A stretch of 64,000 nt of DNA. It comes from Phaeobacter sp. A36a-5a (GTDB lineage: Bacteria; Pseudomonadota; Alphaproteobacteria; Rhodobacterales; Rhodobacteraceae). The DNA lies in NCBI RefSeq assembly GCF_037911135.1, contig NZ_JBBLYU010000005.1, positions 124,001 to 188,000 of the forward strand, in the 5' to 3' direction. The position numbers and the translations under genes were made by a program. Shown one piece after another: positions 1 to 64,000 of this stretch (the first letter of the stretch is position 1; every line of letters starts with the position of its first letter). Under the pieces are notes generated by a model that searched no databases, was not told the DNA's origin, and worked only from the letters and a program-made list of their open reading frames with translations.

Positions 1-1
1 G

Positions 2-67
2 GCAGGCGCTTCGGATGGTGCCTGTTTCGAGCAGGTGAGTCAGGCCTATTTCGGAGAGAACCAATGA
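2..67 (+). CDS. C-terminal end of an ABC transporter ATP-binding protein (LivF/LivG-like), truncated by the window edge
   Basis: An open frame enters the window and stops at the TGA overlapping the start codon of the first permease (ATGA overlap). The visible tail is about 21 residues and ends in QAYFGENQ. LivG and LivF ATPases of branched-chain amino acid transporters typically end in a similar (V)xxAYLGE-type tail. The stop-start overlap with a LivH-type permease supports co-translation in one operon. The catalytic domain lies outside the window, so whether this is LivF or LivG cannot be decided. Confidence 0.55.
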   Translation, partial: AGASDGACFEQVSQAYFGENQ

Positions 68-933
68 GCGCAGCCATAGAAATCCTGATGAACGGGCTGT
101 TCCTGGGCGGGCTCTATGCGCTGTTCGGGCTGGGGCTGTCGCTGATCTTCGGCGTCATGCGGATTGCCAATATTGCCCATGGCGAGCTGGCCATTGCCGG
201 CGCGCTGGTGCTGTTCACGCTCAGCGCGGCCTGGCCCGTCAGCCCGCTGTTGCTGATGCCGCTGGTCTGCGCGGGCGCTTTCGCCTTTGGCTGGCTGCTG
301 CAGGCACAACTGCTGAACCGGGTGCTGAGCCCGGACCCGATGCCTGCGCTGCTGGTCACTTTCGGCCTTTCGGTGGTGATGCAGAATGCCATGGTCGGCC
401 TCTACGGCGCCAACAGCCGCAGCATCGACCTGGGGGAAATCAAGACCGCCAACATCACCCTTGCCGGGCAGACAATCGGCTGGCTGCCGCTTGGTATCTT
501 CCTGCTGTCGCTGGGCCTGTTCGGCGGGTTGCATCTGGTCCTGCGCAAGACCCGGCTGGGCCGCGCCGTTCGCGCGACCTCCGATGATGCGGAAACCGTG
601 GCGCTGTTTGCAATCCGCCGTCGACGCATCTTTGCCATTGCCATGGCAGTCTCCGCAGCCTGCGCGGCACTGGCAGGAATGCTGCTGGCCTCACGCAGTT
701 CGATCACGCCGTTTTCCGGTGCGGAACGCCTGCTCATCGCCTTTGAGGTGATCGTGATCGGCGGCCTTGGCTCAATCTGGGCCAGCTATCTTGGCGGCAT
801 CGCCCTGGCGCTGGTACATGTGGCGGGCTTCTACTTTGATCCGGCGTCGGGGCTGCTCTACGGGCACCTCATGCTGCTGATCTTTCTTCTCATCCGCCCG
901 CAGGGGCTTGCCGGAAAGGTGGTGACACGATGA
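64..933 (+). CDS. livH: Branched-chain amino acid-type ABC transporter permease, LivH family
   Basis: A 289-residue inner-membrane permease of the HAAT (hydrophobic amino acid transporter) class, which moves branched-chain amino acids, amides, urea or related compounds. The N-terminus has the family pattern LMNGLFLGGLYALFGLGLSLIFG followed closely by MRIANIAHGELA. The C-terminal half carries the ABC-interacting signature VIVIGGLGSIWASYLGG. About eight hydrophobic segments are visible, and the length is normal for LivH. It overlaps the ATPase gene upstream and, by 4 nt, the LivM gene downstream. The substrate cannot be read from the permease; the next gene, a deacetylase, leaves room for an acetylated amine or amide rather than leucine. 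Confidence 0.88.
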   Translation: MSAAIEILMNGLFLGGLYALFGLGLSLIFGVMRIANIAHGELAIAGALVLFTLSAAWPVSPLLLMPLVCAGAFAFGWLLQAQLLNRVLSPDPMPALLVTFGLSVVMQNAMVGLYGANSRSIDLGEIKTANITLAGQTIGWLPLGIFLLSLGLFGGLHLVLRKTRLGRAVRATSDDAETVALFAIRRRRIFAIAMAVSAACAALAGMLLASRSSITPFSGAERLLIAFEVIVIGGLGSIWASYLGGIALALVHVAGFYFDPASGLLYGHLMLLIFLLIRPQGLAGKVVTR

Positions 934-1865
934 CCCGCGCAATTCTTGTCCTTTTGCTCACGGCACTTGCTGCCGCGCCTTTTGCGCTGAATGCAGGCGG
1001 GCTGGCGCTGCTGACCGAAATGCTGGTGCTGCTGGCCATCGCCCAAAGCTGGAACCTGCTGGCGGGCTATGGCGGCCTCCTGTCGCTTGGCCACCACGCC
1101 TTTGTCGCCACCGGGGCGTACCTCTTGTTTGCCGTTACACGGGACCTGCCTGTCTCTCCCTACATCATGGTCCCGTTGTCCGGGGCCGGGGCGGCGCTGC
1201 TGGCGCTTGCCCTGACCCCGGTTCTGTTCCGCCTGCGCGAGGTCTATTTCGCCATCGGTATGTGGGTGGCTGCAGAGATCATCAAGATCGTTGTCAGTCG
1301 GCTGCACTACTTCGGAGGCTCCTCCGGCCTGCCGCTTTATGCGGCGCGGCGGATCGATACCAGCTGGCTGCCCGCCTCGGCGCATTGGTTTGCGCTGACA
1401 CTGGCCGCGGGCCTGTGCCTGGGGCTGTGGCTACTGCAGCAAAGCCCCTATGGCCTGCATGTCCATGCGATGCGCGATGACGAAACCGCCGCCCGCTCGC
1501 TGGGGGTGAAAACCCGGCGGATCAAAGGGACCATCTTTGTCCTGTCGGCGGCGGGGTGCGGGATGGCCGGCGCCATCAGTTTTCTTGGCACGCTCTATGT
1601 CTCGCCAGTCGCCGCCTTCGACATCAACTGGACGGTGAACGTGATCTTCATCTGCGTGATCGGGGGCCTTGGGACCATCCGCGGCCCGGTGCTGGGCGTG
1701 CTGTTGTTCGTCGTCCTGCGAGAGGGGCTCGTTGACTATCCCGGCTGGAGCCAGATTGCCCTCGGCACCATTGCGGTTGCGGTGATGCTGACCGCGCCGA
1801 AGGGGCTGAGCGGCCTGCTGGACCGCCTGCTCCCCAGAGCCAGAACGGCTGCCAGAGACCCATAA
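930..1865 (+). CDS. livM: Branched-chain amino acid-type ABC transporter permease, LivM family
   Basis: The second permease subunit of the HAAT-type transporter, 311 residues, starting in a 4-nt ATGA overlap with livH. Family marks are the early SWNLLAGYGGLLSLGHHAFVATGAY segment and the late VIGGLGTIRGPVLG motif that contacts the ATPase. Roughly ten hydrophobic segments alternate with short loops. The C-terminus, about 310 residues in, is the usual end for LivM. The periplasmic binding protein that would define the ligand is not in the window and presumably lies upstream. Confidence 0.88.
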   Translation: MTRAILVLLLTALAAAPFALNAGGLALLTEMLVLLAIAQSWNLLAGYGGLLSLGHHAFVATGAYLLFAVTRDLPVSPYIMVPLSGAGAALLALALTPVLFRLREVYFAIGMWVAAEIIKIVVSRLHYFGGSSGLPLYAARRIDTSWLPASAHWFALTLAAGLCLGLWLLQQSPYGLHVHAMRDDETAARSLGVKTRRIKGTIFVLSAAGCGMAGAISFLGTLYVSPVAAFDINWTVNVIFICVIGGLGTIRGPVLGVLLFVVLREGLVDYPGWSQIALGTIAVAVMLTAPKGLSGLLDRLLPRARTAARDP

Positions 1866-2004
1866 TCTCGAACCTCGGCGACGAGACGATGACTAAGACT
1901 TTGACGCGCGCCGCCTAGCTGGCCGGGTCGCGGCTGCATGCCTAAGCCCGCGCCAATTATGCGCCGCTGCGCTTCTGCAACCTGAAGATTGAGGAGAGAC
2001 GATA

Positions 2005-3117
2005 ATGCCGGATACAGGATTCTACTTTGACGAACACTGCCTGTGGCACACGACAGGTGAACACGCGCTGATCATGCCGGTCGGGGGCTGGGTTCAACCG
2101 CCCGCCGGCGCCGGTCATGCGGAATCGCCGGAATCCAAACGGCGACTGAAGTCGCTGATGGATGTGTCCGGGCTGACCGCCCAATTGGGCGTCCAGTCGG
2201 CCCAGCCAGTCAGCGAATGCGAAATGGCGCGGGTCCACAGCAGTGACTACATTGAGCGTTTCAAGGCGCTGAGCGATGCGGGCGGCGGGAATGCTGGTCT
2301 GTTCTCACCTTTCGGAGCTGGCAGCTACGAAATTGCCGCTTTGTCGGCCGGGCTGGCGCGACAGGCGGTTTTCGATGTGCTGGACGGAACCTATCAGAAC
2401 GCCTATGCCCTGTCGCGCCCGCCGGGGCACCATGCTGGGCGGGATGGTTCCATGGGGTTCTGCCTCTTGGCTAATATCCCGATCGCGATCGAGGCCGCCA
2501 AGGCTGAAAAAGGGCTAGGCCGCGTCGCGGTGCTTGACTGGGATGTGCATCATGGAAACGGCACCCAGGACATATTTTATGAGCGCGATGATGTTCTGAC
2601 GATTTCGATTCACCAGCAAAGCTGCTTCCCACCTGGCTCCGGCTTGGGGGAGGAGCGCGGCGCGGGAGCAGGAGCCGACTGCAACTTGAACGTCGAGCTG
2701 CTGCCGGGCGCAGGCCACCAGTCTTACGCCGACGCGATGGAGCTGCTGGTGTTGCCCGCGCTTTATGAATTCAAACCGGATCTGATCATCGTCGCCTGCG
2801 GGCTGGATGCCAATAACTTCGATCCGCTCAGCCGAATGACGGCCCACAGCGACACATTCGCCTATCTCACCCGCGCGGTGATGAAGGCCGCGCGCGATCT
2901 ATGTGGTGGCAGACTGGTTGCGGTACATGAAGGCGGCTACGCGGAGGCGGTGGTTCCCTTCTGTGCGCACGAAGTGATCGCGACGATGGCAGGCATCAAG
3001 AGCGATGTCGAAGACCCCTTCCGCGGCGTTGCCGAGGCCAACCAGCCCGCCGCCGATTTCGTCGAATTTCAGCGGAACCGGCTGATAAAGTTCGCGGAGC
3101 AGATTGCATCAACATAG
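2005..3117 (+). CDS. Class II histone-deacetylase-like protein (acetylpolyamine amidohydrolase superfamily)
   Basis: A 370-residue Zn-dependent deacetylase-fold protein. Family landmarks are RPPGHHAG near residue 140 (the tandem catalytic histidines), DWDVHHGNGTQDIF near 180 (Asp and His zinc ligands), ISIHQ near 205, and ACGLDAN near 270 (the second Asp ligand). In bacteria these enzymes remove acetyl groups from polyamines or other small acetylated amines, and some are of unknown substrate. It starts at ATG 2005 behind a GAGGAGAG ribosome site, 139 nt after livM on the same strand. It may therefore be co-expressed with the transporter and act on an imported acylated amine; that link is inference. 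Confidence 0.85.
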   Translation: MPDTGFYFDEHCLWHTTGEHALIMPVGGWVQPPAGAGHAESPESKRRLKSLMDVSGLTAQLGVQSAQPVSECEMARVHSSDYIERFKALSDAGGGNAGLFSPFGAGSYEIAALSAGLARQAVFDVLDGTYQNAYALSRPPGHHAGRDGSMGFCLLANIPIAIEAAKAEKGLGRVAVLDWDVHHGNGTQDIFYERDDVLTISIHQQSCFPPGSGLGEERGAGAGADCNLNVELLPGAGHQSYADAMELLVLPALYEFKPDLIIVACGLDANNFDPLSRMTAHSDTFAYLTRAVMKAARDLCGGRLVAVHEGGYAEAVVPFCAHEVIATMAGIKSDVEDPFRGVAEANQPAADFVEFQRNRLIKFAEQIAST

Positions 3118-3294
3118 TCAGGAGCTCTGGCTCACGGCGCCGGCCGGTTTCCTGGTCTTCGCCTTACCGCTCAATTGCAAGACTACCCCGCGATCACACG
3201 CGGCAGTTTGTTAAAAAGTAACAGCGACCGATTGGGCTTCAAGCGGGGTATTCTTGCCTCGCTTGGAGCTTTCGAAAAACGGCGAGCTGCTTCG
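3118..3294. other. Convergent intergenic gap with no gene
   Basis: These 177 nt lie between the end of the deacetylase gene (plus) and the end of the DUF3299 gene (minus). I see a GC-rich GGCGCCGGCCGG stretch shortly after the deacetylase stop. There is no convincing T-tract terminator and no coding potential that continues either neighbour. Confidence 0.4.
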
Positions 3295-3795
3295 TCACCA
3301 GACGTAGACCTCCATCTTGTCGGCGGCTATGGAATAGCCCGTTTGGCCAAGCGCGGTAGATTGCAGTTGCGTCCGCAGTGTTCCCGTAACCCAAACCGGA
3401 TCCCAGAGCTGATCCCCCGGCCATGGTTCTGTCGCGGTGACCATCACAAGCTGGTTAGCCGGGGGCGGGGGCGTATGGATGCAGGCGCCGACATAGGGCA
3501 CCAGCATGAACTCCGTCACGCCCTTTGCACCGACGTCGAAGGGGATGATGAAACCTGGCATCTTGATATACACACCGTTCAGCTCTTCGTTCAGCTTCGT
3601 CGCATTTGCGTCGTAGATCGGCCGCCAGGTGTCATTCTCAACGTCCATATCGCCTTCGCCGGTGATCTCCGAATAGGGAACTCCCGGCGGGATCAGGTCA
3701 TCCCACATGATCTCGCGCGGCGTCGCTGCAGAGGCCACCGTTGGGGCAACCACTGATCCAGACAAGAGCATCAACGCCGTTCTGCGGTTCATCAT
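3295..3795 (-). CDS. DUF3299 family secreted protein of the zinc-responsive operon
   Basis: A 166-residue exported protein. I chose the ATG at 3795 because a GAGGTGG ribosome site lies 8 nt upstream; a GTG at 3804 is the alternative. The N-terminus NRRTALMLLSGSVVAPTVASAA looks like a signal peptide with a twin-arginine start. The mature part carries the DUF3299 signatures GFIIPFD and VPYVGACIHTPPPPANQ, the latter with a Cys and a His that could bind metal. It is the last gene of a five-gene operon, 13 nt after the permease. DUF3299 proteins are frequent partners of ZrgA/DUF2796 and an FtsX-type exporter. The molecular function is not established; a periplasmic metal-related role is inferred. 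Confidence 0.78.
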   Translation of the reverse strand: MMNRRTALMLLSGSVVAPTVASAATPREIMWDDLIPPGVPYSEITGEGDMDVENDTWRPIYDANATKLNEELNGVYIKMPGFIIPFDVGAKGVTEFMLVPYVGACIHTPPPPANQLVMVTATEPWPGDQLWDPVWVTGTLRTQLQSTALGQTGYSIAADKMEVYVW

Positions 3796-3817
3796 TTGGT
3801 CCACCTCGCTTAGTCCA

Positions 3818-5068
3818 CTACATCCTTACCATCATACCATCGGCAACGGACATTCTATAGGCTCTCATCGCAGGTATGAGGCTGACAACCATGCCGGCAC
3901 AGATAACGCTCAGAATGACCCAAAACTCGCGCAGTGTTGGCGCATCAATCGGCAACCACAAGCCAAGCGCGCTGTCGAGAAGGGGTTGGGAGATGATCAA
4001 CCCTACATATACCAACCCCAATCCAAGTGTTGCCCCGAGAGTGGCCATCATCATCGCTTCCAACACCAGCAGGCTAAGTATTGTTAGCGGACCTGCACCC
4101 ATCGCGCGAAAGATCGCCATTTCGCGGCGCCGTTCATTCAGACTGGAAAAGATCGTGGCCATCATTCCGATCAGCGCGGTCACAACCACCATAGCCGAGA
4201 CTGCAACAAGCGCGGTTTCGGCTATGCCAACAATACCCCATAGCTCTTGCAAAGCCACACCCGGCAGGATCGCCAGCAACGGCTCTTCGCGATATTCGTT
4301 GATGGAACGTTGCAGAGAAAATGTCTGGAGCGGGCTTTTGACACCGACGAGGGCCGCCGTTATCGCTTTCGGTGTCAGGTCCATCTGACGGATGACATCC
4401 ACCGGCGTCGCCTGACCGGGGATCTGTGCGCCACTCTGCCAGTCGACATGGATGGCTTCTATCGCCTCCATGCTTATGATGACCGTGCGGTCAACCGGCG
4501 TACCGGTCTTTCCCAGAATTCCAGAGACCCGGAATGGCTGATCTTTGTGTTCGGTGAAAGACGCAAGGCCATGCGCCACGATGATCGGATCGCCGACCTT
4601 GTAACCCAATGCGGACGCGACGTCGGCCCCAACCACCGCATCAAAAAGATCATCCATGACGGCGCCATTTGCCAGCGTCAACGACCTGCCTTGCCGATAT
4701 CTATAATGCTCAAAAAACTCTTGGGTGGTGCCCATCACACGGAACTGCCGGTGGCTGTCACCAAGGGAGATCGGCACAATCCAGTCCACATCGGACCGGC
4801 CCGCGATGTCCTGATAGCTTTGCCAGCTGACGTTGTTTGTCGCATTCCCGATACGAAATACCGAGTAGAGCAACAACTGCACAGATCCCGAGCGGGCGCC
4901 GACAATCAGATCGGTCCCGGAAATCGTGTCGGCAAAGCTCGCCTTGGCCCCGGTTCGCACCTTTTCGACGCCAAGAAAAAGGGCGACCGACAAAGCGATA
5001 GCAAGGATTGTCATACCCACCGTCAGCGCACGCGCAAACAGCGACGCAATCGCCAGCCGCAAAATCAT
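3818..5068 (-). CDS. FtsX/MacB-type ABC transporter permease of the zrg-like operon
   Basis: A 416-residue membrane protein with one N-terminal transmembrane helix, a periplasmic region of about 230 residues resembling MacB_PCD, and three C-terminal helices (near residues 275-300, 335-360 and 380-405). This is the LolC/MacB topology for type VII ABC systems, which act by mechanotransmission rather than by substrate channelling. The motif SLNERRREMAIFRAMGAGP is the coupling segment that docks on the ATPase. It overlaps the ATPase gene by 4 nt. In Vibrio the equivalent zrg locus supports zinc acquisition, but how an FtsX-type pump helps is unclear. Confidence 0.85.
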   Translation of the reverse strand: MILRLAIASLFARALTVGMTILAIALSVALFLGVEKVRTGAKASFADTISGTDLIVGARSGSVQLLLYSVFRIGNATNNVSWQSYQDIAGRSDVDWIVPISLGDSHRQFRVMGTTQEFFEHYRYRQGRSLTLANGAVMDDLFDAVVGADVASALGYKVGDPIIVAHGLASFTEHKDQPFRVSGILGKTGTPVDRTVIISMEAIEAIHVDWQSGAQIPGQATPVDVIRQMDLTPKAITAALVGVKSPLQTFSLQRSINEYREEPLLAILPGVALQELWGIVGIAETALVAVSAMVVVTALIGMMATIFSSLNERRREMAIFRAMGAGPLTILSLLVLEAMMMATLGATLGLGLVYVGLIISQPLLDSALGLWLPIDAPTLREFWVILSVICAGMVVSLIPAMRAYRMSVADGMMVRM

Positions 5069-5760
5069 GATACACCTTTCTGAACTTCGGCGATGTCCTC
5101 AAGGGTGATGACCCGGTCGAACCTTTTGCCCAGACGGGGATCATGACTCACCAACAATAGTGAAGAGCCCGTAGACGCAGTCTGTGTGAACAGCACATCG
5201 AGAAAGGCGTTCTGGGCGTTGCTATCGAGGGCAGAGGTCGGCTCATCCGCGATGATAAGGGGGGGCTGGCCAATCAAGGCACGGGCCACCGCGACGCGTT
5301 GTTGCTGACCCACGCTGAGCGTCCTGGCCTTTGCGTTGATAAGATGCTCCGGCAGACCCAGGGCAGAACACAAGCGTGCTGCCTCCGCGGCGGGCTGGCT
5401 GACCCGCCTTCGGCGTGAGGGGGCAAAGCGGAGGGGCAGCAGGATATTGTCGATCACGGATCCAAATGGGAGCAAGTTGAACTGCTGGAAGATAACGCCG
5501 ATATGCTCCGCCCTGAAGGTATCTCTCGCGCCTCCGCTCAATCGGGAAATATCTCTGTCGGCAACAACAATCTCGCCGCGATCCGGCAGGATTGTACCGC
5601 AGATCAATGACAGCAGCGTTGATTTTCCCGACCCGCTTTCGCCCAGAAGCAGGACTGTTTCACCCGCTGCAAGAGAGAATTGCGGGACACTCAGCGAGAA
5701 CCCGGCTCGTCCGCGCCAACGATAGGCCAGTCCAGTGATTTCGAGCGTTGCATCCGTCAC
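5065..5760 (-). CDS. ABC transporter ATP-binding protein, LolD/MacB type
   Basis: A 231-residue cytoplasmic ATPase partnered with the overlapping permease. Walker A is LLGESGSGKSTLL near residues 33-45, the Q-loop region is IFQQFNLLPFGSV, the signature is LSVGQQQRVAVARAL, and Walker B is PPLIIADEPTSALD. The FQQFNLLP sequence is typical of LolD/MacB ATPases serving FtsX-type permeases. It begins 6 nt after the stop of the DUF2796 gene, so it belongs to the zur-led transcript. The transported or extracted ligand is unknown; zinc-linked function is inferred from the neighbours. Confidence 0.88.
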   Translation of the reverse strand: MTDATLEITGLAYRWRGRAGFSLSVPQFSLAAGETVLLLGESGSGKSTLLSLICGTILPDRGEIVVADRDISRLSGGARDTFRAEHIGVIFQQFNLLPFGSVIDNILLPLRFAPSRRRRVSQPAAEAARLCSALGLPEHLINAKARTLSVGQQQRVAVARALIGQPPLIIADEPTSALDSNAQNAFLDVLFTQTASTGSSLLLVSHDPRLGKRFDRVITLEDIAEVQKGVS

Positions 5761-5766
5761 CTACGT

Positions 5767-6411
5767 TCAACGCTCCAACGTCAGGATCGGGGTGCCACGT
5801 TCGATCTGATATGCGTGCGCGCCGGATGCACCGACCAGTTGCACCTGAACCTTCTGCACGTTGGGAAAGGCGTCGAAGTAAGCGAAGCTGATATTCGTCA
5901 GGGATGCAGGTTCGGCGCAGTTTAGCATGTAATTTGCATGAAACTCGGCGTGATCTGCTTCTTCGGTGTGATGCTCAGCATGGCCTTCATGCTCATGGTC
6001 ATCATGCTTGTCGTCCGCGTGGTCTTTATGACCGTGTTGGTTGTTATCATGCCCGGCATCTTCGGCATGATCCTCATGCACATCTTGACCGTGGCCACTG
6101 GCAGTCTCCAGCTTTGCGCTCGCCTCGCCAACGCTGCACCTAGCGGCGTCCGGCATAACAAACAGGGCCAACGGATCACTGAGCCGGGCGATTGCAGCAT
6201 CAACTGCTGAACGATCCGCGGCACTCTTTGCGGCATGTTCAAACCCGACCAGGTCAGCTCCGGGCGCCTGGAACTCCATCAATACCGTGCTCCCGTCGAT
6301 CGCAATGTTCAGCGTGCCAACGCCGTGTTCATGCGCGCCAAGTTGACGGGTGCCCTCGGCCAATGCAGGCAAGGCAGTAACGATTGCGAGAAGAGAGAGA
6401 GTTCGTTTCAT
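5767..6411 (-). CDS. zrgA: ZrgA-like periplasmic zinc-binding protein (DUF2796) with a histidine-rich loop
   Basis: A 214-residue exported protein. The ATG at 6411 gives a clean signal peptide (KRTLSLLAIVTALPALA); a TTG four codons upstream is the alternative. After the signal comes AHEHGVGTLNIAIDG, the DUF2796 hallmark, and near residues 110-165 a very His/Asp/Glu-rich stretch with dozens of potential zinc ligands. The C-terminus NVQKVQVQLVGASGAHAYQIER is also family-typical. ZrgA of Vibrio is a zinc-regulated periplasmic zinc-binding protein. It lies 24 nt after zur and is followed by the ABC pair, reproducing the zrg gene order. Zinc capture in the periplasm is a well-supported inference. 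Confidence 0.82.
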   Translation of the reverse strand: MKRTLSLLAIVTALPALAEGTRQLGAHEHGVGTLNIAIDGSTVLMEFQAPGADLVGFEHAAKSAADRSAVDAAIARLSDPLALFVMPDAARCSVGEASAKLETASGHGQDVHEDHAEDAGHDNNQHGHKDHADDKHDDHEHEGHAEHHTEEADHAEFHANYMLNCAEPASLTNISFAYFDAFPNVQKVQVQLVGASGAHAYQIERGTPILTLER

Positions 6412-6435
6412 AACAATGTCCAATGTGGAAAATGA

Positions 6436-6822
6436 TCAGGCAGCACAGGTGCCGCATAGGCCGTGGATTTCGACGATATGGCGCAGGGCTTTAAAGGCAT
6501 TTCTATCGGTCAGTTCTGTAAGCTTCGGAAGCAGGTCACTACCGTCGTGTTCCTCTACCGATCCGCAGTCTTCGCAGATGGCCAGAACAGGCACGCTTTC
6601 AGCATGGTCGCAGCGACAGGGGACAAAGGCGTTGATTGACTCAAGGCGATGCGCACGCCCCTGATCGGTCAGAGCCGACAGCGTACGATAGACTGTCGGC
6701 GGCGCTATACTTGGCTCGCTCAGCTGGAGCTGTTCAAGAATTTGATAGGCCGTCATCGGCCTGTCGCAGGCCTTCAACACGGTCAGGACATCTGATTGGC
6801 GTGTCGTTGCGCGCTTTCGCAT
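6436..6822 (-). CDS. zur: Zinc uptake regulator Zur (Fur family)
   Basis: A 128-residue Fur-family repressor. A winged helix occupies the first 75 residues (recognition region PPTVYRTLSALTDQG). A C-terminal metal domain follows, with CRCDH, CEDCG and a terminal CGTC, the two CxxC pairs that bind structural zinc. The CxC-His arrangement and the following operon of zinc-related genes point to Zur rather than Fur or Irr. It is the first gene of the operon, so it is likely autoregulated: a near-palindromic AT-rich Zur-type site lies 25 nt upstream of its start. When zinc is plentiful Zn-Zur would shut the whole operon, and it may control other zinc genes elsewhere. Confidence 0.87.
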   Translation of the reverse strand: MRKRATTRQSDVLTVLKACDRPMTAYQILEQLQLSEPSIAPPTVYRTLSALTDQGRAHRLESINAFVPCRCDHAESVPVLAICEDCGSVEEHDGSDLLPKLTELTDRNAFKALRHIVEIHGLCGTCAA

Positions 6823-6846
6823 GATAGCCCCCTTTTGTTGCCCCAG

Positions 6847-6867
6847 GTTATTATTTTATAATATAAC
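6847..6867. promoter_or_regulatory. Putative Zur box upstream of zur
   Basis: A 21-bp AT-rich site whose ends are the inverted arms GTTAT and ATAAC, with an imperfectly symmetric TTATAA-rich centre. It matches the general GTTATNNTATAAC form of proteobacterial Zur boxes. It sits 25-45 nt before the zur start codon, where it would overlap the promoter of the zur-zrgA operon. Confidence 0.65.
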
Positions 6868-6933
6868 AAACCGCAAGACTTAAAACACCAGACACCGGGA
6901 CAGCCATACGCAAATCCCGGATCGCTCTTGTCC

Positions 6934-9204
6934 TTAATGGTTGGTCTCGCCCCGCTGCACGGTGAAAAAAAAGTCGCTCCCTAAGGGGCGATCGGCAACC
7001 TCGTCAGGTATAACCTCGGGGCCGCCCAGAAACACGTTGGTGCAGAAATGGGCGTGCATCCTCGAGAGTTTTCGCAACTTTTCACCTGTGATTTCCCGAA
7101 ACAGCGCAAGCATATCCTCGCGCGCCTTGAGTTCGCTGATCCTCTCGCGATGCCTTCGGCAGCAGCCCTCATGTGCAGCGGCAATGTCTGGATCTGTCAG
7201 CAATCGGGCCAGTTCCTCCTCAAGCGCAGGCATCATGCGCTGGATCGAGCGATCATCTTCGGCGTTGTTGTTCATTCTGAACCAGTAGGACAATCCCTGA
7301 TCGCGCTCGACGTGATTCACCCGACCACGGTCGCGTTTGACCAGAAAACTCTCTGCACTGCGCACCGCGTAATGGTTGAGCTGGACCAGGTCGTATCCAT
7401 AGGTCGCGATGGTCGAGCGCCAGCCATTGCGAAATATGTCCCGTGGCATCGGGCGACCCGATCCGTTGACCCATCGAATGTCCTGCCAGTGCTGTGATTG
7501 CAGCCCCTTTGGCCGGTGAACGCCGAGACGTTTGAAGACACCGTTATTTCGAAACAGCGTTTTAAAGCCCCAAGCCTGATGCGGCCTGCGCGTGACTTCA
7601 TGGGCGCAGCGCGTAAACTCTCGTGTGACTAACGCGCCGGAGAACCTGGACACATCACTGTTTCCGAACAAGCGCCAGGTCATAGCGATCATATTCGCGT
7701 CACCGATCGCAGCATATAGGTCGCTGAGCCTCCCATTTCCGCATCTAATATTGATGAATTCATCCACATCCATACAGACAAGCCAATCCGCGGCGCGAAC
7801 GACAGGTTCTTCTTCCGCCGCTTGAAACGCGGCGTGCTGCGGCTTCAGGTCGGTTCCGCGATATGGGTTATCCCTGTGCTGGACGTAGCCCTTGTCCTGT
7901 AAAACCCGCAAAAGACTGTCGGTGCCATCGCTGCAGTCATTTGTATAAACAAGGACCTCATCGACGCCGATGGCACGGTGGTAGGCCAGCCACTCCAGCA
8001 CGAAAGGCCCTTCATTCTTCATCGTTGTGACCACAACCGTCCGCGTTCCACTGCCGCCAGTGGGCAAAAGCTTTGCCTTGGGCATACGAACCGGATCTGC
8101 GCCGAAATGCTGCAACGACACATCAAGGAGTTCCGGCGCCTCAACGAGGCCAGCCTTCGGGACAATCTGCGATAGCTTCTCAGTTGGATGGCGCAGGAGC
8201 ATACTGCGGGAGAACTTGGCGATCCGATCCGTGTCGGGCGTCGCCCCTAAGATCTGTGACTGATGCCAAATGCTGTCAGCGCGGCAGTCTTGCGCGGCGA
8301 CGCACCAACGCAGGTGGCGTATGTCGCTATCAAACCGCGTACAGATATGATCGGAAAATGAGGCGTTTCTGCCGCGACGCACCCGCCAAGGATAGCTCTG
8401 CACCCCATGCAGGCACGTGTAGCGACTAGGGACGTGAACCGCGCGATCAAAAATCGTTGGCCCTTTGTCACAGGCCAGCAGGTCGCATAAATCAAGATTG
8501 GCCACTGCACGGGCGCTGGCCAAAAAACGCGCCCGAATGATCTCATAGATCACGAACTCACCGAGCGGCGCCCTCCAGGGGTCATCCGGCGGCGCCGTCT
8601 GCCTGCGTTTCGGTGCACCCAACACATTCAGTGGATGAGCTTCAGCTGGCAGGCCTTTTTTGCCAAGCGGGCAGGCAGAATGAACCACGACCACGCGCAC
8701 GAGCCCCTCAATATCTTTAGCAAACCCTTGCAAAGCCGCGATAAACTGCCGACTTTCATCAGGTGGCGCTTGATCTAGGATGACGGCTGCCTGCATCCCA
8801 TGCTGAGACACATGGTAGGTCAGCCAGTCAAAGGCCGTTTCGGCACTTTCACCATTGCGCGTCGCAATAATCACGTCCAGCCCGGAAAAAAGGTCCGTCT
8901 CAGCAGCTTGGGCCTGAACACGGCATTCTTGACCGTTGACGGCGATAACGACCGGGTCCATCGGGCTATTCAACCCGAGATCGAGGGACTGAACGCAATC
9001 CGGGCGATGTCTCAGCGTGGTGTTTTCGTCGGAAGCCAAAATATCGTTGCAATGGGTCCCTGATTTGAAGAACAGCCTGGCGGCATGGCTGTTGCCTGCG
9101 GGGATCACAACGCAGTCTAGCAGAATGGTTTCACCAAACTGCTGCACACCCAACTGGCGCTCCAGAACTTTGTCCGATCCTGTCCCGAGGTCTGAATGCG
9201 TCAT
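6934..9204 (-). CDS. Two-domain glycosyltransferase family 2-like protein
   Basis: A 756-residue cytoplasmic protein; the ATG at 9204 (MTHSDLGTG) is preferred over an upstream in-frame start at 9279. The C-terminal half has a GT-A fold typical of the glycosyltransferase family 2/92 group: TMKNEGPFVLEWLAYHRAIGVDEV, then TNDCSDGT, and the metal-binding DxD-type motif in CMDVDEF. The N-terminal half repeats the first strand pattern (VIIATRNGESAETAFDWLTYHV) but lacks a clear DxD, so it looks like a degenerate copy. Such proteins are common in Rhodobacterales and may glycosylate surface polysaccharide or a protein, but no acceptor is known. No glycan cluster surrounds it. Confidence 0.75.
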   Translation of the reverse strand: MTHSDLGTGSDKVLERQLGVQQFGETILLDCVVIPAGNSHAARLFFKSGTHCNDILASDENTTLRHRPDCVQSLDLGLNSPMDPVVIAVNGQECRVQAQAAETDLFSGLDVIIATRNGESAETAFDWLTYHVSQHGMQAAVILDQAPPDESRQFIAALQGFAKDIEGLVRVVVVHSACPLGKKGLPAEAHPLNVLGAPKRRQTAPPDDPWRAPLGEFVIYEIIRARFLASARAVANLDLCDLLACDKGPTIFDRAVHVPSRYTCLHGVQSYPWRVRRGRNASFSDHICTRFDSDIRHLRWCVAAQDCRADSIWHQSQILGATPDTDRIAKFSRSMLLRHPTEKLSQIVPKAGLVEAPELLDVSLQHFGADPVRMPKAKLLPTGGSGTRTVVVTTMKNEGPFVLEWLAYHRAIGVDEVLVYTNDCSDGTDSLLRVLQDKGYVQHRDNPYRGTDLKPQHAAFQAAEEEPVVRAADWLVCMDVDEFINIRCGNGRLSDLYAAIGDANMIAMTWRLFGNSDVSRFSGALVTREFTRCAHEVTRRPHQAWGFKTLFRNNGVFKRLGVHRPKGLQSQHWQDIRWVNGSGRPMPRDIFRNGWRSTIATYGYDLVQLNHYAVRSAESFLVKRDRGRVNHVERDQGLSYWFRMNNNAEDDRSIQRMMPALEEELARLLTDPDIAAAHEGCCRRHRERISELKAREDMLALFREITGEKLRKLSRMHAHFCTNVFLGGPEVIPDEVADRPLGSDFFFTVQRGETNH

Positions 9205-9358
9205 AGAAGGCCCGTTGATATTTGTCTTTGGATAGCACGAATTTATTCGTACTGCCCTGAAAAATCCGAACGCCACCAATCATTAACGGCCTCACCGCCC
9301 TCGGGTCGATCCTCGATTATGCGTCGCGCCTGTATCCTGTACCCGAGCAGCCCGGTGC

Positions 9359-10399
9359 CTATGTATCAAGGGCTCGATAGGAGCTGGTTGTGCCGCCTGT
9401 CCAGCGCCGGAAAGCACGATGAAAGTTTGCCGCAGAGGAAAATCCAAGATCCTGCGATATCTCTTCAATCGACTTCTGCCCGGCTCGCAAATCACGGATC
9501 GCGATATCGCGGCGCAGTGCATCCTTGATGGACTGGAAGGACGCTCCCTCAGCATCTAATCGCCGCATCAATGTTCGAGGTGTCACATTTAGCATTGCCG
9601 CAGCATCGCTCAGTCGGCAGTTTTCCCAGTTGGATTGGTAGAGGAATTCACGGATCTGAAGCGAAAGCCGGTGCTCCCGAAAGCCGGTGAAGATCCAGTC
9701 ACGCGGAGCGCGGTCCAGGAATTCCGCCAACTCCGCAGCAGTGCGGGGCTGAGGTGCGCCCAGCTGCTGGGCGTCGAATGAGATGGCCGAGCAGCCCTGG
9801 GAAAAGGTCACGGCGGCTGGAAAGACGACACCATAATCCTGCGCGAATTCGGGGCGATCAAAGGCAAATTGCACGGCCTTCACCGGCACTTCGTAGCCCG
9901 CCAGCCAAGAGAGCAGACCATGCGCCAGCTTAAGCATAAGCATATGCCCGAACCGTTGGATCTCAGGCGATCCGCGGGGGACGATCTTGAGAATGAGATC
10001 TGTATTTTCAGATTTTAAATCAACCTGATAGTCATCAAGTATCAAATTCCAGAATGTGGAGAACCGATAGAGGGCCGCCGGGAGGGTTCCAGCTGCACGC
10101 ACCGTGGTCAACAGGTGTTGCAGCGCGCGAGGCCGGACAGTGCGGTCCCACAAACCGGTCATTTCATCACCAGTTTCAACGGCGGCAACCTGATAGAGCT
10201 GCACGATCTGGTCAAGGGTTACCCGCTGCGCGCCCATGTGTTTGACAGTCTCCGGCTTGACCAGCCGGGCAAGACCGCAGCGTTGCAGAATAGAGCTCAT
10301 CTGATCTCCGTTACAGCAGGTCTGCAAAGCCAGAAGCCAGTCTTCAATGAATGGCAGAGATACGGTCGCCAGCGTGTCTGGATCGGAGTGTGTCATCAC
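9359..10399 (-). CDS. AraC-family transcriptional regulator, divergent from dmdC-dmdD
   Basis: A 346-residue regulator. The first 190 residues match the arabinose-binding-like N-terminal domain of OruR/ArgR-type AraC proteins (QIVQLYQVAAVETGDEMTGLW). The last 100 residues form two helix-turn-helix motifs (LSDAAAMLNVTPRTLMRRLDAEGASF and SIEEISQDLGFSSAANFHRAFRRWTG, both family-typical). It is transcribed away from the DmdC gene with a 118-nt gap containing a 21-bp-spaced direct repeat. The simplest reading is an activator of DMSP-derived methylmercaptopropionate catabolism. The effector is unknown; an acyl-CoA or MMPA-related ligand is inference. Confidence 0.82.
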   Translation of the reverse strand: MMTHSDPDTLATVSLPFIEDWLLALQTCCNGDQMSSILQRCGLARLVKPETVKHMGAQRVTLDQIVQLYQVAAVETGDEMTGLWDRTVRPRALQHLLTTVRAAGTLPAALYRFSTFWNLILDDYQVDLKSENTDLILKIVPRGSPEIQRFGHMLMLKLAHGLLSWLAGYEVPVKAVQFAFDRPEFAQDYGVVFPAAVTFSQGCSAISFDAQQLGAPQPRTAAELAEFLDRAPRDWIFTGFREHRLSLQIREFLYQSNWENCRLSDAAAMLNVTPRTLMRRLDAEGASFQSIKDALRRDIAIRDLRAGQKSIEEISQDLGFSSAANFHRAFRRWTGGTTSSYRALDT

Positions 10400-10417
10400 T
10401 GCGTCAGATTAGGTTGT

Positions 10418-10456
10418 TTTGTCACTTTCGGAAAGTCGTTTGTCAAATTCTGGAAT
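10418..10456. promoter_or_regulatory. Putative AraC-type operator: direct repeats 21 bp apart
   Basis: TTTGTCA occurs at 10418-10424 and again at 10439-10445, exactly 21 bp (two helical turns) apart. Each is followed by a similar TTC(t)GGAA tail. Tandem half-sites in the same orientation at 21-bp spacing are the usual target of AraC-family activators. The pair sits about 60-100 nt upstream of the dmdC start, in the gap shared with the divergent AraC gene. Confidence 0.5.
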
Positions 10457-10517
10457 GGGCAGCAAACTGACCGTACCGTAGACACGCGACAGCAGGTAGC
10501 ACAGCAGCGAGGCGCCA

Positions 10518-12290
10518 ATGACTTATCAAGCTCCAATCCGTGACCTGATGTTCAATCTCGAACATCTTTCCCAATGGCCGCAGATCGTGTCCTTGGACAA
10601 GTACAGCGAAATTGAACGCGCTGACGCTCAGGCTGCATTGGAAGAATTTGGCAGGTTCTGCGGGGATCTCATCGCGCCGCTGTCACATGATGCCGACACG
10701 GCGGGCGCGCGACTTGAGGGGAACAAAGTCGTTCTCCCCAAAGCCTATGAAAAAGCCTACGCGCAGTTTGTCGATATGGGGTGGCAAAGCCTGGCGCACC
10801 CTGCGGGCCATGGCGGAATGGGCTTGCCGCGAGCCGTCGGAGCTGCCGCGACGGAGATCCTGAATGCGTCGGACATGAGCTTTGGCCTGTGCCCACTTCT
10901 GACCGATGGTGCCATCGACGCGCTGGAGCTCTCCGGCACGGATGAACAGAAGGAAATTTATCTCCGGCCGCTGGTGTCCGGCAAGTGGAGCGGGACAATG
11001 AACCTGACCGAGCCTCAGGCCGGCAGTGATCTTGGTCGCGTGCGTTGCAAAGCTGAGCCGCGCGAGGACGGCAGCTACAGCATCAGTGGCACCAAGATTT
11101 TCATCACCTATGGCGAACATGATCTCTCCGAGAACATTATTCATCTGGTTCTCGCGCGCACTCCCGACGCCCCGGAGGGGCACAGGGGGCTGAGCCTGTT
11201 TCTGGTGCCGAAATACCTCGTTGATGAGAATGGCCACCCCGGCGACCGCAACCGTGTCAACTGTGTGAGCATCGAACACAAGCTGGGGGTGCGGGCAAGT
11301 CCGACAGCGGTTCTGGAATATGCAGGTGCCACCGGATATCTGATCGGGGCAGAAAACCGCGGGTTGGAATATATGTTCACCATGATGAATGCCGCGCGCT
11401 TTGCCGTCGGCGTTCAGGGGGTCGCCTTGTCCGACCGCGCCTATCAGCACGCGCTTGCCTACGCCCAGGAGCGGGTTCAGGGACAAGGCATCGGGCTGGA
11501 CCCTGAACAGGTTCCGACCATCATCGGCCATCCCGATGTGCGCCGGCTGGTGCTGCGGATGCGGGCCCTGGTCGAAGGTGGCCGGTCGCTCAGCATGGCA
11601 GCGGCTGGCTGGTTGGACCTGTCTCGGAACGGGACCGACAGCACGCGCGCAGAGGCGACGCCGATCGCAGAGTTCTTCGTCCCACTGGTCAAGGCCTTCT
11701 GCACCGAGCGAGCGATCGAAGTGGCCTCCCTCGGCGTGCAGGTCCATGGCGGAATGGGCTTCATCGAAGAGACCGGCGTCGCGCAATTCTACCGGGATGC
11801 TAGGATCTTACCGATTTATGAGGGAACCACGGCAATTCAGGCGAATGACCTATTGGGACGCAAGGTTCTGCGAGATGGCGGACAGACAGCACGCCGGTTC
11901 TCGGCCATGATTGCAGAGACCGAAACCACCCTGAAAGCTGGGGGGCCGAAGGCGCAGGACATCGCGAAATGTCTTGGCGATGCGCGGGTGGCGTTTAATG
12001 CCAGTCTCGACTGGTTGCTCGACATTGGCAGCGATAATCTCAGGTCCGCCTTTGCCGGCAGCGTCCCTTTCCTCAATCTAACCGGGACGCTTGCGGCCGG
12101 GTGGCAATTGGCACGCGGGGCGCATGCTGCCGAGATTGAATTGGAGCAGCGCAGGGAGCCTGAATTCATGGCACAAAAAATCACCACCGCCCAAATCTTT
12201 GCCCGGCATGTCCTAGTCGAATGCGAAAGCGACCGGGCCCGGATCATCAGCGGTGCATCGTGTCTCCTTGATGAGACAAGCCGACTCTGA
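10518..12290 (+). CDS. dmdC: 3-methylmercaptopropionyl-CoA dehydrogenase DmdC (acyl-CoA dehydrogenase family)
   Basis: A 590-residue FAD-dependent acyl-CoA dehydrogenase. DmdC converts methylmercaptopropionyl-CoA to methylthioacryloyl-CoA, the third step of the DMSP demethylation pathway. The length and the MTYQAPIRDLMFNLEHL start are typical of DmdC rather than of 380-residue short-chain dehydrogenases. FAD/substrate motifs include MNLTEPQAGSDLG and VQVHGGMGFIEE. In IYEGTTAIQAND the Glu is residue 435, the position I recall for the catalytic base of characterised DmdC. A DmdD-type hydratase follows 55 nt downstream. DmdA and DmdB are not in the window. Many roseobacters have DmdC paralogues used for other fatty acyl-CoAs, so neighbour dmdD is the strongest argument. 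Confidence 0.85.
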   Translation: MTYQAPIRDLMFNLEHLSQWPQIVSLDKYSEIERADAQAALEEFGRFCGDLIAPLSHDADTAGARLEGNKVVLPKAYEKAYAQFVDMGWQSLAHPAGHGGMGLPRAVGAAATEILNASDMSFGLCPLLTDGAIDALELSGTDEQKEIYLRPLVSGKWSGTMNLTEPQAGSDLGRVRCKAEPREDGSYSISGTKIFITYGEHDLSENIIHLVLARTPDAPEGHRGLSLFLVPKYLVDENGHPGDRNRVNCVSIEHKLGVRASPTAVLEYAGATGYLIGAENRGLEYMFTMMNAARFAVGVQGVALSDRAYQHALAYAQERVQGQGIGLDPEQVPTIIGHPDVRRLVLRMRALVEGGRSLSMAAAGWLDLSRNGTDSTRAEATPIAEFFVPLVKAFCTERAIEVASLGVQVHGGMGFIEETGVAQFYRDARILPIYEGTTAIQANDLLGRKVLRDGGQTARRFSAMIAETETTLKAGGPKAQDIAKCLGDARVAFNASLDWLLDIGSDNLRSAFAGSVPFLNLTGTLAAGWQLARGAHAAEIELEQRREPEFMAQKITTAQIFARHVLVECESDRARIISGASCLLDETSRL

Positions 12291-12345
12291 CCTCCCGCAG
12301 CATACCTGCCCAAGGGCACCCATTTAATCCGAAAAGGATCCCGCC

Positions 12346-13152
12346 ATGTTGGCAAAAGACAGCTTCAGCTCCTATCAAAACCTCGCCATCGACGTGCGCG
12401 ACAACGGTGTCTGTGTCGTAAAACTCAACCGCCCCTCGAAACGAAACGCGCTGGACACCGCAACCATTGAAGAGCTGGTGCAATTCTTCAGCGGTGCACA
12501 TCGCAACGGTGTAAAGGCAGTGGTGCTGGCCGGGGCGGGGGACCATTTCTGTGCAGGTCTGGACCTCATCGAACATTGGAAAGAGGATCGCAGCCCGGAC
12601 GAATTCATGCATGTCTGCCTGCGCTGGCACGAAGCATTCAACAAGATGGAATATGGCGGGGTTCCGGTCATCGCAGCCTTGCAGGGCGCGGTTGTTGGCG
12701 GCGGTCTGGAGCTGGCCAGCGCAGCCCATATCCGGGTGATGGACCAAACCACTTATTTTGCCTTACCAGAAGGCCAGCGTGGCATTTTCACCGGTGGCGG
12801 CGCGACCATCCGTGTCTCTGATTTGATTGGTAAATCACGGATGATCGACATGATCCTGATGGGACGTGTTTATCAGGGACAGGAGGCCGTTGACCTTGGG
12901 CTGGCGCAATACATCACCGATGGATCCAGCTTTGACAAGGCATTGGAACTTGCCGATCGAGCGGCGGAAAACCTGCCGTTGACCAACTACGCAATCTGTT
13001 CAGCAATCAGCCATCTCAACAATATGTCCGGTTTGGATGCCGCTTATGCCGAAGCCGTGGTCGCCGGTGTTGTGAACACGCAGCCCGCGGCACGGGCACG
13101 GCTTGAGGCTTTTGCAAATAAAACGGCTGCACGCGTTCGCCCCAATGAATGA
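12346..13152 (+). CDS. dmdD: Methylthioacryloyl-CoA hydratase DmdD (crotonase family)
   Basis: A 268-residue crotonase. DmdD hydrates methylthioacryloyl-CoA and hydrolyses the product, releasing methanethiol, acetaldehyde and CO2. The oxyanion-hole segment HFCAGLDL (near 67-74) and [11 protein letters not shown] are present. Glu122 and Glu142 (in PEGQRG) correspond, with one residue of offset, to the catalytic Glu121/Glu141 of Ruegeria pomeroyi DmdD as I recall it. The overall sequence is unusually close to that protein rather than to generic enoyl-CoA hydratases. An AAAAGGA ribosome site precedes the ATG. It shares a transcript with dmdC and is followed by a hairpin. Confidence 0.85.
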
Positions 13153-13164
13153 CGCAGTATTTCT

Positions 13165-13188
13165 CCCGCCCATCCAGATCAGGGCGGG
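13165..13188 (+). terminator. Hairpin after dmdD
   Basis: CCCGCCC (13165-13171) and GGGCGGG (13182-13188) form a perfect 7-bp stem with a 10-nt loop shortly after the dmdD stop. There is no strong T-tract, so termination may be partial or Rho-assisted. Confidence 0.5.
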
Positions 13189-13271
13189 TGGGGCCTACCG
13201 TCCGGAGGGCAGCGGCCATATAGACAGGTCTTCCCTTGACTGGTCTGATCGAACTTATCAATAGTTGCGCT

Positions 13272-14729
13272 ATGACTAAGGCCAGATCAGGAGCGGCACT
13301 GCTCTCCCTTTCACTGGATCGCGACGGACCAGAAACGTTGCAGGCACAGCTGCTGTCTCAATTGAGACGCCTGATTCTCGAGCATGTGCTTTCGCCAGGG
13401 TCAAAGCTCCCATCAAGCCGGACATTGGCTGATGAACTCTCGGTGTCACGGGTGACGGTCTCCGCCGTGATCGATCAGTTGATCAGCGAGGGCTATCTGG
13501 AAGGGCGCGCCAGATCCGGTGTCTACGTCGAAGCAGAATTGCCCGAACAGCTGCCGGGATCGGCAGGAGCACCAGGCCCGCAGGATACAGACGCAGCCAT
13601 GCCGGACGCTACTCCCGACATGCCCGCACAGTTACGAACCTTTGATATCTCCGCATCTGAGATCGCACTGTTTCCATACCGCCAATGGAGCCGCCACCAC
13701 GACAAAACCTGGCGTATGCCCGAAGCCGCGTTGCTGGCGCGCGTCGATCCTTTTGGTTGGCCGCCGCTGCGCAGCGCGATTGCCGATCATTTGCGAGAAT
13801 GGCGTGGCTTGCCCTGCACGCCAGAGCAGATCTTCATCACCTCCGGTGTCGTCGAAGCGATTGGCCTGATCGCGGCTGCCGTGCTAAGCGAAGGCGATGA
13901 GGTCCTGACCGAAGATCCCGGGTATATGATCCTCAATCGCGCCTTGCATCACAACCGGCTAATCCCAGTGCCGTCGCCGGTTGATCAGTCGGGCTTCGAC
14001 ATCAAGAGCGCACTGCCAGCCACACCGAGGGCAAAAGCGGCGATTGTGACACCGTCGCGTCAGTACCCGCTGGGCGTGACATTGCCGCTTTCCCGCCGAC
14101 TGGAACTGATCGAATGGGCCGTCGCGAGACAGGCCTATGTGATCGAGGACGACTTTGACAGTGAGTATCGATTTCAGGGTCGACCGCTCCCGGCGATGAT
14201 GAGCCTCAACAATCAGGATCGGGTGATCTACGTCGGCAGCTTCTCCAAGGTGGTCTTTTCTGCACTAAGGCTAGGGTTTGTGGTTCTTCCAAAACCGCTC
14301 TTGTCGCAGGTCAAAGCCGTGCTGGAACAGACCGACCCGCAGGCGTCACTCATGCTGCAACCCGTGCTGGCCCGTTTCATGCAGAGCGGCGATTTTGCCA
14401 CCCATATCCGGCGGATGCGACGCCTCTACGCAAAACGACATGCGGCGCTGCTGCGGGCGATCTGCGTCCATGCAGGCGATCTACTGACCGTGGATCCGGT
14501 ACCTGCCGGAATGCACTTGGTGGCAAGGCTCACATCTTCGCTCGAGAGCCGCATGAGCGATGTCGAGGCTGCACAGCGCGCCGATTTGGCCGGGGTCTCC
14601 GTCAGACCGCTGTCGTCATTTTTTGCACAGACGCCCAACATGCAAGGGCTGGTCATGGGCTTTGCAGGGTTCTCAGAAGACACACTTGACCAAGGCGTTC
14701 AGGATCTAGCGGCGGCCTTACGTGCATGA
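13272..14729 (+). CDS. MocR-type GntR/aminotransferase fusion transcriptional regulator
   Basis: A 485-residue PLP-dependent regulator starting at ATG 13272; a start 12 codons upstream is possible. An N-terminal GntR winged helix (LPSSRTLADELSVSRVTVSAVIDQLISEGYL, given as its family-typical segment) is joined by a linker of about 60 residues to a fold-type I aminotransferase domain. The PLP-binding part shows TPSRQYPLG, EDDFDSEYRF and YVGSFSKVVFSALRLGF, where the SFSK lysine would carry PLP. These proteins sense amines or PLP itself and usually control a neighbouring or divergent operon (PdxR, GabR, TauR, EhuR). Here the flanking genes are dmdD and a convergent catabolic operon, so its target is not clear. 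Confidence 0.85.
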   Translation: MTKARSGAALLSLSLDRDGPETLQAQLLSQLRRLILEHVLSPGSKLPSSRTLADELSVSRVTVSAVIDQLISEGYLEGRARSGVYVEAELPEQLPGSAGAPGPQDTDAAMPDATPDMPAQLRTFDISASEIALFPYRQWSRHHDKTWRMPEAALLARVDPFGWPPLRSAIADHLREWRGLPCTPEQIFITSGVVEAIGLIAAAVLSEGDEVLTEDPGYMILNRALHHNRLIPVPSPVDQSGFDIKSALPATPRAKAAIVTPSRQYPLGVTLPLSRRLELIEWAVARQAYVIEDDFDSEYRFQGRPLPAMMSLNNQDRVIYVGSFSKVVFSALRLGFVVLPKPLLSQVKAVLEQTDPQASLMLQPVLARFMQSGDFATHIRRMRRLYAKRHAALLRAICVHAGDLLTVDPVPAGMHLVARLTSSLESRMSDVEAAQRADLAGVSVRPLSSFFAQTPNMQGLVMGFAGFSEDTLDQGVQDLAAALRA

Positions 14730-14809
14730 AACCAAGCCTGTCTTGTCAACTCAACCAATCCTATTTTTAACATAACTACCATTATCAATCATCTTGTGGG
14801 CGCACTTCC

Positions 14810-15877
14810 TCAGCCCTCGGGCGCTGCATCCGCTGTTGATGGGATAAAATCGCGCCAATGATCCCCGACGGTGGGCAGTTCTGTATAGGTCCGCCGTGCG
14901 TCGGCGGCGCGACCGATGAGATCGGCGGCAGACATGCCCATTTTGTCACAATAGGCTTCCAGTTCATCGACCGCGTCCGTGATCACCCTCCAGCCGCGCA
15001 GCATCACCTCGGAGGATAGCCCTACGGCACTGCTACCAGCCAGCATCATCCGGGCAACGTCCCGACCATTTGTCGCGCCGTTGGTGCCAATCAATGGGCA
15101 GCCCGGACCAAGACGTCGTCGGCTTGTTGCCAACCAATGGCAAGTGATCGGCAGGTTCCAATACCCCCCGATACCGCAGCTTGTGTCCAGCACAGGTTTT
15201 TGTGTTTCAAGATCAGGCACCAACCCAAGCGACCGGCCTGCCATAACCACGCTTTGGGCGCCTGCGGAAAAGGCTGCTTCAGCGAGGTCGCCTACGCGTT
15301 CGCTTTGACCTGAGATCTTGATCCAGACCGGAATATCTAATGCTTCAACCATCATTCCGGTGAGCCTTGCCACCCGTTCGGGGACCAGCTCCGTGCTGAC
15401 AGCACAGCGCGCCGCCTGGCTGGCGTAGGGCGTACCGATGTTCAGTTCCAGCAGCTTCAGCCCGGCGGCCTGGATCGCGCGCGCCATGTCCAGGGCTGCG
15501 GCTGGCTGGGCCAGGACCAGTGACGGTACGAACAGACAGTCGTGTTGACCTGCCAGACGGTCCATACTCACAGCTTGCAAGAGCCAAGCGTCAAACGTCA
15601 GTGACGGTAGCCCAGATCGGGTAAACACCGTCAGTCCGCGAGGAGCATCCTCGGACCAATCCACCTTGTTCCAGTCTCGATCCAGCAAAGTGTATTCAGC
15701 CTGCTGCAACTGGTGCCTGGCGGCTTGCGACTCGTTGATAGATTTGCCGACCACCGCACCCGCGCCGGCTTCAATCGCAGCACGGACCCCCTCGATATCA
15801 ATCAGATGTTCTCCCGGCGCCGCGATCACCGGGTTCTTCAGGCAAAGATCTCCAATGCGGGTCTCAAGCTTGGCCAT
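14810..15877 (-). CDS. Dihydroorotate dehydrogenase-like flavoprotein
   Basis: A 355-residue TIM-barrel flavoprotein of the DHODH/PreA superfamily. It opens with the typical LCLKNPVIAAPG and GAGAVVGKSI elements, followed by LELNIGTPY, PVWIKISG and a C-terminal IGTNGATNGRDVARMMLAGSSAVGL phosphate/FMN-binding region. Biosynthetic PyrD would not be expected at the end of a TRAP-linked catabolic operon. The protein is more likely to oxidise or reduce a ring or enamide in the unknown substrate. It is the last gene of the operon, 3 nt after the BKACE gene. Confidence 0.72.
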   Translation of the reverse strand: MAKLETRIGDLCLKNPVIAAPGEHLIDIEGVRAAIEAGAGAVVGKSINESQAARHQLQQAEYTLLDRDWNKVDWSEDAPRGLTVFTRSGLPSLTFDAWLLQAVSMDRLAGQHDCLFVPSLVLAQPAAALDMARAIQAAGLKLLELNIGTPYASQAARCAVSTELVPERVARLTGMMVEALDIPVWIKISGQSERVGDLAEAAFSAGAQSVVMAGRSLGLVPDLETQKPVLDTSCGIGGYWNLPITCHWLATSRRRLGPGCPLIGTNGATNGRDVARMMLAGSSAVGLSSEVMLRGWRVITDAVDELEAYCDKMGMSAADLIGRAADARRTYTELPTVGDHWRDFIPSTADAAPEG

Positions 15878-15880
15878 GCG

Positions 15881-16777
15881 TCACCCGCCGACTTCCAGCC
15901 GTTCCCCTGAGCACACAGTCTCCTTGACCTGCGGCCCTGGCGTCGACGCCCGCAAGCCCAGAATGCGGCGTGCCTCATCTGTGGTCGCGACAGGACGCTC
16001 GTATTTTTCGCAGAGCGCTGTCACACGCTCCACGAGTGCAGCGTTCGACGGCGCCAGCGTATTGCGGTCGAGCCTGACATTATCCTCAAGACCCGTTCGC
16101 GTGTGTCCACCTGTCGAGATTGCCCATTCATTGACAACCAACTGGGCAGCGCCAATGCCGGCAGCGCACCACGGCGATGTCGGCGACAGCCGTTGCAGCG
16201 TTGCCCGGTAGATATCAAATATGGCTCTGTCTGCGGGCATCGCATTGCGCACCCCCATGACAAACTGCACATAAGGCGGGTCATGCAACTTACCCTCTTG
16301 CGCCATCTTGCACGCATTTACGATATGGCTAAGATCAAAGGCTTCAATCTCCGGCATCACACCGTAGGCCGCCATCTCGCTTGCCAGCCAATCCACCAGC
16401 TCGGGCGGGTTTTCGTAGACCCGTGTTGGGAAGTTGTTTGATCCGACCGAAAGCGACGCCATATCGGGCCGCAGTGACAGCATACCGCCCCGTATCCGGC
16501 CAGACCCGGACCGGCCACCTGTGGACAGCTGGACGATCATGCCATCACAGTGCTTGCGGATTCCTTCCATCAGGCGCGCGAATTTATCAGGTTCCGAACT
16601 GGGTGTTTCGTCCTGGTTCCGAACATGACAATGCGCAATCGCGGCACCGGCCTCAAACGCGGCCTGGGTGCTTTCGATCTGTTCATCAACTGAAATTGGA
16701 ACCGCCGGATTGTCCGACTTGCGGGGCAGTGACCCGGTAATTGCCACACAGATTATGCAGGGTGCTTGGTCGGTCAT
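15881..16777 (-). CDS. Beta-keto acid cleavage enzyme (BKACE, DUF849 family)
   Basis: A 298-residue TIM-barrel enzyme of the BKACE family, whose members use acetyl-CoA and zinc to split a beta-keto acid into acetoacetate and a new acyl-CoA (Kce of lysine fermentation is the type member). Recognisable motifs are IAVTGSLPRKSDNPAVPIS-type start, AHCHVRN (zinc His ligands), MIVQLSTGG, and SVGSNNFPTRVYENPPELV. Residues governing substrate choice cannot be read reliably. It overlaps the aminotransferase gene by 4 nt. Together with the aminotransferase it suggests an amino acid converted to a keto acid before cleavage. Confidence 0.85.
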   Translation of the reverse strand: MTDQAPCIICVAITGSLPRKSDNPAVPISVDEQIESTQAAFEAGAAIAHCHVRNQDETPSSEPDKFARLMEGIRKHCDGMIVQLSTGGRSGSGRIRGGMLSLRPDMASLSVGSNNFPTRVYENPPELVDWLASEMAAYGVMPEIEAFDLSHIVNACKMAQEGKLHDPPYVQFVMGVRNAMPADRAIFDIYRATLQRLSPTSPWCAAGIGAAQLVVNEWAISTGGHTRTGLEDNVRLDRNTLAPSNAALVERVTALCEKYERPVATTDEARRILGLRASTPGPQVKETVCSGERLEVGG

Positions 16778-17976
16778 GGGTGGGATTCTTCCAGATTGGC
16801 CAAGGCCTCTATCGCCGCCCCTGCTCCGCGTGCATCGGCCTGTATGCCGAGCACCTTCAGAGCCAAATCAATGCTTGAGATCGCCCCCAGAATGGTCGGT
16901 GCATTGATGTGCCCCATATGCCCGATCCGTATCGACTTGTTGGCCCAGTCGCCCAGGCCCCGGCCCAGCGTAACACCGCAATGTTGCTTGCAGAAAGCGA
17001 TGATCCTATGCGCGTGTGTGTCGGCAAAGTTCAGCACCGATACCGATGGCGCGCGAGCAGACGGGTCCATAATATTCGCCATCGCGCCCGCCGCCGCCCA
17101 TTGGCCAATTGCGGCCAGTGTCGCATCTCTAAGCGCTGCGTGACGTGCAAAGACCGCGCCGAGCCCCTCCCGCTCCATCATGTCTAGTGCTGCCGCGAGC
17201 CCGAACAAGAGCTGTTCGGGCGGCGTGCCACAGTATTTAGAGTAGTGATCACCCGTCATTCGCGCGGTCCAATCCCAGTAGCGGGACCGCAGACCCGCTG
17301 AGGCATGGGCCGCCAATGCACGCGGTCCTGCCACCACGAAACCCAGTCCCGCTGGACACATCAGACCTTTCTGTGACGCTGATACCGCAACATCCACGTG
17401 CCATTCGTCGAAAGCAAATGGCATGGTGCCCAGCGACGCGATGGCATCCACCATCAGCAGAGCAGAATGACCAGTGACGTCTATGGCCTGCCGGATGGCA
17501 CCGATCTTGTTGCAGACGCCTGAGGCGGTATCGACCTGAACACAAAGGATGGCGGCAATCTCGTTCGCGCTGTCTTCTGTCAATCGCCGTATCAGCGCGT
17601 CGGTGTCGATGGGTCGGTGCCAGTCGCCCGGCAGGATCTCGATCTGTAATCCCATCGCCTCTGCCATGTCTCCCCAGCCAAGCGCGAACCGGCCGGATTC
17701 CAAGACCAGAATTCGATCTCCGCGCGACAACGTATTGCAAAGCGCCGCATCCCAGACGCCATGACCGTTGGCCGCATAGAGAAAGACCCGCTGCGATGTG
17801 CCGAATGCTTTCTGCAAGCCTGCCTCGCACCGGGCCGTCACGTCGAGAAGCGGCCCGGAATAGATGTCGATGGAGGGGCGCTGGATCGCCGTGCGCACGG
17901 CATCGGGAAGGATCGACGGCCCCGGGATCAGAATGGTTTCCGGTCCGGCGGCCAGTTTTGGGAAAGCATCAATCAT
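16774..17976 (-). CDS. Class V aminotransferase (alanine-glyoxylate/serine aminotransferase-like)
   Basis: A 400-residue fold-type I PLP enzyme. The N-terminal IPGPSILPDAVRTA is the standard opening of alanine-glyoxylate, serine-glyoxylate and pyridoxamine-pyruvate aminotransferases. ANGHGVWDAAL, MVDAIASLGTMPF (Asp contacting PLP) and SASQKGL (Schiff-base lysine near residue 200) are intact. The C-terminal domain contains VTLGRGLGDWANKSIRIGHMGH in family form. It overlaps the TRAP permease gene by 8 nt and the BKACE gene by 4 nt, so translation is coupled. It probably removes an amino group from the imported substrate or an intermediate, with glyoxylate or pyruvate as acceptor. Confidence 0.82.
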   Translation of the reverse strand: MIDAFPKLAAGPETILIPGPSILPDAVRTAIQRPSIDIYSGPLLDVTARCEAGLQKAFGTSQRVFLYAANGHGVWDAALCNTLSRGDRILVLESGRFALGWGDMAEAMGLQIEILPGDWHRPIDTDALIRRLTEDSANEIAAILCVQVDTASGVCNKIGAIRQAIDVTGHSALLMVDAIASLGTMPFAFDEWHVDVAVSASQKGLMCPAGLGFVVAGPRALAAHASAGLRSRYWDWTARMTGDHYSKYCGTPPEQLLFGLAAALDMMEREGLGAVFARHAALRDATLAAIGQWAAAGAMANIMDPSARAPSVSVLNFADTHAHRIIAFCKQHCGVTLGRGLGDWANKSIRIGHMGHINAPTILGAISSIDLALKVLGIQADARGAGAAIEALANLEESHP

Positions 17977-19942
17977 GGCTTAGCTCGATCTTGCCAAGCC
18001 GCCGCTCCCGCAGAAAGGCAGAGGCCACCACCGGGATGATCACAAGCCCCGCCAAACCCAGGATTTCATGCTTTTCAAGCGGGATGACCGTGTGCCCGGG
18101 GAGCGGCATGATGATCGAACCCGCAATGAGCAGCAGCCGATCGTGTAGCTTCAGACGACCAACACCCGCCAGATAGCCCTGCATACCGCTGGCAAAGCAC
18201 ATCACACCCAAGACCGCGATGCTAAGTGCGATCACGATTTCACCCGGGCTGCCGACCAGAATTAACGCCGGATCCAGCACGAAGAAGAAGGGGATGAAGT
18301 AGATGACGCTGCCAAGTCTCATCGCCTCAACTCCCGTGGCCATTGGCGGTGCCTTTGCGACCGAGGCGGCGGCAAACGCCCCCAGCGCAACAGGCGGCGT
18401 GATGAACGACAGCATACCCCAGTAGAAAATGAACATATGGACGGCCATTGCATTCATTCCGGTCGCAACCAGTGCGGGAGCAAGAATAATCGCAAGAAAG
18501 ATGTAGGCCGCCGTCACCGTCATACCGATACCAAGCACAAAGCTGGTCATCGCCCCGATGATCAAAAGCACCATAGGCGAGCCGCCAGCGATCGACAGCA
18601 GGTCATTCACCAACGTTCCGGCAAGCCCGGTCATCGAGAGGGCACCAACAATCAAACCAATCCCCGCCAATACGCTAACGAGTTCGGCAAAAAGCTTCGT
18701 CAGCGTGTCAACAAAAGCAAGCAGCTCGTCACGTCCCCAGCGCGTGTTCTTTGAGAACAGCTGATTGATGATCAGCAGCACTGGAGTTGCATAGAACGGC
18801 GCCAGCATTTCGCGGCGAAGGAAAAGCAGCAGATAAACAAGGAGAGCGAAGGCAAAGATATAGAACCACCCTTCTTTCAGCGTCTGTCGCACCGATGGCA
18901 ATTCCGCGGCCTCAAGCCCCTTGATACCTTCGCGCGCCGCGCGCGCGTCGATCTGGATGAAAAGCCCGAAGAAATATAAGAACGACGGGATAATCGCGGC
19001 CATTGCAACACTGGCGTAAGAGACCTCGAGAAAATTGGCCATGATGAAGGCTGTGGCGCCCATAACTGGCGGCATTAGCACACCACCCGTTGAAGCGCAG
19101 GCCTCGACCCCGGCGGCAAAGGGTGCCTTTAGCTTGATACGGCGCATCGCAGGGATGGTCATCACACCGGTGGTCATGACATTGGTCACAACCGAGCCGC
19201 TCATCGAGCCCATCAAGCCGCTTGCTACAATCGCAACCTTCGCTGGCCCGCCACGAATATGTCCCAGCAGAGCAAAGGCAAGATTAATGAAGAATGTGCC
19301 CGCCCCGGTATGCTGTAGCGCTGCACCAAAGATCAGAAACCCGATGACCAGATTGGCGAACGCCCGCATCGGGATGCCCACAATGCTCTCGTTGCTCATG
19401 GCATGGTAACCCGCCGCAGTCTCCAGCGGGTAGGAAAACCCGCGAATGGGGCCGGGCATGGCATCGGCAAACAATGGATAGAGGGACACGACGCCCACAA
19501 TAACGGCGAGTGCCGTGCCGCCGGCGCGGCGCGAGGCCTCAAAGATCAGGACCCAGAGTGCCATCGAAATATAGGTGGCGCGCGCGGGTGCCGCGAGTTC
19601 CCAGCCATTTTGCATCATGTTGAGCGAGTTTGCGATAAACCAGCACAGCACAGATCCGGTCAGGACCGCCAGGACGATATCGTAAAACGGCACCCTGGTG
19701 CCGGTCGCAGCCTTGCCAATGGGCAAGATGATGAAGACGGACGGGATGATCAAAAGCAAAAGCAGATACATATACTGATTTGCAAGAAGTGTATGGCCCA
19801 CAAAGAAATGCAGATTGAAGGCCTGATTGATCGAAAGAAACACTACGGCGCAGGTGCTTGCCCGCAGCAACCAGAGCCAGGCATTGCCGACAGGTCGGAA
19901 ACGGCTGACCGACGCTTCTAGGTCGTCCATCTTCGTACTCAT
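17969..19942 (-). CDS. TRAP transporter fused permease (4TM/12TM, TAXI type)
   Basis: A 657-residue inner-membrane protein that fuses the small (DctQ-like) and large (DctM-like) TRAP subunits, as is usual for TAXI systems. About 17 hydrophobic segments are visible. The large-subunit signatures SVVTNVMTTGVMTIPAMRR, EACASTGGVLMPPVMGATAFIMA and a second FITPPVALGAFAAASVA are intact; these line the ion-coupled transport core. Its binding protein is encoded 3 nt upstream, and catabolic enzymes overlap downstream. It would import an organic acid or amino acid using the sodium gradient. The ligand is unknown. Confidence 0.92.
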   Translation of the reverse strand: MSTKMDDLEASVSRFRPVGNAWLWLLRASTCAVVFLSINQAFNLHFFVGHTLLANQYMYLLLLLIIPSVFIILPIGKAATGTRVPFYDIVLAVLTGSVLCWFIANSLNMMQNGWELAAPARATYISMALWVLIFEASRRAGGTALAVIVGVVSLYPLFADAMPGPIRGFSYPLETAAGYHAMSNESIVGIPMRAFANLVIGFLIFGAALQHTGAGTFFINLAFALLGHIRGGPAKVAIVASGLMGSMSGSVVTNVMTTGVMTIPAMRRIKLKAPFAAGVEACASTGGVLMPPVMGATAFIMANFLEVSYASVAMAAIIPSFLYFFGLFIQIDARAAREGIKGLEAAELPSVRQTLKEGWFYIFAFALLVYLLLFLRREMLAPFYATPVLLIINQLFSKNTRWGRDELLAFVDTLTKLFAELVSVLAGIGLIVGALSMTGLAGTLVNDLLSIAGGSPMVLLIIGAMTSFVLGIGMTVTAAYIFLAIILAPALVATGMNAMAVHMFIFYWGMLSFITPPVALGAFAAASVAKAPPMATGVEAMRLGSVIYFIPFFFVLDPALILVGSPGEIVIALSIAVLGVMCFASGMQGYLAGVGRLKLHDRLLLIAGSIIMPLPGHTVIPLEKHEILGLAGLVIIPVVASAFLRERRLGKIELSHD

Positions 19943-19945
19943 GGA

Positions 19946-21085
19946 TCAGTTATCCCAAACTGTCGGCATATTTGCCGCTCGCAGCGCATCTGCACGCGCG
20001 GCCATCCAGCGCTTCTGGAAGTCATCGGCGCTTTTGTCCTCCAGGTCTTGCCACGCATTTGCGATCACAGCCTGCCGGCTCAGAAGATACCGGTTGTGCG
20101 CTTCATTTTCGTCAGACCACAGGCCAACCGACTTCCAATACGCAACCGCTCCTTCATGATACGGCAAGACCCATTGGAAATTCTGCCGATCCTTGGCCCA
20201 GCCGCTGGCGGAGGGCTCGGCGGCGACAAATCTCTCGAACTGCTCGTCGATGCCCTTTGCCATGTTCATCACAAGCCCAGCATCGCGATCCGGCGCGGTC
20301 ACGAGAATTGGATAGGGAAAGCCGCTGCATTGCAACGGGTTAGCATCCGAGATGTTGGTACCGGCCGTTGCGATCCGTTTGGCCATATGAGGGGCCACGG
20401 CCTGCATTCTCGCCCAATTTTCGGTTTCATCATGTGGAGTTTCAAGCCAGCGCAAACCCCGCGGAGACGCGTCAACTTCGGTGCCGCCGCCTGTGGTAAA
20501 TGAAGTCATCGCATCGGCCTGATCATTCAGGATTGCTTTCCATGCCGCGTCAAACCCGCTTACCTCGACTTTGGTGACATCGTCCCAAGTCAATCCGCCA
20601 TATGCGAGAAAGGCCGTCACATTGGTCTGTAGCGCGGGTGAACCGACAACCCAAGGCAACCGCTTGCCCTTGAGATCTGCCGCAGTCACGATATTCGCGT
20701 CTGCCGCAGTTCCAAGCGCGAGACAGTTGTTGCCGGATGCGCTCATCACCATTTGCAGGGGTTGTGGTCCCAGTTCCGGTTTCGCCCACCCGAGGACGCC
20801 CTCAGCTGCATAGAACACGCCAGATCCGGCAGCGGCAAAATCGATCTGACCGCTCACCACTGGCACAACGCGCGAGACGTCATTTTTAGCCGGAACAACG
20901 CGCAGCGTAACGCCGTATTCGTCCTGGAGCGCCTTGCCGATAGCAACCGACTGGCTATAGCCCGAGCTTCCGACATTATAGGCTGTCCACGACAACGTAT
21001 CGGGCAGCTTGGTCTCTTCCGCCGCGGCGGCACCGCCCAGGCACATCGCCAAAAGCGGACCCATAATTCTAAGCGTTTTGGTCAT
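19946..21085 (-). CDS. TAXI family TRAP transporter solute-binding protein
   Basis: A 379-residue periplasmic binding protein. The signal peptide is TKTLRIMGPLLAMCLGGAAAA. The mature part begins with LSWTAYNVGSSGYSQSVAIGKALQDEYG, the TAXI-family glycine/serine-rich ligand-binding segment, and continues with the RVVPVVSGQIDFAAAGSG and DLKGKRLPWVVGSPALQTNV regions. It is the first gene of the operon transcribed toward 14810 and lies opposite the IclR regulator. An IclR-type palindrome lies in the 242-nt gap between them. Length is slightly above the 320-350 residues of many TAXI proteins. Confidence 0.9.
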   Translation of the reverse strand: MTKTLRIMGPLLAMCLGGAAAAEETKLPDTLSWTAYNVGSSGYSQSVAIGKALQDEYGVTLRVVPAKNDVSRVVPVVSGQIDFAAAGSGVFYAAEGVLGWAKPELGPQPLQMVMSASGNNCLALGTAADANIVTAADLKGKRLPWVVGSPALQTNVTAFLAYGGLTWDDVTKVEVSGFDAAWKAILNDQADAMTSFTTGGGTEVDASPRGLRWLETPHDETENWARMQAVAPHMAKRIATAGTNISDANPLQCSGFPYPILVTAPDRDAGLVMNMAKGIDEQFERFVAAEPSASGWAKDRQNFQWVLPYHEGAVAYWKSVGLWSDENEAHNRYLLSRQAVIANAWQDLEDKSADDFQKRWMAARADALRAANMPTVWDN

Positions 21086-21271
21086 TTCTATTTCTCACAC
21101 TTCCTAGTCGGTTACGCGGTCCGGTTTCCGCCCTTTGTTCTGGTTAGAACTCAGTCGCCCTAGCCTTTGCCCCATTGAAAACTCTTGGTCGAAAACCTGG
21201 ACGAGCGTCTGAGTTAACCTGTGATTTACTGTCAGGTCTTGCCTGCGACCTCTCAACGATTGCGCAGGGCT

Positions 21272-21290
21272 GTTCCACTGTGTGGAACAA
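21272..21290. promoter_or_regulatory. Perfect IclR-type palindrome between TAXI-TRAP operon and iclR
   Basis: TGTTCCAC and GTGGAACA are perfect 8-bp arms separated by TGT. IclR-family regulators bind short inverted repeats of just this shape (TTCCA...TGGAA). The site is 38 nt before the IclR start codon and 187 nt before the TAXI start. A second copy of the core (TTCCAC-N3-GTGGAA) lies in front of the DUF6282 operon at 27862-27878. The rest of the 242-nt gap shows no gene. Confidence 0.7.
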
Positions 21291-21327
21291 TATGGTAAGC
21301 GTTCCAGACATCGCATAAGGGAGCAGG

Positions 21328-22107
21328 TTGTTGGTACGGTATACTCCGGTCAGATCCGTCGAGCGGGCGATGGCGGTGCTTGAGGAAATGAACCGCGTCA
21401 AAAGCTCCACGGTTGCTCAACTGCATCTCCGCACCAAACTCGCAAAGCCGACAATCGTGCGGTTGCTCCAGACGCTGGAACACATGGGTTATGTGAGCAG
21501 AGATGAACGCCAGTCGGGCTATGTTCTGACCTCAAAGGTCATGTCGCTTAGTGCCGGGTTTCACAATGACCCGCTGGTTGTCGAAGCCGGGCGTGCCTAT
21601 GCCATTGCCCTGACAAAGCAGGTTACTTGGCCGGTCTCAATCGCCATTCCAGATCAGGGCGACGTCGTGGTTCGGTTCTCAACCATTCCCGACAGCCCGA
21701 TTTCACCGTTTCACGCAACGGTGAATATGCGCCTGTCATTGGATCTTCATGGGCTGGGACTTGCCTATCTGGCTTTCTGTCCCGAGGACGAACAGCGCAT
21801 TTTGTTGAAATCGATATTCGAACGCAGCAAGAGTGAGACGCCGCAATCAGGCGACACAGAAACCGGGCTGCAAGGGCGACTGGCCCTCATCAAGCAGCAG
21901 GGATTTGCGGAGCGGCTGCGCGCCGCCGGCAACGAAAGCTCCAACACGATCGCGGTTCCGATCCTTGGCGAAGGCCGCGTACTGGGGACTTTGGGTATTA
22001 CCTATTTCCGCTCGGCCGTCCGGCGCGCGGATGCCGTTCGCGACTTTCTGCGCCCGCTACAGGATGCGGCCAAACAGATCGCCAGCAATGTCCGCGATCT
22101 GACCTGA
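21328..22107 (+). CDS. IclR-family transcriptional regulator
   Basis: A 259-residue regulator with an N-terminal winged helix (RSVERAMAVLEEMNR and LAKPTIVRLLQTLEHMGYV) and a C-terminal IclR effector domain (VSIAIPDQGDVVVRFSTIPDSP, LGLAYLAF, NTIAVPILGEGRVLGTLGITYF). The start is a TTG at 21328 or the adjacent TTG at 21331, behind AAGGGAGCAGG; the next ATG would cut into the DNA-binding domain. It lies between two minus-strand catabolic operons, ending 9 nt from the convergent fumarase beta gene. Matching palindromes before both operons make it the likely regulator of each, with a pathway intermediate as effector. Confidence 0.85.
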   Translation: MLVRYTPVRSVERAMAVLEEMNRVKSSTVAQLHLRTKLAKPTIVRLLQTLEHMGYVSRDERQSGYVLTSKVMSLSAGFHNDPLVVEAGRAYAIALTKQVTWPVSIAIPDQGDVVVRFSTIPDSPISPFHATVNMRLSLDLHGLGLAYLAFCPEDEQRILLKSIFERSKSETPQSGDTETGLQGRLALIKQQGFAERLRAAGNESSNTIAVPILGEGRVLGTLGITYFRSAVRRADAVRDFLRPLQDAAKQIASNVRDLT

Positions 22108-22115
22108 GAGCTGTG

Positions 22116-22745
22116 TCAACGTGCTCGGGTTTCGTTCAACTCTTTCATCAGCGCCTCGAAGCGGGAATCCGCTTGGGCCTGCAACTCGGAATAGAGAGAA
22201 TTGCCACGCACATCGACACCAACGGTCAAGGGGCCCAATTGCTTCACGCGCAAGCGCGTCAGCCGAAATTGCAGGATGAGATCTGTCCACGCCACGTCGA
22301 TTACATCTTCGACCGCCTCTGACGTCAATGCGCTGGCCCCACCCACAAATGACAGATAAACACAGCGCATCTCGCGCATTGCCTCTACCGTCTGCGGACC
22401 GACACCGCCTTTTCCACCGATCGCCTTTACCCCACTGGCGCGAATGATCGCTGGCAGATGGGGCTCAAATCGCGTGCTGGTTGACGGGTTGATGTAGCGA
22501 CATTTTTTGTCGGATCCACTCTCTTCGATATAAGCCCCGACCTGACACAACATACCGTCTTTGAGGTCTATCGGCAGCTCAACCCCCGCTTGCAGATAGT
22601 CCTTCATCCGCTTATGCGTCGGCAGACCAACGGTTACAACGATATCCCCTGTGAGATAGACAAGGTCACCGATCCTAAGCCTGTCCAGACAATCCTGTTG
22701 CAGCGGCAAGGTCAAATCGTGGCTCTGGGATCGGGTATTGGTCAT
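22116..22745 (-). CDS. Fumarase/tartrate dehydratase class I, beta subunit
   Basis: A 209-residue protein equivalent to the C-terminal domain of class I Fe-S fumarase, found as a separate subunit in L-tartrate dehydratase (TtdB) and archaeal-type fumarases. Features are the DLVYLTGDIVVTVGLPTHKRM opening typical of this domain, INPSTSTRF, and KAIGGKGGVGPQTVEAM. It overlaps the alpha subunit gene by 4 nt. Because it sits in a dedicated catabolic operon, it may hydrate or dehydrate a fumarate-like intermediate such as mesaconate or tartrate rather than serve the TCA cycle. Confidence 0.85.
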   Translation of the reverse strand: MTNTRSQSHDLTLPLQQDCLDRLRIGDLVYLTGDIVVTVGLPTHKRMKDYLQAGVELPIDLKDGMLCQVGAYIEESGSDKKCRYINPSTSTRFEPHLPAIIRASGVKAIGGKGGVGPQTVEAMREMRCVYLSFVGGASALTSEAVEDVIDVAWTDLILQFRLTRLRVKQLGPLTVGVDVRGNSLYSELQAQADSRFEALMKELNETRAR

Positions 22746-23608
22746 TCGATCCGCTCGATTTTGCCTGAGTTATAGAGGCGCGCGCGGGTTCTACGGTTGA
22801 TCCAGCAGTTGAAGCACACTGCCACGGGGGTAAACCCATGACCGGCGGAATAATCGATATGGATGCCCAATGCTGTCGTATCGCCGCCCTGCCCCATTGG
22901 ACCGAAACCCAGCTTGTTGATTGCCTTCAGCAAACGCTTTTCCATATCTGCCAGGATCGGCTCGGGGTTTGTCGTACCCATCGGTCGCAAGGTCGCATTC
23001 TTTGCGATTTTTGCAGCCTGATCGAAGGACCCGCCAATACCGACGCCAATCATGACGGGCGGGCAATGCTGCGAACCGGCCTTGATCACCGTCTTGAGGA
23101 TGAACTCCTCAATATCGGCCAGTCCAGGATAAACAAAGATCTCCAGCGCCGCCCAACGACCTGAGCCGAGCGCCTTGGGTGAACATGTGATGTCAATGTA
23201 ATCCGCGCCATCGACGATATCCCAGTTGATGATGGGCATATCCTTGCCCTGATAGGAGCGTTCGTTTGTCAGAGGGTTCTGAACAAATTTCAAAAGCGGC
23301 GGATCGATACGCTCAACAAGATCGCCAAAACCATCGACGAAGGCAGATTTCACATCCCCTTCGAACCGTGCCTGACTGCCGATCTTAACAGAATAGACCG
23401 GCACACCCGCATCCGAGCACAAAAACCGGTCGTGTTCTTCGGCCAGCTCCGAACTGCGGATCATGAAGTTCAGCACCTTCTTAGCGTTCTCACCGGTTTC
23501 CTCGGCATAGGCTTCGGCAAGCCGTGCTTTCGTGTCCTCGGGGATCTTCTTTAATGACCAATCATAAAGATCGCCGGTCAGCCGCCGCAGCGCATCGTGT
23601 CTGATCAT
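22742..23608 (-). CDS. Fumarase/tartrate dehydratase class I, alpha subunit
   Basis: A 288-residue partner of the beta subunit, carrying the [4Fe-4S] cluster domain of class I hydro-lyases. The start at ATG 23608 follows the stop of the flavin reductase gene by 1 nt; longer in-frame extension to 23863 lies inside that gene and is not coding. Motifs include CSDAGVPVYSVKIG, DITCSPKALGSGRW, PPVMIGVGIGGSFDQAAKIAK and GQGGDTTALGIHIDYSAGHGF in family-typical form, with cysteines in the expected cluster positions. Together the two subunits form a heteromeric hydratase. Its true substrate in this pathway is not known. Confidence 0.86.
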   Translation of the reverse strand: MIRHDALRRLTGDLYDWSLKKIPEDTKARLAEAYAEETGENAKKVLNFMIRSSELAEEHDRFLCSDAGVPVYSVKIGSQARFEGDVKSAFVDGFGDLVERIDPPLLKFVQNPLTNERSYQGKDMPIINWDIVDGADYIDITCSPKALGSGRWAALEIFVYPGLADIEEFILKTVIKAGSQHCPPVMIGVGIGGSFDQAAKIAKNATLRPMGTTNPEPILADMEKRLLKAINKLGFGPMGQGGDTTALGIHIDYSAGHGFTPVAVCFNCWINRRTRARLYNSGKIERIE

Positions 23609-23609
23609 C

Positions 23610-24242
23610 TCAATCCTGTTCTTTCTTGACGTAGACCCGAGGCAACTGAAATCGCGGCCCCATTTCGGCGAAATCCAGATAGCCCAGGCGACTGATGTGC
23701 CTGACCTTGTTGTAGTCCACCATCCCGTCGGTGAGGCAGGCATCGTCAATATGAACACCAACCACATGGCCAAACACGATCGTATTGGGGTTCTCAGGAC
23801 GTTCAGTTGGCAAGTGCAGCACCTCGATGGTCTTGCACTCAAACTGAATGGGAGAAGCTGCAACCCGCAACGGTTGGACCAGCCTAGACTGGATCGAAGC
23901 TAGCCCCACCTCGTCGATCTCGCTAACCTCGCTGCCCCAAGCAGTCGAGGACAGGTTGACCTCCTCGCGCAGATCATAGGTGGCGACATTGTAGACGAAT
24001 TCACCGGTATTCTCAGCGTTGACCCAACTGTCCTTGGGCGTGCCGTCCGGCTTCAACCCATTGCACGAGAACATGACGGTGGGCGGAAAATTATGCACGA
24101 GATTAAAGTAACTGAACGGCGCAAGGTTATGGATGCCATCGGCACTCACAGTCGAAATCCAGCCAATAGGCCGTGGCGCAACGCAGGCAGAGATAGGGTT
24201 ATGTGGCAAGCCGTGCCCTTTTGACGGTTCAAAGAACATCAT
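23610..24242 (-). CDS. Flavin reductase-like FMN-binding split-barrel protein
   Basis: A 210-residue protein with the flavin reductase domain: VAPRPIGWISTVSADGIHNLAPFSYFNLV near the start is the classic FMN-binding segment, followed by DTP/KDSWVNAENTGEFVYN and GHVVGVHIDD. Proteins of this subgroup bind FMN and may act as reductase partners or as independent flavoenzymes. It overlaps the dehydrogenase gene upstream by 14 nt and is followed after 1 nt by the fumarase alpha gene. No flavin-dependent monooxygenase is present in the operon, so it may not be a simple FMNH2 supplier. Confidence 0.82.
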   Translation of the reverse strand: MMFFEPSKGHGLPHNPISACVAPRPIGWISTVSADGIHNLAPFSYFNLVHNFPPTVMFSCNGLKPDGTPKDSWVNAENTGEFVYNVATYDLREEVNLSSTAWGSEVSEIDEVGLASIQSRLVQPLRVAASPIQFECKTIEVLHLPTERPENPNTIVFGHVVGVHIDDACLTDGMVDYNKVRHISRLGYLDFAEMGPRFQLPRVYVKKEQD

Positions 24243-25104
24243 TGCTATCCTTCAGAATTGCACCCGGCATGGCCGCGAAATCGCGATCTGCATACCCGGC
24301 ATCCCGAAACTGGGTGAAGCTTTCAAGCGCAGCCTGCAAGGCTGGCGTCGCGACTCCGCCTTGGGCTGCCACCTGGCAAAACACCCCTAGGTCCTTGGCA
24401 ATGCCGGCGACTGTAAAGCTCGCCGAGCTCTCTTTGCCCAAAATAATCTCGGACTTCCCGGAAAGAGCACCATTTGCTGCAGGGCCGCTTATCAGAATGT
24501 CCAACATCAACTCACCCGGCAGGCCGAGGCTGCGCCCTACACCGAGCGCTTCTCGCAGCGACTGCCAATAGCTGGCCAGCATGATGTTATTGACGATTTT
24601 TGCCGCCAACCCCTGGCCCAACGGGCCGACGTGAAAAACCCGGTTTGCAAAGAGTTCGGCCACCGGCACGAAGCGGGCTACATCAACAGGCTCACCGCCG
24701 ATAAAGACGCCTGCCTGTCCCATCGAGACAACCTTGGGCCAGCCCGAAACAGGCGCGTCAAGAACCCCAGCTCCGGCAGCCGTGATCCAGTCGGCATATC
24801 CTTTCAGCGTGGCCGGATTAACCGTGCTGGTGTCGACAACCAGCTTGCCACGCAAATCACAGGTTATCAGCCGGTCCAGCACTGCCGCGACCGCCCCGTC
24901 ATCAAACAGCGACAATAGGACAATATCGACCTCCGCAACCAGATCGTCCAATATGGCAGGGGCACCAATGCCCCTTGCACCCGCCCAATCCACGTCCACC
25001 CCGCTCCGCGTCCAGCCCGAAACTGAACAGCCCTGTTCAGCCAATCTTGCCGCAAGTGCCGCGCCCATCTTGCCAAGCCCAACAACGCCAACTCGTTCGT
25101 TCAT
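24229..25104 (-). CDS. NAD(P)-dependent beta-hydroxyacid dehydrogenase (3-hydroxyisobutyrate dehydrogenase family)
   Basis: A 291-residue Rossmann-fold enzyme. ATG 25104 was chosen because GAAGGA lies 7 nt upstream; in-frame starts at 25110 and 25119 are alternatives. The nucleotide site is VGLGKMGAALAARL, followed by an R in WTRSG that favours NADP. Substrate-binding DAPVSGWPKVVSMGQAGVFIGG and the catalytic lysine region GLAAKIVNNIMLASY (K near residue 165) are present. Family members oxidise 3-hydroxyisobutyrate, tartronate semialdehyde, 2-(hydroxymethyl)glutarate or similar. In this operon it could feed a keto or semialdehyde acid to the aldolase or BKACE. Confidence 0.82.
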   Translation of the reverse strand: MNERVGVVGLGKMGAALAARLAEQGCSVSGWTRSGVDVDWAGARGIGAPAILDDLVAEVDIVLLSLFDDGAVAAVLDRLITCDLRGKLVVDTSTVNPATLKGYADWITAAGAGVLDAPVSGWPKVVSMGQAGVFIGGEPVDVARFVPVAELFANRVFHVGPLGQGLAAKIVNNIMLASYWQSLREALGVGRSLGLPGELMLDILISGPAANGALSGKSEIILGKESSASFTVAGIAKDLGVFCQVAAQGGVATPALQAALESFTQFRDAGYADRDFAAMPGAILKDSNDVL

Positions 25105-25136
25105 CGCCATTTCCTTCAAAGCCTTTTCCGATCCGG

Positions 25137-26036
25137 TCAGCCCGCCATCGGATAGTCAGCCGCATTCAACACCCAACCGGGTTTCAGACTGAAATCCTCA
25201 CGCGGGGGACAGAAGACATCAACCATTGCGTTTCTGTCAGCACCCGTCGCACGACTGGTATGGATGACGGGCGGAGGAATAACAGTCACCGACGGGGCGC
25301 CCACTTTGACCTCCTGATCAGGGCGCCAATCCGCCATATCCGTGGTCCAGGGCCAGCGCAAATGATGCGAATAAGCGCCCTCAAGCACCAGTGAGCATTG
25401 TTCGAAATCATCATGATGATGTGGCGACATTTTGGTTGTGTCGCGTGGCCCGTCATAAGGATCAAGCACATTGACCATGAAGGTGGTGCATCGAAAAATC
25501 CGGCCAAATCGACCCGGCTCTGGCGGGACATCCAACGAGTAATGCCGGAGTTGCCACCCATCGGTGGGCTTTGGCCAGTCTTGCAAGGGCGGAATATGAC
25601 TGCGCAGCGATTGATAAGCGTCACCATTGGTGCAAAGCGCCAGCAGATCCTTTGATCGGCTGGTGAACAGCCGGAAAAAACGCCCCCCTTCGGGAAGGAT
25701 CACTGCGCTGTCGCCGGGTGGCACGAAGGCAATGGAGTTCCCAGGCACGTCGCAGGAATTACCGCCGACAGTGATCGTCGCGCCGTTCTCCGGCAGCAGG
25801 ACAACATATTCGTCGCACTGATTTTGTCTGGTAAAACTGCCTCCCGGTTCCGCTTCGGTGCGCATGACAACAAAGTTCTGGCCTCTCAGGCGCCATGTCA
25901 GGCCGTCGCTGCTGCGAACAGCGGGGTCGATCTTGTCGAACTCACCAATCTGCGGAATCGCTACTAGCCCCGTTCTGGGCTTGGCCGCGGCTTTTGTGCG
26001 CAGCGCCGACCGCGGGTCTGTCTTGTCATAGGCCAT
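25137..26036 (-). CDS. Cupin-domain protein (bicupin)
   Basis: A 299-residue protein with two cupin-like halves. The first spans about residues 50-115 (GGSFTRQNQCDEYVVLLPENGATITVGG with diminished metal ligands). The second, near residues 200-280, contains SPHHHDDFEQCSLVLEGAYSHH and VIPPPVIHTSRA, with His and Glu residues suited to bind one metal ion. It could be a dioxygenase, isomerase or lyase; the sequence does not settle which. The gene is 3 nt before the HpcH aldolase stop and 32 nt from the dehydrogenase start, in the DUF6282 operon. Confidence 0.72.
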   Translation of the reverse strand: MAYDKTDPRSALRTKAAAKPRTGLVAIPQIGEFDKIDPAVRSSDGLTWRLRGQNFVVMRTEAEPGGSFTRQNQCDEYVVLLPENGATITVGGNSCDVPGNSIAFVPPGDSAVILPEGGRFFRLFTSRSKDLLALCTNGDAYQSLRSHIPPLQDWPKPTDGWQLRHYSLDVPPEPGRFGRIFRCTTFMVNVLDPYDGPRDTTKMSPHHHDDFEQCSLVLEGAYSHHLRWPWTTDMADWRPDQEVKVGAPSVTVIPPPVIHTSRATGADRNAMVDVFCPPREDFSLKPGWVLNAADYPMAG

Positions 26037-26039
26037 CAG

Positions 26040-26825
26040 TCACTCCTGTACTGCGGAAAGGGCATTGCGAAGCTCGGCAAGCCGCGCGCGGGCCGCATCG
26101 CGGATGAACGTCTGATCAGACGCGAGCACGAAGGCGGTCACTCCCAGTTCGCAGAGCCATCCGGCATCCTTGGCCGAACCCGCCATGGCGCAGATCGCCA
26201 CCCCGTGCGCCCGCGCCGTTGCGCAGATGGTTTTTGTCGCCCGCAATACAGGCTCTGACCCGGGCTTTGTTTCGCCATAGGCAACGGTCAGATCGCCGCG
26301 CCCGATAAACACACCATCCAGCCCATCGGTCGTCACTATCGCGTCAATCTGCTCGACCGCCAAAGGATCCTCGATCATCGCGATGACCAGGCCCCTGTTG
26401 TCTTCCTTTTCAACATGCTCGGCCAGCGTGACCTCCCCAAATCGACCCGCACGCGTCGTCGGCGAATAGCCCCGCGATCCGCCGCGATAGCGCGCGGCGG
26501 AGACGATCGCCCTGGCTTTCTGTGCTGTGTCAACATGCGGAACAAGAATCCCGTCTGCACCGCAATCCAAAGCCGACAGGATGTCCGCCGGTTCGGCGCT
26601 CTTTACCCGAACAAGACAGCCAATATCTGCCGCCTTGCAGGCCAGAACGATCCGATCCGTGGCCTCACGAGAAATCGGAGCGTGCTCCTCGTCGACCACT
26701 ACAAAGTCATAGCCGGCCACTCCGAGGATTTCTGCAGGCATGGTATGCGCAATCTTCAGAAAACTCCCGGTCAGATTGGTTTCGTGTAGAAACCTCTGAC
26801 GAAATCCGCCCTTAACATAGGTCAT
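26040..26825 (-). CDS. HpcH/HpaI aldolase family protein
   Basis: A 261-residue TIM-barrel class II aldolase; ATG 26825 has AAAGGGCAGGA just upstream, while a GTG at 26840 overlaps the preceding stop codon. Landmarks are GYDFVVVDEEHAPIS (catalytic region with acidic residues), DGILVPHVDTAQKARAIVSAARYRGGSRGYSP, ALVIAMIEDPLAVEQIDAI and DGVFIGRGDLTVAYG. Family members cleave 4-hydroxy-2-oxo acids to pyruvate plus an aldehyde, or act on malyl-type compounds. It probably performs the carbon-carbon cleavage of this pathway and delivers pyruvate or oxaloacetate. Confidence 0.85.
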   Translation of the reverse strand: MTYVKGGFRQRFLHETNLTGSFLKIAHTMPAEILGVAGYDFVVVDEEHAPISREATDRIVLACKAADIGCLVRVKSAEPADILSALDCGADGILVPHVDTAQKARAIVSAARYRGGSRGYSPTTRAGRFGEVTLAEHVEKEDNRGLVIAMIEDPLAVEQIDAIVTTDGLDGVFIGRGDLTVAYGETKPGSEPVLRATKTICATARAHGVAICAMAGSAKDAGWLCELGVTAFVLASDQTFIRDAARARLAELRNALSAVQE

Positions 26826-26836
26826 ATCCTGCCCTT

Positions 26837-27784
26837 TCACGCGTCGGAGGCCGGCGCCAGACCAACAAGACGCGACGGGTTATCCCGCACCAGCAGGCGA
26901 ATTTCATCCTCGCTGAAGCCGCTGACGAGGCACAGCTTGATCGCCTGTCGCATTCCTTCGACCGGAGTTGGATTGTCGATCTGACCCAAATCTGATCCGA
27001 TCGAAGAATGTTCGACACCGGCAGCGCGGATGTGCTCAGCCAGAAGATGCGGTTCGAACACGTTAAAGCGGCTATCAACATAAAGGCAGGCAGATTGCTC
27101 AACCAGCGCACCAAATTCGGCGATCTCGCGAATATCGTCGTAGGTAAAGTGAAGCCCGTACATTGGGTGATTGACGATCAGTTTCTTCACCCCACGCGTT
27201 TTGGCTTCCTCGAACAGCTTCCATATCTCCCAGACGTGAAGATGCCCTGAGGACAGAACCGCATCGAACTCGGCAATTGAATCCAATACCTCTTTGACCG
27301 GATCAATGATGCCCCCCCGATCGTCCACGACGGTCAAAAGCCGTGGAGGCTTGAGCTTCACATTCATCTCCAACCGCGATTTCCGAAAGGACGAACGGAT
27401 ATGATTGGCCGATTGCGCCGTCGGCATCCAGATCATCGTACCGCCATGTTTCAACTGGGAATCAACCACATGCGGGTTGATTCCCCCGGTCGTGTTGTTC
27501 AGAACCAACCCGCCATACATCGCTACGCCCAGATCCCCGACCAGACGCTTCATCATCGGCAGAAACGGTGCAACCGCGTAATGGTGGTCCTTGAACAGGA
27601 TGCCACGCATTCCGGCAGCCGCCGCTTGCTCGACCGCCTGAATATGGTCGATCTGGCGTTCCATGATCGAGGGTCCTGAATGCACGTGGAGATCAACGGC
27701 ACCGACCATTAAGCGGTCCACAACCACATCATCGACATCAGCTATCAACGCGCGGAACTCTTCTCGATTTTGGCTCTGTGTCAT
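26837..27784 (-). CDS. DUF6282 family protein (amidohydrolase-like), first gene of the operon
   Basis: A 315-residue protein that opens with VGAVDLHVHSGPS, an HxH motif like the metal site of the amidohydrolase superfamily, followed by FKDHHY near residue 70 and SGHLHVWE near 180. NHPMYGLHFTYDD near 205 and IGSDLGQIDNP near 260 could supply the remaining His and Asp ligands. This matches DUF6282, for which I know no assigned reaction. A cyclic amide, lactam, lactone or imide hydrolase would fit the fold. It heads the operon 80 nt downstream of an IclR-type palindrome, so it may catalyse the first committed step. Confidence 0.75.
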   Translation of the reverse strand: MTQSQNREEFRALIADVDDVVVDRLMVGAVDLHVHSGPSIMERQIDHIQAVEQAAAAGMRGILFKDHHYAVAPFLPMMKRLVGDLGVAMYGGLVLNNTTGGINPHVVDSQLKHGGTMIWMPTAQSANHIRSSFRKSRLEMNVKLKPPRLLTVVDDRGGIIDPVKEVLDSIAEFDAVLSSGHLHVWEIWKLFEEAKTRGVKKLIVNHPMYGLHFTYDDIREIAEFGALVEQSACLYVDSRFNVFEPHLLAEHIRAAGVEHSSIGSDLGQIDNPTPVEGMRQAIKLCLVSGFSEDEIRLLVRDNPSRLVGLAPASDA

Positions 27785-28098
27785 CTTGGTACCGTTTTTG
27801 TGGGTAATCGGGACCGATGATCGGGTAAATCCAGACCGGCATCCATGACGCCAGAGCCGTATTCCACGTGGTGGAATTCATGCGCCTCGCCCGCCAATAC
27901 CGACTGGACCCGCTCCGGAATCATCGCCACTTTCGCCCCTGCAGGATGACCCGTCCAAGCACTCGGGATCGAAGATTGCAAAGACTGGCGAGCGGCCCAG
28001 GCCCCGAATGTCGATTCTGACCTGAATCTTGTCCGAAAGCGCATCGGCAAGATCCCCCGAATTCGCGGCAACTGGTGCGGAAAGAAACAGGAGCCCCC
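27785..28098. other. Divergent intergenic region between the DUF6282 operon and soxB
   Basis: This stretch of 314 nt holds the leaders of two divergent transcripts. It contains the IclR-type palindrome at 27862-27878. A minus-strand open frame runs through it (27781-28224) and overlaps the DUF6282 start by 4 nt, but its first part lies inside soxB and its middle is the palindrome itself. I therefore read it as a chance frame, with a decayed gene tail as a weaker alternative. A GAAACAGGAG ribosome site precedes soxB. Confidence 0.5.
27862..27878. promoter_or_regulatory. Second IclR-type palindrome, upstream of the DUF6282 operon
   Basis: ATTCCAC and GTGGAAT are perfect 7-bp arms around GTG, about 80 nt upstream of the DUF6282 start codon. 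The core TTCCAC-N3-GTGGAA is identical to that of the site at 21272-21290 beside the IclR gene. Shared sequence, spacing and position make it a likely binding site of the same regulator. Confidence 0.65.
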
Positions 28099-29349
28099 AT
28101 GCGATACTCTGCGTTTGGACTGATCAAGGAAGCTCTGAGCGGGCACAAAGGCTGGCGCCCGCAATGGCGCGATGCAGCGCCAAAGCCCGCCTACGATTAC
28201 GTCATCATCGGGGGCGGCGGCCATGGTCTGGCCACTGCCTATTACCTCGCCAAGGAATTCGGCGGCGCGCGGATCGCGGTGCTGGAAAAGGGCTGGATTG
28301 GTGGCGGCAACGTCGGACGCAACACAACCATCATCCGATCCAACTACCTGCTGGATGGCAATGAGCCTTTTTACGAGTTCTCACTCAAGCTTTGGGAAAA
28401 CCTGGAGCAGGATCTGAACTACAATGCGATGGTCAGCCAGCGTGGGATCCTGAACCTGATCCACAGCGATGCGCAGCGCGACGCAGCCCGGCGCCGCGGC
28501 AATGCGATGATCCTGAACGGCTCGGACGCGGAACTGCTGGATACCGCCGGTGTGCGCGCCATGTATCCCTTCCTGAACTTCGACGATGCCCGCTTCCCGA
28601 TCAAGGGCGGGTTGCTGCACCGGCGCGGCGGAACGGTGCGCCACGATGCGGTGGCCTGGGGCTATGCCCGGGGCGCGGATCAGCGCGGCGTCGATATCAT
28701 TCAAAATTGCGAGGTCACGGGCCTGCGTATCGACGGAGGCAAGGTGTGCGGTGTCGAAACCTCTCGCGGCTACATTGGCGCGGGAAAGGTGGGCGTGTCG
28801 GTTGCTGGCAATTCCAGCCGGGTCATGGCCCTCGCCGGGATGCGCCTGCCCATCGAGAGCCATGTTCTGCAGGCCTTCGTCTCCGAGGGGCTGAAGCCCT
28901 TCATTCCCGGGGTGATCACCTATGGCGCCGGGCATTTTTATTGCAGCCAGTCAGACAAGGGCGGGCTCGTCTTTGGCGGCGATATCGACATGTATAACTC
29001 CTACGCACAACGTGGGAATTTGCCAGTGGTCGAGGATGTGGTGGAAAGCGGCATGTCCCTGATCCCGGCTCTTGGTCGCGCGCGTCTCCTGCGCAGCTGG
29101 GGCGGCATCATGGATATGTCGATGGACGGCTCTCCCTTCATCGACAAGACCCATATCGACGGGCTCTATTTCAACGGGGGCTGGTGCTACGGCGGCTTCA
29201 AGGCCACGCCAGCTGCGGGCTATTGCTTTGCCCATCTGCTGAAAACAGACCGCCCGCATGAGACGGCAACCGCCTACCGGCTGGATCGCTTCATGACTGG
29301 CCGCATGATCGACGAAAAGGGCCAGGGCGCCCAACCGAACCTGCATTGA
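28099..29349 (+). CDS. soxB: Sarcosine oxidase beta subunit SoxB
   Basis: A 416-residue FAD/FMN subunit of heterotetrameric sarcosine oxidase, which oxidatively demethylates sarcosine to glycine and yields formaldehyde or methylene-tetrahydrofolate and H2O2. ATG 28099 is preceded by an AGGAG site; an in-frame start at 28075 is less likely. The dinucleotide motif IGGGGHGLATAYYLA, the GGNVGRNTTIIRSNY segment, and RGGTVRHDAVAWGYAR with His182 (the expected covalent FMN attachment residue) are intact. It leads a BDAG gene order. glyA and folate genes often found beside sox operons are absent here, which fits a specialised copy. Confidence 0.92.
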   Translation: MRYSAFGLIKEALSGHKGWRPQWRDAAPKPAYDYVIIGGGGHGLATAYYLAKEFGGARIAVLEKGWIGGGNVGRNTTIIRSNYLLDGNEPFYEFSLKLWENLEQDLNYNAMVSQRGILNLIHSDAQRDAARRRGNAMILNGSDAELLDTAGVRAMYPFLNFDDARFPIKGGLLHRRGGTVRHDAVAWGYARGADQRGVDIIQNCEVTGLRIDGGKVCGVETSRGYIGAGKVGVSVAGNSSRVMALAGMRLPIESHVLQAFVSEGLKPFIPGVITYGAGHFYCSQSDKGGLVFGGDIDMYNSYAQRGNLPVVEDVVESGMSLIPALGRARLLRSWGGIMDMSMDGSPFIDKTHIDGLYFNGGWCYGGFKATPAAGYCFAHLLKTDRPHETATAYRLDRFMTGRMIDEKGQGAQPNLH

Positions 29350-29361
29350 GGACTTGTCCAG

Positions 29362-29670
29362 ATGATCATCAACCATCCGCTACTCGGCCCACGCGACGCG
29401 CAGGAATTCACCTATCTGGGCGATGCTGGTCTTATGAACCGCCCCTATTGGCTTTCGGAGACCGCGCTGCAGCAATTCCACGATTACCTCTATCTGCGTC
29501 AGAACCCGGCTGGGGAGCATCGCGAATTGTGGTTTCATGAACAGGGCGATCGTTCCTGGCTGGTCGTCACCCGCAATACGGTCACGCATGAGATACTGAA
29601 AGTTGAACTGGCGCGGGATGTTGCCCTTGCGAACAGAGCCGCAAACACGCCGCAGGAGGCGCTGCAATGA
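29362..29670 (+). CDS. soxD: Sarcosine oxidase delta subunit SoxD, zinc-ligand-poor variant
   Basis: A 102-residue delta subunit between SoxB and SoxA. The fold signatures GPRDAQEF, YLRQNPAGEHRELWFHEQG and TVTHEI align with SoxD. Typical SoxD binds a structural zinc through a CPxCG pair near the N-terminus and a later His/Cys pair (HGCRRWF-type). Here the first motif is HPLLGPR and the later Cys is Asp (GDRSWL), so all three usual cysteines are missing. The protein contains no cysteine at all. It overlaps SoxA by 4 nt. Identity is secure from gene order, but it is a divergent, probably zinc-free form. Confidence 0.87.
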   Translation: MIINHPLLGPRDAQEFTYLGDAGLMNRPYWLSETALQQFHDYLYLRQNPAGEHRELWFHEQGDRSWLVVTRNTVTHEILKVELARDVALANRAANTPQEALQ

Positions 29671-32633
29671 GTTCGCACCCCCCACTGAAAAACCGTCTGT
29701 CCGGCGGACTGATCGACCACGACACAGGCTTGTCGTTCCAATTCGACGGTAAGAACTACCAAGGCCATCAGGGAGATACGCTGGCGTCAGCACTGCTTGC
29801 CAATGGCGTGCGCCTTATGGGCCGCTCCTTCAAGTACCACCGCCCGCGGGGCGTGCTGACCGCGGGCAGCGAGGAGCCGAACGCCCTCGTTGAACTGCGG
29901 TCCGGTGGTCGTCAGGAACCGAATACGCGCGCCACGGTTATCGAACTCTACGCAGGATTGGAGGCCCAATCGCAGAACCGCTGGCCATCGCTCGAACATG
30001 ACGTGATGGCGATCAATGACCGGTTCTCGAACTTCCTGACCGCAGGGTTCTACTACAAGACCTTCATGTGGCCCAAAGCATTCTGGGAAAAGCTCTATGA
30101 ACCGATCATCCGCAAGGCAGCGGGCCTTGGCAGCCTGACCGGTGAGGCGGATCCCGACGCCTACGACAAGGGATATCTGCACTGTGATCTGTTGATCATA
30201 GGCGCCGGACCAGCCGGCCTGGCCGCAGCATTGACCGCAGGGCGCGCTGGCGCTCAGGTCATACTCGCGGATGAAGATAGTCACCTAGGCGGTCGTCTGC
30301 TAAGTGAAACTCAGGCTTTGTCCGATATGTCAGGCCCGGACTGGGTGGCCCAGACACAGGCAGAGCTTGCGACGCTCCCGAATGTGCGGGTGATGCCCCG
30401 CACCACAGTCTTTGGCGCCTATGATCACGGTATCTATGGTGCGGTTGAGCGCAATGCCGACCATCTGCCAAAACCCGCAGCTGGCAAACCGCGTCAGACC
30501 CTTTGGCGGATCTATTCCAAACGCGCGCTGATCGCCACGGGAGCCATTGAGCGACCGATCGCCTTTGAAAATAATGATCGGCCCGGCATTATGCTGGCGG
30601 GCGCCGTGCGTGCCTATGCCAATCGCTGGGCGGCGACCCCCGGCCATTCGGTCGTGGTGTTCGCCAACAATGACGATGCACATCAAACCGCTCGTGACCT
30701 CATGGCAAAGGGTGTCGAGGTCCCCGCGATCATTGACGTGCGACCGGATGCGCCAGCCCTGCCGGGAACCGAGGTTCTGGCAGGTGCCGAGATTACCGAC
30801 ACCAAGGGGCGGCTTGGCCTGACGTCTGTCACCCTGCGCCTGGCAAATGGGCAAACCCGAACAATCGCCTGCGACGCGCTGGCCATGTCCGGGGGTTGGA
30901 ATCCCAATCTGGGCCTGACGTGCCACCAGCGTGGTCGCCCCGTCTGGAACGAGGCCATCCAGTCTTTTGTTCCGGCCGCAGGGCTGCCAAACGGTCAGCT
31001 GGTCGCCGGGGCTGCTATGGGAGATATGACCACCGCACAGGCCCTTGCGGGGGGTGTCCAGAAAACGATCGAGGCGCTTGCCGATCTCGGCATCTCGGCC
31101 GGTGCAGCCGATCTGCCCCATGCTGAAGACGCACCCGTCTCGCTGACCCCGTTCTGGCAGGTCAAAGGCGCAAAGCGCGCTTGGCTGGATTTCCAGAATG
31201 ATGTGACGGTAAAGGACGTGAAGCTGGCGCATCAGGAAAACTTCACCTCGGTGGAACATCTGAAACGCTACACCACACTCGGCATGGCCACCGACCAGGG
31301 CAAAACCTCGAACCTTGGCGCGTTGGCAGTGATGGCCGAGCTCACCGGCAAGTCAATCCCGGAAACCGGCACGACCATCTTTCGTCCGCCCTATACGCCG
31401 GTGGCGATGGGCGCTCTGGCGGGGCGAGCGGTGGGTAAGGATTTCCACCCAACCCGCCTGACACCCAGTCACAAATGGGCCGAGGAACAAGGCGCGGTGT
31501 TCGTTGAGGTCGGCAACTGGCTGCGCGCGCAGTGGTTCCCGCGTGACGGTGAAACCCATTGGCGCCAATCCGTCGACCGCGAAGTGCTGCAAACGCGTAA
31601 TTCGGTGGGCATTTGCGACGTAACCACTTTGGGGAAGATCGACGTTCAGGGCACGGATGCCGCGACCTTCCTCAACATGATTTATGCAAACGGGTTTGCC
31701 AAATTACCGGTTGGCAAGGTGCGCTATGGGCTCATGCTGCGTGAGGATGGTATCGCCTATGATGACGGCACTGCGGCCCGTCTTGCAGAGGATCATTTTG
31801 TCGTCACTACAACCACGGCCAATGCGGTTCTGGTCTATCGCAATATGGAATTCGTGCGTCAGTGCCTGTGTCCGGATCTGGACGTTCAACTGATTTCGAC
31901 AACCGAGGCCTGGGCACAATATTCCGTCGCCGGGCCAAATGCGCGGAGATTGCTACAGAAGATTGTCGACCCAGAATTTGACATCTCAAACGAAGCGTTT
32001 CCCTTCATGGGCTGCGGCGAAATCACTGTCTGCGGCGGATGCCGCGCCCGACTGTTCCGGATCTCTTTCTCCGGTGAGCTGGCCTATGAAATCGCGGTGC
32101 CGACACGCTATGGCGACGCGCTGCTGCGGGAAATGATGGCCGCCGGTGAGGAATTCGACGTGACCCCCTATGGCACAGAAGCTCTGGGTGTCATGCGGAT
32201 CGAAAAAGGACACGCCGCCGGCAATGAGCTGAACGGGACAACATCCGCACTGAACCTCGGACTCGGGCGCATGGTCTCAACCAGCAAGGACTGCATTGGC
32301 AATGTCCTCAGCCGACGCGAGGGGATGAATACCGAAGCGGCGCTGCACCTGGTAGGGCTTCGCCCCGTCAACAGCAGCGACAGCCTGCCCGCCGGGGGGC
32401 ATCTGATGGCAGCCGACGGCCCCGTGGAGGCGGCACATGATCAGGGATATGTCACCTCCGCGGCCTATTCACCCATCCTGAAAAGCGCGATTGGCCTGGC
32501 TTTTGTCAAAGGTGGGTCGGACCGCACAGGAGAACGGCTGCGCCTTGTGAACCCGTTGGAAAACCAAACAGTCCTGGTTGAGATTGTCAGCCCACATTTT
32601 GTTGACCCGGAAGGGGAGAAGCTCCGTGCATAA
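29667..32633 (+). CDS. soxA: Sarcosine oxidase alpha subunit SoxA
   Basis: A 988-residue subunit of the usual length. The N-terminal domain (FQFDGKNYQGHQGDTLASALLANGV, YHRPRGVLTAG) resembles a ferredoxin-like SoxA start. An NAD-binding Rossmann unit follows at LLIIGAGPAGLAAALTAGRAGAQVILADE near residue 175, and the C-terminal 380 residues are a GcvT-like folate-binding domain (GICDVTTLGKIDVQG, EIAVPTRYGDALLREMMAAG, RIEKGHAAGNEL). This domain accepts the methyl group on tetrahydrofolate. It starts in a 4-nt overlap with soxD, and its last 8 nt overlap soxG. Confidence 0.93.
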   Translation: MSSHPPLKNRLSGGLIDHDTGLSFQFDGKNYQGHQGDTLASALLANGVRLMGRSFKYHRPRGVLTAGSEEPNALVELRSGGRQEPNTRATVIELYAGLEAQSQNRWPSLEHDVMAINDRFSNFLTAGFYYKTFMWPKAFWEKLYEPIIRKAAGLGSLTGEADPDAYDKGYLHCDLLIIGAGPAGLAAALTAGRAGAQVILADEDSHLGGRLLSETQALSDMSGPDWVAQTQAELATLPNVRVMPRTTVFGAYDHGIYGAVERNADHLPKPAAGKPRQTLWRIYSKRALIATGAIERPIAFENNDRPGIMLAGAVRAYANRWAATPGHSVVVFANNDDAHQTARDLMAKGVEVPAIIDVRPDAPALPGTEVLAGAEITDTKGRLGLTSVTLRLANGQTRTIACDALAMSGGWNPNLGLTCHQRGRPVWNEAIQSFVPAAGLPNGQLVAGAAMGDMTTAQALAGGVQKTIEALADLGISAGAADLPHAEDAPVSLTPFWQVKGAKRAWLDFQNDVTVKDVKLAHQENFTSVEHLKRYTTLGMATDQGKTSNLGALAVMAELTGKSIPETGTTIFRPPYTPVAMGALAGRAVGKDFHPTRLTPSHKWAEEQGAVFVEVGNWLRAQWFPRDGETHWRQSVDREVLQTRNSVGICDVTTLGKIDVQGTDAATFLNMIYANGFAKLPVGKVRYGLMLREDGIAYDDGTAARLAEDHFVVTTTTANAVLVYRNMEFVRQCLCPDLDVQLISTTEAWAQYSVAGPNARRLLQKIVDPEFDISNEAFPFMGCGEITVCGGCRARLFRISFSGELAYEIAVPTRYGDALLREMMAAGEEFDVTPYGTEALGVMRIEKGHAAGNELNGTTSALNLGLGRMVSTSKDCIGNVLSRREGMNTEAALHLVGLRPVNSSDSLPAGGHLMAADGPVEAAHDQGYVTSAAYSPILKSAIGLAFVKGGSDRTGERLRLVNPLENQTVLVEIVSPHFVDPEGEKLRA

Positions 32634-33189
32634 GCTCAGTCCAATCAGCCCACTTGGCAGCGATACGGCCCGGATTGACCGGATCGGCGACCTGACCATC
32701 TCAGAGGTGACAGACCAGGCCCTGGCCTCGATTACAGCGCGTAAAGATCAGGAAACGGCACTGCGGGCGGCTCTTGGTTCGGCGCATGGCATGACGCTTC
32801 CAGATGTCGGCACATCTTCAGACTCGGGGGGAATCTCCGTTTTTTGGACCGGACCCGCTCAATGGATGATCTCGGCCCCGCATGACCGCCATGAATTGCT
32901 GGCGCGTGATCTGAAACAAGTGGTGGGTGCGGCTGCCTCGGTGGTCGAACAGACCGATGGCTGGTGCCGTTTCGATGTCACCGGTCCGACACTCTGCGAT
33001 CTGTTCGAACGGCTCAGCAATGCACCTGTGCGCAATATGACAACAGGGCGCGTTATTCGGGGCACGTTGGAACATCTCGGCGTATTCCTCTGGCGCCGGG
33101 CAGAGGATCACATGGCAGTATTGGGACCGCGCTCCTCCGCGGCCTCCCTTCACCACGCGCTTATAAGCGCAGCTCATTCCATCGCGTAA
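32626..33189 (+). CDS. soxG: Sarcosine oxidase gamma subunit SoxG
   Basis: A 187-residue subunit. I chose GTG 32626 (overlapping the soxA stop by 8 nt) because AGGGGAGA lies just upstream and the sequence from HKLSPISPLG on is the conserved part; an in-frame start at 32578 would extend 16 residues into soxA. Family features are WFxTGPAQWMI-like FWTGPAQWMI, VVEQTDGWCRFDVTGP and GVFLWRRAEDHMAVLGPRSSAASLHHAL. SoxG packs against the alpha subunit near the folate domain. A hairpin follows the stop. Confidence 0.87.
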   Translation: MHKLSPISPLGSDTARIDRIGDLTISEVTDQALASITARKDQETALRAALGSAHGMTLPDVGTSSDSGGISVFWTGPAQWMISAPHDRHELLARDLKQVVGAAASVVEQTDGWCRFDVTGPTLCDLFERLSNAPVRNMTTGRVIRGTLEHLGVFLWRRAEDHMAVLGPRSSAASLHHALISAAHSIA

Positions 33190-33195
33190 AACCCG

Positions 33196-33226
33196 CCTGT
33201 CTGCGGTGTCCTATCCCGCAGGCAGG
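33196..33226 (+). terminator. Hairpin after soxG
   Basis: CCTGTCTGCGG (33196-33206) pairs with CCGCAGGCAGG (33216-33226), an 11-bp stem with one G-T wobble and a 9-nt loop. It lies between the stop codons of convergent soxG and the GlxA-type regulator and extends into the last codons of the latter. No T-tract follows. Confidence 0.5.
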
Positions 33227-34218
33227 GCGTCGCCGCTTTTTACGCGGAGGGAGTTTTTCGCCCGGCGATCATTGATCGGCGTGACGCCAAAGCTCTCGCG
33301 GTATATCCGCAGGAACGCGCCCGGCGTGCTGTAACCTACCATATAGGCGATTTCGGTGACCGAGGTGCTGGAATACAGCACCAGTTGCCGCGCCTGATTC
33401 ATCCGCATCATCCGATAGTATTTCAGCGGGCTCTGACCCGTCGCCTCCTTGAAACTGCGTTCGAGGGATCGCGCCGATACACCAATAGCATTCGCTACAT
33501 CGCTGATTTGAATAGGGTCTTCGATATGCTCGGCAAAATGTTCAATGGCCTGCGTCACCTTCTTGGGCAACAGATCCTTGCTCTTGGCTGTTGAAAACGC
33601 GGGTGTCTTTTGCGACGTCGTGGCGCTGCGCACATATGGATGCTGAAACCAGCAGGCAACTTCGGCCATGATATCGCCGCCCAAATGGTCTTCTATCAGT
33701 GTCAACATATAGTCGAAAACCGCCGTCGCCCCGGAAATCGTGGTGAAAGCCCCCTCATCGCAGATCACTGTGCTCAGCCTCTCGATCTCAGGAAATTCCG
33801 CTTCAAAAGCAGCCTCATAGCACCAGTGAACCGAGAGCGGGTCGCTCCCGACCAAACCGGTGCGTGCCAGCGGAAACACCCCCCCGCTGAAGGCGCCAAG
33901 TCGGGTCTTGTTCCGGGTAAGCCGCTGGAGCGCGGCATTGGCACGCGCCGATTGATCAAAGCGCGCATTAGGACCCGCCGCAAAGAACAGATAATCGTGA
34001 TCCGTAAGATCGGCCAGCACACGATCCGGGCTGAACGTCACCCCTGCCGAGGACGCGACCGGCTCCGTTGTTTCGGCAACAACAGTCCAGCGAAACGCCT
34101 CCTTCCCCGCGATTTCATTGGCGGCCCTCAGCGGCTCGATGCAAGACGTCAGGCAAGCCATAGGGAAACCAGGAAAGATCATAATGCCAAGCGTAAGCGG
34201 CGTCTTGGTTAGGGTCAC
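33211..34218 (-). CDS. GlxA-type AraC-family regulator (DJ-1/PfpI plus HTH)
   Basis: A 335-residue regulator with an N-terminal DJ-1/PfpI-like domain (LTLGIMIFPGFPMACLTSCIEPLRAANEI; FFAAGPNARF) and a C-terminal AraC HTH pair (QISDVANAIGVSARSLERSFKEATG and VTEIAYMVGYSTPGAFLRIYRESFG, both in family form). This architecture is shared by GbdR, CdhR, SouR and DhcR, which activate betaine, carnitine and sarcosine catabolism. GTG at 34218 overlaps the LysR stop. Its place between soxBDAG and the betaine-type operon makes it the likely activator of one or both. Confidence 0.86.
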   Translation of the reverse strand: MTLTKTPLTLGIMIFPGFPMACLTSCIEPLRAANEIAGKEAFRWTVVAETTEPVASSAGVTFSPDRVLADLTDHDYLFFAAGPNARFDQSARANAALQRLTRNKTRLGAFSGGVFPLARTGLVGSDPLSVHWCYEAAFEAEFPEIERLSTVICDEGAFTTISGATAVFDYMLTLIEDHLGGDIMAEVACWFQHPYVRSATTSQKTPAFSTAKSKDLLPKKVTQAIEHFAEHIEDPIQISDVANAIGVSARSLERSFKEATGQSPLKYYRMMRMNQARQLVLYSSTSVTEIAYMVGYSTPGAFLRIYRESFGVTPINDRRAKNSLRVKSGDALPAG

Positions 34219-35111
34219 GACAGGCCTCCTTTGGTCAATTCGGCAGCACAGCTCAGGATGTGTTTTTCCAGCAAACGGGCCGCAGGAGACAGCGCCGTAT
34301 CGGTTTTCCGAAGCAGGTGGATCTGGCGAGTCGCAAGCGAATCAGCCAATGGTCGGAACGCCAGCCCCGTCGCATTCGCGGCTCGCGCGGCCATCTCCGG
34401 CAAAATAGTTACCCCGATTTCAGCCTGCACCATAGCCATGATGGAGGTCAGGTTCTGTGCCTTCAAAAGCGCCCTGTCGTGCAGCTCTCTGGATTGCTCC
34501 GCCTTGATGCTGGCCGACAGGCTATTGGCGATCAGCCTTTCGTTCCGCAGCATCTCCCATTCGATTTTCCCCTGCTCCTGCGCCAGCGGGTGACTGGGTG
34601 CGCAGATCACTCCGAACGCATCCGACAGCAGATGCTGGCTGTGCAATCCAGAGCTGTTCTGGCCCAGTGTTGCAATACCGATGTCGATGCGTTCACGGGA
34701 CAGCTCATGCAGAACCGAGATCGAGTCCATATCTCGCAACTCAATATCTACATTCTTGAAATCGTTGATGTACCTGGAAAAGACCAAGGGCATGACGGTG
34801 CCGGCGACCGATGGAACCGTGGCTATGCGGACATGTCCGTGGGTGGCCTTGGCATAGCCTTCTATGGCTTTGACCATCGTATCGTATTGCTGCAACTCGC
34901 GCTCTGCTTGTTCCAGCACAAAGGCCCCAAGGGCGGTCAGCCTGTTCTTACGGTCGGTTTCAAACAGCGGTTCGCCAAGATGGGTTTCCAGCTGCTTGAG
35001 CATCATCGATACGGCAGAGGGCGTGCGCCCAAGAATACCGGCAGCATCACTCAGGTTTCCACTTCGAGCGACTGCAGCAAAACCGCGGAGCAATTCAATT
35101 TTCAAAGCCAT
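34215..35111 (-). CDS. LysR-family transcriptional regulator
   Basis: A 298-residue LysR protein. The ATG at 35111 begins ALKIELLRGFAAVARSGNLSDAAGILG, the standard N-terminal helix-turn-helix; the longer open frame back to 35435 lies over the divergent dehydrogenase gene and is rejected. A substrate-binding domain follows from about residue 90 (VRIATVPSVAGTVMPLVFSRY). It is divergent from the aldehyde dehydrogenase operon with a 110-nt gap that holds a TTCAG-N5-CTGAA repeat. It forms an operon with the GlxA-type regulator (GTGA overlap), so two regulators of different families are made together. Confidence 0.86.
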   Translation of the reverse strand: MALKIELLRGFAAVARSGNLSDAAGILGRTPSAVSMMLKQLETHLGEPLFETDRKNRLTALGAFVLEQAERELQQYDTMVKAIEGYAKATHGHVRIATVPSVAGTVMPLVFSRYINDFKNVDIELRDMDSISVLHELSRERIDIGIATLGQNSSGLHSQHLLSDAFGVICAPSHPLAQEQGKIEWEMLRNERLIANSLSASIKAEQSRELHDRALLKAQNLTSIMAMVQAEIGVTILPEMAARAANATGLAFRPLADSLATRQIHLLRKTDTALSPAARLLEKHILSCAAELTKGGLS

Positions 35112-35121
35112 GAGCACTAAC

Positions 35122-35136
35122 TTCAGAGTTTCTGAA
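35122..35136. promoter_or_regulatory. Putative LysR-type operator upstream of the aldehyde dehydrogenase operon
   Basis: TTCAG (35122-35126) and CTGAA (35132-35136) form an inverted repeat with a T-N11-A spacing, the usual LysR recognition form. It lies 10 nt before the LysR start and 86 nt before the aldehyde dehydrogenase start, compatible with autoregulation and activation of the divergent operon. Confidence 0.45.
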
Positions 35137-35221
35137 ATGATGTTCAGTAATTTGAGTTTGATTGAAGTGGTCGCGCATGTCCATACCCATGGAAACTGAA
35201 TTCTGTGTGAGGCCTCCGACC

Positions 35222-36673
35222 ATGACTGATATCCAAAAGAACCTGATTGCCGGTGAATGGCTGGCTGGTGAGAGCGAAGTCGAGAACCGCAACCCATCGG
35301 ATCTGAGCGACCTCGTTGGTATCTTCGCGCAGGCCAGCGCCGATCAACTGGATGCGACATTGGACCAGGCGCAGGTCGCCCAGCGTGAATGGGCGGCCTA
35401 TGGGCTTGAGCGTAAGCAGGCCGTGCTGAACGCAATCGGCAACGAGATGATGGCCCGCGCCGAAGAACTCGGCACGCTCCTGAGCCGTGAAGAAGGCAAG
35501 CCGCTGGCCGAGGGTAAAGGCGAAGTTTACCGCGCCGGCCAGTTCTTCACCTATTACGCCGCCGAATGCCTCCGCCAGATCGGGGAAAACGCCGACTCCG
35601 TGCGTCCCGACATCGAGGTGGATGTGCGCCGGGAAGCGGTCGGTACGGTGGCGATCATCAGCCCTTGGAACTTCCCGACCGCTACCGCCTCCTGGAAAAT
35701 CGCGCCGGCGCTTTGCTATGGCAACGCCGTGGTGTGGAAACCGGCCAACATCACCCCGGCATCAGCCGTCGCGCTGGCCGAGATCATCAACCGGCAGGAT
35801 ATCCCCAAGGGCCTGTTCTCGCTGGTCATGGGCTCCGGCCGTTCCATCGGCCAGCGTCTGGTCGAAAGCCCCAAAGTGAACGCGATCTCCTTCACCGGCT
35901 CGGTGCCGGTGGGCAAAGGGATTGCTGCCGCCGCCATCCAGAACCTGACCAAGGTGCAGATGGAGATGGGCTCCAAGAACGCGCTGGCGGTGATGGACGA
36001 CGCAGATCTGGATCTGGCCGTCACGCTGGCCCTCGGTGGCGCCTTTGGCGGCACCGGACAGAAATGCACAGCCTCCTCCCGGCTCGTGGTCCACGCGGCC
36101 ATTCATGATGCCTTTGTCGACAAACTTGTCGCCGGGGCACAGGCCATGAAAGTGGGCCACGCGCTGGAAGCGGGCGTGCAGATGGGGCCGGTGGTCAGCG
36201 AGCAGCAGCTGAACGAGAACCTGGCCTATGTGGACATTGGCACTTCTGAAGGTGCTGAACTGGCCTGCGGCGGCCTGCGTCTGCAGATGCCGCACGAGGG
36301 CTTCTACATGTCCCCTGGCGTTTTCCTCAACACCACCAACGACATGCGCATCAACCGCGAGGAAATGTTCGCGCCGCTGACCAGCGTGATCAAGGTCGGC
36401 AGCTATGACGAGGCGCTGTCGGTGGTGAATGACACCAACTTCGGCCTGACCTCGGGCATTGTCACCCAGTCGCTGGCGCGCGCCACCCATTTCCGCCGCA
36501 ACGCGCGCACCGGTGTGGTCACTGTCAACCTGCCAACCGCAGGCACCGACTACCATGTGCCATTCGGTGGCCGCGGCGACAGTTCCTATGGCCCGCGCGA
36601 GCAGGGTAAGGCAGCGGCGGAGTTCTATACCACCGTCAAAACCGCCTACATCAGCGCCGGCAAGCCGGTCTGA
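35222..36673 (+). CDS. NAD(P)-dependent aldehyde dehydrogenase
   Basis: A 483-residue aldehyde dehydrogenase; ATG 35222 begins TDIQKNLIAGEW, the family start, while an upstream in-frame start at 35162 is less likely. Cofactor and catalytic motifs are IISPWNFPTATASWKIAPAL, FTGSVPVGKGI, EMGSKNALAV (general-base Glu) and GGTGQKCTASSRL with Cys282 as nucleophile. It most resembles the alpha-ketoglutarate semialdehyde / succinate semialdehyde dehydrogenase group. It is the first gene of a six-gene operon, so it probably oxidises a semialdehyde formed from the methylated substrate, or formaldehyde-derived or betaine aldehyde-like compounds. Confidence 0.87.
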   Translation: MTDIQKNLIAGEWLAGESEVENRNPSDLSDLVGIFAQASADQLDATLDQAQVAQREWAAYGLERKQAVLNAIGNEMMARAEELGTLLSREEGKPLAEGKGEVYRAGQFFTYYAAECLRQIGENADSVRPDIEVDVRREAVGTVAIISPWNFPTATASWKIAPALCYGNAVVWKPANITPASAVALAEIINRQDIPKGLFSLVMGSGRSIGQRLVESPKVNAISFTGSVPVGKGIAAAAIQNLTKVQMEMGSKNALAVMDDADLDLAVTLALGGAFGGTGQKCTASSRLVVHAAIHDAFVDKLVAGAQAMKVGHALEAGVQMGPVVSEQQLNENLAYVDIGTSEGAELACGGLRLQMPHEGFYMSPGVFLNTTNDMRINREEMFAPLTSVIKVGSYDEALSVVNDTNFGLTSGIVTQSLARATHFRRNARTGVVTVNLPTAGTDYHVPFGGRGDSSYGPREQGKAAAEFYTTVKTAYISAGKPV

Positions 36674-36721
36674 GACTGAATTCTTGGCAGTGCCGCATCG
36701 CCGGCCTGCCAGTTTGCGGAC

Positions 36722-36756
36722 GCGCCCGCCCTCCTTGTTTCCCCCGAGGCGGGCGC
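36722..36756 (+). terminator. Hairpin between aldehyde dehydrogenase and dipeptidase-like gene
   Basis: GCGCCCGCC (36722-36730) and GGCGGGCGC (36748-36756) form a perfect 9-bp stem with a 17-nt loop in the 137-nt gap. No T-tract follows, so it may be an intercistronic stabiliser or partial attenuator rather than a full terminator. Confidence 0.45.
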
Positions 36757-36810
36757 ATCCTGCCTGGCATTACAGGCCGGGTAGTGGACTTTGAAAACCG
36801 AGGTGCTTGA

Positions 36811-37800
36811 ATGACCGGATATCGTATCGACTGCCTGCAATATGCCAATTGGTCGGAAAAAATCTTCCGCCAGCTGCGCGAGGGCAACGTGGACGCAATC
36901 CATGTCACCATTGCCTATCATGAGACCTTCCGCGAGACGGTCCTGAACTTCGAGAAATGGAACCGCTGGTTCGAGCAGTACCCGGATCTGATCATGAAGG
37001 GGCAGTGGGCCTCTGACATCGACAAGGCCCGCGAAACCGGCCGCACCGCTGTGTTCTTCGGTTTCCAGAACCCCTCGCCGATAGAGGACGACATCGGCCT
37101 GGTGGAGATCCTGCACACGCTGGGCGCCCGATTCATGCAGCTCACCTACAACAACCAGTCGCTGCTGGCGACGGGGTGTTATGAGGCCGAGGACATGGGG
37201 ATCACCCGCATGGGCAAGCAGGTGATCAAGGAGATGAACCGGGTCGGCCTGGTCGTGGACATGAGCCATTCCGCCGACCGTTCCACCATCGAAGCAGCGG
37301 AAATTTCCAGCCGCCCGATCGCCATTACTCATGCCAACCCGCATGAATGGTCGCCGGCCCTGCGCAACAAGAAGGATGACGTCATCCGCGCAGTGACCGG
37401 CCATGGCGGGATGCTGGGCTTCTCGGTCTATCCGCATCACCTGAAGGACAAGTCCAACTGCACGCTGCAAAGCTTCTGCGAGATGATTGCCCGAACCGCC
37501 GAGAAATTCGGCGTTGAACATCTCGGGATCGGCACTGACCTTTGCCAGGACCAGCCGGACAGCGTCGTCGAATGGATGCGTGTGGGTCGCTGGACCAAGG
37601 AGATCGACTACGGCGAAGGCTCCAAATCCGCGCCGGGTTTCCCGCCAATGCCCAGCTGGTTCGAAGACAACCGCGACTTCGGAAATATCGAAGACGGGCT
37701 GCGCGAGGTCGGCATGAACAACGACGAGGTATCAGCTGTCATGGGAGGCAACTGGTATCGCTTCTTTGAAGAGAATTTCGGTCCAAAATCGGGGGATTAA
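36811..37800 (+). CDS. Degenerate membrane-dipeptidase (peptidase M19) family protein
   Basis: A 329-residue TIM-barrel protein of the renal dipeptidase family. Active M19 enzymes bind two zinc ions through an N-terminal HxD, a bridging Glu in an EGG-type motif, and two later His residues. Here the start reads RIDCLQYANW with no HxD, and the Glu region reads VFFGFQNPSPIEDD. His153 (VDMSHSAD), His174 (ITHANP) and Asp243 (GIGTDLCQD) remain. It is therefore unlikely to be a normal dipeptidase. A similar relative occurs beside dimethylglycine catabolic genes in Pseudomonas, as I recall, which fits this locus. The reaction is unknown. Confidence 0.8.
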   Translation: MTGYRIDCLQYANWSEKIFRQLREGNVDAIHVTIAYHETFRETVLNFEKWNRWFEQYPDLIMKGQWASDIDKARETGRTAVFFGFQNPSPIEDDIGLVEILHTLGARFMQLTYNNQSLLATGCYEAEDMGITRMGKQVIKEMNRVGLVVDMSHSADRSTIEAAEISSRPIAITHANPHEWSPALRNKKDDVIRAVTGHGGMLGFSVYPHHLKDKSNCTLQSFCEMIARTAEKFGVEHLGIGTDLCQDQPDSVVEWMRVGRWTKEIDYGEGSKSAPGFPPMPSWFEDNRDFGNIEDGLREVGMNNDEVSAVMGGNWYRFFEENFGPKSGD

Positions 37801-37862
37801 AGACCGGGATAGACAGAAATATCGGCCCGACCAGTGCGCGGGCCAACCAATGGGAGGGAAAG

Positions 37863-39407
37863 ATGTCAGAGACATCTATGGAGACAACACCGCAGGAGAG
37901 CCGGATCAACAAGCCGCTGTTTCTGCTTTCAGGCGGTTTTATCGCGCTATTCTGTGCCGCAGCACTGGTCAATCTTGACGGGCTGTCGGCACTGGTCGAC
38001 TGGGGGTTCAACATCTCGGCGACCTATTTCGGCCTGTACTGGCAAATTCTACTGCTTGCGACCTTTCTGATCGGTTTGCTGCTCTGCGTCCTGCCCGGTG
38101 GGCGCGCTATTCTCGGCGGGCTGGCCGCGCCTGAATTCACCACGTTCCAGTGGGGATCCATGGTCATGTGTACTCTGCTTGCTGGTGGTGGCGTGTTCTG
38201 GGCGGCCGGGGAGCCGATTGCGCATTTCCTCTACTCGCCTCCCCTCTACGGGGCCGAAGGAGGTAGCGAAGCCGCCGTTACCCCCGCTATCGCACAAAGC
38301 TTCATGCATTGGGGGTTTCTAGCATGGGCGATCCTCGGTTCGCTCTCCACGGTCATGCTGATGCATTATCACTATGAAAAGGGCCTGCCGCTGGCCCCCC
38401 GGACGCTGCTCTATCCGGTGTTCAAGGACAAGGCTATCAACGGCCCCATCGGGGTGATCGCCGACGCATCATCGATCATCGCCGTGGTAGCGGGTACCGT
38501 CGGTCCGATCGGCTTTCTTGGGCTTCAGGTGAGCTATGGTCTCTCCGATCTCTTCGGCATCCCGGACGTTTTTGCCACTCAGTTCGTGGTGATCGGCGCA
38601 CTGGTGGCACTCTACACGATCTCGGCGATGACCGGCCTGTCGCGCGGCATCCAGATGCTGTCCAAGATCAATGTGATCCTGGCCGCCGTGTTGCTGGTCT
38701 ATGTGCTCATTGCCGGGCCTACCGGTTTCATCTTCGGATCGTTCTTCTCAGGTTTTACGACCTATTTGGGCAACTTCTTCCAGATGGCGCTCTATCGCGG
38801 TGATGCAGGCATATTCGGCGCTCCCGGCTGGCTGGGATGGTGGACCGTGTTCTTCTGGGGCTGGTTCATGGGCTACGGGCCACTGATGGCTATGTTCATT
38901 GCCCGCGTGTCACGCGGACGGTCGATCCGGTCCATCATCATCATGCTGTCGATCATCGCACCCATCGTGACCAACTTCTGGTTCACCATCATCGGGGGCA
39001 CGGGCATTGCGATGGAACTGGCTGAGCCCGGCACCATCTCCGCAGCTTTCGAAGGCTTCAACCTGCCTGCGGCACTACTGGCAATCACGAACAATCTGCC
39101 GATGGGTTTCTTGATCTCAATCCTGTTCTTGATCCTGACCACGATCTTTGTGGCCACGACCGGAGATTCGATGAGCTACGTGATTTCCGCTACAATGACC
39201 AACGGCGACACCCCAAGCATCGCCGTACGTGTTTTCTGGGGCATCGCCATGGGTGTGATGGCGGTCATTTTGATCTCCGTCGGTTCCGGTGGCGTATCAA
39301 AACTACAGAGCTTCATCGTGGTCACCGCGGTTCCGGTGTCGCTTATTCTTCTGCCATCGCTCTGGGATGCTCTGCGCATCACATTGGCAAAAGGCAAAGA
39401 GAACTGA
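37863..39407 (+). CDS. BCCT family transporter with atypical TM8 signature
   Basis: A 514-residue secondary transporter of the betaine/choline/carnitine family with about 12 hydrophobic segments. FMHWGFLAWAILGS near residue 145 is the TM4 region, and WTVFFWGWFMGYGPLMAMF (about residues 325-345) is TM8, followed by IARVSRGRSIRS, the most conserved BCCT stretch. Typical betaine carriers read WAWWxSWSPFVG here, so two of the cage tryptophans are replaced (F and Y). The substrate is probably a related but different zwitterion. ATG 37863 follows GGGAGGGAAAG. It provides the import step for the operon. Confidence 0.88.
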   Translation: MSETSMETTPQESRINKPLFLLSGGFIALFCAAALVNLDGLSALVDWGFNISATYFGLYWQILLLATFLIGLLLCVLPGGRAILGGLAAPEFTTFQWGSMVMCTLLAGGGVFWAAGEPIAHFLYSPPLYGAEGGSEAAVTPAIAQSFMHWGFLAWAILGSLSTVMLMHYHYEKGLPLAPRTLLYPVFKDKAINGPIGVIADASSIIAVVAGTVGPIGFLGLQVSYGLSDLFGIPDVFATQFVVIGALVALYTISAMTGLSRGIQMLSKINVILAAVLLVYVLIAGPTGFIFGSFFSGFTTYLGNFFQMALYRGDAGIFGAPGWLGWWTVFFWGWFMGYGPLMAMFIARVSRGRSIRSIIIMLSIIAPIVTNFWFTIIGGTGIAMELAEPGTISAAFEGFNLPAALLAITNNLPMGFLISILFLILTTIFVATTGDSMSYVISATMTNGDTPSIAVRVFWGIAMGVMAVILISVGSGGVSKLQSFIVVTAVPVSLILLPSLWDALRITLAKGKEN

Positions 39408-39413
39408 ATAGCT

Positions 39414-39436
39414 GCCGGGCGCTGCTGGCGCCCGGC
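39414..39436 (+). terminator. Strong hairpin after the BCCT gene
   Basis: GCCGGGCGC and GCGCCCGGC form a perfect 9-bp stem with a TGCTG loop, beginning 7 nt after the BCCT stop. There is no T-tract. It may separate expression of transporter and downstream enzymes. Confidence 0.55.
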
Positions 39437-39512
39437 CCACCCATCCAAACTGCCCGACCTGTTCAGATCATACGGGATACGACTAACGACCTGATTACAA
39501 AGGCCAATCCGA

Positions 39513-41204
39513 ATGACCGACATTCTCTGCCGTGAACCGAACACCGTCATGCGTCTGGCACGCCTTGGCTCTATGCACCAGTCGCGCCTGTCATTCATGC
39601 GGGTGCTGACCCGTCGTCTGGCGCGCGAAGGCTGGCGATTTGAACAGACCGCATTTGACATAGACGACAGCGGTCAGGGCCATGCAGTCTACACCGCATA
39701 TGGGCCGGAGCGCGCATATTCCCTGGTCGCCTTTGCCCACGACCTGCCGCCTGAAAAACGCTCCGACCGAGTGATTGCAGAGGCCTGGGACGCCACTTTC
39801 ACACTATTTGACGGTATTCCTTCTGACGCGGATATCGCCCGGCTGTCACAGAATATCCCCGTGCAAGAAGCCGGACGTGTGTCCGGGTCGGAGCTTTCTG
39901 TATCCCGTGCCAACCGGTCGGTGCGCCTCTGGGAACATGTGGTCGGCGCATTGGCCTCTGGCCAGCAGCCCTCCGCAGAGCAGATCGACGCCGTCGGCTA
40001 TCTGATGCGGACAACGGCGGTCTACGGGTCCGGCAAACTGGGTGCGGCTGACCGCGAGATGATCGCGGAACGCCCCGAATTCCGTGCGCCGTTCCAGGTT
40101 GAGATGCTATCGGTCTACCTGACCCGCTGGTTTGTCACCGATCTGGTCCAGCATATGGCCGATTGTCGCGCCAAGGCTGAGGGCACCACCGCCGCAAAAC
40201 TGGCTCCGGATCTGGCCCGGTCAATGGGGATCGGCAATTCCACCGGCCTTGGAATGGCGCCGTTTCTGCTCAACCACCCGGTGCTGTTCAACAACTGGGT
40301 CGCGGCGCGCGAAAAGGCGATTCAGGCGGTGCGCAATATCGAGGAAGCGCATCCCGACGATATCGCTGTGTTCCGCTCTCTGGTGGCACGCAGCAAGCTG
40401 ACAATTGCAGATTGGCAGTCACAGCATCCGATTCAGATCCAGAAACTGAGCGCGCTGCGTGCCGACGCTGATCAGGTGACCAGCTACCTGGAAATCCAGA
40501 CGCTGGCCGGTCCGAAGCCCTGGGATGCCCTCTACCGCTGGGCCGAAGAGACGCTCTCGCTCGAGGGTCAGGAATGGATCGCGTCGCTGATGCTGGAGCC
40601 CTACGGCGGGCTTGTCGATGGCTTCGCCGAAGATATGTCAGCAGATAACACCGCAACCTTTCGCATTGCGGGTGCTATGACCATTGGCGATCTTCGCAAG
40701 ATCCTGCGGGACGTATACGCTTGGGCCATCGACACAAACTGGCAGGCCCCAGAGAACAAGGCACGCGCCTGGTATGTTTCGGAGGAAAAGCTCGAACCCC
40801 GTCTGGGTGAGCGCTTTGAGGAGCCCATCGAAGAATATGAGCAGCCGCTGGCACCGGGTCGAGATGCCGCGATGTTGTACCAGGCTCTGGCCCACTGGCC
40901 AGACGAGGCGCAGGTTGCAGATTTCCTGTTGCGCCATTCCGAACACCGCCATGTTCTGCGCCGTGTTCAGATCGTCGGCCGCGCGCCCTACGCGGAAATC
41001 CGTGACAACACGATTTCCGATCAGGTCCTGCCGATCGATATGCTGCGCTGCAAGCTGGCATTCTTTGGCGCGACGAAATTTGATCCCCGGTCAGATCGTT
41101 GGGTGCGGATTTGCATGTATGGCAATGCTCCGCTGCCCACCGAACTCACCGTTGAGAACGCGGAATTCTGGGTATTCCCCGAACTGGAAGAGGGGCTGGC
41201 ATGA
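39513..41204 (+). CDS. Unknown protein, 563 residues, in the BCCT operon
   Basis: I do not recognise this protein. It is soluble-looking, with no signal peptide or membrane segment, and rich in charged residues. Notable stretches are SMHQSRLSFMRVLTRRLAREGW near the start, LMRTTAVYGSGKLGAADREMI (about 168-188), SMGIGNSTGLGMAPFLLNHP (about 233-252) with a glycine-rich turn, and SEHRHVLRRVQIVGRAPYAEIRDN near 490. It overlaps the DUF3726 gene by 4 nt (ATGA), which suggests a stable partnership. It is flanked by transporter and dehydrogenases, so an enzyme or enzyme subunit for the imported compound is likely. Normal codon use argues against recent transfer. Confidence 0.72.
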   Translation: MTDILCREPNTVMRLARLGSMHQSRLSFMRVLTRRLAREGWRFEQTAFDIDDSGQGHAVYTAYGPERAYSLVAFAHDLPPEKRSDRVIAEAWDATFTLFDGIPSDADIARLSQNIPVQEAGRVSGSELSVSRANRSVRLWEHVVGALASGQQPSAEQIDAVGYLMRTTAVYGSGKLGAADREMIAERPEFRAPFQVEMLSVYLTRWFVTDLVQHMADCRAKAEGTTAAKLAPDLARSMGIGNSTGLGMAPFLLNHPVLFNNWVAAREKAIQAVRNIEEAHPDDIAVFRSLVARSKLTIADWQSQHPIQIQKLSALRADADQVTSYLEIQTLAGPKPWDALYRWAEETLSLEGQEWIASLMLEPYGGLVDGFAEDMSADNTATFRIAGAMTIGDLRKILRDVYAWAIDTNWQAPENKARAWYVSEEKLEPRLGERFEEPIEEYEQPLAPGRDAAMLYQALAHWPDEAQVADFLLRHSEHRHVLRRVQIVGRAPYAEIRDNTISDQVLPIDMLRCKLAFFGATKFDPRSDRWVRICMYGNAPLPTELTVENAEFWVFPELEEGLA

Positions 41205-41851
41205 GCCATTCGTTGAATGAAATCGAGGCCATGAGCAAGCGCGCCGCCCGTGGCGCGGGCCTGTCCTGGGGATTGGCAGAAGAGGCCGCCAAGGGTACGC
41301 GCTGGCTTTCGTCTTTTGGGTTTCCCGGCACCGAGATGCTGGCAGATCTGCTGACGATGAATGATCGCATTCCCTCGATTGACGTATCGCCCGTTTCGCT
41401 GCGAGCCGAGGTCTGGCACGCCCCTGCCCGCCGGATGAGTCCCTTGATCGCCGGTGCAGCACTCAGCGATTGTGCCGTGCGCCTGCTGGAGCGCGGCAAG
41501 ATCACGATGGAGAACGTCAATTTTCCCTTGCTGGCGGTGCCCTTCATGGGCGGCGCGGCCTTGCGACTGGGCCGACCGGTTGCCGCCGAATGGCAGGGCG
41601 CGCGCCTGGCCACCGATGGCAAGCGGCTCTGCGTGCAGGGCTCCAGCGAGACGCTGCACAGCCTGCTGGCGGAACGGATGGTATTCTCCGCCCCTGCGGA
41701 GATGACCGGCCAGCAAGAACCGGTGATGCGCGCAAGCGTCTCCAACGCAAGCTGGGACCAGCTGGGCAAGTTTGCCCATCGCACCTTTGCCCCGGCGACC
41801 GAGGAAAGCCGCCTGCGCGGCGCCGGGGCCGGCCTCAGCGACAACGACTGA
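41201..41851 (+). CDS. DUF3726 family protein
   Basis: A 216-residue protein that matches DUF3726 as I recall it: NEIEAMSKRAARGAGLSWGLAEEAAKGTRWL at the start, then a Leu/Ala-rich central part and FAHRTFAPATEESRLRGAGAG at the end. No transmembrane or signal sequence is visible. The reaction is unknown. Coupling to the 563-residue gene by ATGA overlap, and the Ldh-type gene 63 nt downstream, point to a shared complex or pathway step. The NEIEAMSxRAARGAG motif with its GxSWG turn is the part most likely to be functional. Confidence 0.75.
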   Translation: MSHSLNEIEAMSKRAARGAGLSWGLAEEAAKGTRWLSSFGFPGTEMLADLLTMNDRIPSIDVSPVSLRAEVWHAPARRMSPLIAGAALSDCAVRLLERGKITMENVNFPLLAVPFMGGAALRLGRPVAAEWQGARLATDGKRLCVQGSSETLHSLLAERMVFSAPAEMTGQQEPVMRASVSNASWDQLGKFAHRTFAPATEESRLRGAGAGLSDND

Positions 41852-41914
41852 TCCACCCATCGACTGCCGGTCAGCCCGGCATTGACCCGAAGACTGAAAA
41901 ACAGAAAGCCCGAT

Positions 41915-42922
41915 ATGACCGCAACCGAAACCCTGACCCTTGCCGAAATCGAAGACCTGGCCTTCCGCGTGTTGGTCAAGGCCGGCACCTCCGAAGCCAA
42001 CGCCCGCCCCCTTGCTGTTGCAACCGCCATGACCGAAGCCGATGGCGTCGCCTCGCACGGGCTGGCCTATATCCCGATCTATGCCCAGCATGTCGAATGT
42101 GGAAAGGTGGATGGTCAGGCAAAGCCGGTTGTGGATCAGCCCCGCCCGGCGGTTGTCACCGTGGACGCAGCGACCGGTTTTGCCCATAGCGCCATTGATC
42201 TCGGCTTTGAAAAACTGATCCCGCTGGCCCGCGAGATGGGGGTTGCGGTTCTGGCGGTGAACAACTCCTACAACTGCGGTGTCCTCGGAGTTCACACGCA
42301 ACGGCTGGCGCAGGCAGGATTGCTTGGCATCGGTTTCACCAATGCGCCCGCCTCGATCGCGCCCTCCGGCGGTGCGAAGCCGGTTGTCGGCACCAACCCC
42401 TTCTCGATCGCGGCCCCGGACGCAGACGGGAATGCCGCGCTGCTGATCGACCAGTCCGCCAGCACAATTGCCAAGAGCGAAGTTATGAAACACGCCCGGG
42501 AGGGCAAAGCGGTCCCCGAAGGCTGGGTGCTGGATGCTGACGGGCAACCAACCACCAATCCCGAGGCCGGGCTCAAGGGGTCAATGGTTCCTTCCGGCGG
42601 ATACAAGGGCGTCGGCATCGCCTTGACTGTTGAACTGATGGCGGCTGCCATGACCGGCGCGACCCTCGGCTCCGTCGCCAGCCCCTTCTCTGGCACCGCG
42701 GGTGGGCCACCAAAAACCGGCCAGTTCTTCATTGCGATCGATCCGGCAGCAACCTCGGGCGGCGCATTCCACGACCGGCTGACCGACCTGATCGCATCAA
42801 TCCATGATCAGGATGGCGCACGGCTGCCGGGCGATGGACGTCGTGGCTGCCGCACACGTGCCGCGTCTGAAGGCGTCGCCGTGAACGCCGCACTGCTGGA
42901 GAAGGTCCGCGACCTTCTCTGA
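41915..42922 (+). CDS. Ldh-family (malate/lactate dehydrogenase 2 type) oxidoreductase
   Basis: A 335-residue NAD(P)-dependent enzyme of the LDH2/MDH2 fold; ATG 41915 begins TATETLTLAEIEDLA, and an upstream in-frame start at 41882 is less likely. GVASHGLAYIP (Ser47-His48) and PVVGTNPFSIAAP are intact. Where many members have a catalytic NxxHxG, this one has Asn117-Ser-Tyr-Asn-Cys-Gly. The family covers 2-hydroxy acid dehydrogenases (sulfolactate, ureidoglycolate) and cyclic imine reductases such as DpkA (pyrroline- and piperideine-2-carboxylate). In this operon either an imino acid reduction or hydroxy acid oxidation is plausible. A perfect hairpin terminator follows. Confidence 0.85.
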   Translation: MTATETLTLAEIEDLAFRVLVKAGTSEANARPLAVATAMTEADGVASHGLAYIPIYAQHVECGKVDGQAKPVVDQPRPAVVTVDAATGFAHSAIDLGFEKLIPLAREMGVAVLAVNNSYNCGVLGVHTQRLAQAGLLGIGFTNAPASIAPSGGAKPVVGTNPFSIAAPDADGNAALLIDQSASTIAKSEVMKHAREGKAVPEGWVLDADGQPTTNPEAGLKGSMVPSGGYKGVGIALTVELMAAAMTGATLGSVASPFSGTAGGPPKTGQFFIAIDPAATSGGAFHDRLTDLIASIHDQDGARLPGDGRRGCRTRAASEGVAVNAALLEKVRDLL

Positions 42923-42950
42923 TCCGTCGCGAGGAACACAAGACACCACG

Positions 42951-42978
42951 ATAAAGGAGGTCATATGGCCTCCTTTAT
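42951..42978. terminator. Bidirectional terminator between convergent operons
   Basis: ATAAAGGAGG (42951-42960) and CCTCCTTTAT (42969-42978) are perfect 10-bp arms around an 8-nt loop. A T-rich arm flanks the stem on both strands. It lies between the Ldh-type gene (plus) and the DMGDH-like gene (minus) and should serve both. Confidence 0.8.
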
Positions 42979-42993
42979 TCGTTCTCCTGAACG

Positions 42994-45414
42994 CTAGCCC
43001 CGCAGAATGGCACCATCTGCGTCGAACGGCGGTCGCTCCAAAATGACCGCCCGGTGTGGACGCCCCAGGACCATGACCTCCACCGCATCACCGGGCATTG
43101 CCTCTCGAACAAAGCCAAGCGCCAGCGACATGCCCACGCTGTATCCATAGGCGCCCGAGGTTACGCGGCCGATCCCCTTACCATCCTTGAAAATAGGCTC
43201 TCCGCCGGTCGCATCAGCATTGGAAGCTGCCGTTCCGGCCTCATCCAGATGCAGCAGAACCATCCGTTCACGTGCCGGGTTCTCGAGGACCTTTTCTGCG
43301 GCAGCTTTGTTCAGGAAGTCTTTTTGCAACTTGCAAAGCCGGTCCAGCCCGACCTCCTGCGGCCAGTATTCCGGGCTATATTCCCGGCTCCAAGAGCCGT
43401 AACCTTTTTCGATCCGCAAGGACATCAACGCCCGACTCCCGACAGGACCTGCGCCGAACTCCTCACCAGCAGCCAGGAGCGCCGAGTAGAGACGCGGCTG
43501 ATCTTCGCGCCTGCAATGCAGCTCCCATCCCAGATCGCCGGTGAAAGAAACCCGTAGTGCAAGCACCTGAATCCCGGCAAGATCAATCCAAGCCGAACGC
43601 ATGAACGGAAACTCATCGGTCGAGAGGGAGGTATTTGTCAGGCGTTGCAGCATCTCACGTGATTTCGGCCCCGCGACATTGAAACCGCAGATCTCGTCTG
43701 TCAGCGACACGAACATAGTGCCTTCTGGCAGCGGCACCTCCTTGAAGAATCGCTTGTGATAGCGCTCGGCCATGCCGGATCCGATGATCCAGAACTCATC
43801 CTCAGAAACACGGGTCACCGTGAAATCCCCGGCAATCCCACCGCGTTTCGAAATCAGCGGCGTGAGGCAGGACCGTCCCACCGCATTTGGCATCGCATTG
43901 GCAAAGACCGCGTTCAGCCATTCTTCGGCCCCGGGCCCCGCACACCGGTATTTGGCAAAGTTGGATATGTCGATAATGCCCGCACGGGACCGCAACATTC
44001 TGCACTCATCGCCAACGGGTCCCCACCAGTTCTGACGGGTGAACCCATTGGTATCCTTGGCGCCGGGCGCTTCTGCAAACCAGAGGGGATGTTCCCAACC
44101 GGCGTTGAGGCCAAAGACCGCGCCCATTTCCGCCTGTTGCTCATATATCGGCCGCGTCCGTGCCGGGCGACCAGCGCTGCGTTCTTCATTGGGAAAATGG
44201 ATGGCAAAGCGATGGGCATATTGATCCCGCACCCGCGCCTTGGTGAAATCTTTGGTCGCCCAACTGCCAAACCGCGCCATGTCCCAGGCGAACATATCAT
44301 ATTGGGTCTCACCCTCGATGATCCATTGCGCCGCCATCAGCCCCATACCGCCGGACTGCGAGAAACCCGGAATAATGCCATTGCAGCAGAAATATCCATC
44401 AATTTCGGGCACCGGCCCCATCAGGACATTGGCGTCCGGCGACCAGATCATCGGACCATTGATGACACGCTTGATGCCAGCGTCACCAACCGCAGGCAGG
44501 CGTTCGATGGCGTTCATCATGTTCTCTTCGATCCGCTCCAGATCATCTGGAAAGAGATCATGTGCAAAGTCGAGCGGCGTGCCCTCCTCGGCCCAGAACT
44601 TCATATCCTTTTCATAGGCGCCAACCAGCAGCCCCTGCCCTTCTTGCCGCAGATAATACTCACCGTCCCGGTCACTGACGGATGGCAGGCGGGTCCCATG
44701 CGCGGCCACGGCAGCCATGGTCTCGGTAACGAAATACTGATGCTCAGTTGGCTGCAACGGCAGCTCGATCCCCGCCAGCGCCGCGACCTCGCGGCCCCAG
44801 AGCCCTGCCGCATTCACCACCCAAGGCGTGCGGATATCTCCTTTGGTCGTCTTAACAATCCAGCTGCCATCGTCTTGCTGCTCGGTCGCCGTCACAGGGG
44901 TGAAACGATGGATTTCGGCGCCCCGCTGGCGCGCCCCGAGGGCATAGGCATTCGTCACGCCAGAGGGATCCACATTGCCACCATCGGGTTCATACATAAC
45001 ACAGCGGATGCCATCGTAATTGACCAGCGGGTTCAGGCGCCTGGCCTCCTCGATGCTGATCTCGTAAAAATTCATCCCATAGAGCTTGGCCTTTGCGGCC
45101 TGCAACCTCAGCTGGTGTTCACGTTCCACTGTCTGCGCCAAATAGAGGGACCCAGGCTGAAATACGCCACAGCTCTGTCCGGTCTCAGCTTCCAGTTCCT
45201 TGTAGAGAGACATCGTATAGTGCTGGATACGGCTGATATTGGTGCTGTCATGCAACCCGTGGATATTTGCCGCCGCGTGCCAAGTGGACCCGGACGTCAA
45301 CTCGTTCCGCTCCAGCAGCACCACATCTGACCATCCCAGTTTGGTCAGGTGGTAGAGGATTGAACACCCAATAACCCCTCCACCGATGACAACTGCCTGT
45401 GCTTCTCTACGCAT
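42994..45414 (-). CDS. Dimethylglycine dehydrogenase-like FAD/folate enzyme
   Basis: An 806-residue flavoenzyme with an N-terminal DAO-type FAD domain (AVVIGGGVIGCSILYHL) and a C-terminal GcvT-like folate domain (about residues 430-800, with GIIDISNFAKYRCAGPGAEEWLN and RIEKGYGSWSREYSPEYWP). SGSTWHAAANIHG places His46 where dimethylglycine and sarcosine dehydrogenases attach FAD covalently. Such enzymes remove one N-methyl group and load it on tetrahydrofolate. ATG 45414 has AAGGGAGC upstream. It follows the Rieske oxygenase and 79-residue gene in one direction, so dimethylglycine, or another dimethyl amino acid made by the oxygenase, is the likely substrate. Confidence 0.85.
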   Translation of the reverse strand: MRREAQAVVIGGGVIGCSILYHLTKLGWSDVVLLERNELTSGSTWHAAANIHGLHDSTNISRIQHYTMSLYKELEAETGQSCGVFQPGSLYLAQTVEREHQLRLQAAKAKLYGMNFYEISIEEARRLNPLVNYDGIRCVMYEPDGGNVDPSGVTNAYALGARQRGAEIHRFTPVTATEQQDDGSWIVKTTKGDIRTPWVVNAAGLWGREVAALAGIELPLQPTEHQYFVTETMAAVAAHGTRLPSVSDRDGEYYLRQEGQGLLVGAYEKDMKFWAEEGTPLDFAHDLFPDDLERIEENMMNAIERLPAVGDAGIKRVINGPMIWSPDANVLMGPVPEIDGYFCCNGIIPGFSQSGGMGLMAAQWIIEGETQYDMFAWDMARFGSWATKDFTKARVRDQYAHRFAIHFPNEERSAGRPARTRPIYEQQAEMGAVFGLNAGWEHPLWFAEAPGAKDTNGFTRQNWWGPVGDECRMLRSRAGIIDISNFAKYRCAGPGAEEWLNAVFANAMPNAVGRSCLTPLISKRGGIAGDFTVTRVSEDEFWIIGSGMAERYHKRFFKEVPLPEGTMFVSLTDEICGFNVAGPKSREMLQRLTNTSLSTDEFPFMRSAWIDLAGIQVLALRVSFTGDLGWELHCRREDQPRLYSALLAAGEEFGAGPVGSRALMSLRIEKGYGSWSREYSPEYWPQEVGLDRLCKLQKDFLNKAAAEKVLENPARERMVLLHLDEAGTAASNADATGGEPIFKDGKGIGRVTSGAYGYSVGMSLALGFVREAMPGDAVEVMVLGRPHRAVILERPPFDADGAILRG

Positions 45415-45557
45415 CTTTGCTCCCTTCAAGAGCCTATCTTAACGGAGCAGCGATCCAGACTGCCTCCGCTATCGGTTGAACCGCTTGGTGCCTGTTGCCG
45501 GTCGCACAGGTCACCATGCCAGCCGGTTTTTCAGCACAAATACCCGACTGTGACATG

Positions 45558-45797
45558 TCAGAAGCTGAGGCGCTGCACGCGCCCCCGTGCCGCAAGCCGC
45601 GCATTCAGCGGATCGGCTTCGGGCGCGCCGAGTTCCAGAGCAAAGACAAAGGCATGCGTGAGGAAAAAACAGGCCCTGTCTATATCGTCGGCCGCCTCTG
45701 CATAATCGGCGGCGAGTGAATAGAGCCGCACGAGAGCCGCGCCATCATCTGCGGCATGCGCCTGCAACAGGGCGCGATCAAGCTCATCGCGTTCCAT
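45558..45797 (-). CDS. Small conserved-looking hypothetical protein of the Rieske operon (79 aa)
   Basis: A 79-residue acidic, alanine-rich, helical protein (MERDELDRALLQAHAADDG, then LYSLAADYAEAADDIDRACFFLTHAF). The pattern of alternating Ala/Leu helices resembles a single TPR-like hairpin pair. It begins 15 nt after the Rieske oxygenase stop, and I recall similar small proteins beside such oxygenases in roseobacters. No function is known; a chaperone or regulatory partner is conceivable. The ribosome site is weak, which lowers confidence. The 143-nt gap to the DMGDH-like gene shows no other gene. Confidence 0.6.
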   Translation of the reverse strand: MERDELDRALLQAHAADDGAALVRLYSLAADYAEAADDIDRACFFLTHAFVFALELGAPEADPLNARLAARGRVQRLSF

Positions 45798-45812
45798 GGC
45801 TCAGGAACTCGC

Positions 45813-46967
45813 TCATTTTGCACGACCTTTCTGAACCTCGGTCGCCACCCAGTGATGGAAGTTATGAGTTGGCCCATCCATCACCGGAGAGAAACGGCCG
45901 CCATCGAACAACACGCCATGACGCCCCTTCTGCATGCCCTCCACCACAAAGATATCTTCCTCGAAGACGGTCTTCCACAGCTGCGCATTAGAGGCACGCA
46001 AACCATCAAGTTCCGGCGTGTCCCGCTCGCTTCTGGCATAGTATAGCTCGATATGCTCGACCGTATGCCCGCAGTCCTTCGGCTCCAGAACAATCGCGAA
46101 ACTATGGTCACGCTGCACCCCCAACAGAACGTTGGGATAGACCGCGACATATTCCGCACCCTCATCCCATTGATCACTCAGCCCGTCGAAATCCGGCAGT
46201 TTCGCACCGGCTTCGTCGGTCAGTTGGCGATAGACCAGCGTGCCCTGACCCGAGTATTTTCCCCGCTCTTCAATGTTGTAGTGGTCTTCCAACCGCGAAT
46301 AGCTGTTAAGCCCGGGGTGAACCCACGGCAGATGATAGCTCTCGCAGTAGTTTTCGACCGCCAGCTTCCAGTTGGTTGCCACCTCCAGCTTCAGCGATGA
46401 CCCTTCGCCACCGTGGTAAATCGGTGTCTCAAATTCGCGCCAGCGTTCCAGCAATGCGGCATGGGCTTCGGCGAACTCGGGCGCCTCTCCATCGACATTC
46501 ACAAAAATCACGTCTCGCCAGATATGCGCCCGGACGCGGATCAGGCCAAGCTTGCCGATGTCGACATCGACATGGGTACTCTGCCCGGGACCACCGATAT
46601 GTGGGGTCGCACGCAATGCCCCGTCGAGCCCGTAGCACCAGCTGTGATAGGGGCAACGTATGGCCCCGCGGATCTTCTGTGGCTTGTCCACCAGGATCAT
46701 ACCCCGGTGGCGGCAGGTGTTTTGAAACACGCCGATGTCACCGTTTCGGTCGCGCACCAGCAGCAGCGGCATACCAAGAAAGTCGACCGGTTTGGCATCG
46801 CCTGGTTCCGGAATATCCTTGCCAAACCCAATTCCTGACCAATTGGCAAAAAGAACCGCGCGCTTTTCCTCATCGAAGACGCGGGGGTCAACATAGTGTT
46901 CATTTGGCAGGCCGTTTGCCGTGTTTACCTCGGTCAGCACGGACGACAGGGGGGTATGCGTGTTCAT
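45813..46967 (-). CDS. Rieske non-heme iron oxygenase, betaine demethylase (GbcA)-like
   Basis: A 384-residue terminal oxygenase; ATG 46967 has GGAGAG upstream, and an in-frame ATG at 46979 is the alternative. The Rieske [2Fe-2S] site is CRHRG and CPYHSW, 18 residues apart. The mononuclear iron site is NYCESYHLPWVHPGL, with the two His and preceding Glu typical of the family. GbcA and stachydrine/carnitine oxygenases share this layout and oxidise an N-methyl group, releasing formaldehyde. The DMGDH-like gene downstream makes glycine betaine or a similar quaternary amine the likely substrate. A GbcB-type reductase is not in the window, so electrons must come from elsewhere. Confidence 0.85.
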   Translation of the reverse strand: MNTHTPLSSVLTEVNTANGLPNEHYVDPRVFDEEKRAVLFANWSGIGFGKDIPEPGDAKPVDFLGMPLLLVRDRNGDIGVFQNTCRHRGMILVDKPQKIRGAIRCPYHSWCYGLDGALRATPHIGGPGQSTHVDVDIGKLGLIRVRAHIWRDVIFVNVDGEAPEFAEAHAALLERWREFETPIYHGGEGSSLKLEVATNWKLAVENYCESYHLPWVHPGLNSYSRLEDHYNIEERGKYSGQGTLVYRQLTDEAGAKLPDFDGLSDQWDEGAEYVAVYPNVLLGVQRDHSFAIVLEPKDCGHTVEHIELYYARSERDTPELDGLRASNAQLWKTVFEEDIFVVEGMQKGRHGVLFDGGRFSPVMDGPTHNFHHWVATEVQKGRAK

Positions 46968-46992
46968 CGAACTCTCCATGGCGTGAGCTTTT

Positions 46993-47051
46993 CCCTATTG
47001 GAGGATCGGATCAATTCCGCTCAATAGGGGAAAACCTCATTCATGAATGAG
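46993..47051. promoter_or_regulatory. Two inverted repeats between the LysR gene and Rieske gene
   Basis: CCCTATTG (46993-47000) pairs with CAATAGGG (47022-47029), and CTCATTCA/TGAATGAG (47036-47051) is a perfect 16-bp palindrome. Both lie in the 89-nt gap upstream of the Rieske oxygenase, downstream of the LysR gene. They could be a LysR operator (the palindrome has suitable ATTC/GAAT arms) plus a leader hairpin, or a terminator for the LysR gene. Confidence 0.45.
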
Positions 47052-47056
47052 CCTGA

Positions 47057-47962
47057 CTAAACCGAACTGCGGCTTGCCTCCGACAGGATCCAGGCTTTCA
47101 ACTTGCGGGCATTCGGCGACAGTTCATCATCCGGCAGACCCACCAGATAGAACTCTTGCGGTGCCGGAACGCTCTGATTGCCGACAATGGCAAGCTTCTT
47201 GCTGTCGAGCATTGGCTGGATAAGCCGCTTCCAGCCAAGCGCTACGCCCGCCCCCTTACGGGCAATTTGCAACGCCACTGAATAGCTTGTCACGCGGGTG
47301 CCAACCGAAATGTCGCCCCGATGACCCAACTCGTGGAACCAGTCGGCCCAGGTGGTCCAGCTCTGACTGACGTTGTGCAGATGGATCAGCCGCTGCGCTG
47401 CCAGATCCTGTAGCGATGAGCCCGCCAGTCCTTCGGCGATATCCGGCCGGGCAACCGGGACAAGTTGATCCCGATAGATCGCCGTATGGGCCAGCGTAGC
47501 GTCGGGATCACGCCCATACCTGATAAAGAAATCGAACTCCCGCGTGTCGTGAAATGGTCGATCCTGAGTGATCTGGTGAATGTTCAAATCCGGATGATCA
47601 CGCCAAAATCGGATGATCACCGGCGACAGCCAAAGGGCTGCGACCGCCGTCGTCGATCCGACGGTCACGGCATCTTCCTCGCCCATCTGACGGGTCTTAG
47701 ACAATTGCCGCGAGATCTGCCGGAACGATGTGGCCAAAGTCTCAAACAGCGCCTGACCTTCGCGCGTCAGCTCGACACCGCGATGTTTCCGCTGGAACAA
47801 CGCCACACCCAGCTCGCCTTCGAGAGCCTTGATCTGGTGGCTGACCGCTCCGGGTGTCACAGACAGTTCCTGCGCCGCATTTTTGAAGCTCAGGTGCCGG
47901 GCTGCGGTTTCAAAGGCCGCCAATGTGGTTAGCGGCGGCAGGTCGTAGTGTCGTCTGGACAT
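47057..47962 (-). CDS. LysR-family regulator, GcvA-like
   Basis: A 301-residue LysR protein of the GcvA branch: LPPLTTLAAFETAARHLSFKNAAQELSVTPGAVSHQI at the start (the family helix-turn-helix), followed by a binding domain with GSTTAVAALWLSPVIIRFW. GcvA-like regulators control glycine and one-carbon genes. It lies 89 nt upstream of the Rieske oxygenase on the same strand, with palindromes in the gap, so it probably activates the demethylase operon. Confidence 0.84.
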   Translation of the reverse strand: MSRRHYDLPPLTTLAAFETAARHLSFKNAAQELSVTPGAVSHQIKALEGELGVALFQRKHRGVELTREGQALFETLATSFRQISRQLSKTRQMGEEDAVTVGSTTAVAALWLSPVIIRFWRDHPDLNIHQITQDRPFHDTREFDFFIRYGRDPDATLAHTAIYRDQLVPVARPDIAEGLAGSSLQDLAAQRLIHLHNVSQSWTTWADWFHELGHRGDISVGTRVTSYSVALQIARKGAGVALGWKRLIQPMLDSKKLAIVGNQSVPAPQEFYLVGLPDDELSPNARKLKAWILSEASRSSV

Positions 47963-48205
47963 GATGCGCCGCCATTCTTGGGACCAGGGATTAAGTCAGT
48001 TCACCTGAATATGAGTGGTTTTCGAATTGAATGGCAAATCCAAATGCGTTGGTGAGAGATCGTATTCATCACCTCCGGCCCCTGCCGATCCAACATCGGC
48101 CGGGGCAACCGTTCCGAAATCTATTGAAACGCCTCAAATCACGATCCCCGCACCGATAGTTCATAGGCATGAGGTAGCGCGGCACATGTGCCGCGCCATT
48201 TGCGT
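47963..48205. other. Intergenic region between two minus-strand genes
   Basis: These 243 nt follow the secreted protein gene and precede the LysR gene. A perfect 20-bp GC-rich palindrome (GCGCGGCACA then TGTGCCGCGC, 48177-48196) lies 10 nt after the secreted-protein stop and may act as its terminator hairpin, without a T-tract. The remainder is presumably the LysR promoter; no gene is seen. Confidence 0.45.
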
Positions 48206-48973
48206 TCAGTTGATTTTTCCCGGCAGGCTCAGGTCGCCCGACGCAATATCGAAAACATCCACCACGCAGAGCAACGGCGCATGCACATTTGCATTGACGC
48301 GCAGGGCCGACGTAACACCATCATACGCCACATCAACCAGAGTCACATCGCTGCGAAATCCGACCGTCACAGTCACTTCCGGCCCGTTGAACAGGGGCGT
48401 AAATCCCGGGCTATCCAGATAGATCGGAAGCCCCGGCCAGGTGGCCGGCAGCTGCGGGGTGGCGCCTTCTGGAATGTCACGCACCGCCAACGCGCCCGGC
48501 CCGCAGGCTTCGGTCGGGGTCAGAACCACCCAATGACTGTGCCACAGGAGACCGTCGTTGCCGGTATCGCCGTCGTTGTTTTCATCCACCAATGGCGTGT
48601 CGTCAAAGTCCGGGTGACTGGTTGCAGCCAGCGCGAGTATTCCGCTGCCTGCCTCAAACCCGACGGCAGCCGGGTCAAGCGAGATCGGCCAAACATAGGA
48701 GAAAACCTCAGCCCCGCCGACCGAACCGACTGCTTCGGGCGTATCCGCGCCAGCGCTGCCATTTGTCGTCATGTGGAAGGTGACAGTGTTCCCTTTGCGG
48801 TGCGCATGAGCCGCAAGAATATCAAAGGATGCCGTCTTCCCCGCATCGGATGCCGAGATAATAGCGCCCTGCTGATGCACCGCATGATCGCCATCGGCGA
48901 ACGCGCCGGTCGCGCCGATCGCGCCCGCCGCACCGAGGCCCAGGATCGCAGCCGTCACTAGAAATCGTGTCAT
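48206..48973 (-). CDS. Secreted hypothetical protein with a DxDxDG-like loop
   Basis: A 255-residue exported protein of unknown function. ATG 48973 is preceded by GGAGA, and the signal peptide TRFLVTAAILGLGAAGAIGATGAFA is clear. The mature part has HAHRKG near residue 56, an acidic loop at about residues 130-140 (DENNDGDTGND, a DxDxDG calcium-site pattern), WHSHW next to it, and two late cysteines. The His and Asp clusters suggest metal binding. It is divergent from a MarR regulator and shares two operator-like repeats with it, so it is probably induced by whatever MarR senses. Confidence 0.7.
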   Translation of the reverse strand: MTRFLVTAAILGLGAAGAIGATGAFADGDHAVHQQGAIISASDAGKTASFDILAAHAHRKGNTVTFHMTTNGSAGADTPEAVGSVGGAEVFSYVWPISLDPAAVGFEAGSGILALAATSHPDFDDTPLVDENNDGDTGNDGLLWHSHWVVLTPTEACGPGALAVRDIPEGATPQLPATWPGLPIYLDSPGFTPLFNGPEVTVTVGFRSDVTLVDVAYDGVTSALRVNANVHAPLLCVVDVFDIASGDLSLPGKIN

Positions 48974-48990
48974 TTTCGTCTCCATCTTAG

Positions 48991-49011
48991 TTAGTAGCGA
49001 CTCGCTACCAA
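48991..49011. promoter_or_regulatory. Putative MarR operator 1 (palindrome)
   Basis: GTAGCGA and TCGCTAC (48994-49008) are perfect 7-bp arms around a single C, in the 83-nt gap between the divergent secreted-protein and MarR genes. It is a suitable size for a MarR dimer site and lies close to the secreted-protein start. Confidence 0.65.
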
Positions 49012-49029
49012 ATAAGAGTTATTGCAGTT

Positions 49030-49050
49030 TTGATTTCGAGTCGATACCAA
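49030..49050. promoter_or_regulatory. Putative MarR operator 2 (diverged copy)
   Basis: This segment aligns without gaps to the first operator and shares TCG(c/a)TACCAA at its right end and TT..T..CGA.TCG overall. It begins 39 bp after the first copy and ends 6 nt before the MarR start codon, so it would allow autorepression. Confidence 0.5.
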
Positions 49051-49056
49051 TTATTC

Positions 49057-49614
49057 ATGACATCACACCACCGCATCCGCGCGCTCATCAATCGTCTGGC
49101 CCGTCTCGACGCCGCCGGGGGATGGTCTGACAGCCTGAATCCGGCCCAAACAGCGGCGCTGGACTACCTCGCGCGCGCCAATCGCTACTCACGGGCGCCC
49201 TCGCATGTGGCCGATTATCTGGGCACCACACGCGGCACCATGTCGCAAACGCTCAAGACACTCGCCCGAAAAGGGTTCGTGCGCGAAGAGCCAAAAACTG
49301 GCGATCAGCGTTCGATTTCTTACGGCGTGACAGCTGAGGGGCAGGCACTAGCCGAAGCGCCTTCGGTCATCGGCGGCGCATTGACCGCAATGCAGGACGC
49401 GGAAACCGCCGCGTTGGAAGAGGCGCTCAGCGCGACCCTGCGTGCGGCTTTGGAAGCCCGTGGCGGGCGCCCCTTTGGCCTGTGCAGGACCTGCGCCTAT
49501 CACGACGCAGGCCCTGCCGATGGGTATTGCACCCTGTTGCAGCTACCGCTGCAGCCCGGCGATCGAGATTTAATATGTGTTGAACATAAGGCGCTTTCAG
49601 ATGACACGACCTGA
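49057..49614 (+). CDS. MarR-family regulator with C-terminal cysteine cluster
   Basis: A 185-residue regulator starting at ATG 49057; an in-frame TTG at 49030 would place the second operator inside the gene. The winged helix (SHVADYLGTTRGTMSQTLKTLARKGFV, DQRSISYGVTAEG) is standard MarR. Beyond the normal end, about residue 140, comes an extension with Cys143, Cys146, His149, Cys158 and Cys174 (CRTCAYH, GYCTL, LICVEH). This could hold zinc or an Fe-S cluster, making it a redox or metal sensor. The gene overlaps the MOSC gene by 14 nt. No clear ribosome site is visible, so it may be leaderless. Confidence 0.82.
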   Translation: MTSHHRIRALINRLARLDAAGGWSDSLNPAQTAALDYLARANRYSRAPSHVADYLGTTRGTMSQTLKTLARKGFVREEPKTGDQRSISYGVTAEGQALAEAPSVIGGALTAMQDAETAALEEALSATLRAALEARGGRPFGLCRTCAYHDAGPADGYCTLLQLPLQPGDRDLICVEHKALSDDTT

Positions 49615-50302
49615 CCTATCCGCCCCGATCGCGGGCATTTTTCATGGCGCTGTCCACAGCCCATGGGCCGACAAACCGCCAACCGCCATTCACAAGTCCC
49701 CAGTCGCCGGATCTCAGATGATCGACATCAACGGCTTCACCGGCGACTCGCAGGCCGATCTGACGGTGCATGGTGGAGCGGACAAGGCAATCCACCACTA
49801 CGCCAGCGAGCACTACCGCCTGTGGCAGGACGAGGCCGAGCTGCCTCCGACAGCGGTTCCGGCAGCTTTTGGCGAAAACATCGCCAGTTACGGGCTGACT
49901 GAGGACACCCTCTGCATCGGAGACATCCTGCGACTGGGAAGTGCTGTCGTTCAGATCAGCCAGGGCAGACAGCCCTGCTGGAAACTCGGTCTCTATACTC
50001 AGAACAAGCGGATGCCCTACCTGTTCCAGAAGACCGGACGCACCGGATGGTACTACCGCGTCCTTGAGCCGGGGGCGGTACAGACGCACGACGAGATCAG
50101 GCTTATCGAACGGCGCCATCCCGAATGGACCGTACACCGCGTGACCCATGCGAGGCTGACTCGCAAGATCACAGCCGGAGAGGCCGCCAGCCTGGCCGAT
50201 CTCGCTGATCTCGCCGCAGGCTGGCGCGCCGCCTTTGCGCGAATGGCAGGCGGCGACACGGGCGAAGACACCAGCGCCCGACTGGGCGGCGTGCAGGCTT
50301 AG
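49601..50302 (+). CDS. MOSC domain-containing protein (YiiM-like)
   Basis: A 233-residue protein with a MOSC beta-barrel: HKSPVAGSQMIDINGFTGDSQADLTVHGGADKAIHHY at the start and the conserved cysteine in ISQGRQPCWKLG, which in molybdenum cofactor sulfurases and mARC enzymes binds Moco or sulfur. The 3-alpha C-terminal extension (about residues 165-225) resembles YiiM, which reduces N-hydroxylated base analogues and needs Moco. It overlaps the MarR gene, so the cysteine-cluster regulator and a Moco-type reductase are made together. The start at ATG 49601 is favoured over 49577. Confidence 0.84.
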   Translation: MTRPDLSAPIAGIFHGAVHSPWADKPPTAIHKSPVAGSQMIDINGFTGDSQADLTVHGGADKAIHHYASEHYRLWQDEAELPPTAVPAAFGENIASYGLTEDTLCIGDILRLGSAVVQISQGRQPCWKLGLYTQNKRMPYLFQKTGRTGWYYRVLEPGAVQTHDEIRLIERRHPEWTVHRVTHARLTRKITAGEAASLADLADLAAGWRAAFARMAGGDTGEDTSARLGGVQA

Positions 50303-50316
50303 GCGCTGTGAAACCC

Positions 50317-50355
50317 GGCGTCCAGGACGCAGCCGTGAGCGCCGCCCTGGACGCC
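50317..50355. terminator. Hairpin between convergent MOSC and monooxygenase genes
   Basis: GGCGTCCAGG (50317-50326) and CCTGGACGCC (50346-50355) are perfect 10-bp arms with a 19-nt loop, 14 nt after the MOSC stop and 25 nt from the monooxygenase stop. Likely bidirectional terminator, though without T-tracts. Confidence 0.6.
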
Positions 50356-50379
50356 AGCCTATTTCCCGATCTGGCAGCG

Positions 50380-51867
50380 TTAGCCGGCCTGATACTGCGG
50401 GGCCGAGGCCAGAAACTGCCCATAAGCCGCCGCATCCGGGGGCGAGAATTGCTCGACCAAGGGATTCTTGCGCTTGCGCTGTTGTGCTCCCATGTCGGCC
50501 AAAAGCTCGTCGAAGTGTTTGAAATGAAACGGTGCTGAGCACAGACCGCCATAGACCTGCGCCGCAGGTCGCTCCCGGCGGCGCCAGTCCAGCATCATCT
50601 CGATATTCTGCTCCATCTCCGCCCGGCTGGGCTGGTGAGCCAGTTTGCCATCGACATAGCGAACCAGCCAATTGGCAATCATCTCGGCCGACAGGACCGT
50701 GCAAAAGCTGGAGTTGAAACCAACAAACCCCATATCGGGCAGATCCGGGTTCACCGACAGGCGATAAACGCGATACTGTCCATCGTCTTCGATCAGCTTG
50801 TCACGATACTCCTGCGCCAGATAGGGCACACCCAGCTTCCAGCCAACCGCCAGCACCGCCACATCACATGGCACCACCTCGCCGGTGCTCAGCCGCAAAC
50901 CTTCCTCCTGATAGCTCTCAAACGTGCCGATAACGGGCTTGATACTGCCATCGTTCAACGCCTCAAACAGACCTGGAGTCACAATCGGGACCGAGCAGGA
51001 CACCTCTTTTTCAATCGGCGTGGTGGGGACCATATTGTGCTTCTTCAGACCCAGTTGCAGCTTCAGCATGGTCTCCAAACCGCGAAAATTGGCCCAGACC
51101 AGAGGCTTCAACAGCGCGGCGATACCGCGTTGAAAAGGCGACTTACCCCATTGATTGAACTGCTGCTCCTGCGCCCGCATATATAGCAGCTTCTTGAAGT
51201 TGATGCCGCCGACATAATAGGGCACCCGCCAGACATTCTCCCGATAGACCAGCCGAACAGATCTCGCCCCACTCTTGGCCGCATTGACAGCAATATCGGT
51301 GGCCGATTTAGAGCCGCCCAGCACCACCACATGTTTGCCCGCAATCAGGCCGGGATCCGTATAATCAGATGAATGTATCACCTGTCCGCCACGGGCGATG
51401 AATGCGTCCTGACCGGGATGGGTGATGATGTTCTTTTCCGAAAACTGACCCGTACAGACCGCAACAAAATCGAAATCCTGTTGCCAGCTCTTCCCGGCGG
51501 CCTCCAGGGTCAGGGTCCAGCCGGGCTGCCCATCCTGACGCCGCTCCATCGCCGTAACGGAAGTGTTGAGCCGGAACAGTCGCGCCAGCCGGTGTTTCTG
51601 CGCGTAAGAATGCAGATAGGCATGAACCTGCGGACCTTTCGGCCATTCCGGGTAATCTGCGGGCATCGGATGATCGGTGTAGCAATATAGATCCTTCGGC
51701 GACTGTGTCTGCACATCCGGGTATGACCGCGACAGCTCCCAGACACCGCCGAAATCATGGCTGCGTTCATAACCGATCACCCTGTGGCCGCGTTCATCAA
51801 AGGCTTTGGCCGCAGCCAGACCACTGACACCGCCGCCAATAACCGCAACTGTTTTGCGTGTTGTCAT
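50380..51867 (-). CDS. Flavin-containing monooxygenase (FMO-like)
   Basis: A 495-residue class B flavoprotein monooxygenase. FAD-binding VIGGGVSGLAAAKAF is at the N-terminus, the second (NADPH) site is VVVLGGSKSATDIAVNAAK near residue 190, and the FMO-type GQVIHSSDY element precedes it. The length exceeds that of bacterial trimethylamine monooxygenase (about 445), and it lacks a close match to that enzyme, so the substrate is open: a ketone, amine or sulfide. A cupin gene precedes it on the same strand, 131 nt upstream, and a divergent AraC regulator follows that. Confidence 0.84.
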   Translation of the reverse strand: MTTRKTVAVIGGGVSGLAAAKAFDERGHRVIGYERSHDFGGVWELSRSYPDVQTQSPKDLYCYTDHPMPADYPEWPKGPQVHAYLHSYAQKHRLARLFRLNTSVTAMERRQDGQPGWTLTLEAAGKSWQQDFDFVAVCTGQFSEKNIITHPGQDAFIARGGQVIHSSDYTDPGLIAGKHVVVLGGSKSATDIAVNAAKSGARSVRLVYRENVWRVPYYVGGINFKKLLYMRAQEQQFNQWGKSPFQRGIAALLKPLVWANFRGLETMLKLQLGLKKHNMVPTTPIEKEVSCSVPIVTPGLFEALNDGSIKPVIGTFESYQEEGLRLSTGEVVPCDVAVLAVGWKLGVPYLAQEYRDKLIEDDGQYRVYRLSVNPDLPDMGFVGFNSSFCTVLSAEMIANWLVRYVDGKLAHQPSRAEMEQNIEMMLDWRRRERPAAQVYGGLCSAPFHFKHFDELLADMGAQQRKRKNPLVEQFSPPDAAAYGQFLASAPQYQAG

Positions 51868-51998
51868 GTCCTGTTCTCCCCTCTCGATCCAATCTGCGAT
51901 GAACCGTTCTGTCCCTCACCTGCCTCCCCGCAGGCCGGTGTGTTTCCTGCCGGAACGGAGTTGGACGGTGGCACCGCCCCACCCGCGCTCCGGATTGC

Positions 51999-52439
51999 TC
52001 ATGCGTCGGCCGGGGGTGGCAGAAAATCGACCTCATGCAGCGCAGAGAGACGCACCAGCTGCTCCGGGTCGGTCACACCGTCCAGCTCAATGAACAGGTC
52101 GAACAGTTTGCGCGCGGGCGCGACGCCGAAAATACAATGCGCCTCAGCACCGGAACGGTTGAATATCGCATGTGCTTCGCCCTTGGGCATACGCACTGTA
52201 TCCCCCGGCCCCGCCTTATGCACATCGCCCGAAAATTCCACCTCAAGCTCCCCCGACAGGACACTGATCCATTCATCCTGGGTTGGATGGATATGCGGCG
52301 GTACAAAGGTGTCGGCCGGCAGAACCGCATCCCATATGAAGGCATCGGTGCTGAGCAACTTGGGCACATAGGTCTGCCCGACAACTGTCCAGGACATGCC
52401 GCGAATACCGTCTTTTGCCTTGGTGATCCCTTTTTCCAT
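51999..52439 (-). CDS. Single-domain cupin protein
   Basis: A 146-residue cupin; ATG 52439 is preceded by GGGAGGAGA. The two cupin motifs are PPHIHPTQDEWISVLSGELEVEF (metal-binding His, His, Glu) and GDTVRMPKGEAHAIFNRSG (second His). Members include dioxygenases, isomerases and non-enzymatic binding proteins; the metal site looks intact, so an enzyme is likely. It is the first gene of the pair with the flavin monooxygenase and is divergent from an AraC regulator. This pair may process the product of the monooxygenase. Confidence 0.8.
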   Translation of the reverse strand: MEKGITKAKDGIRGMSWTVVGQTYVPKLLSTDAFIWDAVLPADTFVPPHIHPTQDEWISVLSGELEVEFSGDVHKAGPGDTVRMPKGEAHAIFNRSGAEAHCIFGVAPARKLFDLFIELDGVTDPEQLVRLSALHEVDFLPPPADA

Positions 52440-52594
52440 GACGTCTCCTCCCTGAAATTGATCTGAGACCGCCAGACTGCACCAGCGTTGCACATTCGAT
52501 TATCCAGAAAACGAACCCAATTGATGGCTGGATGGTTGAGGCTTGAAATATCTCCGGGGCAATCTAAGCTGCAGTCCTCTGATCTGGAGGCAAG

Positions 52595-53602
52595 ATGGCC
52601 ATCCCAGCCAACCCGGACACAGTTGAGCATTTGAGCAATCATCCGCTGCTGCGCACCGGGGATCTGGACGAGGCACGCCACCGGGTGGGGCAGAAATTCT
52701 GCGATCACCGGCTGGATTTCGCCAAACGGCATCAGGATCTCGCGGTCCGCCATAATCACGCAGCCGGGCGCCACTGCTCGATCAATTACCTGCACTACGG
52801 CGCCGATGTGACTATTGACCCCGGTATGTTGGACTCGTTCTACCTGTTGCAGATCCCGCTTTGCGGCCAGGCCAGCGTCCGGCATCGCGGCGCCGAGATC
52901 CTGGCCGACGCAACCACAGCAACGGTGCTCAATCCCGATCGGGACGCTTTGATGCGATGGAGCGCCGATTGCCGCAAGCTGCTGCTTCAGATCGACCGGA
53001 ATTACCTTGAAACGGTTGCGCGGCAGCTGATCGGAGCAGAACTGCCGGGGCCAATCCGTTTTGCCAGCCGCGTCGATCTGCTTGCTCCTGGCGGGCGGCG
53101 GCTGCGGCAGATGGTCTGTGCCTGCGTTCAGGCGGCAGAAGTCGGCATTTTGTTCCAAGGGCGTTTGCGTGGTTCGGATATCCGGGTGGAACAGGATCTG
53201 GCGCGAGAGCTATTGACGCGGCTGCCCAGCAATATCTCCCACATCATTGAACGGGCTGACCACGGTTCCGTGCCACCCGGCGTTCGCGCGGCGATGGGCT
53301 TCATCCACGTCAATCTCAGCAACCCAATACAGCTGACCGACATTGCGGAACATGCGGGCATGAATGTCCGCACCCTTCAAAAGGGCTTTCGCCGCGCTTT
53401 TGGGCAGAGCCCGATGCGGGTACTGCGCAACGCGCGACTGGATGCGGCCCACTATCACCTGATGGCGCAGCGCGACACACCCGACGTCACCACCGTTGCA
53501 TTTTCCAACGGGTTTTCCCACCTGGGCCGTTTTGCGCGCGACTACAAGGGACGGTTCGGGCATTCGCCCAGCCAAACCGCGCGGCGGCAATACACCCCTT
53601 AG
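52595..53602 (+). CDS. AraC-family regulator with AraC_binding_2 domain
   Basis: A 335-residue regulator. The first 210 residues form an AraC-binding-like domain (ARHRVGQKFCDHRL; INYLHYGADVTIDPG). The C-terminal 100 residues contain the two HTH motifs (LTDIAEHAGMNVRTLQKGFRRAFG and DVTTVAFSNGFSHLGRFARDYKGRFG) ending in the typical SPSQTARRQ. Regulators of this kind control aromatic or alkane catabolism (AlkS, FeaR-like). It is divergent from the cupin and monooxygenase genes, 155 nt away, so these are its probable targets. Confidence 0.86.
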   Translation: MAIPANPDTVEHLSNHPLLRTGDLDEARHRVGQKFCDHRLDFAKRHQDLAVRHNHAAGRHCSINYLHYGADVTIDPGMLDSFYLLQIPLCGQASVRHRGAEILADATTATVLNPDRDALMRWSADCRKLLLQIDRNYLETVARQLIGAELPGPIRFASRVDLLAPGGRRLRQMVCACVQAAEVGILFQGRLRGSDIRVEQDLARELLTRLPSNISHIIERADHGSVPPGVRAAMGFIHVNLSNPIQLTDIAEHAGMNVRTLQKGFRRAFGQSPMRVLRNARLDAAHYHLMAQRDTPDVTTVAFSNGFSHLGRFARDYKGRFGHSPSQTARRQYTP

Positions 53603-53645
53603 GGCCTCGACCTTGTCAGCCTGTTGCGCGGGGGCTACATCTCTC

Positions 53646-53668
53646 CGCAGACCGCAGACCGCAGACCC
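53646..53668. repeat. Short tandem repeat, three 7-bp units
   Basis: The unit CCGCAGA is repeated three times in a row and followed by CC, in the 104-nt gap before the TetR gene. It may be neutral or a small slippage-prone element; no function is implied. Confidence 0.5.
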
Positions 53669-53706
53669 GCACAGCTGCGCGACAGAGCATTCACCTCAGG
53701 ACACTG

Positions 53707-54315
53707 ATGTCAGACGGCAAGCCCAAACTCACCCGGACCGAGACCACCGCCAAACGGCGGCAGCAGATCCTTGAGGCGGCAGTCAGATGTTTTCTCGAAA
53801 CCGGCTATCACCAGACCGGTGTCCGCGATATCGCGACGCGCGCCGGCGTCAGCCTCGGTAATCTCTATAATCATTTCCCCGGCAAACATGATGTGCTGGT
53901 CGAAATCGCTGCGCTGGAACGACAGGAACTCTCGCCGTTTATCGACGCGCTCACCCAAGCGCGCCCGCCGCTTAAACTGCTCGACAGTTTTGTAAAATCC
54001 TATGCCAAATATCTCGCAGTGCCTGAAAACGTTATTCTGGGTCTGGAGATCACCAGCGAGGCCATCCGCAAACCCGATATCGCTCGGTTGTTTCTGGACA
54101 ATCGAAACGCGCTGATTGCAGCCCTCGCCAAGGTAATCGAACGCGGCATGTCCACAGATGACATGCGCCGCGATCTCGATCCGGAAGGCACGGCGCAGAT
54201 GATTGTCGATCTGATCGAAGGCAGCGCCTATCGCAGTGTCCTGGACAGGGTTCCGATCCGGCGTATGCGCGCAAACCTGCAAGGATTCATCACTGCGGCA
54301 GTTAGGGCAGAATAA
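53707..54315 (+). CDS. TetR-family transcriptional regulator
   Basis: A 202-residue TetR protein. The N-terminal HTH is clear (QILEAAVRCFLETGYHQTGVRDIATRAGVSLGNLYNHFPGK), followed by an all-helical ligand domain of the TetR_C_6 type (LEITSEAIRKPDIARLFLDNRNALIAALAKVI). It ends 3 nt from the convergent nirV gene. The upstream neighbour is the AraC regulator on the same strand, with no adjacent divergent gene, so its target is not obvious. Confidence 0.85.
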   Translation: MSDGKPKLTRTETTAKRRQQILEAAVRCFLETGYHQTGVRDIATRAGVSLGNLYNHFPGKHDVLVEIAALERQELSPFIDALTQARPPLKLLDSFVKSYAKYLAVPENVILGLEITSEAIRKPDIARLFLDNRNALIAALAKVIERGMSTDDMRRDLDPEGTAQMIVDLIEGSAYRSVLDRVPIRRMRANLQGFITAAVRAE

Positions 54316-54317
54316 CC

Positions 54318-55076
54318 TCAGATGGGCGTATCACGGACAAGTCTCACGCCCAGATGCGCCGGGGGTGACCCTACTGCACAGCCCCCACGAGCGGGATCGC
54401 GGACAAGAAACGGAACTGCCGCCAGATGCTCGCCCGCAACGAAATACGCCGGGCAACGATCGAGGCTGGCCCCGGACTCGCCGGCATAGCAGTCCTGCGT
54501 CCATTCCCATACATTGCCATCCAGATCGACAACACCATCAGGCGAAGTTGCATAACTGCCCTGGGGGCGCAGCGTCCGGCTGCGCTGCTCACCAAGGAGA
54601 TAGGCCGAAGCCCAGCTAAGATCGGGATCGCTAAAGATCGGTTCAGGCTCGGCTGGGAGTACCGGCTCCGCGAGATAGGCCCATTCCGCAACACTTGGCA
54701 GGCGATAGCCGCCATCACTGCGCGCATTGATCCACGCCAGATACTGGCTCACATCAACATGGCTCACTCCCGTTGCAGGCATTGTCTTTGCATCCTTATT
54801 GGCGCGAGTGCGCAGCTTTAGGCTGCACATCCCATCTGCGTGACAGCGGTTCCACTCGGCGACGGTGACTTCATGTCTCATGACATAAAGTCCGCGCCCA
54901 GCATCTGGCTCCATGGCGGCCAGAACCAGCTCTGGATGGACACTCTCCCCCGCCGACCCGATGGGCCCGCGAGGGAGATATTGTCCAAGCGCCCAGATCA
55001 GCGCTGCCGCCACAGCCAGGCCAAGACCCAGCAGGGCTATCCGGTTCCCGATATCGTGCGAAATGGCGGCAGTCAT
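54318..55076 (-). CDS. nirV: NirV, SUMF1/formylglycine-generating-enzyme-like protein
   Basis: A 252-residue protein with one N-terminal transmembrane segment (LLGLGLAVAAALIWALGQYL) and a periplasmic FGE-sulfatase-like domain (MRHEVTVAEWNRCHADG, GYRLPSVAEWAY, LDGNVWEWTQDCYAG, and RGGCAVGSPPAHLGVRLVRD). NirV occurs next to nirK in many denitrifiers; its reaction is unknown and it is not essential for NirK activity in Rhodobacter, as I recall. It follows nirK by 38 nt, so they share a transcript. The cysteine pair of true FGE enzymes is not evident. Confidence 0.84.
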   Translation of the reverse strand: MTAAISHDIGNRIALLGLGLAVAAALIWALGQYLPRGPIGSAGESVHPELVLAAMEPDAGRGLYVMRHEVTVAEWNRCHADGMCSLKLRTRANKDAKTMPATGVSHVDVSQYLAWINARSDGGYRLPSVAEWAYLAEPVLPAEPEPIFSDPDLSWASAYLLGEQRSRTLRPQGSYATSPDGVVDLDGNVWEWTQDCYAGESGASLDRCPAYFVAGEHLAAVPFLVRDPARGGCAVGSPPAHLGVRLVRDTPI

Positions 55077-55114
55077 GTGGGCTTTCCTTCTGCAAGCGCT
55101 GGTGGCGCAGCCGT

Positions 55115-56338
55115 TCAGGTTTCAAAGCTACGGGGAGCAACCACCTGTTCCATCAGCGCATTGTTCCAGGCCCCATCGACCACAAAATGCGCTGTGGCGC
55201 CCAGTAGAACCGCCTCGATCAGATTGTGGTTCACATAGGCATAAACGCCGGGTTGTTCGAAGGTATACATCGCCGCCATGGCACTTCCGCCGCGCACGAA
55301 CCAGCTCTCGATGCCAGTCAGCGGCGCATCTGTGAACGACCCTGTTTCCCACACATAGTTACCATGCCCACCAATCAGGTGCGGACGCGAGTCGCGATTG
55401 GCCTGATTGTGGATCATCAGAACGGTCTCACCGACTTTGGCCCGCAGGGCGTTTTCACCCGTCAGCGCGCCAACCGCACCATTGAACACGGAATGGGTCG
55501 GCACCAGAGTGCGCATCGCTTCGATACTGTCGGCGTAGTCGTCACCGGCCAAATCGTAGGTCCGGTAATCGCCGTTTTCATCCATCGGCAGATAGTAATC
55601 CTGCTCGCCGATATAGGCGATACTGTCATAGCGCAGCGGGTTACCCTCACCGTCTTTCAGACCATCGCGCGGCAGCACCATAATGGCACCATTCATACCA
55701 TGCGTGACATGATAGGGGATCATCGCGCCGCCCGGCGCACAGTGATAGGTGAAGCAGCCGGCCTTGGTTGCCTTCCAGCGCAAGACGGTTTCTTCGCCGG
55801 GGAAGACATGGGTCAGACCGCCTCCGCCCAACGCCCCTGTCGAGGCATGGAAGTCGATATTGTGCTCCATCTGGCTATCGGTCGGATTGCGCAAAGTGAG
55901 TTCGACGTAGTCGCCTTCATGCACGATAATCAGCGGACCGGGGACCGACCCGTTGTAGGTCAACGCCCAGATTTCGGCGCCGGTATCCTCATCCACAACC
56001 ATCAGTCGTTCTTCTGTGATCAACTCGATCTCGACGATTTTCGGACCACCGGTTGCGACCTGCTCGTGCTTGGGGGCAAAGGGAGGTGCAACCAGTTCCT
56101 GTTTGACGCGGGTATAGCCGGAGAGATCAACCGGCGCCGCCTCGGCCTGAGCCTGTGCTTCGGCCTGAATGAACCGTGGCGCCGCGCCGCGCAGTGGCGG
56201 AACAGCGGCCCGACGAGCTGCACCATTCGCCGCGGATGCCAGTCCGCCGGTCAGGGCCGCAGCACTCGCCAGAACTGTCCCACGCAAAACGTTGCGACGG
56301 CTTGTGGGTGCAAGTCCGGGATTGAAGCGTTTGGTCAT
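55115..56338 (-). CDS. nirK: Copper-containing nitrite reductase NirK (class II)
   Basis: A 407-residue periplasmic enzyme that reduces nitrite to NO. ATG 56338 follows AAGGAG by 7 nt. [20 protein letters not shown] is a twin-arginine signal. Type 1 copper ligands are His159, Cys200, His210 and Met215; type 2 ligands are His164, His199 and a His in AYVNHNL near the end; the catalytic Asp is 162. The extra residue between Cys200 and His210 ([11 protein letters not shown]) marks the longer class II form as in Rhodobacter. An Ala/Gln-rich linker follows the signal. The NnrR-type site at 56514 should control it. Confidence 0.94.
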
Positions 56339-56513
56339 TGTCACTCTCCTTATCATTCGATCAGCCCAAAATCGGCGGGCGTTGTGAGTGGAATAGGGGT
56401 CTCCGGCCGCTCAGGGGCGGAGGCGTCCTTTCCTGCGCCGATGCAGCCGGAAGACAGCGCATCCCGCAGGTCTTGGTGTCGCGATTAATCTAGCTCGTCA
56501 CACCCGACAGAAC

Positions 56514-56529
56514 TTTGCGGCAGCGCAAA
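56514..56529. promoter_or_regulatory. NnrR/Crp-Fnr-type binding site between nirK and the regulator gene
   Basis: TTTGCG-GCAG-CGCAAA is a perfect 6-bp inverted repeat with 4-nt centre, the TTGCG-N4-CGCAA type recognised by NnrR/Dnr proteins. It lies 176 nt before nirK and 121 nt before the regulator, in a 296-nt divergent gap that shows no gene. A matching site stands before norC. Confidence 0.72.
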
Positions 56530-56634
56530 GACGGCGCGGCTTTTTGGCTGCGAGAGCGGCAACAGACTAAAGACATGGGTGACCATCACCGCGATATCGC
56601 GATAGGATGAACCAGTTCCTTGTTCGGAGATGCC

Positions 56635-57324
56635 GTGCGCCACCTACATGAAAGCCTGCTTCGACCGCTGCCGCCCTTCTCGCAGCTGGAGGATATCCAG
56701 ATCCGCAGAATTCTTGATCAGGCAAGCAGCCGCGGCCTCGGACCCGGAGAGACCATCTTTGAAGAAGGGGCGCCTGCTGATCGCTTCTACCTGCTTCTGG
56801 ACGGCACCATCCGCGTCGTCAGGATCACCAGCGACGGCGATCAGGTCACCTCTCTCCACATCCCATCCGGGCAGCTCTTCGGTATCGCCAAGGCATTGGG
56901 ACAGGACCGCTACCCTGCAACGGCTTTGACCGCCAGTGAGGCGCTGATCCTGTCATGGCCGACCTCGCTGTGGAACAGCTTCACCGCTGACTACCCGGGC
57001 TTTGCAACTGAGACATATAAAACTGTCGGCGCCCGGGTGGGTGAGATGAACACCCGCATCATGGAAATGTCGACCCAGCATGTCGAACAGCGCATCGCCC
57101 GTGCGCTGCTGCGGCTGATCAATCAATCCGGTGTCAAGGTGGCCGAGGGCATCGAGATCGGATTTCCGATCACCCGCCAGGATGTATCTGAACTGACCGG
57201 CACCACGCTGCACACGGTCAGCCGCCTGCTGAGTGCCTGGGAAAAAGACGGCATGGTCAGCAGTAAACGCAAGAAGATCACAATCTGTGATCCGCATCGA
57301 CTGATGCTGCTCAGCGATCCCTGA
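56635..57324 (+). CDS. nnrR: NnrR-like Crp/Fnr-family regulator of denitrification
   Basis: A 229-residue Crp/Fnr protein. GTG 56635 follows GGAGA; a TTG at 56620 (234 residues) is the alternative. The cyclic-nucleotide-like domain (GETIFEEGAPADRFYLLLDGTIRV) is followed by a dimer helix and an HTH (ITRQDVSELTGTTLHTVSRLLSAWEKDG). The only cysteine is near the end, so it is not an Fe-S Fnr; NnrR and Dnr sense NO through haem or another route. It sits between nirK and nor genes, both with its type of site. In Rhodobacter NnrR activates exactly these genes. Confidence 0.82.
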   Translation: MRHLHESLLRPLPPFSQLEDIQIRRILDQASSRGLGPGETIFEEGAPADRFYLLLDGTIRVVRITSDGDQVTSLHIPSGQLFGIAKALGQDRYPATALTASEALILSWPTSLWNSFTADYPGFATETYKTVGARVGEMNTRIMEMSTQHVEQRIARALLRLINQSGVKVAEGIEIGFPITRQDVSELTGTTLHTVSRLLSAWEKDGMVSSKRKKITICDPHRLMLLSDP

Positions 57325-57379
57325 TCGCGCGGCGGGTCGGCTTGCCTGCCTAGCGTCATCGCTGGCCGCAGGAACCGAC

Positions 57380-57610
57380 TTAACCCCGGTCGCCGCGAGC
57401 CAAGCGAACTGCCTCAGCCAGTTCGAGGCGAAACATATCCTCGTTAAGGTGATATTCGGCGCAGGCCTCTGCAACCGAATGAAATGGGCTGACCATGCAG
57501 CCGACGCACAACATGCCATGATCCATGAAAACCCGCAGTGTTTCCGGCCAGGTGGTCAGCAGCACGTCAAGCGGCAGGTCAGGGTCATCCAGTTTTGGTG
57601 GCAATTTCAC
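57380..57610 (-). CDS. DUF1858 domain-containing small protein
   Basis: A 76-residue protein of the DUF1858 family: LPLDVLLTTWPETLRVFMDHGMLCVGCMVSPFHSVAEAC. The CxxC plus a further Cys could bind a metal or be redox active. Homologues are common beside nitric oxide and hybrid-cluster (Hcp, YtfE) genes, and a role in NO response is inferred. It is divergent from norC and shares the NnrR-type site in the 127-nt gap. Confidence 0.8.
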   Translation of the reverse strand: MKLPPKLDDPDLPLDVLLTTWPETLRVFMDHGMLCVGCMVSPFHSVAEACAEYHLNEDMFRLELAEAVRLARGDRG

Positions 57611-57661
57611 AAGCCTGTCCTCTCTTCGATATCACGCTAACAGCCGCAATCGCGCCGAACC

Positions 57662-57675
57662 TTGCGCTTGCGCAA
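57662..57675. promoter_or_regulatory. NnrR-type site before norC
   Basis: TTGCG-CTTG-CGCAA is a perfect inverted repeat, 62 nt before the norC start, and matches the site upstream of nirK. It could serve norCBQD and the divergent DUF1858 gene. Confidence 0.72.
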
Positions 57676-57737
57676 CCTTTGCCGCTGCGCCGCGCGCTAT
57701 CACCGGATGATCAGCAACTGCCGGAAAGGGCCAAGCC

Positions 57738-58190
57738 ATGGCTGAATTTCTGACCAAGTCGCGGGCGCGCAATGTGTTCTACGGAGGGTCAATCTTCTTC
57801 GTCGTCGTGTTTATTGGCATGACCGTGCACAGCCACCGCTACGTCGTGACCACCTCGACCGCAGGAATGCCCCTGACCGAAGAGGTCAGCCTCGGCAAAC
57901 GTGTCTGGGAGCGTCACTCCTGCATCAACTGTCACACGCTGCACGGCGAAGGTGCCTATTTTGCCCCCGAAGTCGGCAATGTCATGACCCGCTGGGGCGT
58001 TCAGGACGAACCGGAAGAGGCCTTCGAGACACTGAAGAACTGGATGGAGAGCCAGCCCAGCGGTGTCGAGGGTCGCCGTCAGATGCCGTATTTCCAACTC
58101 ACCGACGAAGAGATCCGGGGCCTGGCCGAATTTCTGCGATGGGCCGATCAGACCGACACTCAGGGCTGGCCGCCCAATGACGCGGGCTAA
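57738..58190 (+). CDS. norC: Nitric oxide reductase cytochrome c subunit NorC
   Basis: A 150-residue membrane-anchored c-type cytochrome. One transmembrane helix (residues 14-30) anchors it in the inner membrane, and the haem c motif is Cys62-Ile-Asn-Cys65-His66. RRQMPYF supplies the axial Met. NorC receives electrons from periplasmic cytochromes and passes them to NorB for 2 NO to N2O. It is the first gene of norCBQD, with norB 12 nt downstream. Confidence 0.95.
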   Translation: MAEFLTKSRARNVFYGGSIFFVVVFIGMTVHSHRYVVTTSTAGMPLTEEVSLGKRVWERHSCINCHTLHGEGAYFAPEVGNVMTRWGVQDEPEEAFETLKNWMESQPSGVEGRRQMPYFQLTDEEIRGLAEFLRWADQTDTQGWPPNDAG

Positions 58191-58202
58191 GGGAGAGACA
58201 CA

Positions 58203-59561
58203 ATGAAATATCAATCTCAGAAGGTCGCTCAGGCCTATTTCATCTGCGCTCTGGCGCTGTTCGGAATTCAGGTGATCGGCGGGCTATTGGCAGGCTGGAT
58301 CTATGTCGCCCCCAATTTCCTGTCCGAGCTTCTGCCGTTCAACATCATTCGCATGATCCACACCAACGCGCTGATCGTCTGGCTGTTGCTTGGGTTCTTT
58401 GGCGCTGCCTATTTCCTGATCCCTGAGGAATCCGAACGGGAGATCTTCTCGGTCAAACTTGCCTATCTGCAACTTGCCATCCTGATGATCGGCACACTTG
58501 GCGCTGTTGGCTCTTATCTGGTGGGCATCCACGGAGGGCGCGAATTTCTGGAGCAACCGCTCTGGGTGAAATTCGGCATCCTCGTGGCCGCGCTGATCTT
58601 CCTGTTCAATGTGTCGATGACCGTACTGGCGGGCAAGAAAACCGCAATTACCAACGTGCTCCTGATGGGCCTGTGGCTGCTGTCGCTGCTCTGGGTCTTT
58701 GCGTTTATCAACCCCGAGAACCTGTCCCTCGACAAAATGTACTGGTGGTTCGTCGTCCATCTCTGGGTCGAAGCGACCTGGGAACTGGTTATGGCGGCGA
58801 TTCTGGCCTTCCTGCTGCTCAAGCTGACGGGCGTGGATCGTGAGGTGGTCGAAAAATGGCTCTATGTCATCGTTGCCACCGCGCTGTTCTCGGGCATTCT
58901 CGGCACCGGACATCACTTCTACTGGATTGGCCTGCCCGGCTACTGGCAGTGGATCGGCTCGATCTTCTCCACCTTTGAGGTGATCCCCTTCTTCCTGATG
59001 ATGTCCTTTGCCTTTGTGATGGTCTGGAAGGGGCGCAAGAACCACCCCAACAAGGCCGCGCTTCTGTGGTCGCTGGGATCGAGCACCGTGGCGTTCTTTG
59101 GCGCCGGTGTCTGGGGGTTCCTTCATACCCTGCATGGTGTCAACTTCTACAGCCACGGCACTCAGATCACTGCTGCACATGGGCATCTGTCCTTCTACGG
59201 GGCCTATGTGGCGCTGAATCTCGCGGTCTTCACCTATGCCATGCCGATGCTGCGTGGGCGGGCACCCTATAACCAAGTCCTGAACATGGCGAGCTTCTGG
59301 CTGATGACCGGCGGCATGGCCTTCATGACCTTCGTCCTCACCTTTGCTGGCACCATCCAGACCCATATGCAGCGCGTCATTGGCGACTACTACATGGATG
59401 TTCAGGATAGTTTGGCGATTTTCTACCTGATGCGGTTTGGCGCCGGGGCCGCCGTTGTGATTGGCGCTCTCCTGTTCATCTATGCGCTGCTCGTGGTGCG
59501 TCGGGACGAGCTGATCGCACCGGGCCCGGTCCATGAGACCAGCACCATCGCAGGAGAATAG
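58203..59561 (+). CDS. norB: Nitric oxide reductase large subunit NorB
   Basis: A 452-residue membrane protein with 12 helices of the haem-copper oxidase superfamily, carrying haem b, haem b3 and the FeB site. IRMIHTNALIVWLLLGFFGAAYF near the start contains a haem His. Further sites include LGTGHHFYWIG and HGVNFYSHGTQITAAHGHLSFYGAYV with the His residues expected for FeB and haem b3, and the Glu residues in the helix VEATWELVMAA that tune the non-haem iron. It has a normal cNor length, not the longer quinol type, and depends on NorC. Confidence 0.95.
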   Translation: MKYQSQKVAQAYFICALALFGIQVIGGLLAGWIYVAPNFLSELLPFNIIRMIHTNALIVWLLLGFFGAAYFLIPEESEREIFSVKLAYLQLAILMIGTLGAVGSYLVGIHGGREFLEQPLWVKFGILVAALIFLFNVSMTVLAGKKTAITNVLLMGLWLLSLLWVFAFINPENLSLDKMYWWFVVHLWVEATWELVMAAILAFLLLKLTGVDREVVEKWLYVIVATALFSGILGTGHHFYWIGLPGYWQWIGSIFSTFEVIPFFLMMSFAFVMVWKGRKNHPNKAALLWSLGSSTVAFFGAGVWGFLHTLHGVNFYSHGTQITAAHGHLSFYGAYVALNLAVFTYAMPMLRGRAPYNQVLNMASFWLMTGGMAFMTFVLTFAGTIQTHMQRVIGDYYMDVQDSLAIFYLMRFGAGAAVVIGALLFIYALLVVRRDELIAPGPVHETSTIAGE

Positions 59562-59563
59562 CC

Positions 59564-60358
59564 ATGAATATGCAAACCCCCTGCGCGATCCCGCACTACT
59601 CTGAAATTGCAGTAGAATGCACCCTGTTCGAAACCGCATACAGCCAGGGTCTCCCCCTTCTGCTAAAGGGGCCAACCGGCTGCGGCAAAACACGTTTCGT
59701 CGAACATATGGCCGCCCGGCTCGGCCGTCCGCTATACACTGTGGCCTGCCACGATGACCTCTCGGCCGCCGACCTGATTGGCCGCTACCTGCTGAAGGGC
59801 GGCGACACCCAATGGGTCGACGGACCACTGACCCGGGCTGTCCGAGAAGGCGGGATCTGCTATCTCGATGAGGTCGTCGAGGCGCGCAAGGATGTGACAG
59901 TTGTGCTGCACCCTCTGACAGACAACCGCCGCAGGCTGATGATCGACCGCACCGGAGAAGAGCTGGTGGCGCCGCCAGGCTTCATGCTGGTCGCCTCCTA
60001 CAATCCGGGCTACCAGAACGTGCTAAAGCGTCTCAAACCCTCAACACGTCAGCGCTTTCTCTCAGCCAGCTTCGACTTCCCGCACCCGCAGGCGGAAATC
60101 GCCATCGTTGCGCAGGAAAGCGGCCTGGATCCGTCCCGTGTTCAGCCTCTGGTCCGGCTGGCCGGGCACATCCGGTCGCTGTCGGGCATGGATCTTGAGG
60201 AAGGTGTCTCGACCCGGCTGCTGATCTACACCGCCAGCCTGATCCAAAGCGGCATGGCGATAGAAGCGGCACTGGACGCCGCGATCATCGAGCCCCTCAC
60301 CGATGAAGAGGATATCAAACAAGCGCTGCGCGATCTGATCGCCACGATCTACGGGTAG
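59564..60358 (+). CDS. norQ: NorQ, MoxR-type AAA+ ATPase for NO reductase activation
   Basis: A 264-residue AAA+ protein of the CbbQ/NirQ/NorQ branch. Walker A is GPTGCGKT at residues 36-43, Walker B is CYLDEVVEARKDV, and sensor 1 is LVASYNPGY. With NorD it inserts the FeB iron into NorB. It begins 2 nt after norB and is followed by norD. Confidence 0.94.
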   Translation: MNMQTPCAIPHYSEIAVECTLFETAYSQGLPLLLKGPTGCGKTRFVEHMAARLGRPLYTVACHDDLSAADLIGRYLLKGGDTQWVDGPLTRAVREGGICYLDEVVEARKDVTVVLHPLTDNRRRLMIDRTGEELVAPPGFMLVASYNPGYQNVLKRLKPSTRQRFLSASFDFPHPQAEIAIVAQESGLDPSRVQPLVRLAGHIRSLSGMDLEEGVSTRLLIYTASLIQSGMAIEAALDAAIIEPLTDEEDIKQALRDLIATIYG

Positions 60359-60362
60359 CGCC

Positions 60363-62300
60363 ATGAAATTGCTCGACCTGATGGAGCCGGAGGAAACTGT
60401 TGGCAACCTCTGGCACGATATGGCCAGCAATCTCGCCGGTGAGGTCGCAACGGATGGTGAAATTCTATCTGCTGCGGCCTGCCGGTTGCAGGACCTGCGG
60501 CGCAGCCTTGCCGTCCTGTTTCGCGCCTTGGGGGGAACTGCCTCTGTGGAATTGGTCGAAACCCCCGCTACCGTCGCGCAGCATCGTCGCTCCTTCGGCC
60601 ATCGGATCGCCGCTGACCGGCTGCGTGAATATATCCCCTGCTATGACGGCACGCGGCTGGCCCTGCCGCCGGTGATCGCCTGCTTTCCCAGCTACGATCT
60701 GAACCGGGCCGCCTATTTCTGGCTTGTTGCGCTGGCGGCGGCAACCGATCCAGCAGAACTGCACCCGCGCGCCGACATGCCTGCGCAAGCGCTGGACATG
60801 GCCCGGATTCGGGCCAACATTGCCGCCAGCAGGCGGGCTGCCGAACATTGTCCGGGCCTGCGGCCCGCTTATCTCCGGATGGCCACTTTATGTGTGACAC
60901 AGCGCCAATCACGACCGTTGCATACGGCCGAACGCGCAGTGGCAGAGCAGATCGTCGCCGCCCTGTCGTTGGATCCTTGGGCCATGGCGACCGACTGGGG
61001 CGAATTCACTCCCTCGACAGACAGCAGCAGGTCCCAAAGATACATGCCCTTCGCTCCGGTGCCGATCTGGCTGCGCTATTCCTCCCCCGAGAGTTCCGCC
61101 TCGGCTGCGGCCGATCCTGATGACCAAAGGACGCCACTGGCCGCCGCCACCATGAGCCAACGCAAGCTCGGCGTGCGTGCAGACCAGGAGCAGGCCCGTC
61201 GCCAGGACAGCTTCATCCTGCACCGATTTGAATCAATCCTGTCCTGGGTCGAGTCCATGAACATCAACCGAAGCGTTGATGACGACGATCCGGACAATGC
61301 CCAGAAAGCCGCCGAGGATCAGGATCTGATAATTCTGACCAAACACGACCGCCGCCTTGCCTCGCGGCTTCGACTGCATTTGGACCTGTCGCCCGCAGAT
61401 GCCGAACACGAACGGTTGAGCGCTGAATTCACCTATCCCGAATGGAACCATCGTAGCCAAAGCGAGATGGCGGATCATTGCCGCGTGCTGGAGGCCGCAG
61501 CGCAGCCTGAAACCACACGTCCCTTCCGCCCCGATCCGCGCCAGATCCGCAGCGTCCGTCGCCAGTTCGAGGCCCTGCGTCCACGCCGGATCCTGCAACC
61601 GCGCCAGATCGACGGCGCCGAGCTGGATCTCGATGCGGTGATCAGCGCCCGGGCCGAGCTGGCCGCAACAGGGCGCGGCAGTGACCGGCTCTGGCAGAAC
61701 ACACGCCAGCAACAGCGGGATTTATCGGTCGCCTTTCTGATCGACACATCGCGTTCCACCGAGGCCGCAATTGCGGACAGCAGCGTGATTGAGATTGCGC
61801 GCAATGCCATGGCGGCGCTTGCGTTCGGGATCGACGTGGGCGGCGACCGATTGGCGATCTGGGGGTTCTCCTCGCTCCGCCGCGATCGCGTTTTCCTGAC
61901 CCGCTGCAAGGGGTTCGACACGCCGATGTCTGAGGACGTCACCGCCAATATCGGCGCGTTGCAACCGGGCCATTATACACGGCTTGGCGCCGCAATCCGC
62001 CACGTCAGCGCGCAGTTGGCAACGGAGCCGTCCAGCCGTAAGCTGCTGATTATCCTCACCGATGGCAAACCCAACGATCTGGACCATTACGAAGGCCAGC
62101 ATGGCATCGAAGACAGCCGCATGGCCGTTCGGACAGCCCGGCGCGCAGGCCAGCGCCTGCACGGCATCATCATCGACGAAGACGGTCAGGACTGGTTTGC
62201 CCGAATTTTCGGACGCGGCGGGTTTTCACTGCTGTCGGATCCCACACGGCTGACCCGCGCGCTGCCCGACATTTACCGAACACTCACACAGGAGACCTGA
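60363..62300 (+). CDS. norD: NorD, von Willebrand factor A protein for NO reductase activation
   Basis: A 645-residue protein with a C-terminal vWA domain (about residues 455-640). The metal ion-dependent adhesion site is Asp461-x-Ser463-x-Ser465 (FLIDTSRS), with the later Thr/Asp of LIILTDGKPND. The N-terminal region is the helical part typical of NorD. It works with NorQ in assembling active NorB. Length is typical. It lies 4 nt after norQ. Confidence 0.92.
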   Translation: MKLLDLMEPEETVGNLWHDMASNLAGEVATDGEILSAAACRLQDLRRSLAVLFRALGGTASVELVETPATVAQHRRSFGHRIAADRLREYIPCYDGTRLALPPVIACFPSYDLNRAAYFWLVALAAATDPAELHPRADMPAQALDMARIRANIAASRRAAEHCPGLRPAYLRMATLCVTQRQSRPLHTAERAVAEQIVAALSLDPWAMATDWGEFTPSTDSSRSQRYMPFAPVPIWLRYSSPESSASAAADPDDQRTPLAAATMSQRKLGVRADQEQARRQDSFILHRFESILSWVESMNINRSVDDDDPDNAQKAAEDQDLIILTKHDRRLASRLRLHLDLSPADAEHERLSAEFTYPEWNHRSQSEMADHCRVLEAAAQPETTRPFRPDPRQIRSVRRQFEALRPRRILQPRQIDGAELDLDAVISARAELAATGRGSDRLWQNTRQQQRDLSVAFLIDTSRSTEAAIADSSVIEIARNAMAALAFGIDVGGDRLAIWGFSSLRRDRVFLTRCKGFDTPMSEDVTANIGALQPGHYTRLGAAIRHVSAQLATEPSSRKLLIILTDGKPNDLDHYEGQHGIEDSRMAVRTARRAGQRLHGIIIDEDGQDWFARIFGRGGFSLLSDPTRLTRALPDIYRTLTQET

Positions 62301-62301
62301 C

Positions 62302-62484
62302 ATGCGCCGTATCTTGCTCATCCTATCCTGCGCCGCGACCGTCGCTTCGCCCGCCATGGCCAAGGGCTTTGACCGGCCTGTTCCGCACGCGCAATCGGCA
62401 ACTGCCGAATTCTGGTTTGTACTGGCCTGCATCGCCTTGGTTATGGCGCTTGCGGCGGTGCACATGCTGGTGATGCGGCGATGA
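62302..62484 (+). CDS. Small single-pass membrane protein in the nor operon (60 aa)
   Basis: A 60-residue protein with an N-terminal signal-like segment (RRILLILSCAATVASPAMA) and one more hydrophobic helix (FWFVLACIALVMALAAVHML). It starts 1 nt after the norD stop and overlaps the next gene by 4 nt. It occupies the place of norE/norF in other operons, but lacks the size of NorE. Function unknown; an assembly or stability factor for NO reductase is inferred. Confidence 0.65.
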   Translation: MRRILLILSCAATVASPAMAKGFDRPVPHAQSATAEFWFVLACIALVMALAAVHMLVMRR

Positions 62485-62720
62485 CTGCGCGAGCCGGTTG
62501 GTCGCGCTTGCGCATAACCGTCACACTCTACCCGTTTGGCGCCGGTGCGATGGCACTGAACGTATATTTCGCTGCTCTGATCACCAGCTGGCTGGGTCTG
62601 CCCGTTCTGGGCATATCCCCGTCGATCATCATAGGTGCGGTAATCGCCCTGCCCGCCACCTACGCCTTTGCCGGACATATCCGACACCTTATGGACAGCG
62701 CCGAAGTGCCGCAATCCTGA
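62481..62720 (+). CDS. Small two-helix membrane protein in the nor operon (79 aa)
   Basis: A 79-residue membrane protein with two hydrophobic helices (TVTLYPFGAGAMALNVYFAALI and SIIIGAVIALPATYAFAGHI). ATG 62481 overlaps the preceding stop as ATGA. Its size is near that of NorF (about 75-80 residues), and it lies in the right place for it, but I cannot confirm that from sequence motifs. It precedes nnrS by 32 nt. Confidence 0.62.
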   Translation: MTARAGWSRLRITVTLYPFGAGAMALNVYFAALITSWLGLPVLGISPSIIIGAVIALPATYAFAGHIRHLMDSAEVPQS

Positions 62721-62752
62721 ACCTGTTACCCGAATACCAGCGGAGCTGACCC

Positions 62753-63976
62753 ATGGCCGTGACCACCAAGGCAGATGCCGGAAATTCCACAACGACATTG
62801 CGCACCCCGCCGATACTCTCCTATGGTTTCCGGCCGTTTTTCCTGCTTGCGACGCTTTGGGCAGGACTGGCGATGATCGCCTGGATCGGGCTGCTCGGCG
62901 GAACGCTGACCCTACCGCTCAGGCTTGATCCTGTATCCTGGCACGCGAAGTCTTTTCTCTTTGGTTTCCTCAGCGCCGTTCTCGCGGGCTTTCTGCTTAC
63001 CGCCGTGCCAAACTGGACCGGTCGCGCTCCGCTCACCGGAGGACCGCTGCTGGCACTGGTTCTGTTGTGGATGGCGGGACGTCTCGTGACGCTATGTGGC
63101 GCATTTCTTCCGGTCTGGACCCTCACTCTGGTCGATGTGAGTTTTCCACTCATGCTTGGCGCCGTGGTCCTGCGCGAGATCATCGCAGGAAAGAACTGGC
63201 GCAACCTCGTCATCCTTCTATTGCTGGCTATACACGCATTGGCGCTGCTTCTGCTGCATCTGGAAACGGCTGCGGGCGGCTATCCCGCACAGGGGTTGGG
63301 GCTGCGTCTGGGACTGGCCAACGCGATTGGAATGATCTGCCTGATCGGCGGACGTATCATCCCCAGTTTCACCCGGAACTGGTTGGTCAAACAGGGGGCT
63401 GATGTGCGCCCTGCGGATCCAATGCAATCTCTGGACAAAATCGCATTGGCACTCAGCCTGCCGACCTTGGCCATATGGGTTGCTGTACCAGATCACATCG
63501 CAGCCGCAGCGGCGCTGGCCATCTTTGGTGTTGCGCAGATGCTGCGACTGGTCCGCTGGCAGGGACATCACACAGGAGCGGAGCCACTGCTGGGCATTCT
63601 GCACCTGGCTTATGCAATGATCCCCATCGGCGCCCTCCTGATGGCCTCGATCCGGCTGCTGCGGCTGCCGCTGGATCCCGCATCCGCCCAGCATCTGTGG
63701 ATGGCCGGGGCTATTGGCATAATGACGCTGGCCGTCATGATCCGCGCCACGCTCGGACATACCGGCCGCCCACTGGTCGCAGGAGCAGGCACCCGACTGC
63801 TCCTGTTGGCGATCATCATAGCCACCTTCGCGCGGCTTGTGGCGAACAGCGGGTCCGATATAGCGCATGAGCTCTATCTGATCTCGGCAATCGCGTGGTG
63901 CATCGCCTTCTTCGGCTTCGCATTGCTCTTCGGACGGGCCCTGGTCTCCACCCGACGACCGGCGACGGACACCTAG
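62753..63976 (+). CDS. nnrS: NnrS family haem-copper membrane protein
   Basis: A 407-residue membrane protein with about 12 hydrophobic segments. The start of the NnrS domain, PPILSYGFRPFFLLATLWAGL, is intact, and GLANAIGMICLIGGRIIPSFTRNWL and TLGHTGRPLV contain conserved histidines or arginines of the family. NnrS binds haem and copper in Rhodobacter and protects cells against nitrosative stress, possibly by preventing iron-nitrosyl complexes. It is induced by NnrR in that genus. As the last gene of the nor transcript it ends 24 nt from the window edge. Confidence 0.92.
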   Translation: MAVTTKADAGNSTTTLRTPPILSYGFRPFFLLATLWAGLAMIAWIGLLGGTLTLPLRLDPVSWHAKSFLFGFLSAVLAGFLLTAVPNWTGRAPLTGGPLLALVLLWMAGRLVTLCGAFLPVWTLTLVDVSFPLMLGAVVLREIIAGKNWRNLVILLLLAIHALALLLLHLETAAGGYPAQGLGLRLGLANAIGMICLIGGRIIPSFTRNWLVKQGADVRPADPMQSLDKIALALSLPTLAIWVAVPDHIAAAAALAIFGVAQMLRLVRWQGHHTGAEPLLGILHLAYAMIPIGALLMASIRLLRLPLDPASAQHLWMAGAIGIMTLAVMIRATLGHTGRPLVAGAGTRLLLLAIIIATFARLVANSGSDIAHELYLISAIAWCIAFFGFALLFGRALVSTRRPATDT

Positions 63977-64000
63977 CGCGACACCATCGTCGGGACTGTA

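Follow-up and report, generated by a model that had tools for sequence, protein, structure and literature searches.

A six-gene operon of Phaeobacter sp. A36a-5a that probably serves homarine uptake and degradation

Homarine (N-methylpicolinate) is a phytoplankton osmolyte found in algae, and published work describes its quick removal by marine bacteria. Ferrer-Gonzalez et al. 2026 (Nat Microbiol) reportedly described a homarine operon, homABCDER, with five catabolic genes and a regulator, which is said to occur in Rhodobacterales, SAR116 and SAR11 and to lead to N-methylglutamate and glutamate. A gene set for an aldehyde dehydrogenase (ALDH), an M19 protein, a 563-aa protein, a DUF3726 protein and often an Ldh enzyme, together with a LysR regulator, would fit this count of five genes and a regulator. 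One paper (PMC13390433) cites a homarine pathway published in 2026 (doi 10.1038/s41564-026-02313-7), states that Mgd participates in homarine catabolism, and places tmaR adjacent to mgd in R. pomeroyi; another reports quick homarine uptake by R. pomeroyi (PMC12817926).

We analyzed a 64,000-nucleotide stretch of Phaeobacter sp. A36a-5a DNA (hereafter the window) that carries such a gene set (Table 1). We consider it likely that its six genes form an uptake and degradation operon for homarine, combining catabolic genes with a BCCT importer. Seemingly unlike homABCDER, the locus places a BCCT gene after that for M19 and has an mgd-like cluster on the far side of its LysR and AraC genes. An initial annotation had described six co-directional genes with tight spacing, and this arrangement is real: from ALDH to Ldh the gaps are 137, 62, 105, -4 and 63 bases, the negative value being the 4-base overlap of the 563-aa and DUF3726 genes. 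The family assignments made then for all six genes, including that of a degenerate M19 dipeptidase, also stand by Pfam, and the divergent LysR gene and the convergent Rieske and DMGDH-like genes are present as described. The accompanying statement that no described pathway combining these six families was known is probably out of date, given the 2026 publication. The inverted repeat that separates the operon from the convergent genes was absent from the list of our terminator scan, and a promoter scan gave 2 sites versus 4.8 in shuffles.

Table 1. Features of the window at and around the candidate operon (six genes, 35222-42922).
Feature	Position	Strand	Assignment and remarks
mgdABCD, best reading of a soxBDAG-like cluster	28075..33189	+	ORFs 28075-29349, 29362-29670, 29667-32633, 32578-33189
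AraC-type regulator with DJ-1/PfpI domain	33211..34218	-	Pfam HTH_18, HTH_AraC, DJ-1_PfpI; adjoins mgd-like genes
LysR-type regulator, divergent	34215..35111	-	Pfam HTH_1 and LysR_substrate; start 35111
Aldehyde dehydrogenase	35222..36673	+	Pfam Aldedh
Degenerate M19 dipeptidase-like amidohydrolase	36811..37800	+	Pfam Peptidase_M19
BCCT importer, WGWFMGYGP motif	37863..39407	+	Pfam BCCT
563-aa protein, domain-less	39513..41204	+	Pfam: none
DUF3726 protein, predicted to adopt a shortened Ldh_2-like fold	41201..41851	+	Pfam DUF3726
Ldh_2 oxidoreductase	41915..42922	+	Pfam Ldh_2; nearest delta1-piperideine-2-carboxylate reductase; family call used start 41912, one codon upstream
Inverted repeat, possible terminator	42951..42978	.	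14-nt arms, 93% complementary; between operon and convergent genes
DMGDH-like FAD/GCV_T gene, convergent	42994..45414	-	Pfam
Rieske gene, convergent	45813..46979	-	Pfam

In the pathway that we propose, whose reactions and their sequence are all inferred, the BCCT carrier would import homarine, and the 563-aa and DUF3726 proteins, probably together as one enzyme complex, would open the N-methylpyridinium ring. The ALDH would oxidize the aldehyde arising from ring opening, the M19-like protein would cleave a C-N bond, perhaps that of an N-formyl group, and the Ldh enzyme would convert the remaining N-methyl imine to N-methylglutamate. The MgdABCD proteins encoded next door could then yield glutamate and methylene-tetrahydrofolate, with the LysR protein as the presumed regulator of the operon.

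The counts that follow describe near relatives, since they start from the 80 loci that scored best among 578 confirmed candidates. Loci with 6 kb on both sides numbered 56, after 24 of the 80 were dropped for a short flank or an unusable 563-aa ORF. The core set (ALDH, M19, 563-aa and DUF3726) occurred together in 43 of the 56, and ALDH was present in 44; the clustering of these four genes is more than chance. A LysR match accompanied 40 of the 43 core loci and an Ldh gene 28, with none at 50% identity or above near the other 15. A BCCT gene was found in 9 of the 43, and an Mgd-like alpha subunit within the locus in 7. The initial annotation had named separability of the genes in most genomes as grounds for its own refutation; this applies to BCCT and partly to Ldh, but not to M19, 563-aa and DUF3726. 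Going by record titles, the loci come from Rhodobacterales and SAR116. Two labeled SAR116 (L104 and L110) carry ALDH-M19-563-DUF3726, as do two low-GC loci of small genomes (L236 and L238), which add Ldh and a glycine-betaine-type ABC transporter; two further small genomes (L235 and L237) have M19-563-DUF3726 only. The operon also occurs in Ruegeria other than R. pomeroyi, and members of the 563-aa family turned up in 53 of the 385 genomes sampled from the class.

The convergent Rieske and DMGDH-like genes could point to a different substrate, proline betaine or hydroxyproline betaine. In such an operon their products would remove one N-methyl group, the ring would be converted to N-methylglutamate semialdehyde, and ALDH would form N-methylglutamate for Mgd, so that this route likewise runs through N-methylglutamate. 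The adjacency of both genes favors it, and P. inhibens has the same layout (locus L031, the only one with both at 91-92%). However, among the 59 relatives for which the 7 kb following the 563-aa gene could be read (21 of the 80 were left out), a Rieske match occurred in two (25-27% identity) and a DMGDH match in two (29-36%); a Rieske gene at 43% also lies near the genes in L235. A proline betaine route would moreover leave the conserved 563-aa and DUF3726 pair without a task, and the solved protein nearest to Ldh takes its name from a six-membered ring. We therefore regard this substrate as unlikely. The neighborhood counts, together with the alpha-subunit tree considered below, also led us to reject the stepwise demethylation of the imported compound by Rieske, DMGDH and SoxBDAG enzymes that had been proposed initially.

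The neighboring cluster had been called soxBDAG, and four such ORFs are indeed present; their alpha subunit, however, groups with gmaS-linked N-methylglutamate dehydrogenase. It falls in a 22-row clade (support 100/99) with 10 other operon-adjacent and five gmaS-linked rows, the Mgd side of this tree being defined by gmaS linkage rather than by assay. The tree leaves out L120, L121, L122, L143 and L146 as second copies of other rows, L105 as below the length limit, and 11 of 41 places that had no locus. In L146, gmaS lies upstream on the same strand. Judged by this likeness, the cluster is best read as mgdABCD, N-methylglutamate dehydrogenase. We set aside an ordinary sarcosine oxidase on the tree grouping, though the alpha and beta subunits pass the sarcosine-oxidase subfamily models (1338 bits, cut-off 1164, and 678 bits, cut-off 529); gamma fails (62 bits, cut-off 144). 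Compared with solved sarcosine oxidase, the window alpha subunit scored 659 bits, and L130, the genome's own copy taken as canonical, 725. Also against our reading, an operon-adjacent SoxA-like ORF in L105 (46%) looks unlike the Mgd clade, and 7 of 16 gmaS-bearing genomes are without an Mgd-clade protein. In its favor, this 563-aa type and the Mgd clade co-occur, 51/118 versus 28/174 genomes (Fisher p 4.8e-7, uncorrected for phylogeny), but 67 of those 118 genomes, or 54 if the limit is relaxed, have no Mgd-clade protein.

No GmaS exceeded the family cut-off in the strain's own genome, so a GmaS-route methylamine pathway is not expected there, and we discarded the idea that the mgd-like cluster belongs to one. 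In R. pomeroyi, according to PMC13390433, tmaR adjoins mgd, and here the AraC-type gene adjoins the mgd-like genes; it is possibly a TmaR counterpart. A GbdR-like AraC gene, whose 199 bits fall short of the cut-off of 480, would suit an operon that assists the demethylation of glycine betaine or dimethylglycine as an accessory module, with soxBDAG a true sarcosine oxidase. The BCCT and Rieske/DMGDH genes at the locus point the same way, as do the alpha and beta scores. Against such a module, the Rieske protein scored 97.8 bits with the model for GbcA (glycine betaine monooxygenase), far under its cut-off of 670, the window alpha subunit falls outside the clade that holds the other SoxA copies of the genome, and the core set recurs without Rieske/DMGDH neighbors. 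We consider it very improbable.

The individual proteins bear further on the substrate. Alignment of the M19 protein to GliJ confirmed that it is degenerate, with Q86 in place of Glu and Y113 in place of His, at what we take to be metal-ligand positions; H153, H174 and D243 are retained, and none of the five residues varies across the 20 M19 rows that were aligned. A complete M19 dipeptidase metal site thus appears to be absent. Its closest solved relative is the M19 amidohydrolase 2i5g (residues 6-324 aligned), which shares a GFQN stretch where GliJ has Glu; the gene context of 2i5g is presumably glycine betaine catabolism, a point in favor of the glycine betaine module. The Ldh protein is closest, over nearly its full length, to delta1-piperideine-2-carboxylate reductase of the Ldh_2 family (1wtj, 2cwf and 2cwh; 1wtj E 5.6e-58, next best 8.7e-39), which supports the earlier suggestion that ALDH and Ldh act on the carbon skeleton. 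The same record set carries a second label, ureidoglycolate dehydrogenase. The BCCT motif WGWF(M/L)GYGP occurs in 29 of 29 ORFs at 72-100% identity (including the window copy and a few genomes twice), whereas two solved BCCTs have WAWWIAW(A/S)P at this position; this difference supports the initial proposal that the operon serves to break down a betaine-like zwitterion, probably not glycine betaine. Importers beside the operon differ among relatives and are betaine-type where recognized.

We next consider the two proteins to which ring opening is assigned. The 563-aa protein has no Pfam match, and its alignment against PDB profiles gave a best E of 0.53. Its structure model (pLDDT 89.4) yielded nothing at E 0.001 in Foldseek (best E 0.31), and its profile matched Ldh_2 at E 0.49 by hhalign. 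In these searches it matched none of the solved folds, a result that is new here. We found no cofactor or metal site in it, so its proposed role is a guess. The DUF3726 model (pLDDT 93.8) gave a clear yet partial match: the top 27 Foldseek matches were all Ldh_2 enzymes, nine of them at E<=0.001, with TM 0.36-0.59 by query. Comparison with the Ldh_2 profile by hhalign made a weak link (E 1.8e-4, probability 48%, 46 columns), and the best E against PDB profiles was 0.38. Because DUF3726 has 216 residues and the 27 matched chains have 312-364, part of the Ldh_2 fold must be missing; the predicted structure is an Ldh_2 fold that lacks the length to hold the NAD-binding insert in full, which is also new here. 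Literature searches returned no mention of the term DUF3726 and, in the papers listed, no occurrence of PA5396.

Naming homarine genes would make turnover readable from sequence, since marine bacteria remove homarine quickly. The 563-aa proteins have neither a Pfam family nor a solved fold relative, and no chemistry is assigned to their DUF3726 partner. If the regrouping of the alpha subunit is true, a cluster labeled sarcosine oxidase would belong to N-methylglutamate metabolism.

Lastly, the 563-aa and DUF3726 genes co-travel, usually with M19, in contexts beyond this operon, an observation that is new here. Alignments A2 and A3 were reduced by hand from the 80 and 75 rows available to 62 and 60. 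It is possible, if somewhat doubtful, that the pair, usually with the degenerate M19 protein, represents a new enzyme type of a fold not seen before, able to open the rings of N-methylated pyridinium carboxylates with no need of a Rieske or flavin oxygenase, and that rhizobial and standalone paralogues have other ring compounds as substrates. Trigonelline, or a further N-methylated pyridine carboxylate of this kind, would call for the same type of chemistry. Such a compound is a very unlikely substrate of the present operon: trigonelline seems to have no obvious route to N-methylglutamate, and the printed Mgd link is to homarine (PMC13390433). What speaks for it is that distant 563-aa relatives have other partners, as in Sinorhizobium and Ensifer, where they stand with ABC genes, an aminotransferase and RidA. 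In a second clade of 563-aa loci, DUF3726-like genes were present in all 12 loci read.

The operon is best explained, in our judgement with reasonable confidence, by the uptake and degradation of homarine (N-methylpicolinate). The homarine study is said to have named its operon homABCDER, which reportedly leads to N-methylglutamate and glutamate and reportedly occurs in Rhodobacterales, SAR116 and SAR11; by comparison, the set found here comprises ALDH, a degenerate dipeptidase-like protein (M19), a 563-aa protein, DUF3726 and often Ldh, plus a LysR regulator. Our operon is probably of this kind, described in 2026, an identification that draws on these reported features of homABCDER and on one citing paper (PMC13390433). 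The latter paper gives N-methylglutamate dehydrogenase (Mgd) a role in homarine catabolism, citing the homarine paper, and places mgdABCD of R. pomeroyi beside an AraC-type gene; a second paper describes homarine uptake by R. pomeroyi as quick (PMC12817926).

The six ORFs of the initial annotation, with their strands and families, were borne out by ORF and family calls, the starts being refined here, and its general idea of an operon importing and processing a betaine-like compound was a good one. The host genome measures 4.05 Mb, and the 563-aa protein shares 95-96% identity with copies on Phaeobacter plasmids. The operon's layout recurs on plasmid pPGA1_262 of P. inhibens DSM 17395, which differs from the window by one extra ALDH gene and by an Ldh gene in two pieces; the latter is absent from the plasmid's gene table.

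Coordinates of the operon and of other features in the window and two further loci
Sequence	Coordinates	Strand	Feature	Observation
Window	17969-27784		Separate cluster	DctM-type transporter, NMT1-like protein, IclR regulator, fumarase-like pair, HpcH/HpaI aldolase, DUF6282
Window	28075-33189	+	'soxBDAG' cluster	
Window	35222-42922	+	Six-gene operon	ALDH, M19, BCCT, 563-aa protein, DUF3726, Ldh
Window	45415-45812		Between Rieske and DMGDH-like genes	ALDH gene (~1.45 kb) of L031 missing; few codons resembling its start left, then a small downstream ORF
L031 (P. inhibens DSM 17395)	5968-7040		Ldh	Reads as two ORFs, 90% and 97% identical to the window protein
L129 (G000:C1:703000-719000)	3497-9972		SoxB/SoxA-like pair	Separate middle clade; 3' of a glutamate dehydrogenase-like gene (by eye)

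Of 292 genomes sampled from the order, 164 gave a match to the 563-aa family in a protein search; by E-value these sorted into 118 of the window's type, 45 of a second group and one weak match. Matches were also found on 168 plasmid records, most often from Sinorhizobium (64) and Phaeobacter (58). Five genomes (G097, G150, G119, G029 and G075) carry homologues with one in-frame stop. Neighbours were counted at the 56 loci with 6 kb on each side among the 80 top-ranking of the 578 candidates confirmed in a scan of named genomes: M19 and DUF3726 were each present in 54, ALDH in 44, LysR in 42 and Ldh (at least 50%) in 30. ALDH, M19, the 563-aa gene and DUF3726 stood together at 43 of these 56 loci from the best 80, accompanied by LysR in 40, Ldh in 28, a distant BCCT in 15, a window-kind BCCT in nine and an Mgd-like alpha subunit in seven. 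ABC genes of the glycine-betaine type are present at some of the other loci. The importer is swapped between loci, and the enzyme set is kept.

The same four genes are present at two loci titled SAR116 (L104, L110). G366 (1.41 Mb, single contig) and G593, genomes of one family with loci of 33-36% GC, add Ldh and glycine-betaine ABC genes to them, and two genomes from a different family, 1.20 and 1.32 Mb in size with loci of 28-30% GC, have M19, the 563-aa gene and DUF3726. Within 19 kb around the latter trio in G542, a 1.2 Mb genome (L235), lie a Rieske homologue (43%) and a SoxA-like piece (41%).

For the 563-aa protein we found no Pfam family, no sequence relative in the PDB and, with a good model (pLDDT 89.4), no fold match at E 0.001. 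The 27 top fold matches of the DUF3726 model (pLDDT 93.8) were all Ldh_2 enzymes, nine at E ≤0.001 (best 2.7e-5; TM by query 0.36-0.59), and comparing its profile with that of the operon's Ldh family gave E 1.8e-4 (probability 48%, 46 columns). Since DUF3726 has 216 residues and the matched chains 312-364, part of the Ldh_2 fold must be missing, which we infer to be the NAD-binding insert. M19 retains H153, H174 and D243 and has Q86 and Y113 at two conserved positions, invariant across 20 rows. The nearest solved relative of Ldh is delta1-piperideine-2-carboxylate reductase. A hypothetical route employing every family of the set would open the ring at C5-C6, oxidise the aldehyde, remove the N-formyl carbon and reduce the imine to N-methylglutamate, upon which Mgd would act.

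The window's genome encodes three full-length SoxA-like proteins. In a tree of 44 rows, none a biochemically tested Mgd, the window copy fell into one clade (100/99) with 10 operon-adjacent copies, five within about 13 kb of gmaS and six unlinked ones, apart from the clades of the genome's own copies L130 (44% identity) and L129 (57%). Outside this clade, none of the 15 places comparable by gmaS coordinates lay near gmaS. On this linkage the 'soxBDAG' cluster is interpreted as encoding N-methylglutamate dehydrogenase. The stepwise demethylation chain of the initial annotation was not supported. Against the Mgd reading, the window alpha and beta subunits exceed sarcosine-oxidase subfamily cut-offs, and a solved sarcosine oxidase gives 659 bits with the window alpha subunit and 725 with L130. 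The sarcosine-oxidase scores slightly lowered our confidence in the homarine reading; that in an accessory module for glycine betaine/dimethylglycine demethylation beside a true sarcosine oxidase rose slightly, and this rival seems quite improbable. Also counting against homarine, 67 of the 118 genomes with a window-type 563-aa protein lack an Mgd-clade protein at a strict limit (54 at a looser one), and 28 of the 174 without it have one (37), by limits hand-set on a 400-residue fragment and counts that ignore phylogeny. The clade is likewise absent from seven of 16 gmaS-bearing genomes. At locus L146, gmaS is upstream and co-directional. The L129 pair may encode one more dehydrogenase of N-methyl amino acids.

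Twelve second-group loci were read (L185-L196). A DUF3726-like gene adjoins the 563-aa gene in all 12 and M19 occurs in nine, making the former two the steadiest pair and M19 the usual third. L194 has the full ALDH-M19-563-DUF3726-Ldh operon with LysR; none of the operon's ALDH, Ldh or BCCT lay within 6 kb at the others. At L185, L190 and other loci of this group the 563-aa gene (~46%) is accompanied by a short DUF3726-like gene and, in most cases, M19, and the operon importer was not found; a truA-like gene (by eye) is adjacent at L185 and L190. In Bosea (L038) a 563-aa relative and its partner gene stand with ABC transporter genes, with no dipeptidase in the stretch covered. Distant 563-aa genes (28-29%) in Sinorhizobium (L032), Alloyangia (L036) and Ensifer (L039) lie 3' of an IclR gene, beside a partner gene, a dipeptidase, ABC transporter genes and, in all three, RidA; the Sinorhizobium partner has its own weak Ldh_2 match (E 0.025). 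An 'aspartate aminotransferase family' gene is present at L032 and L039, SSADH at L039, and gabT with SSADH upstream on the opposite strand at L036.
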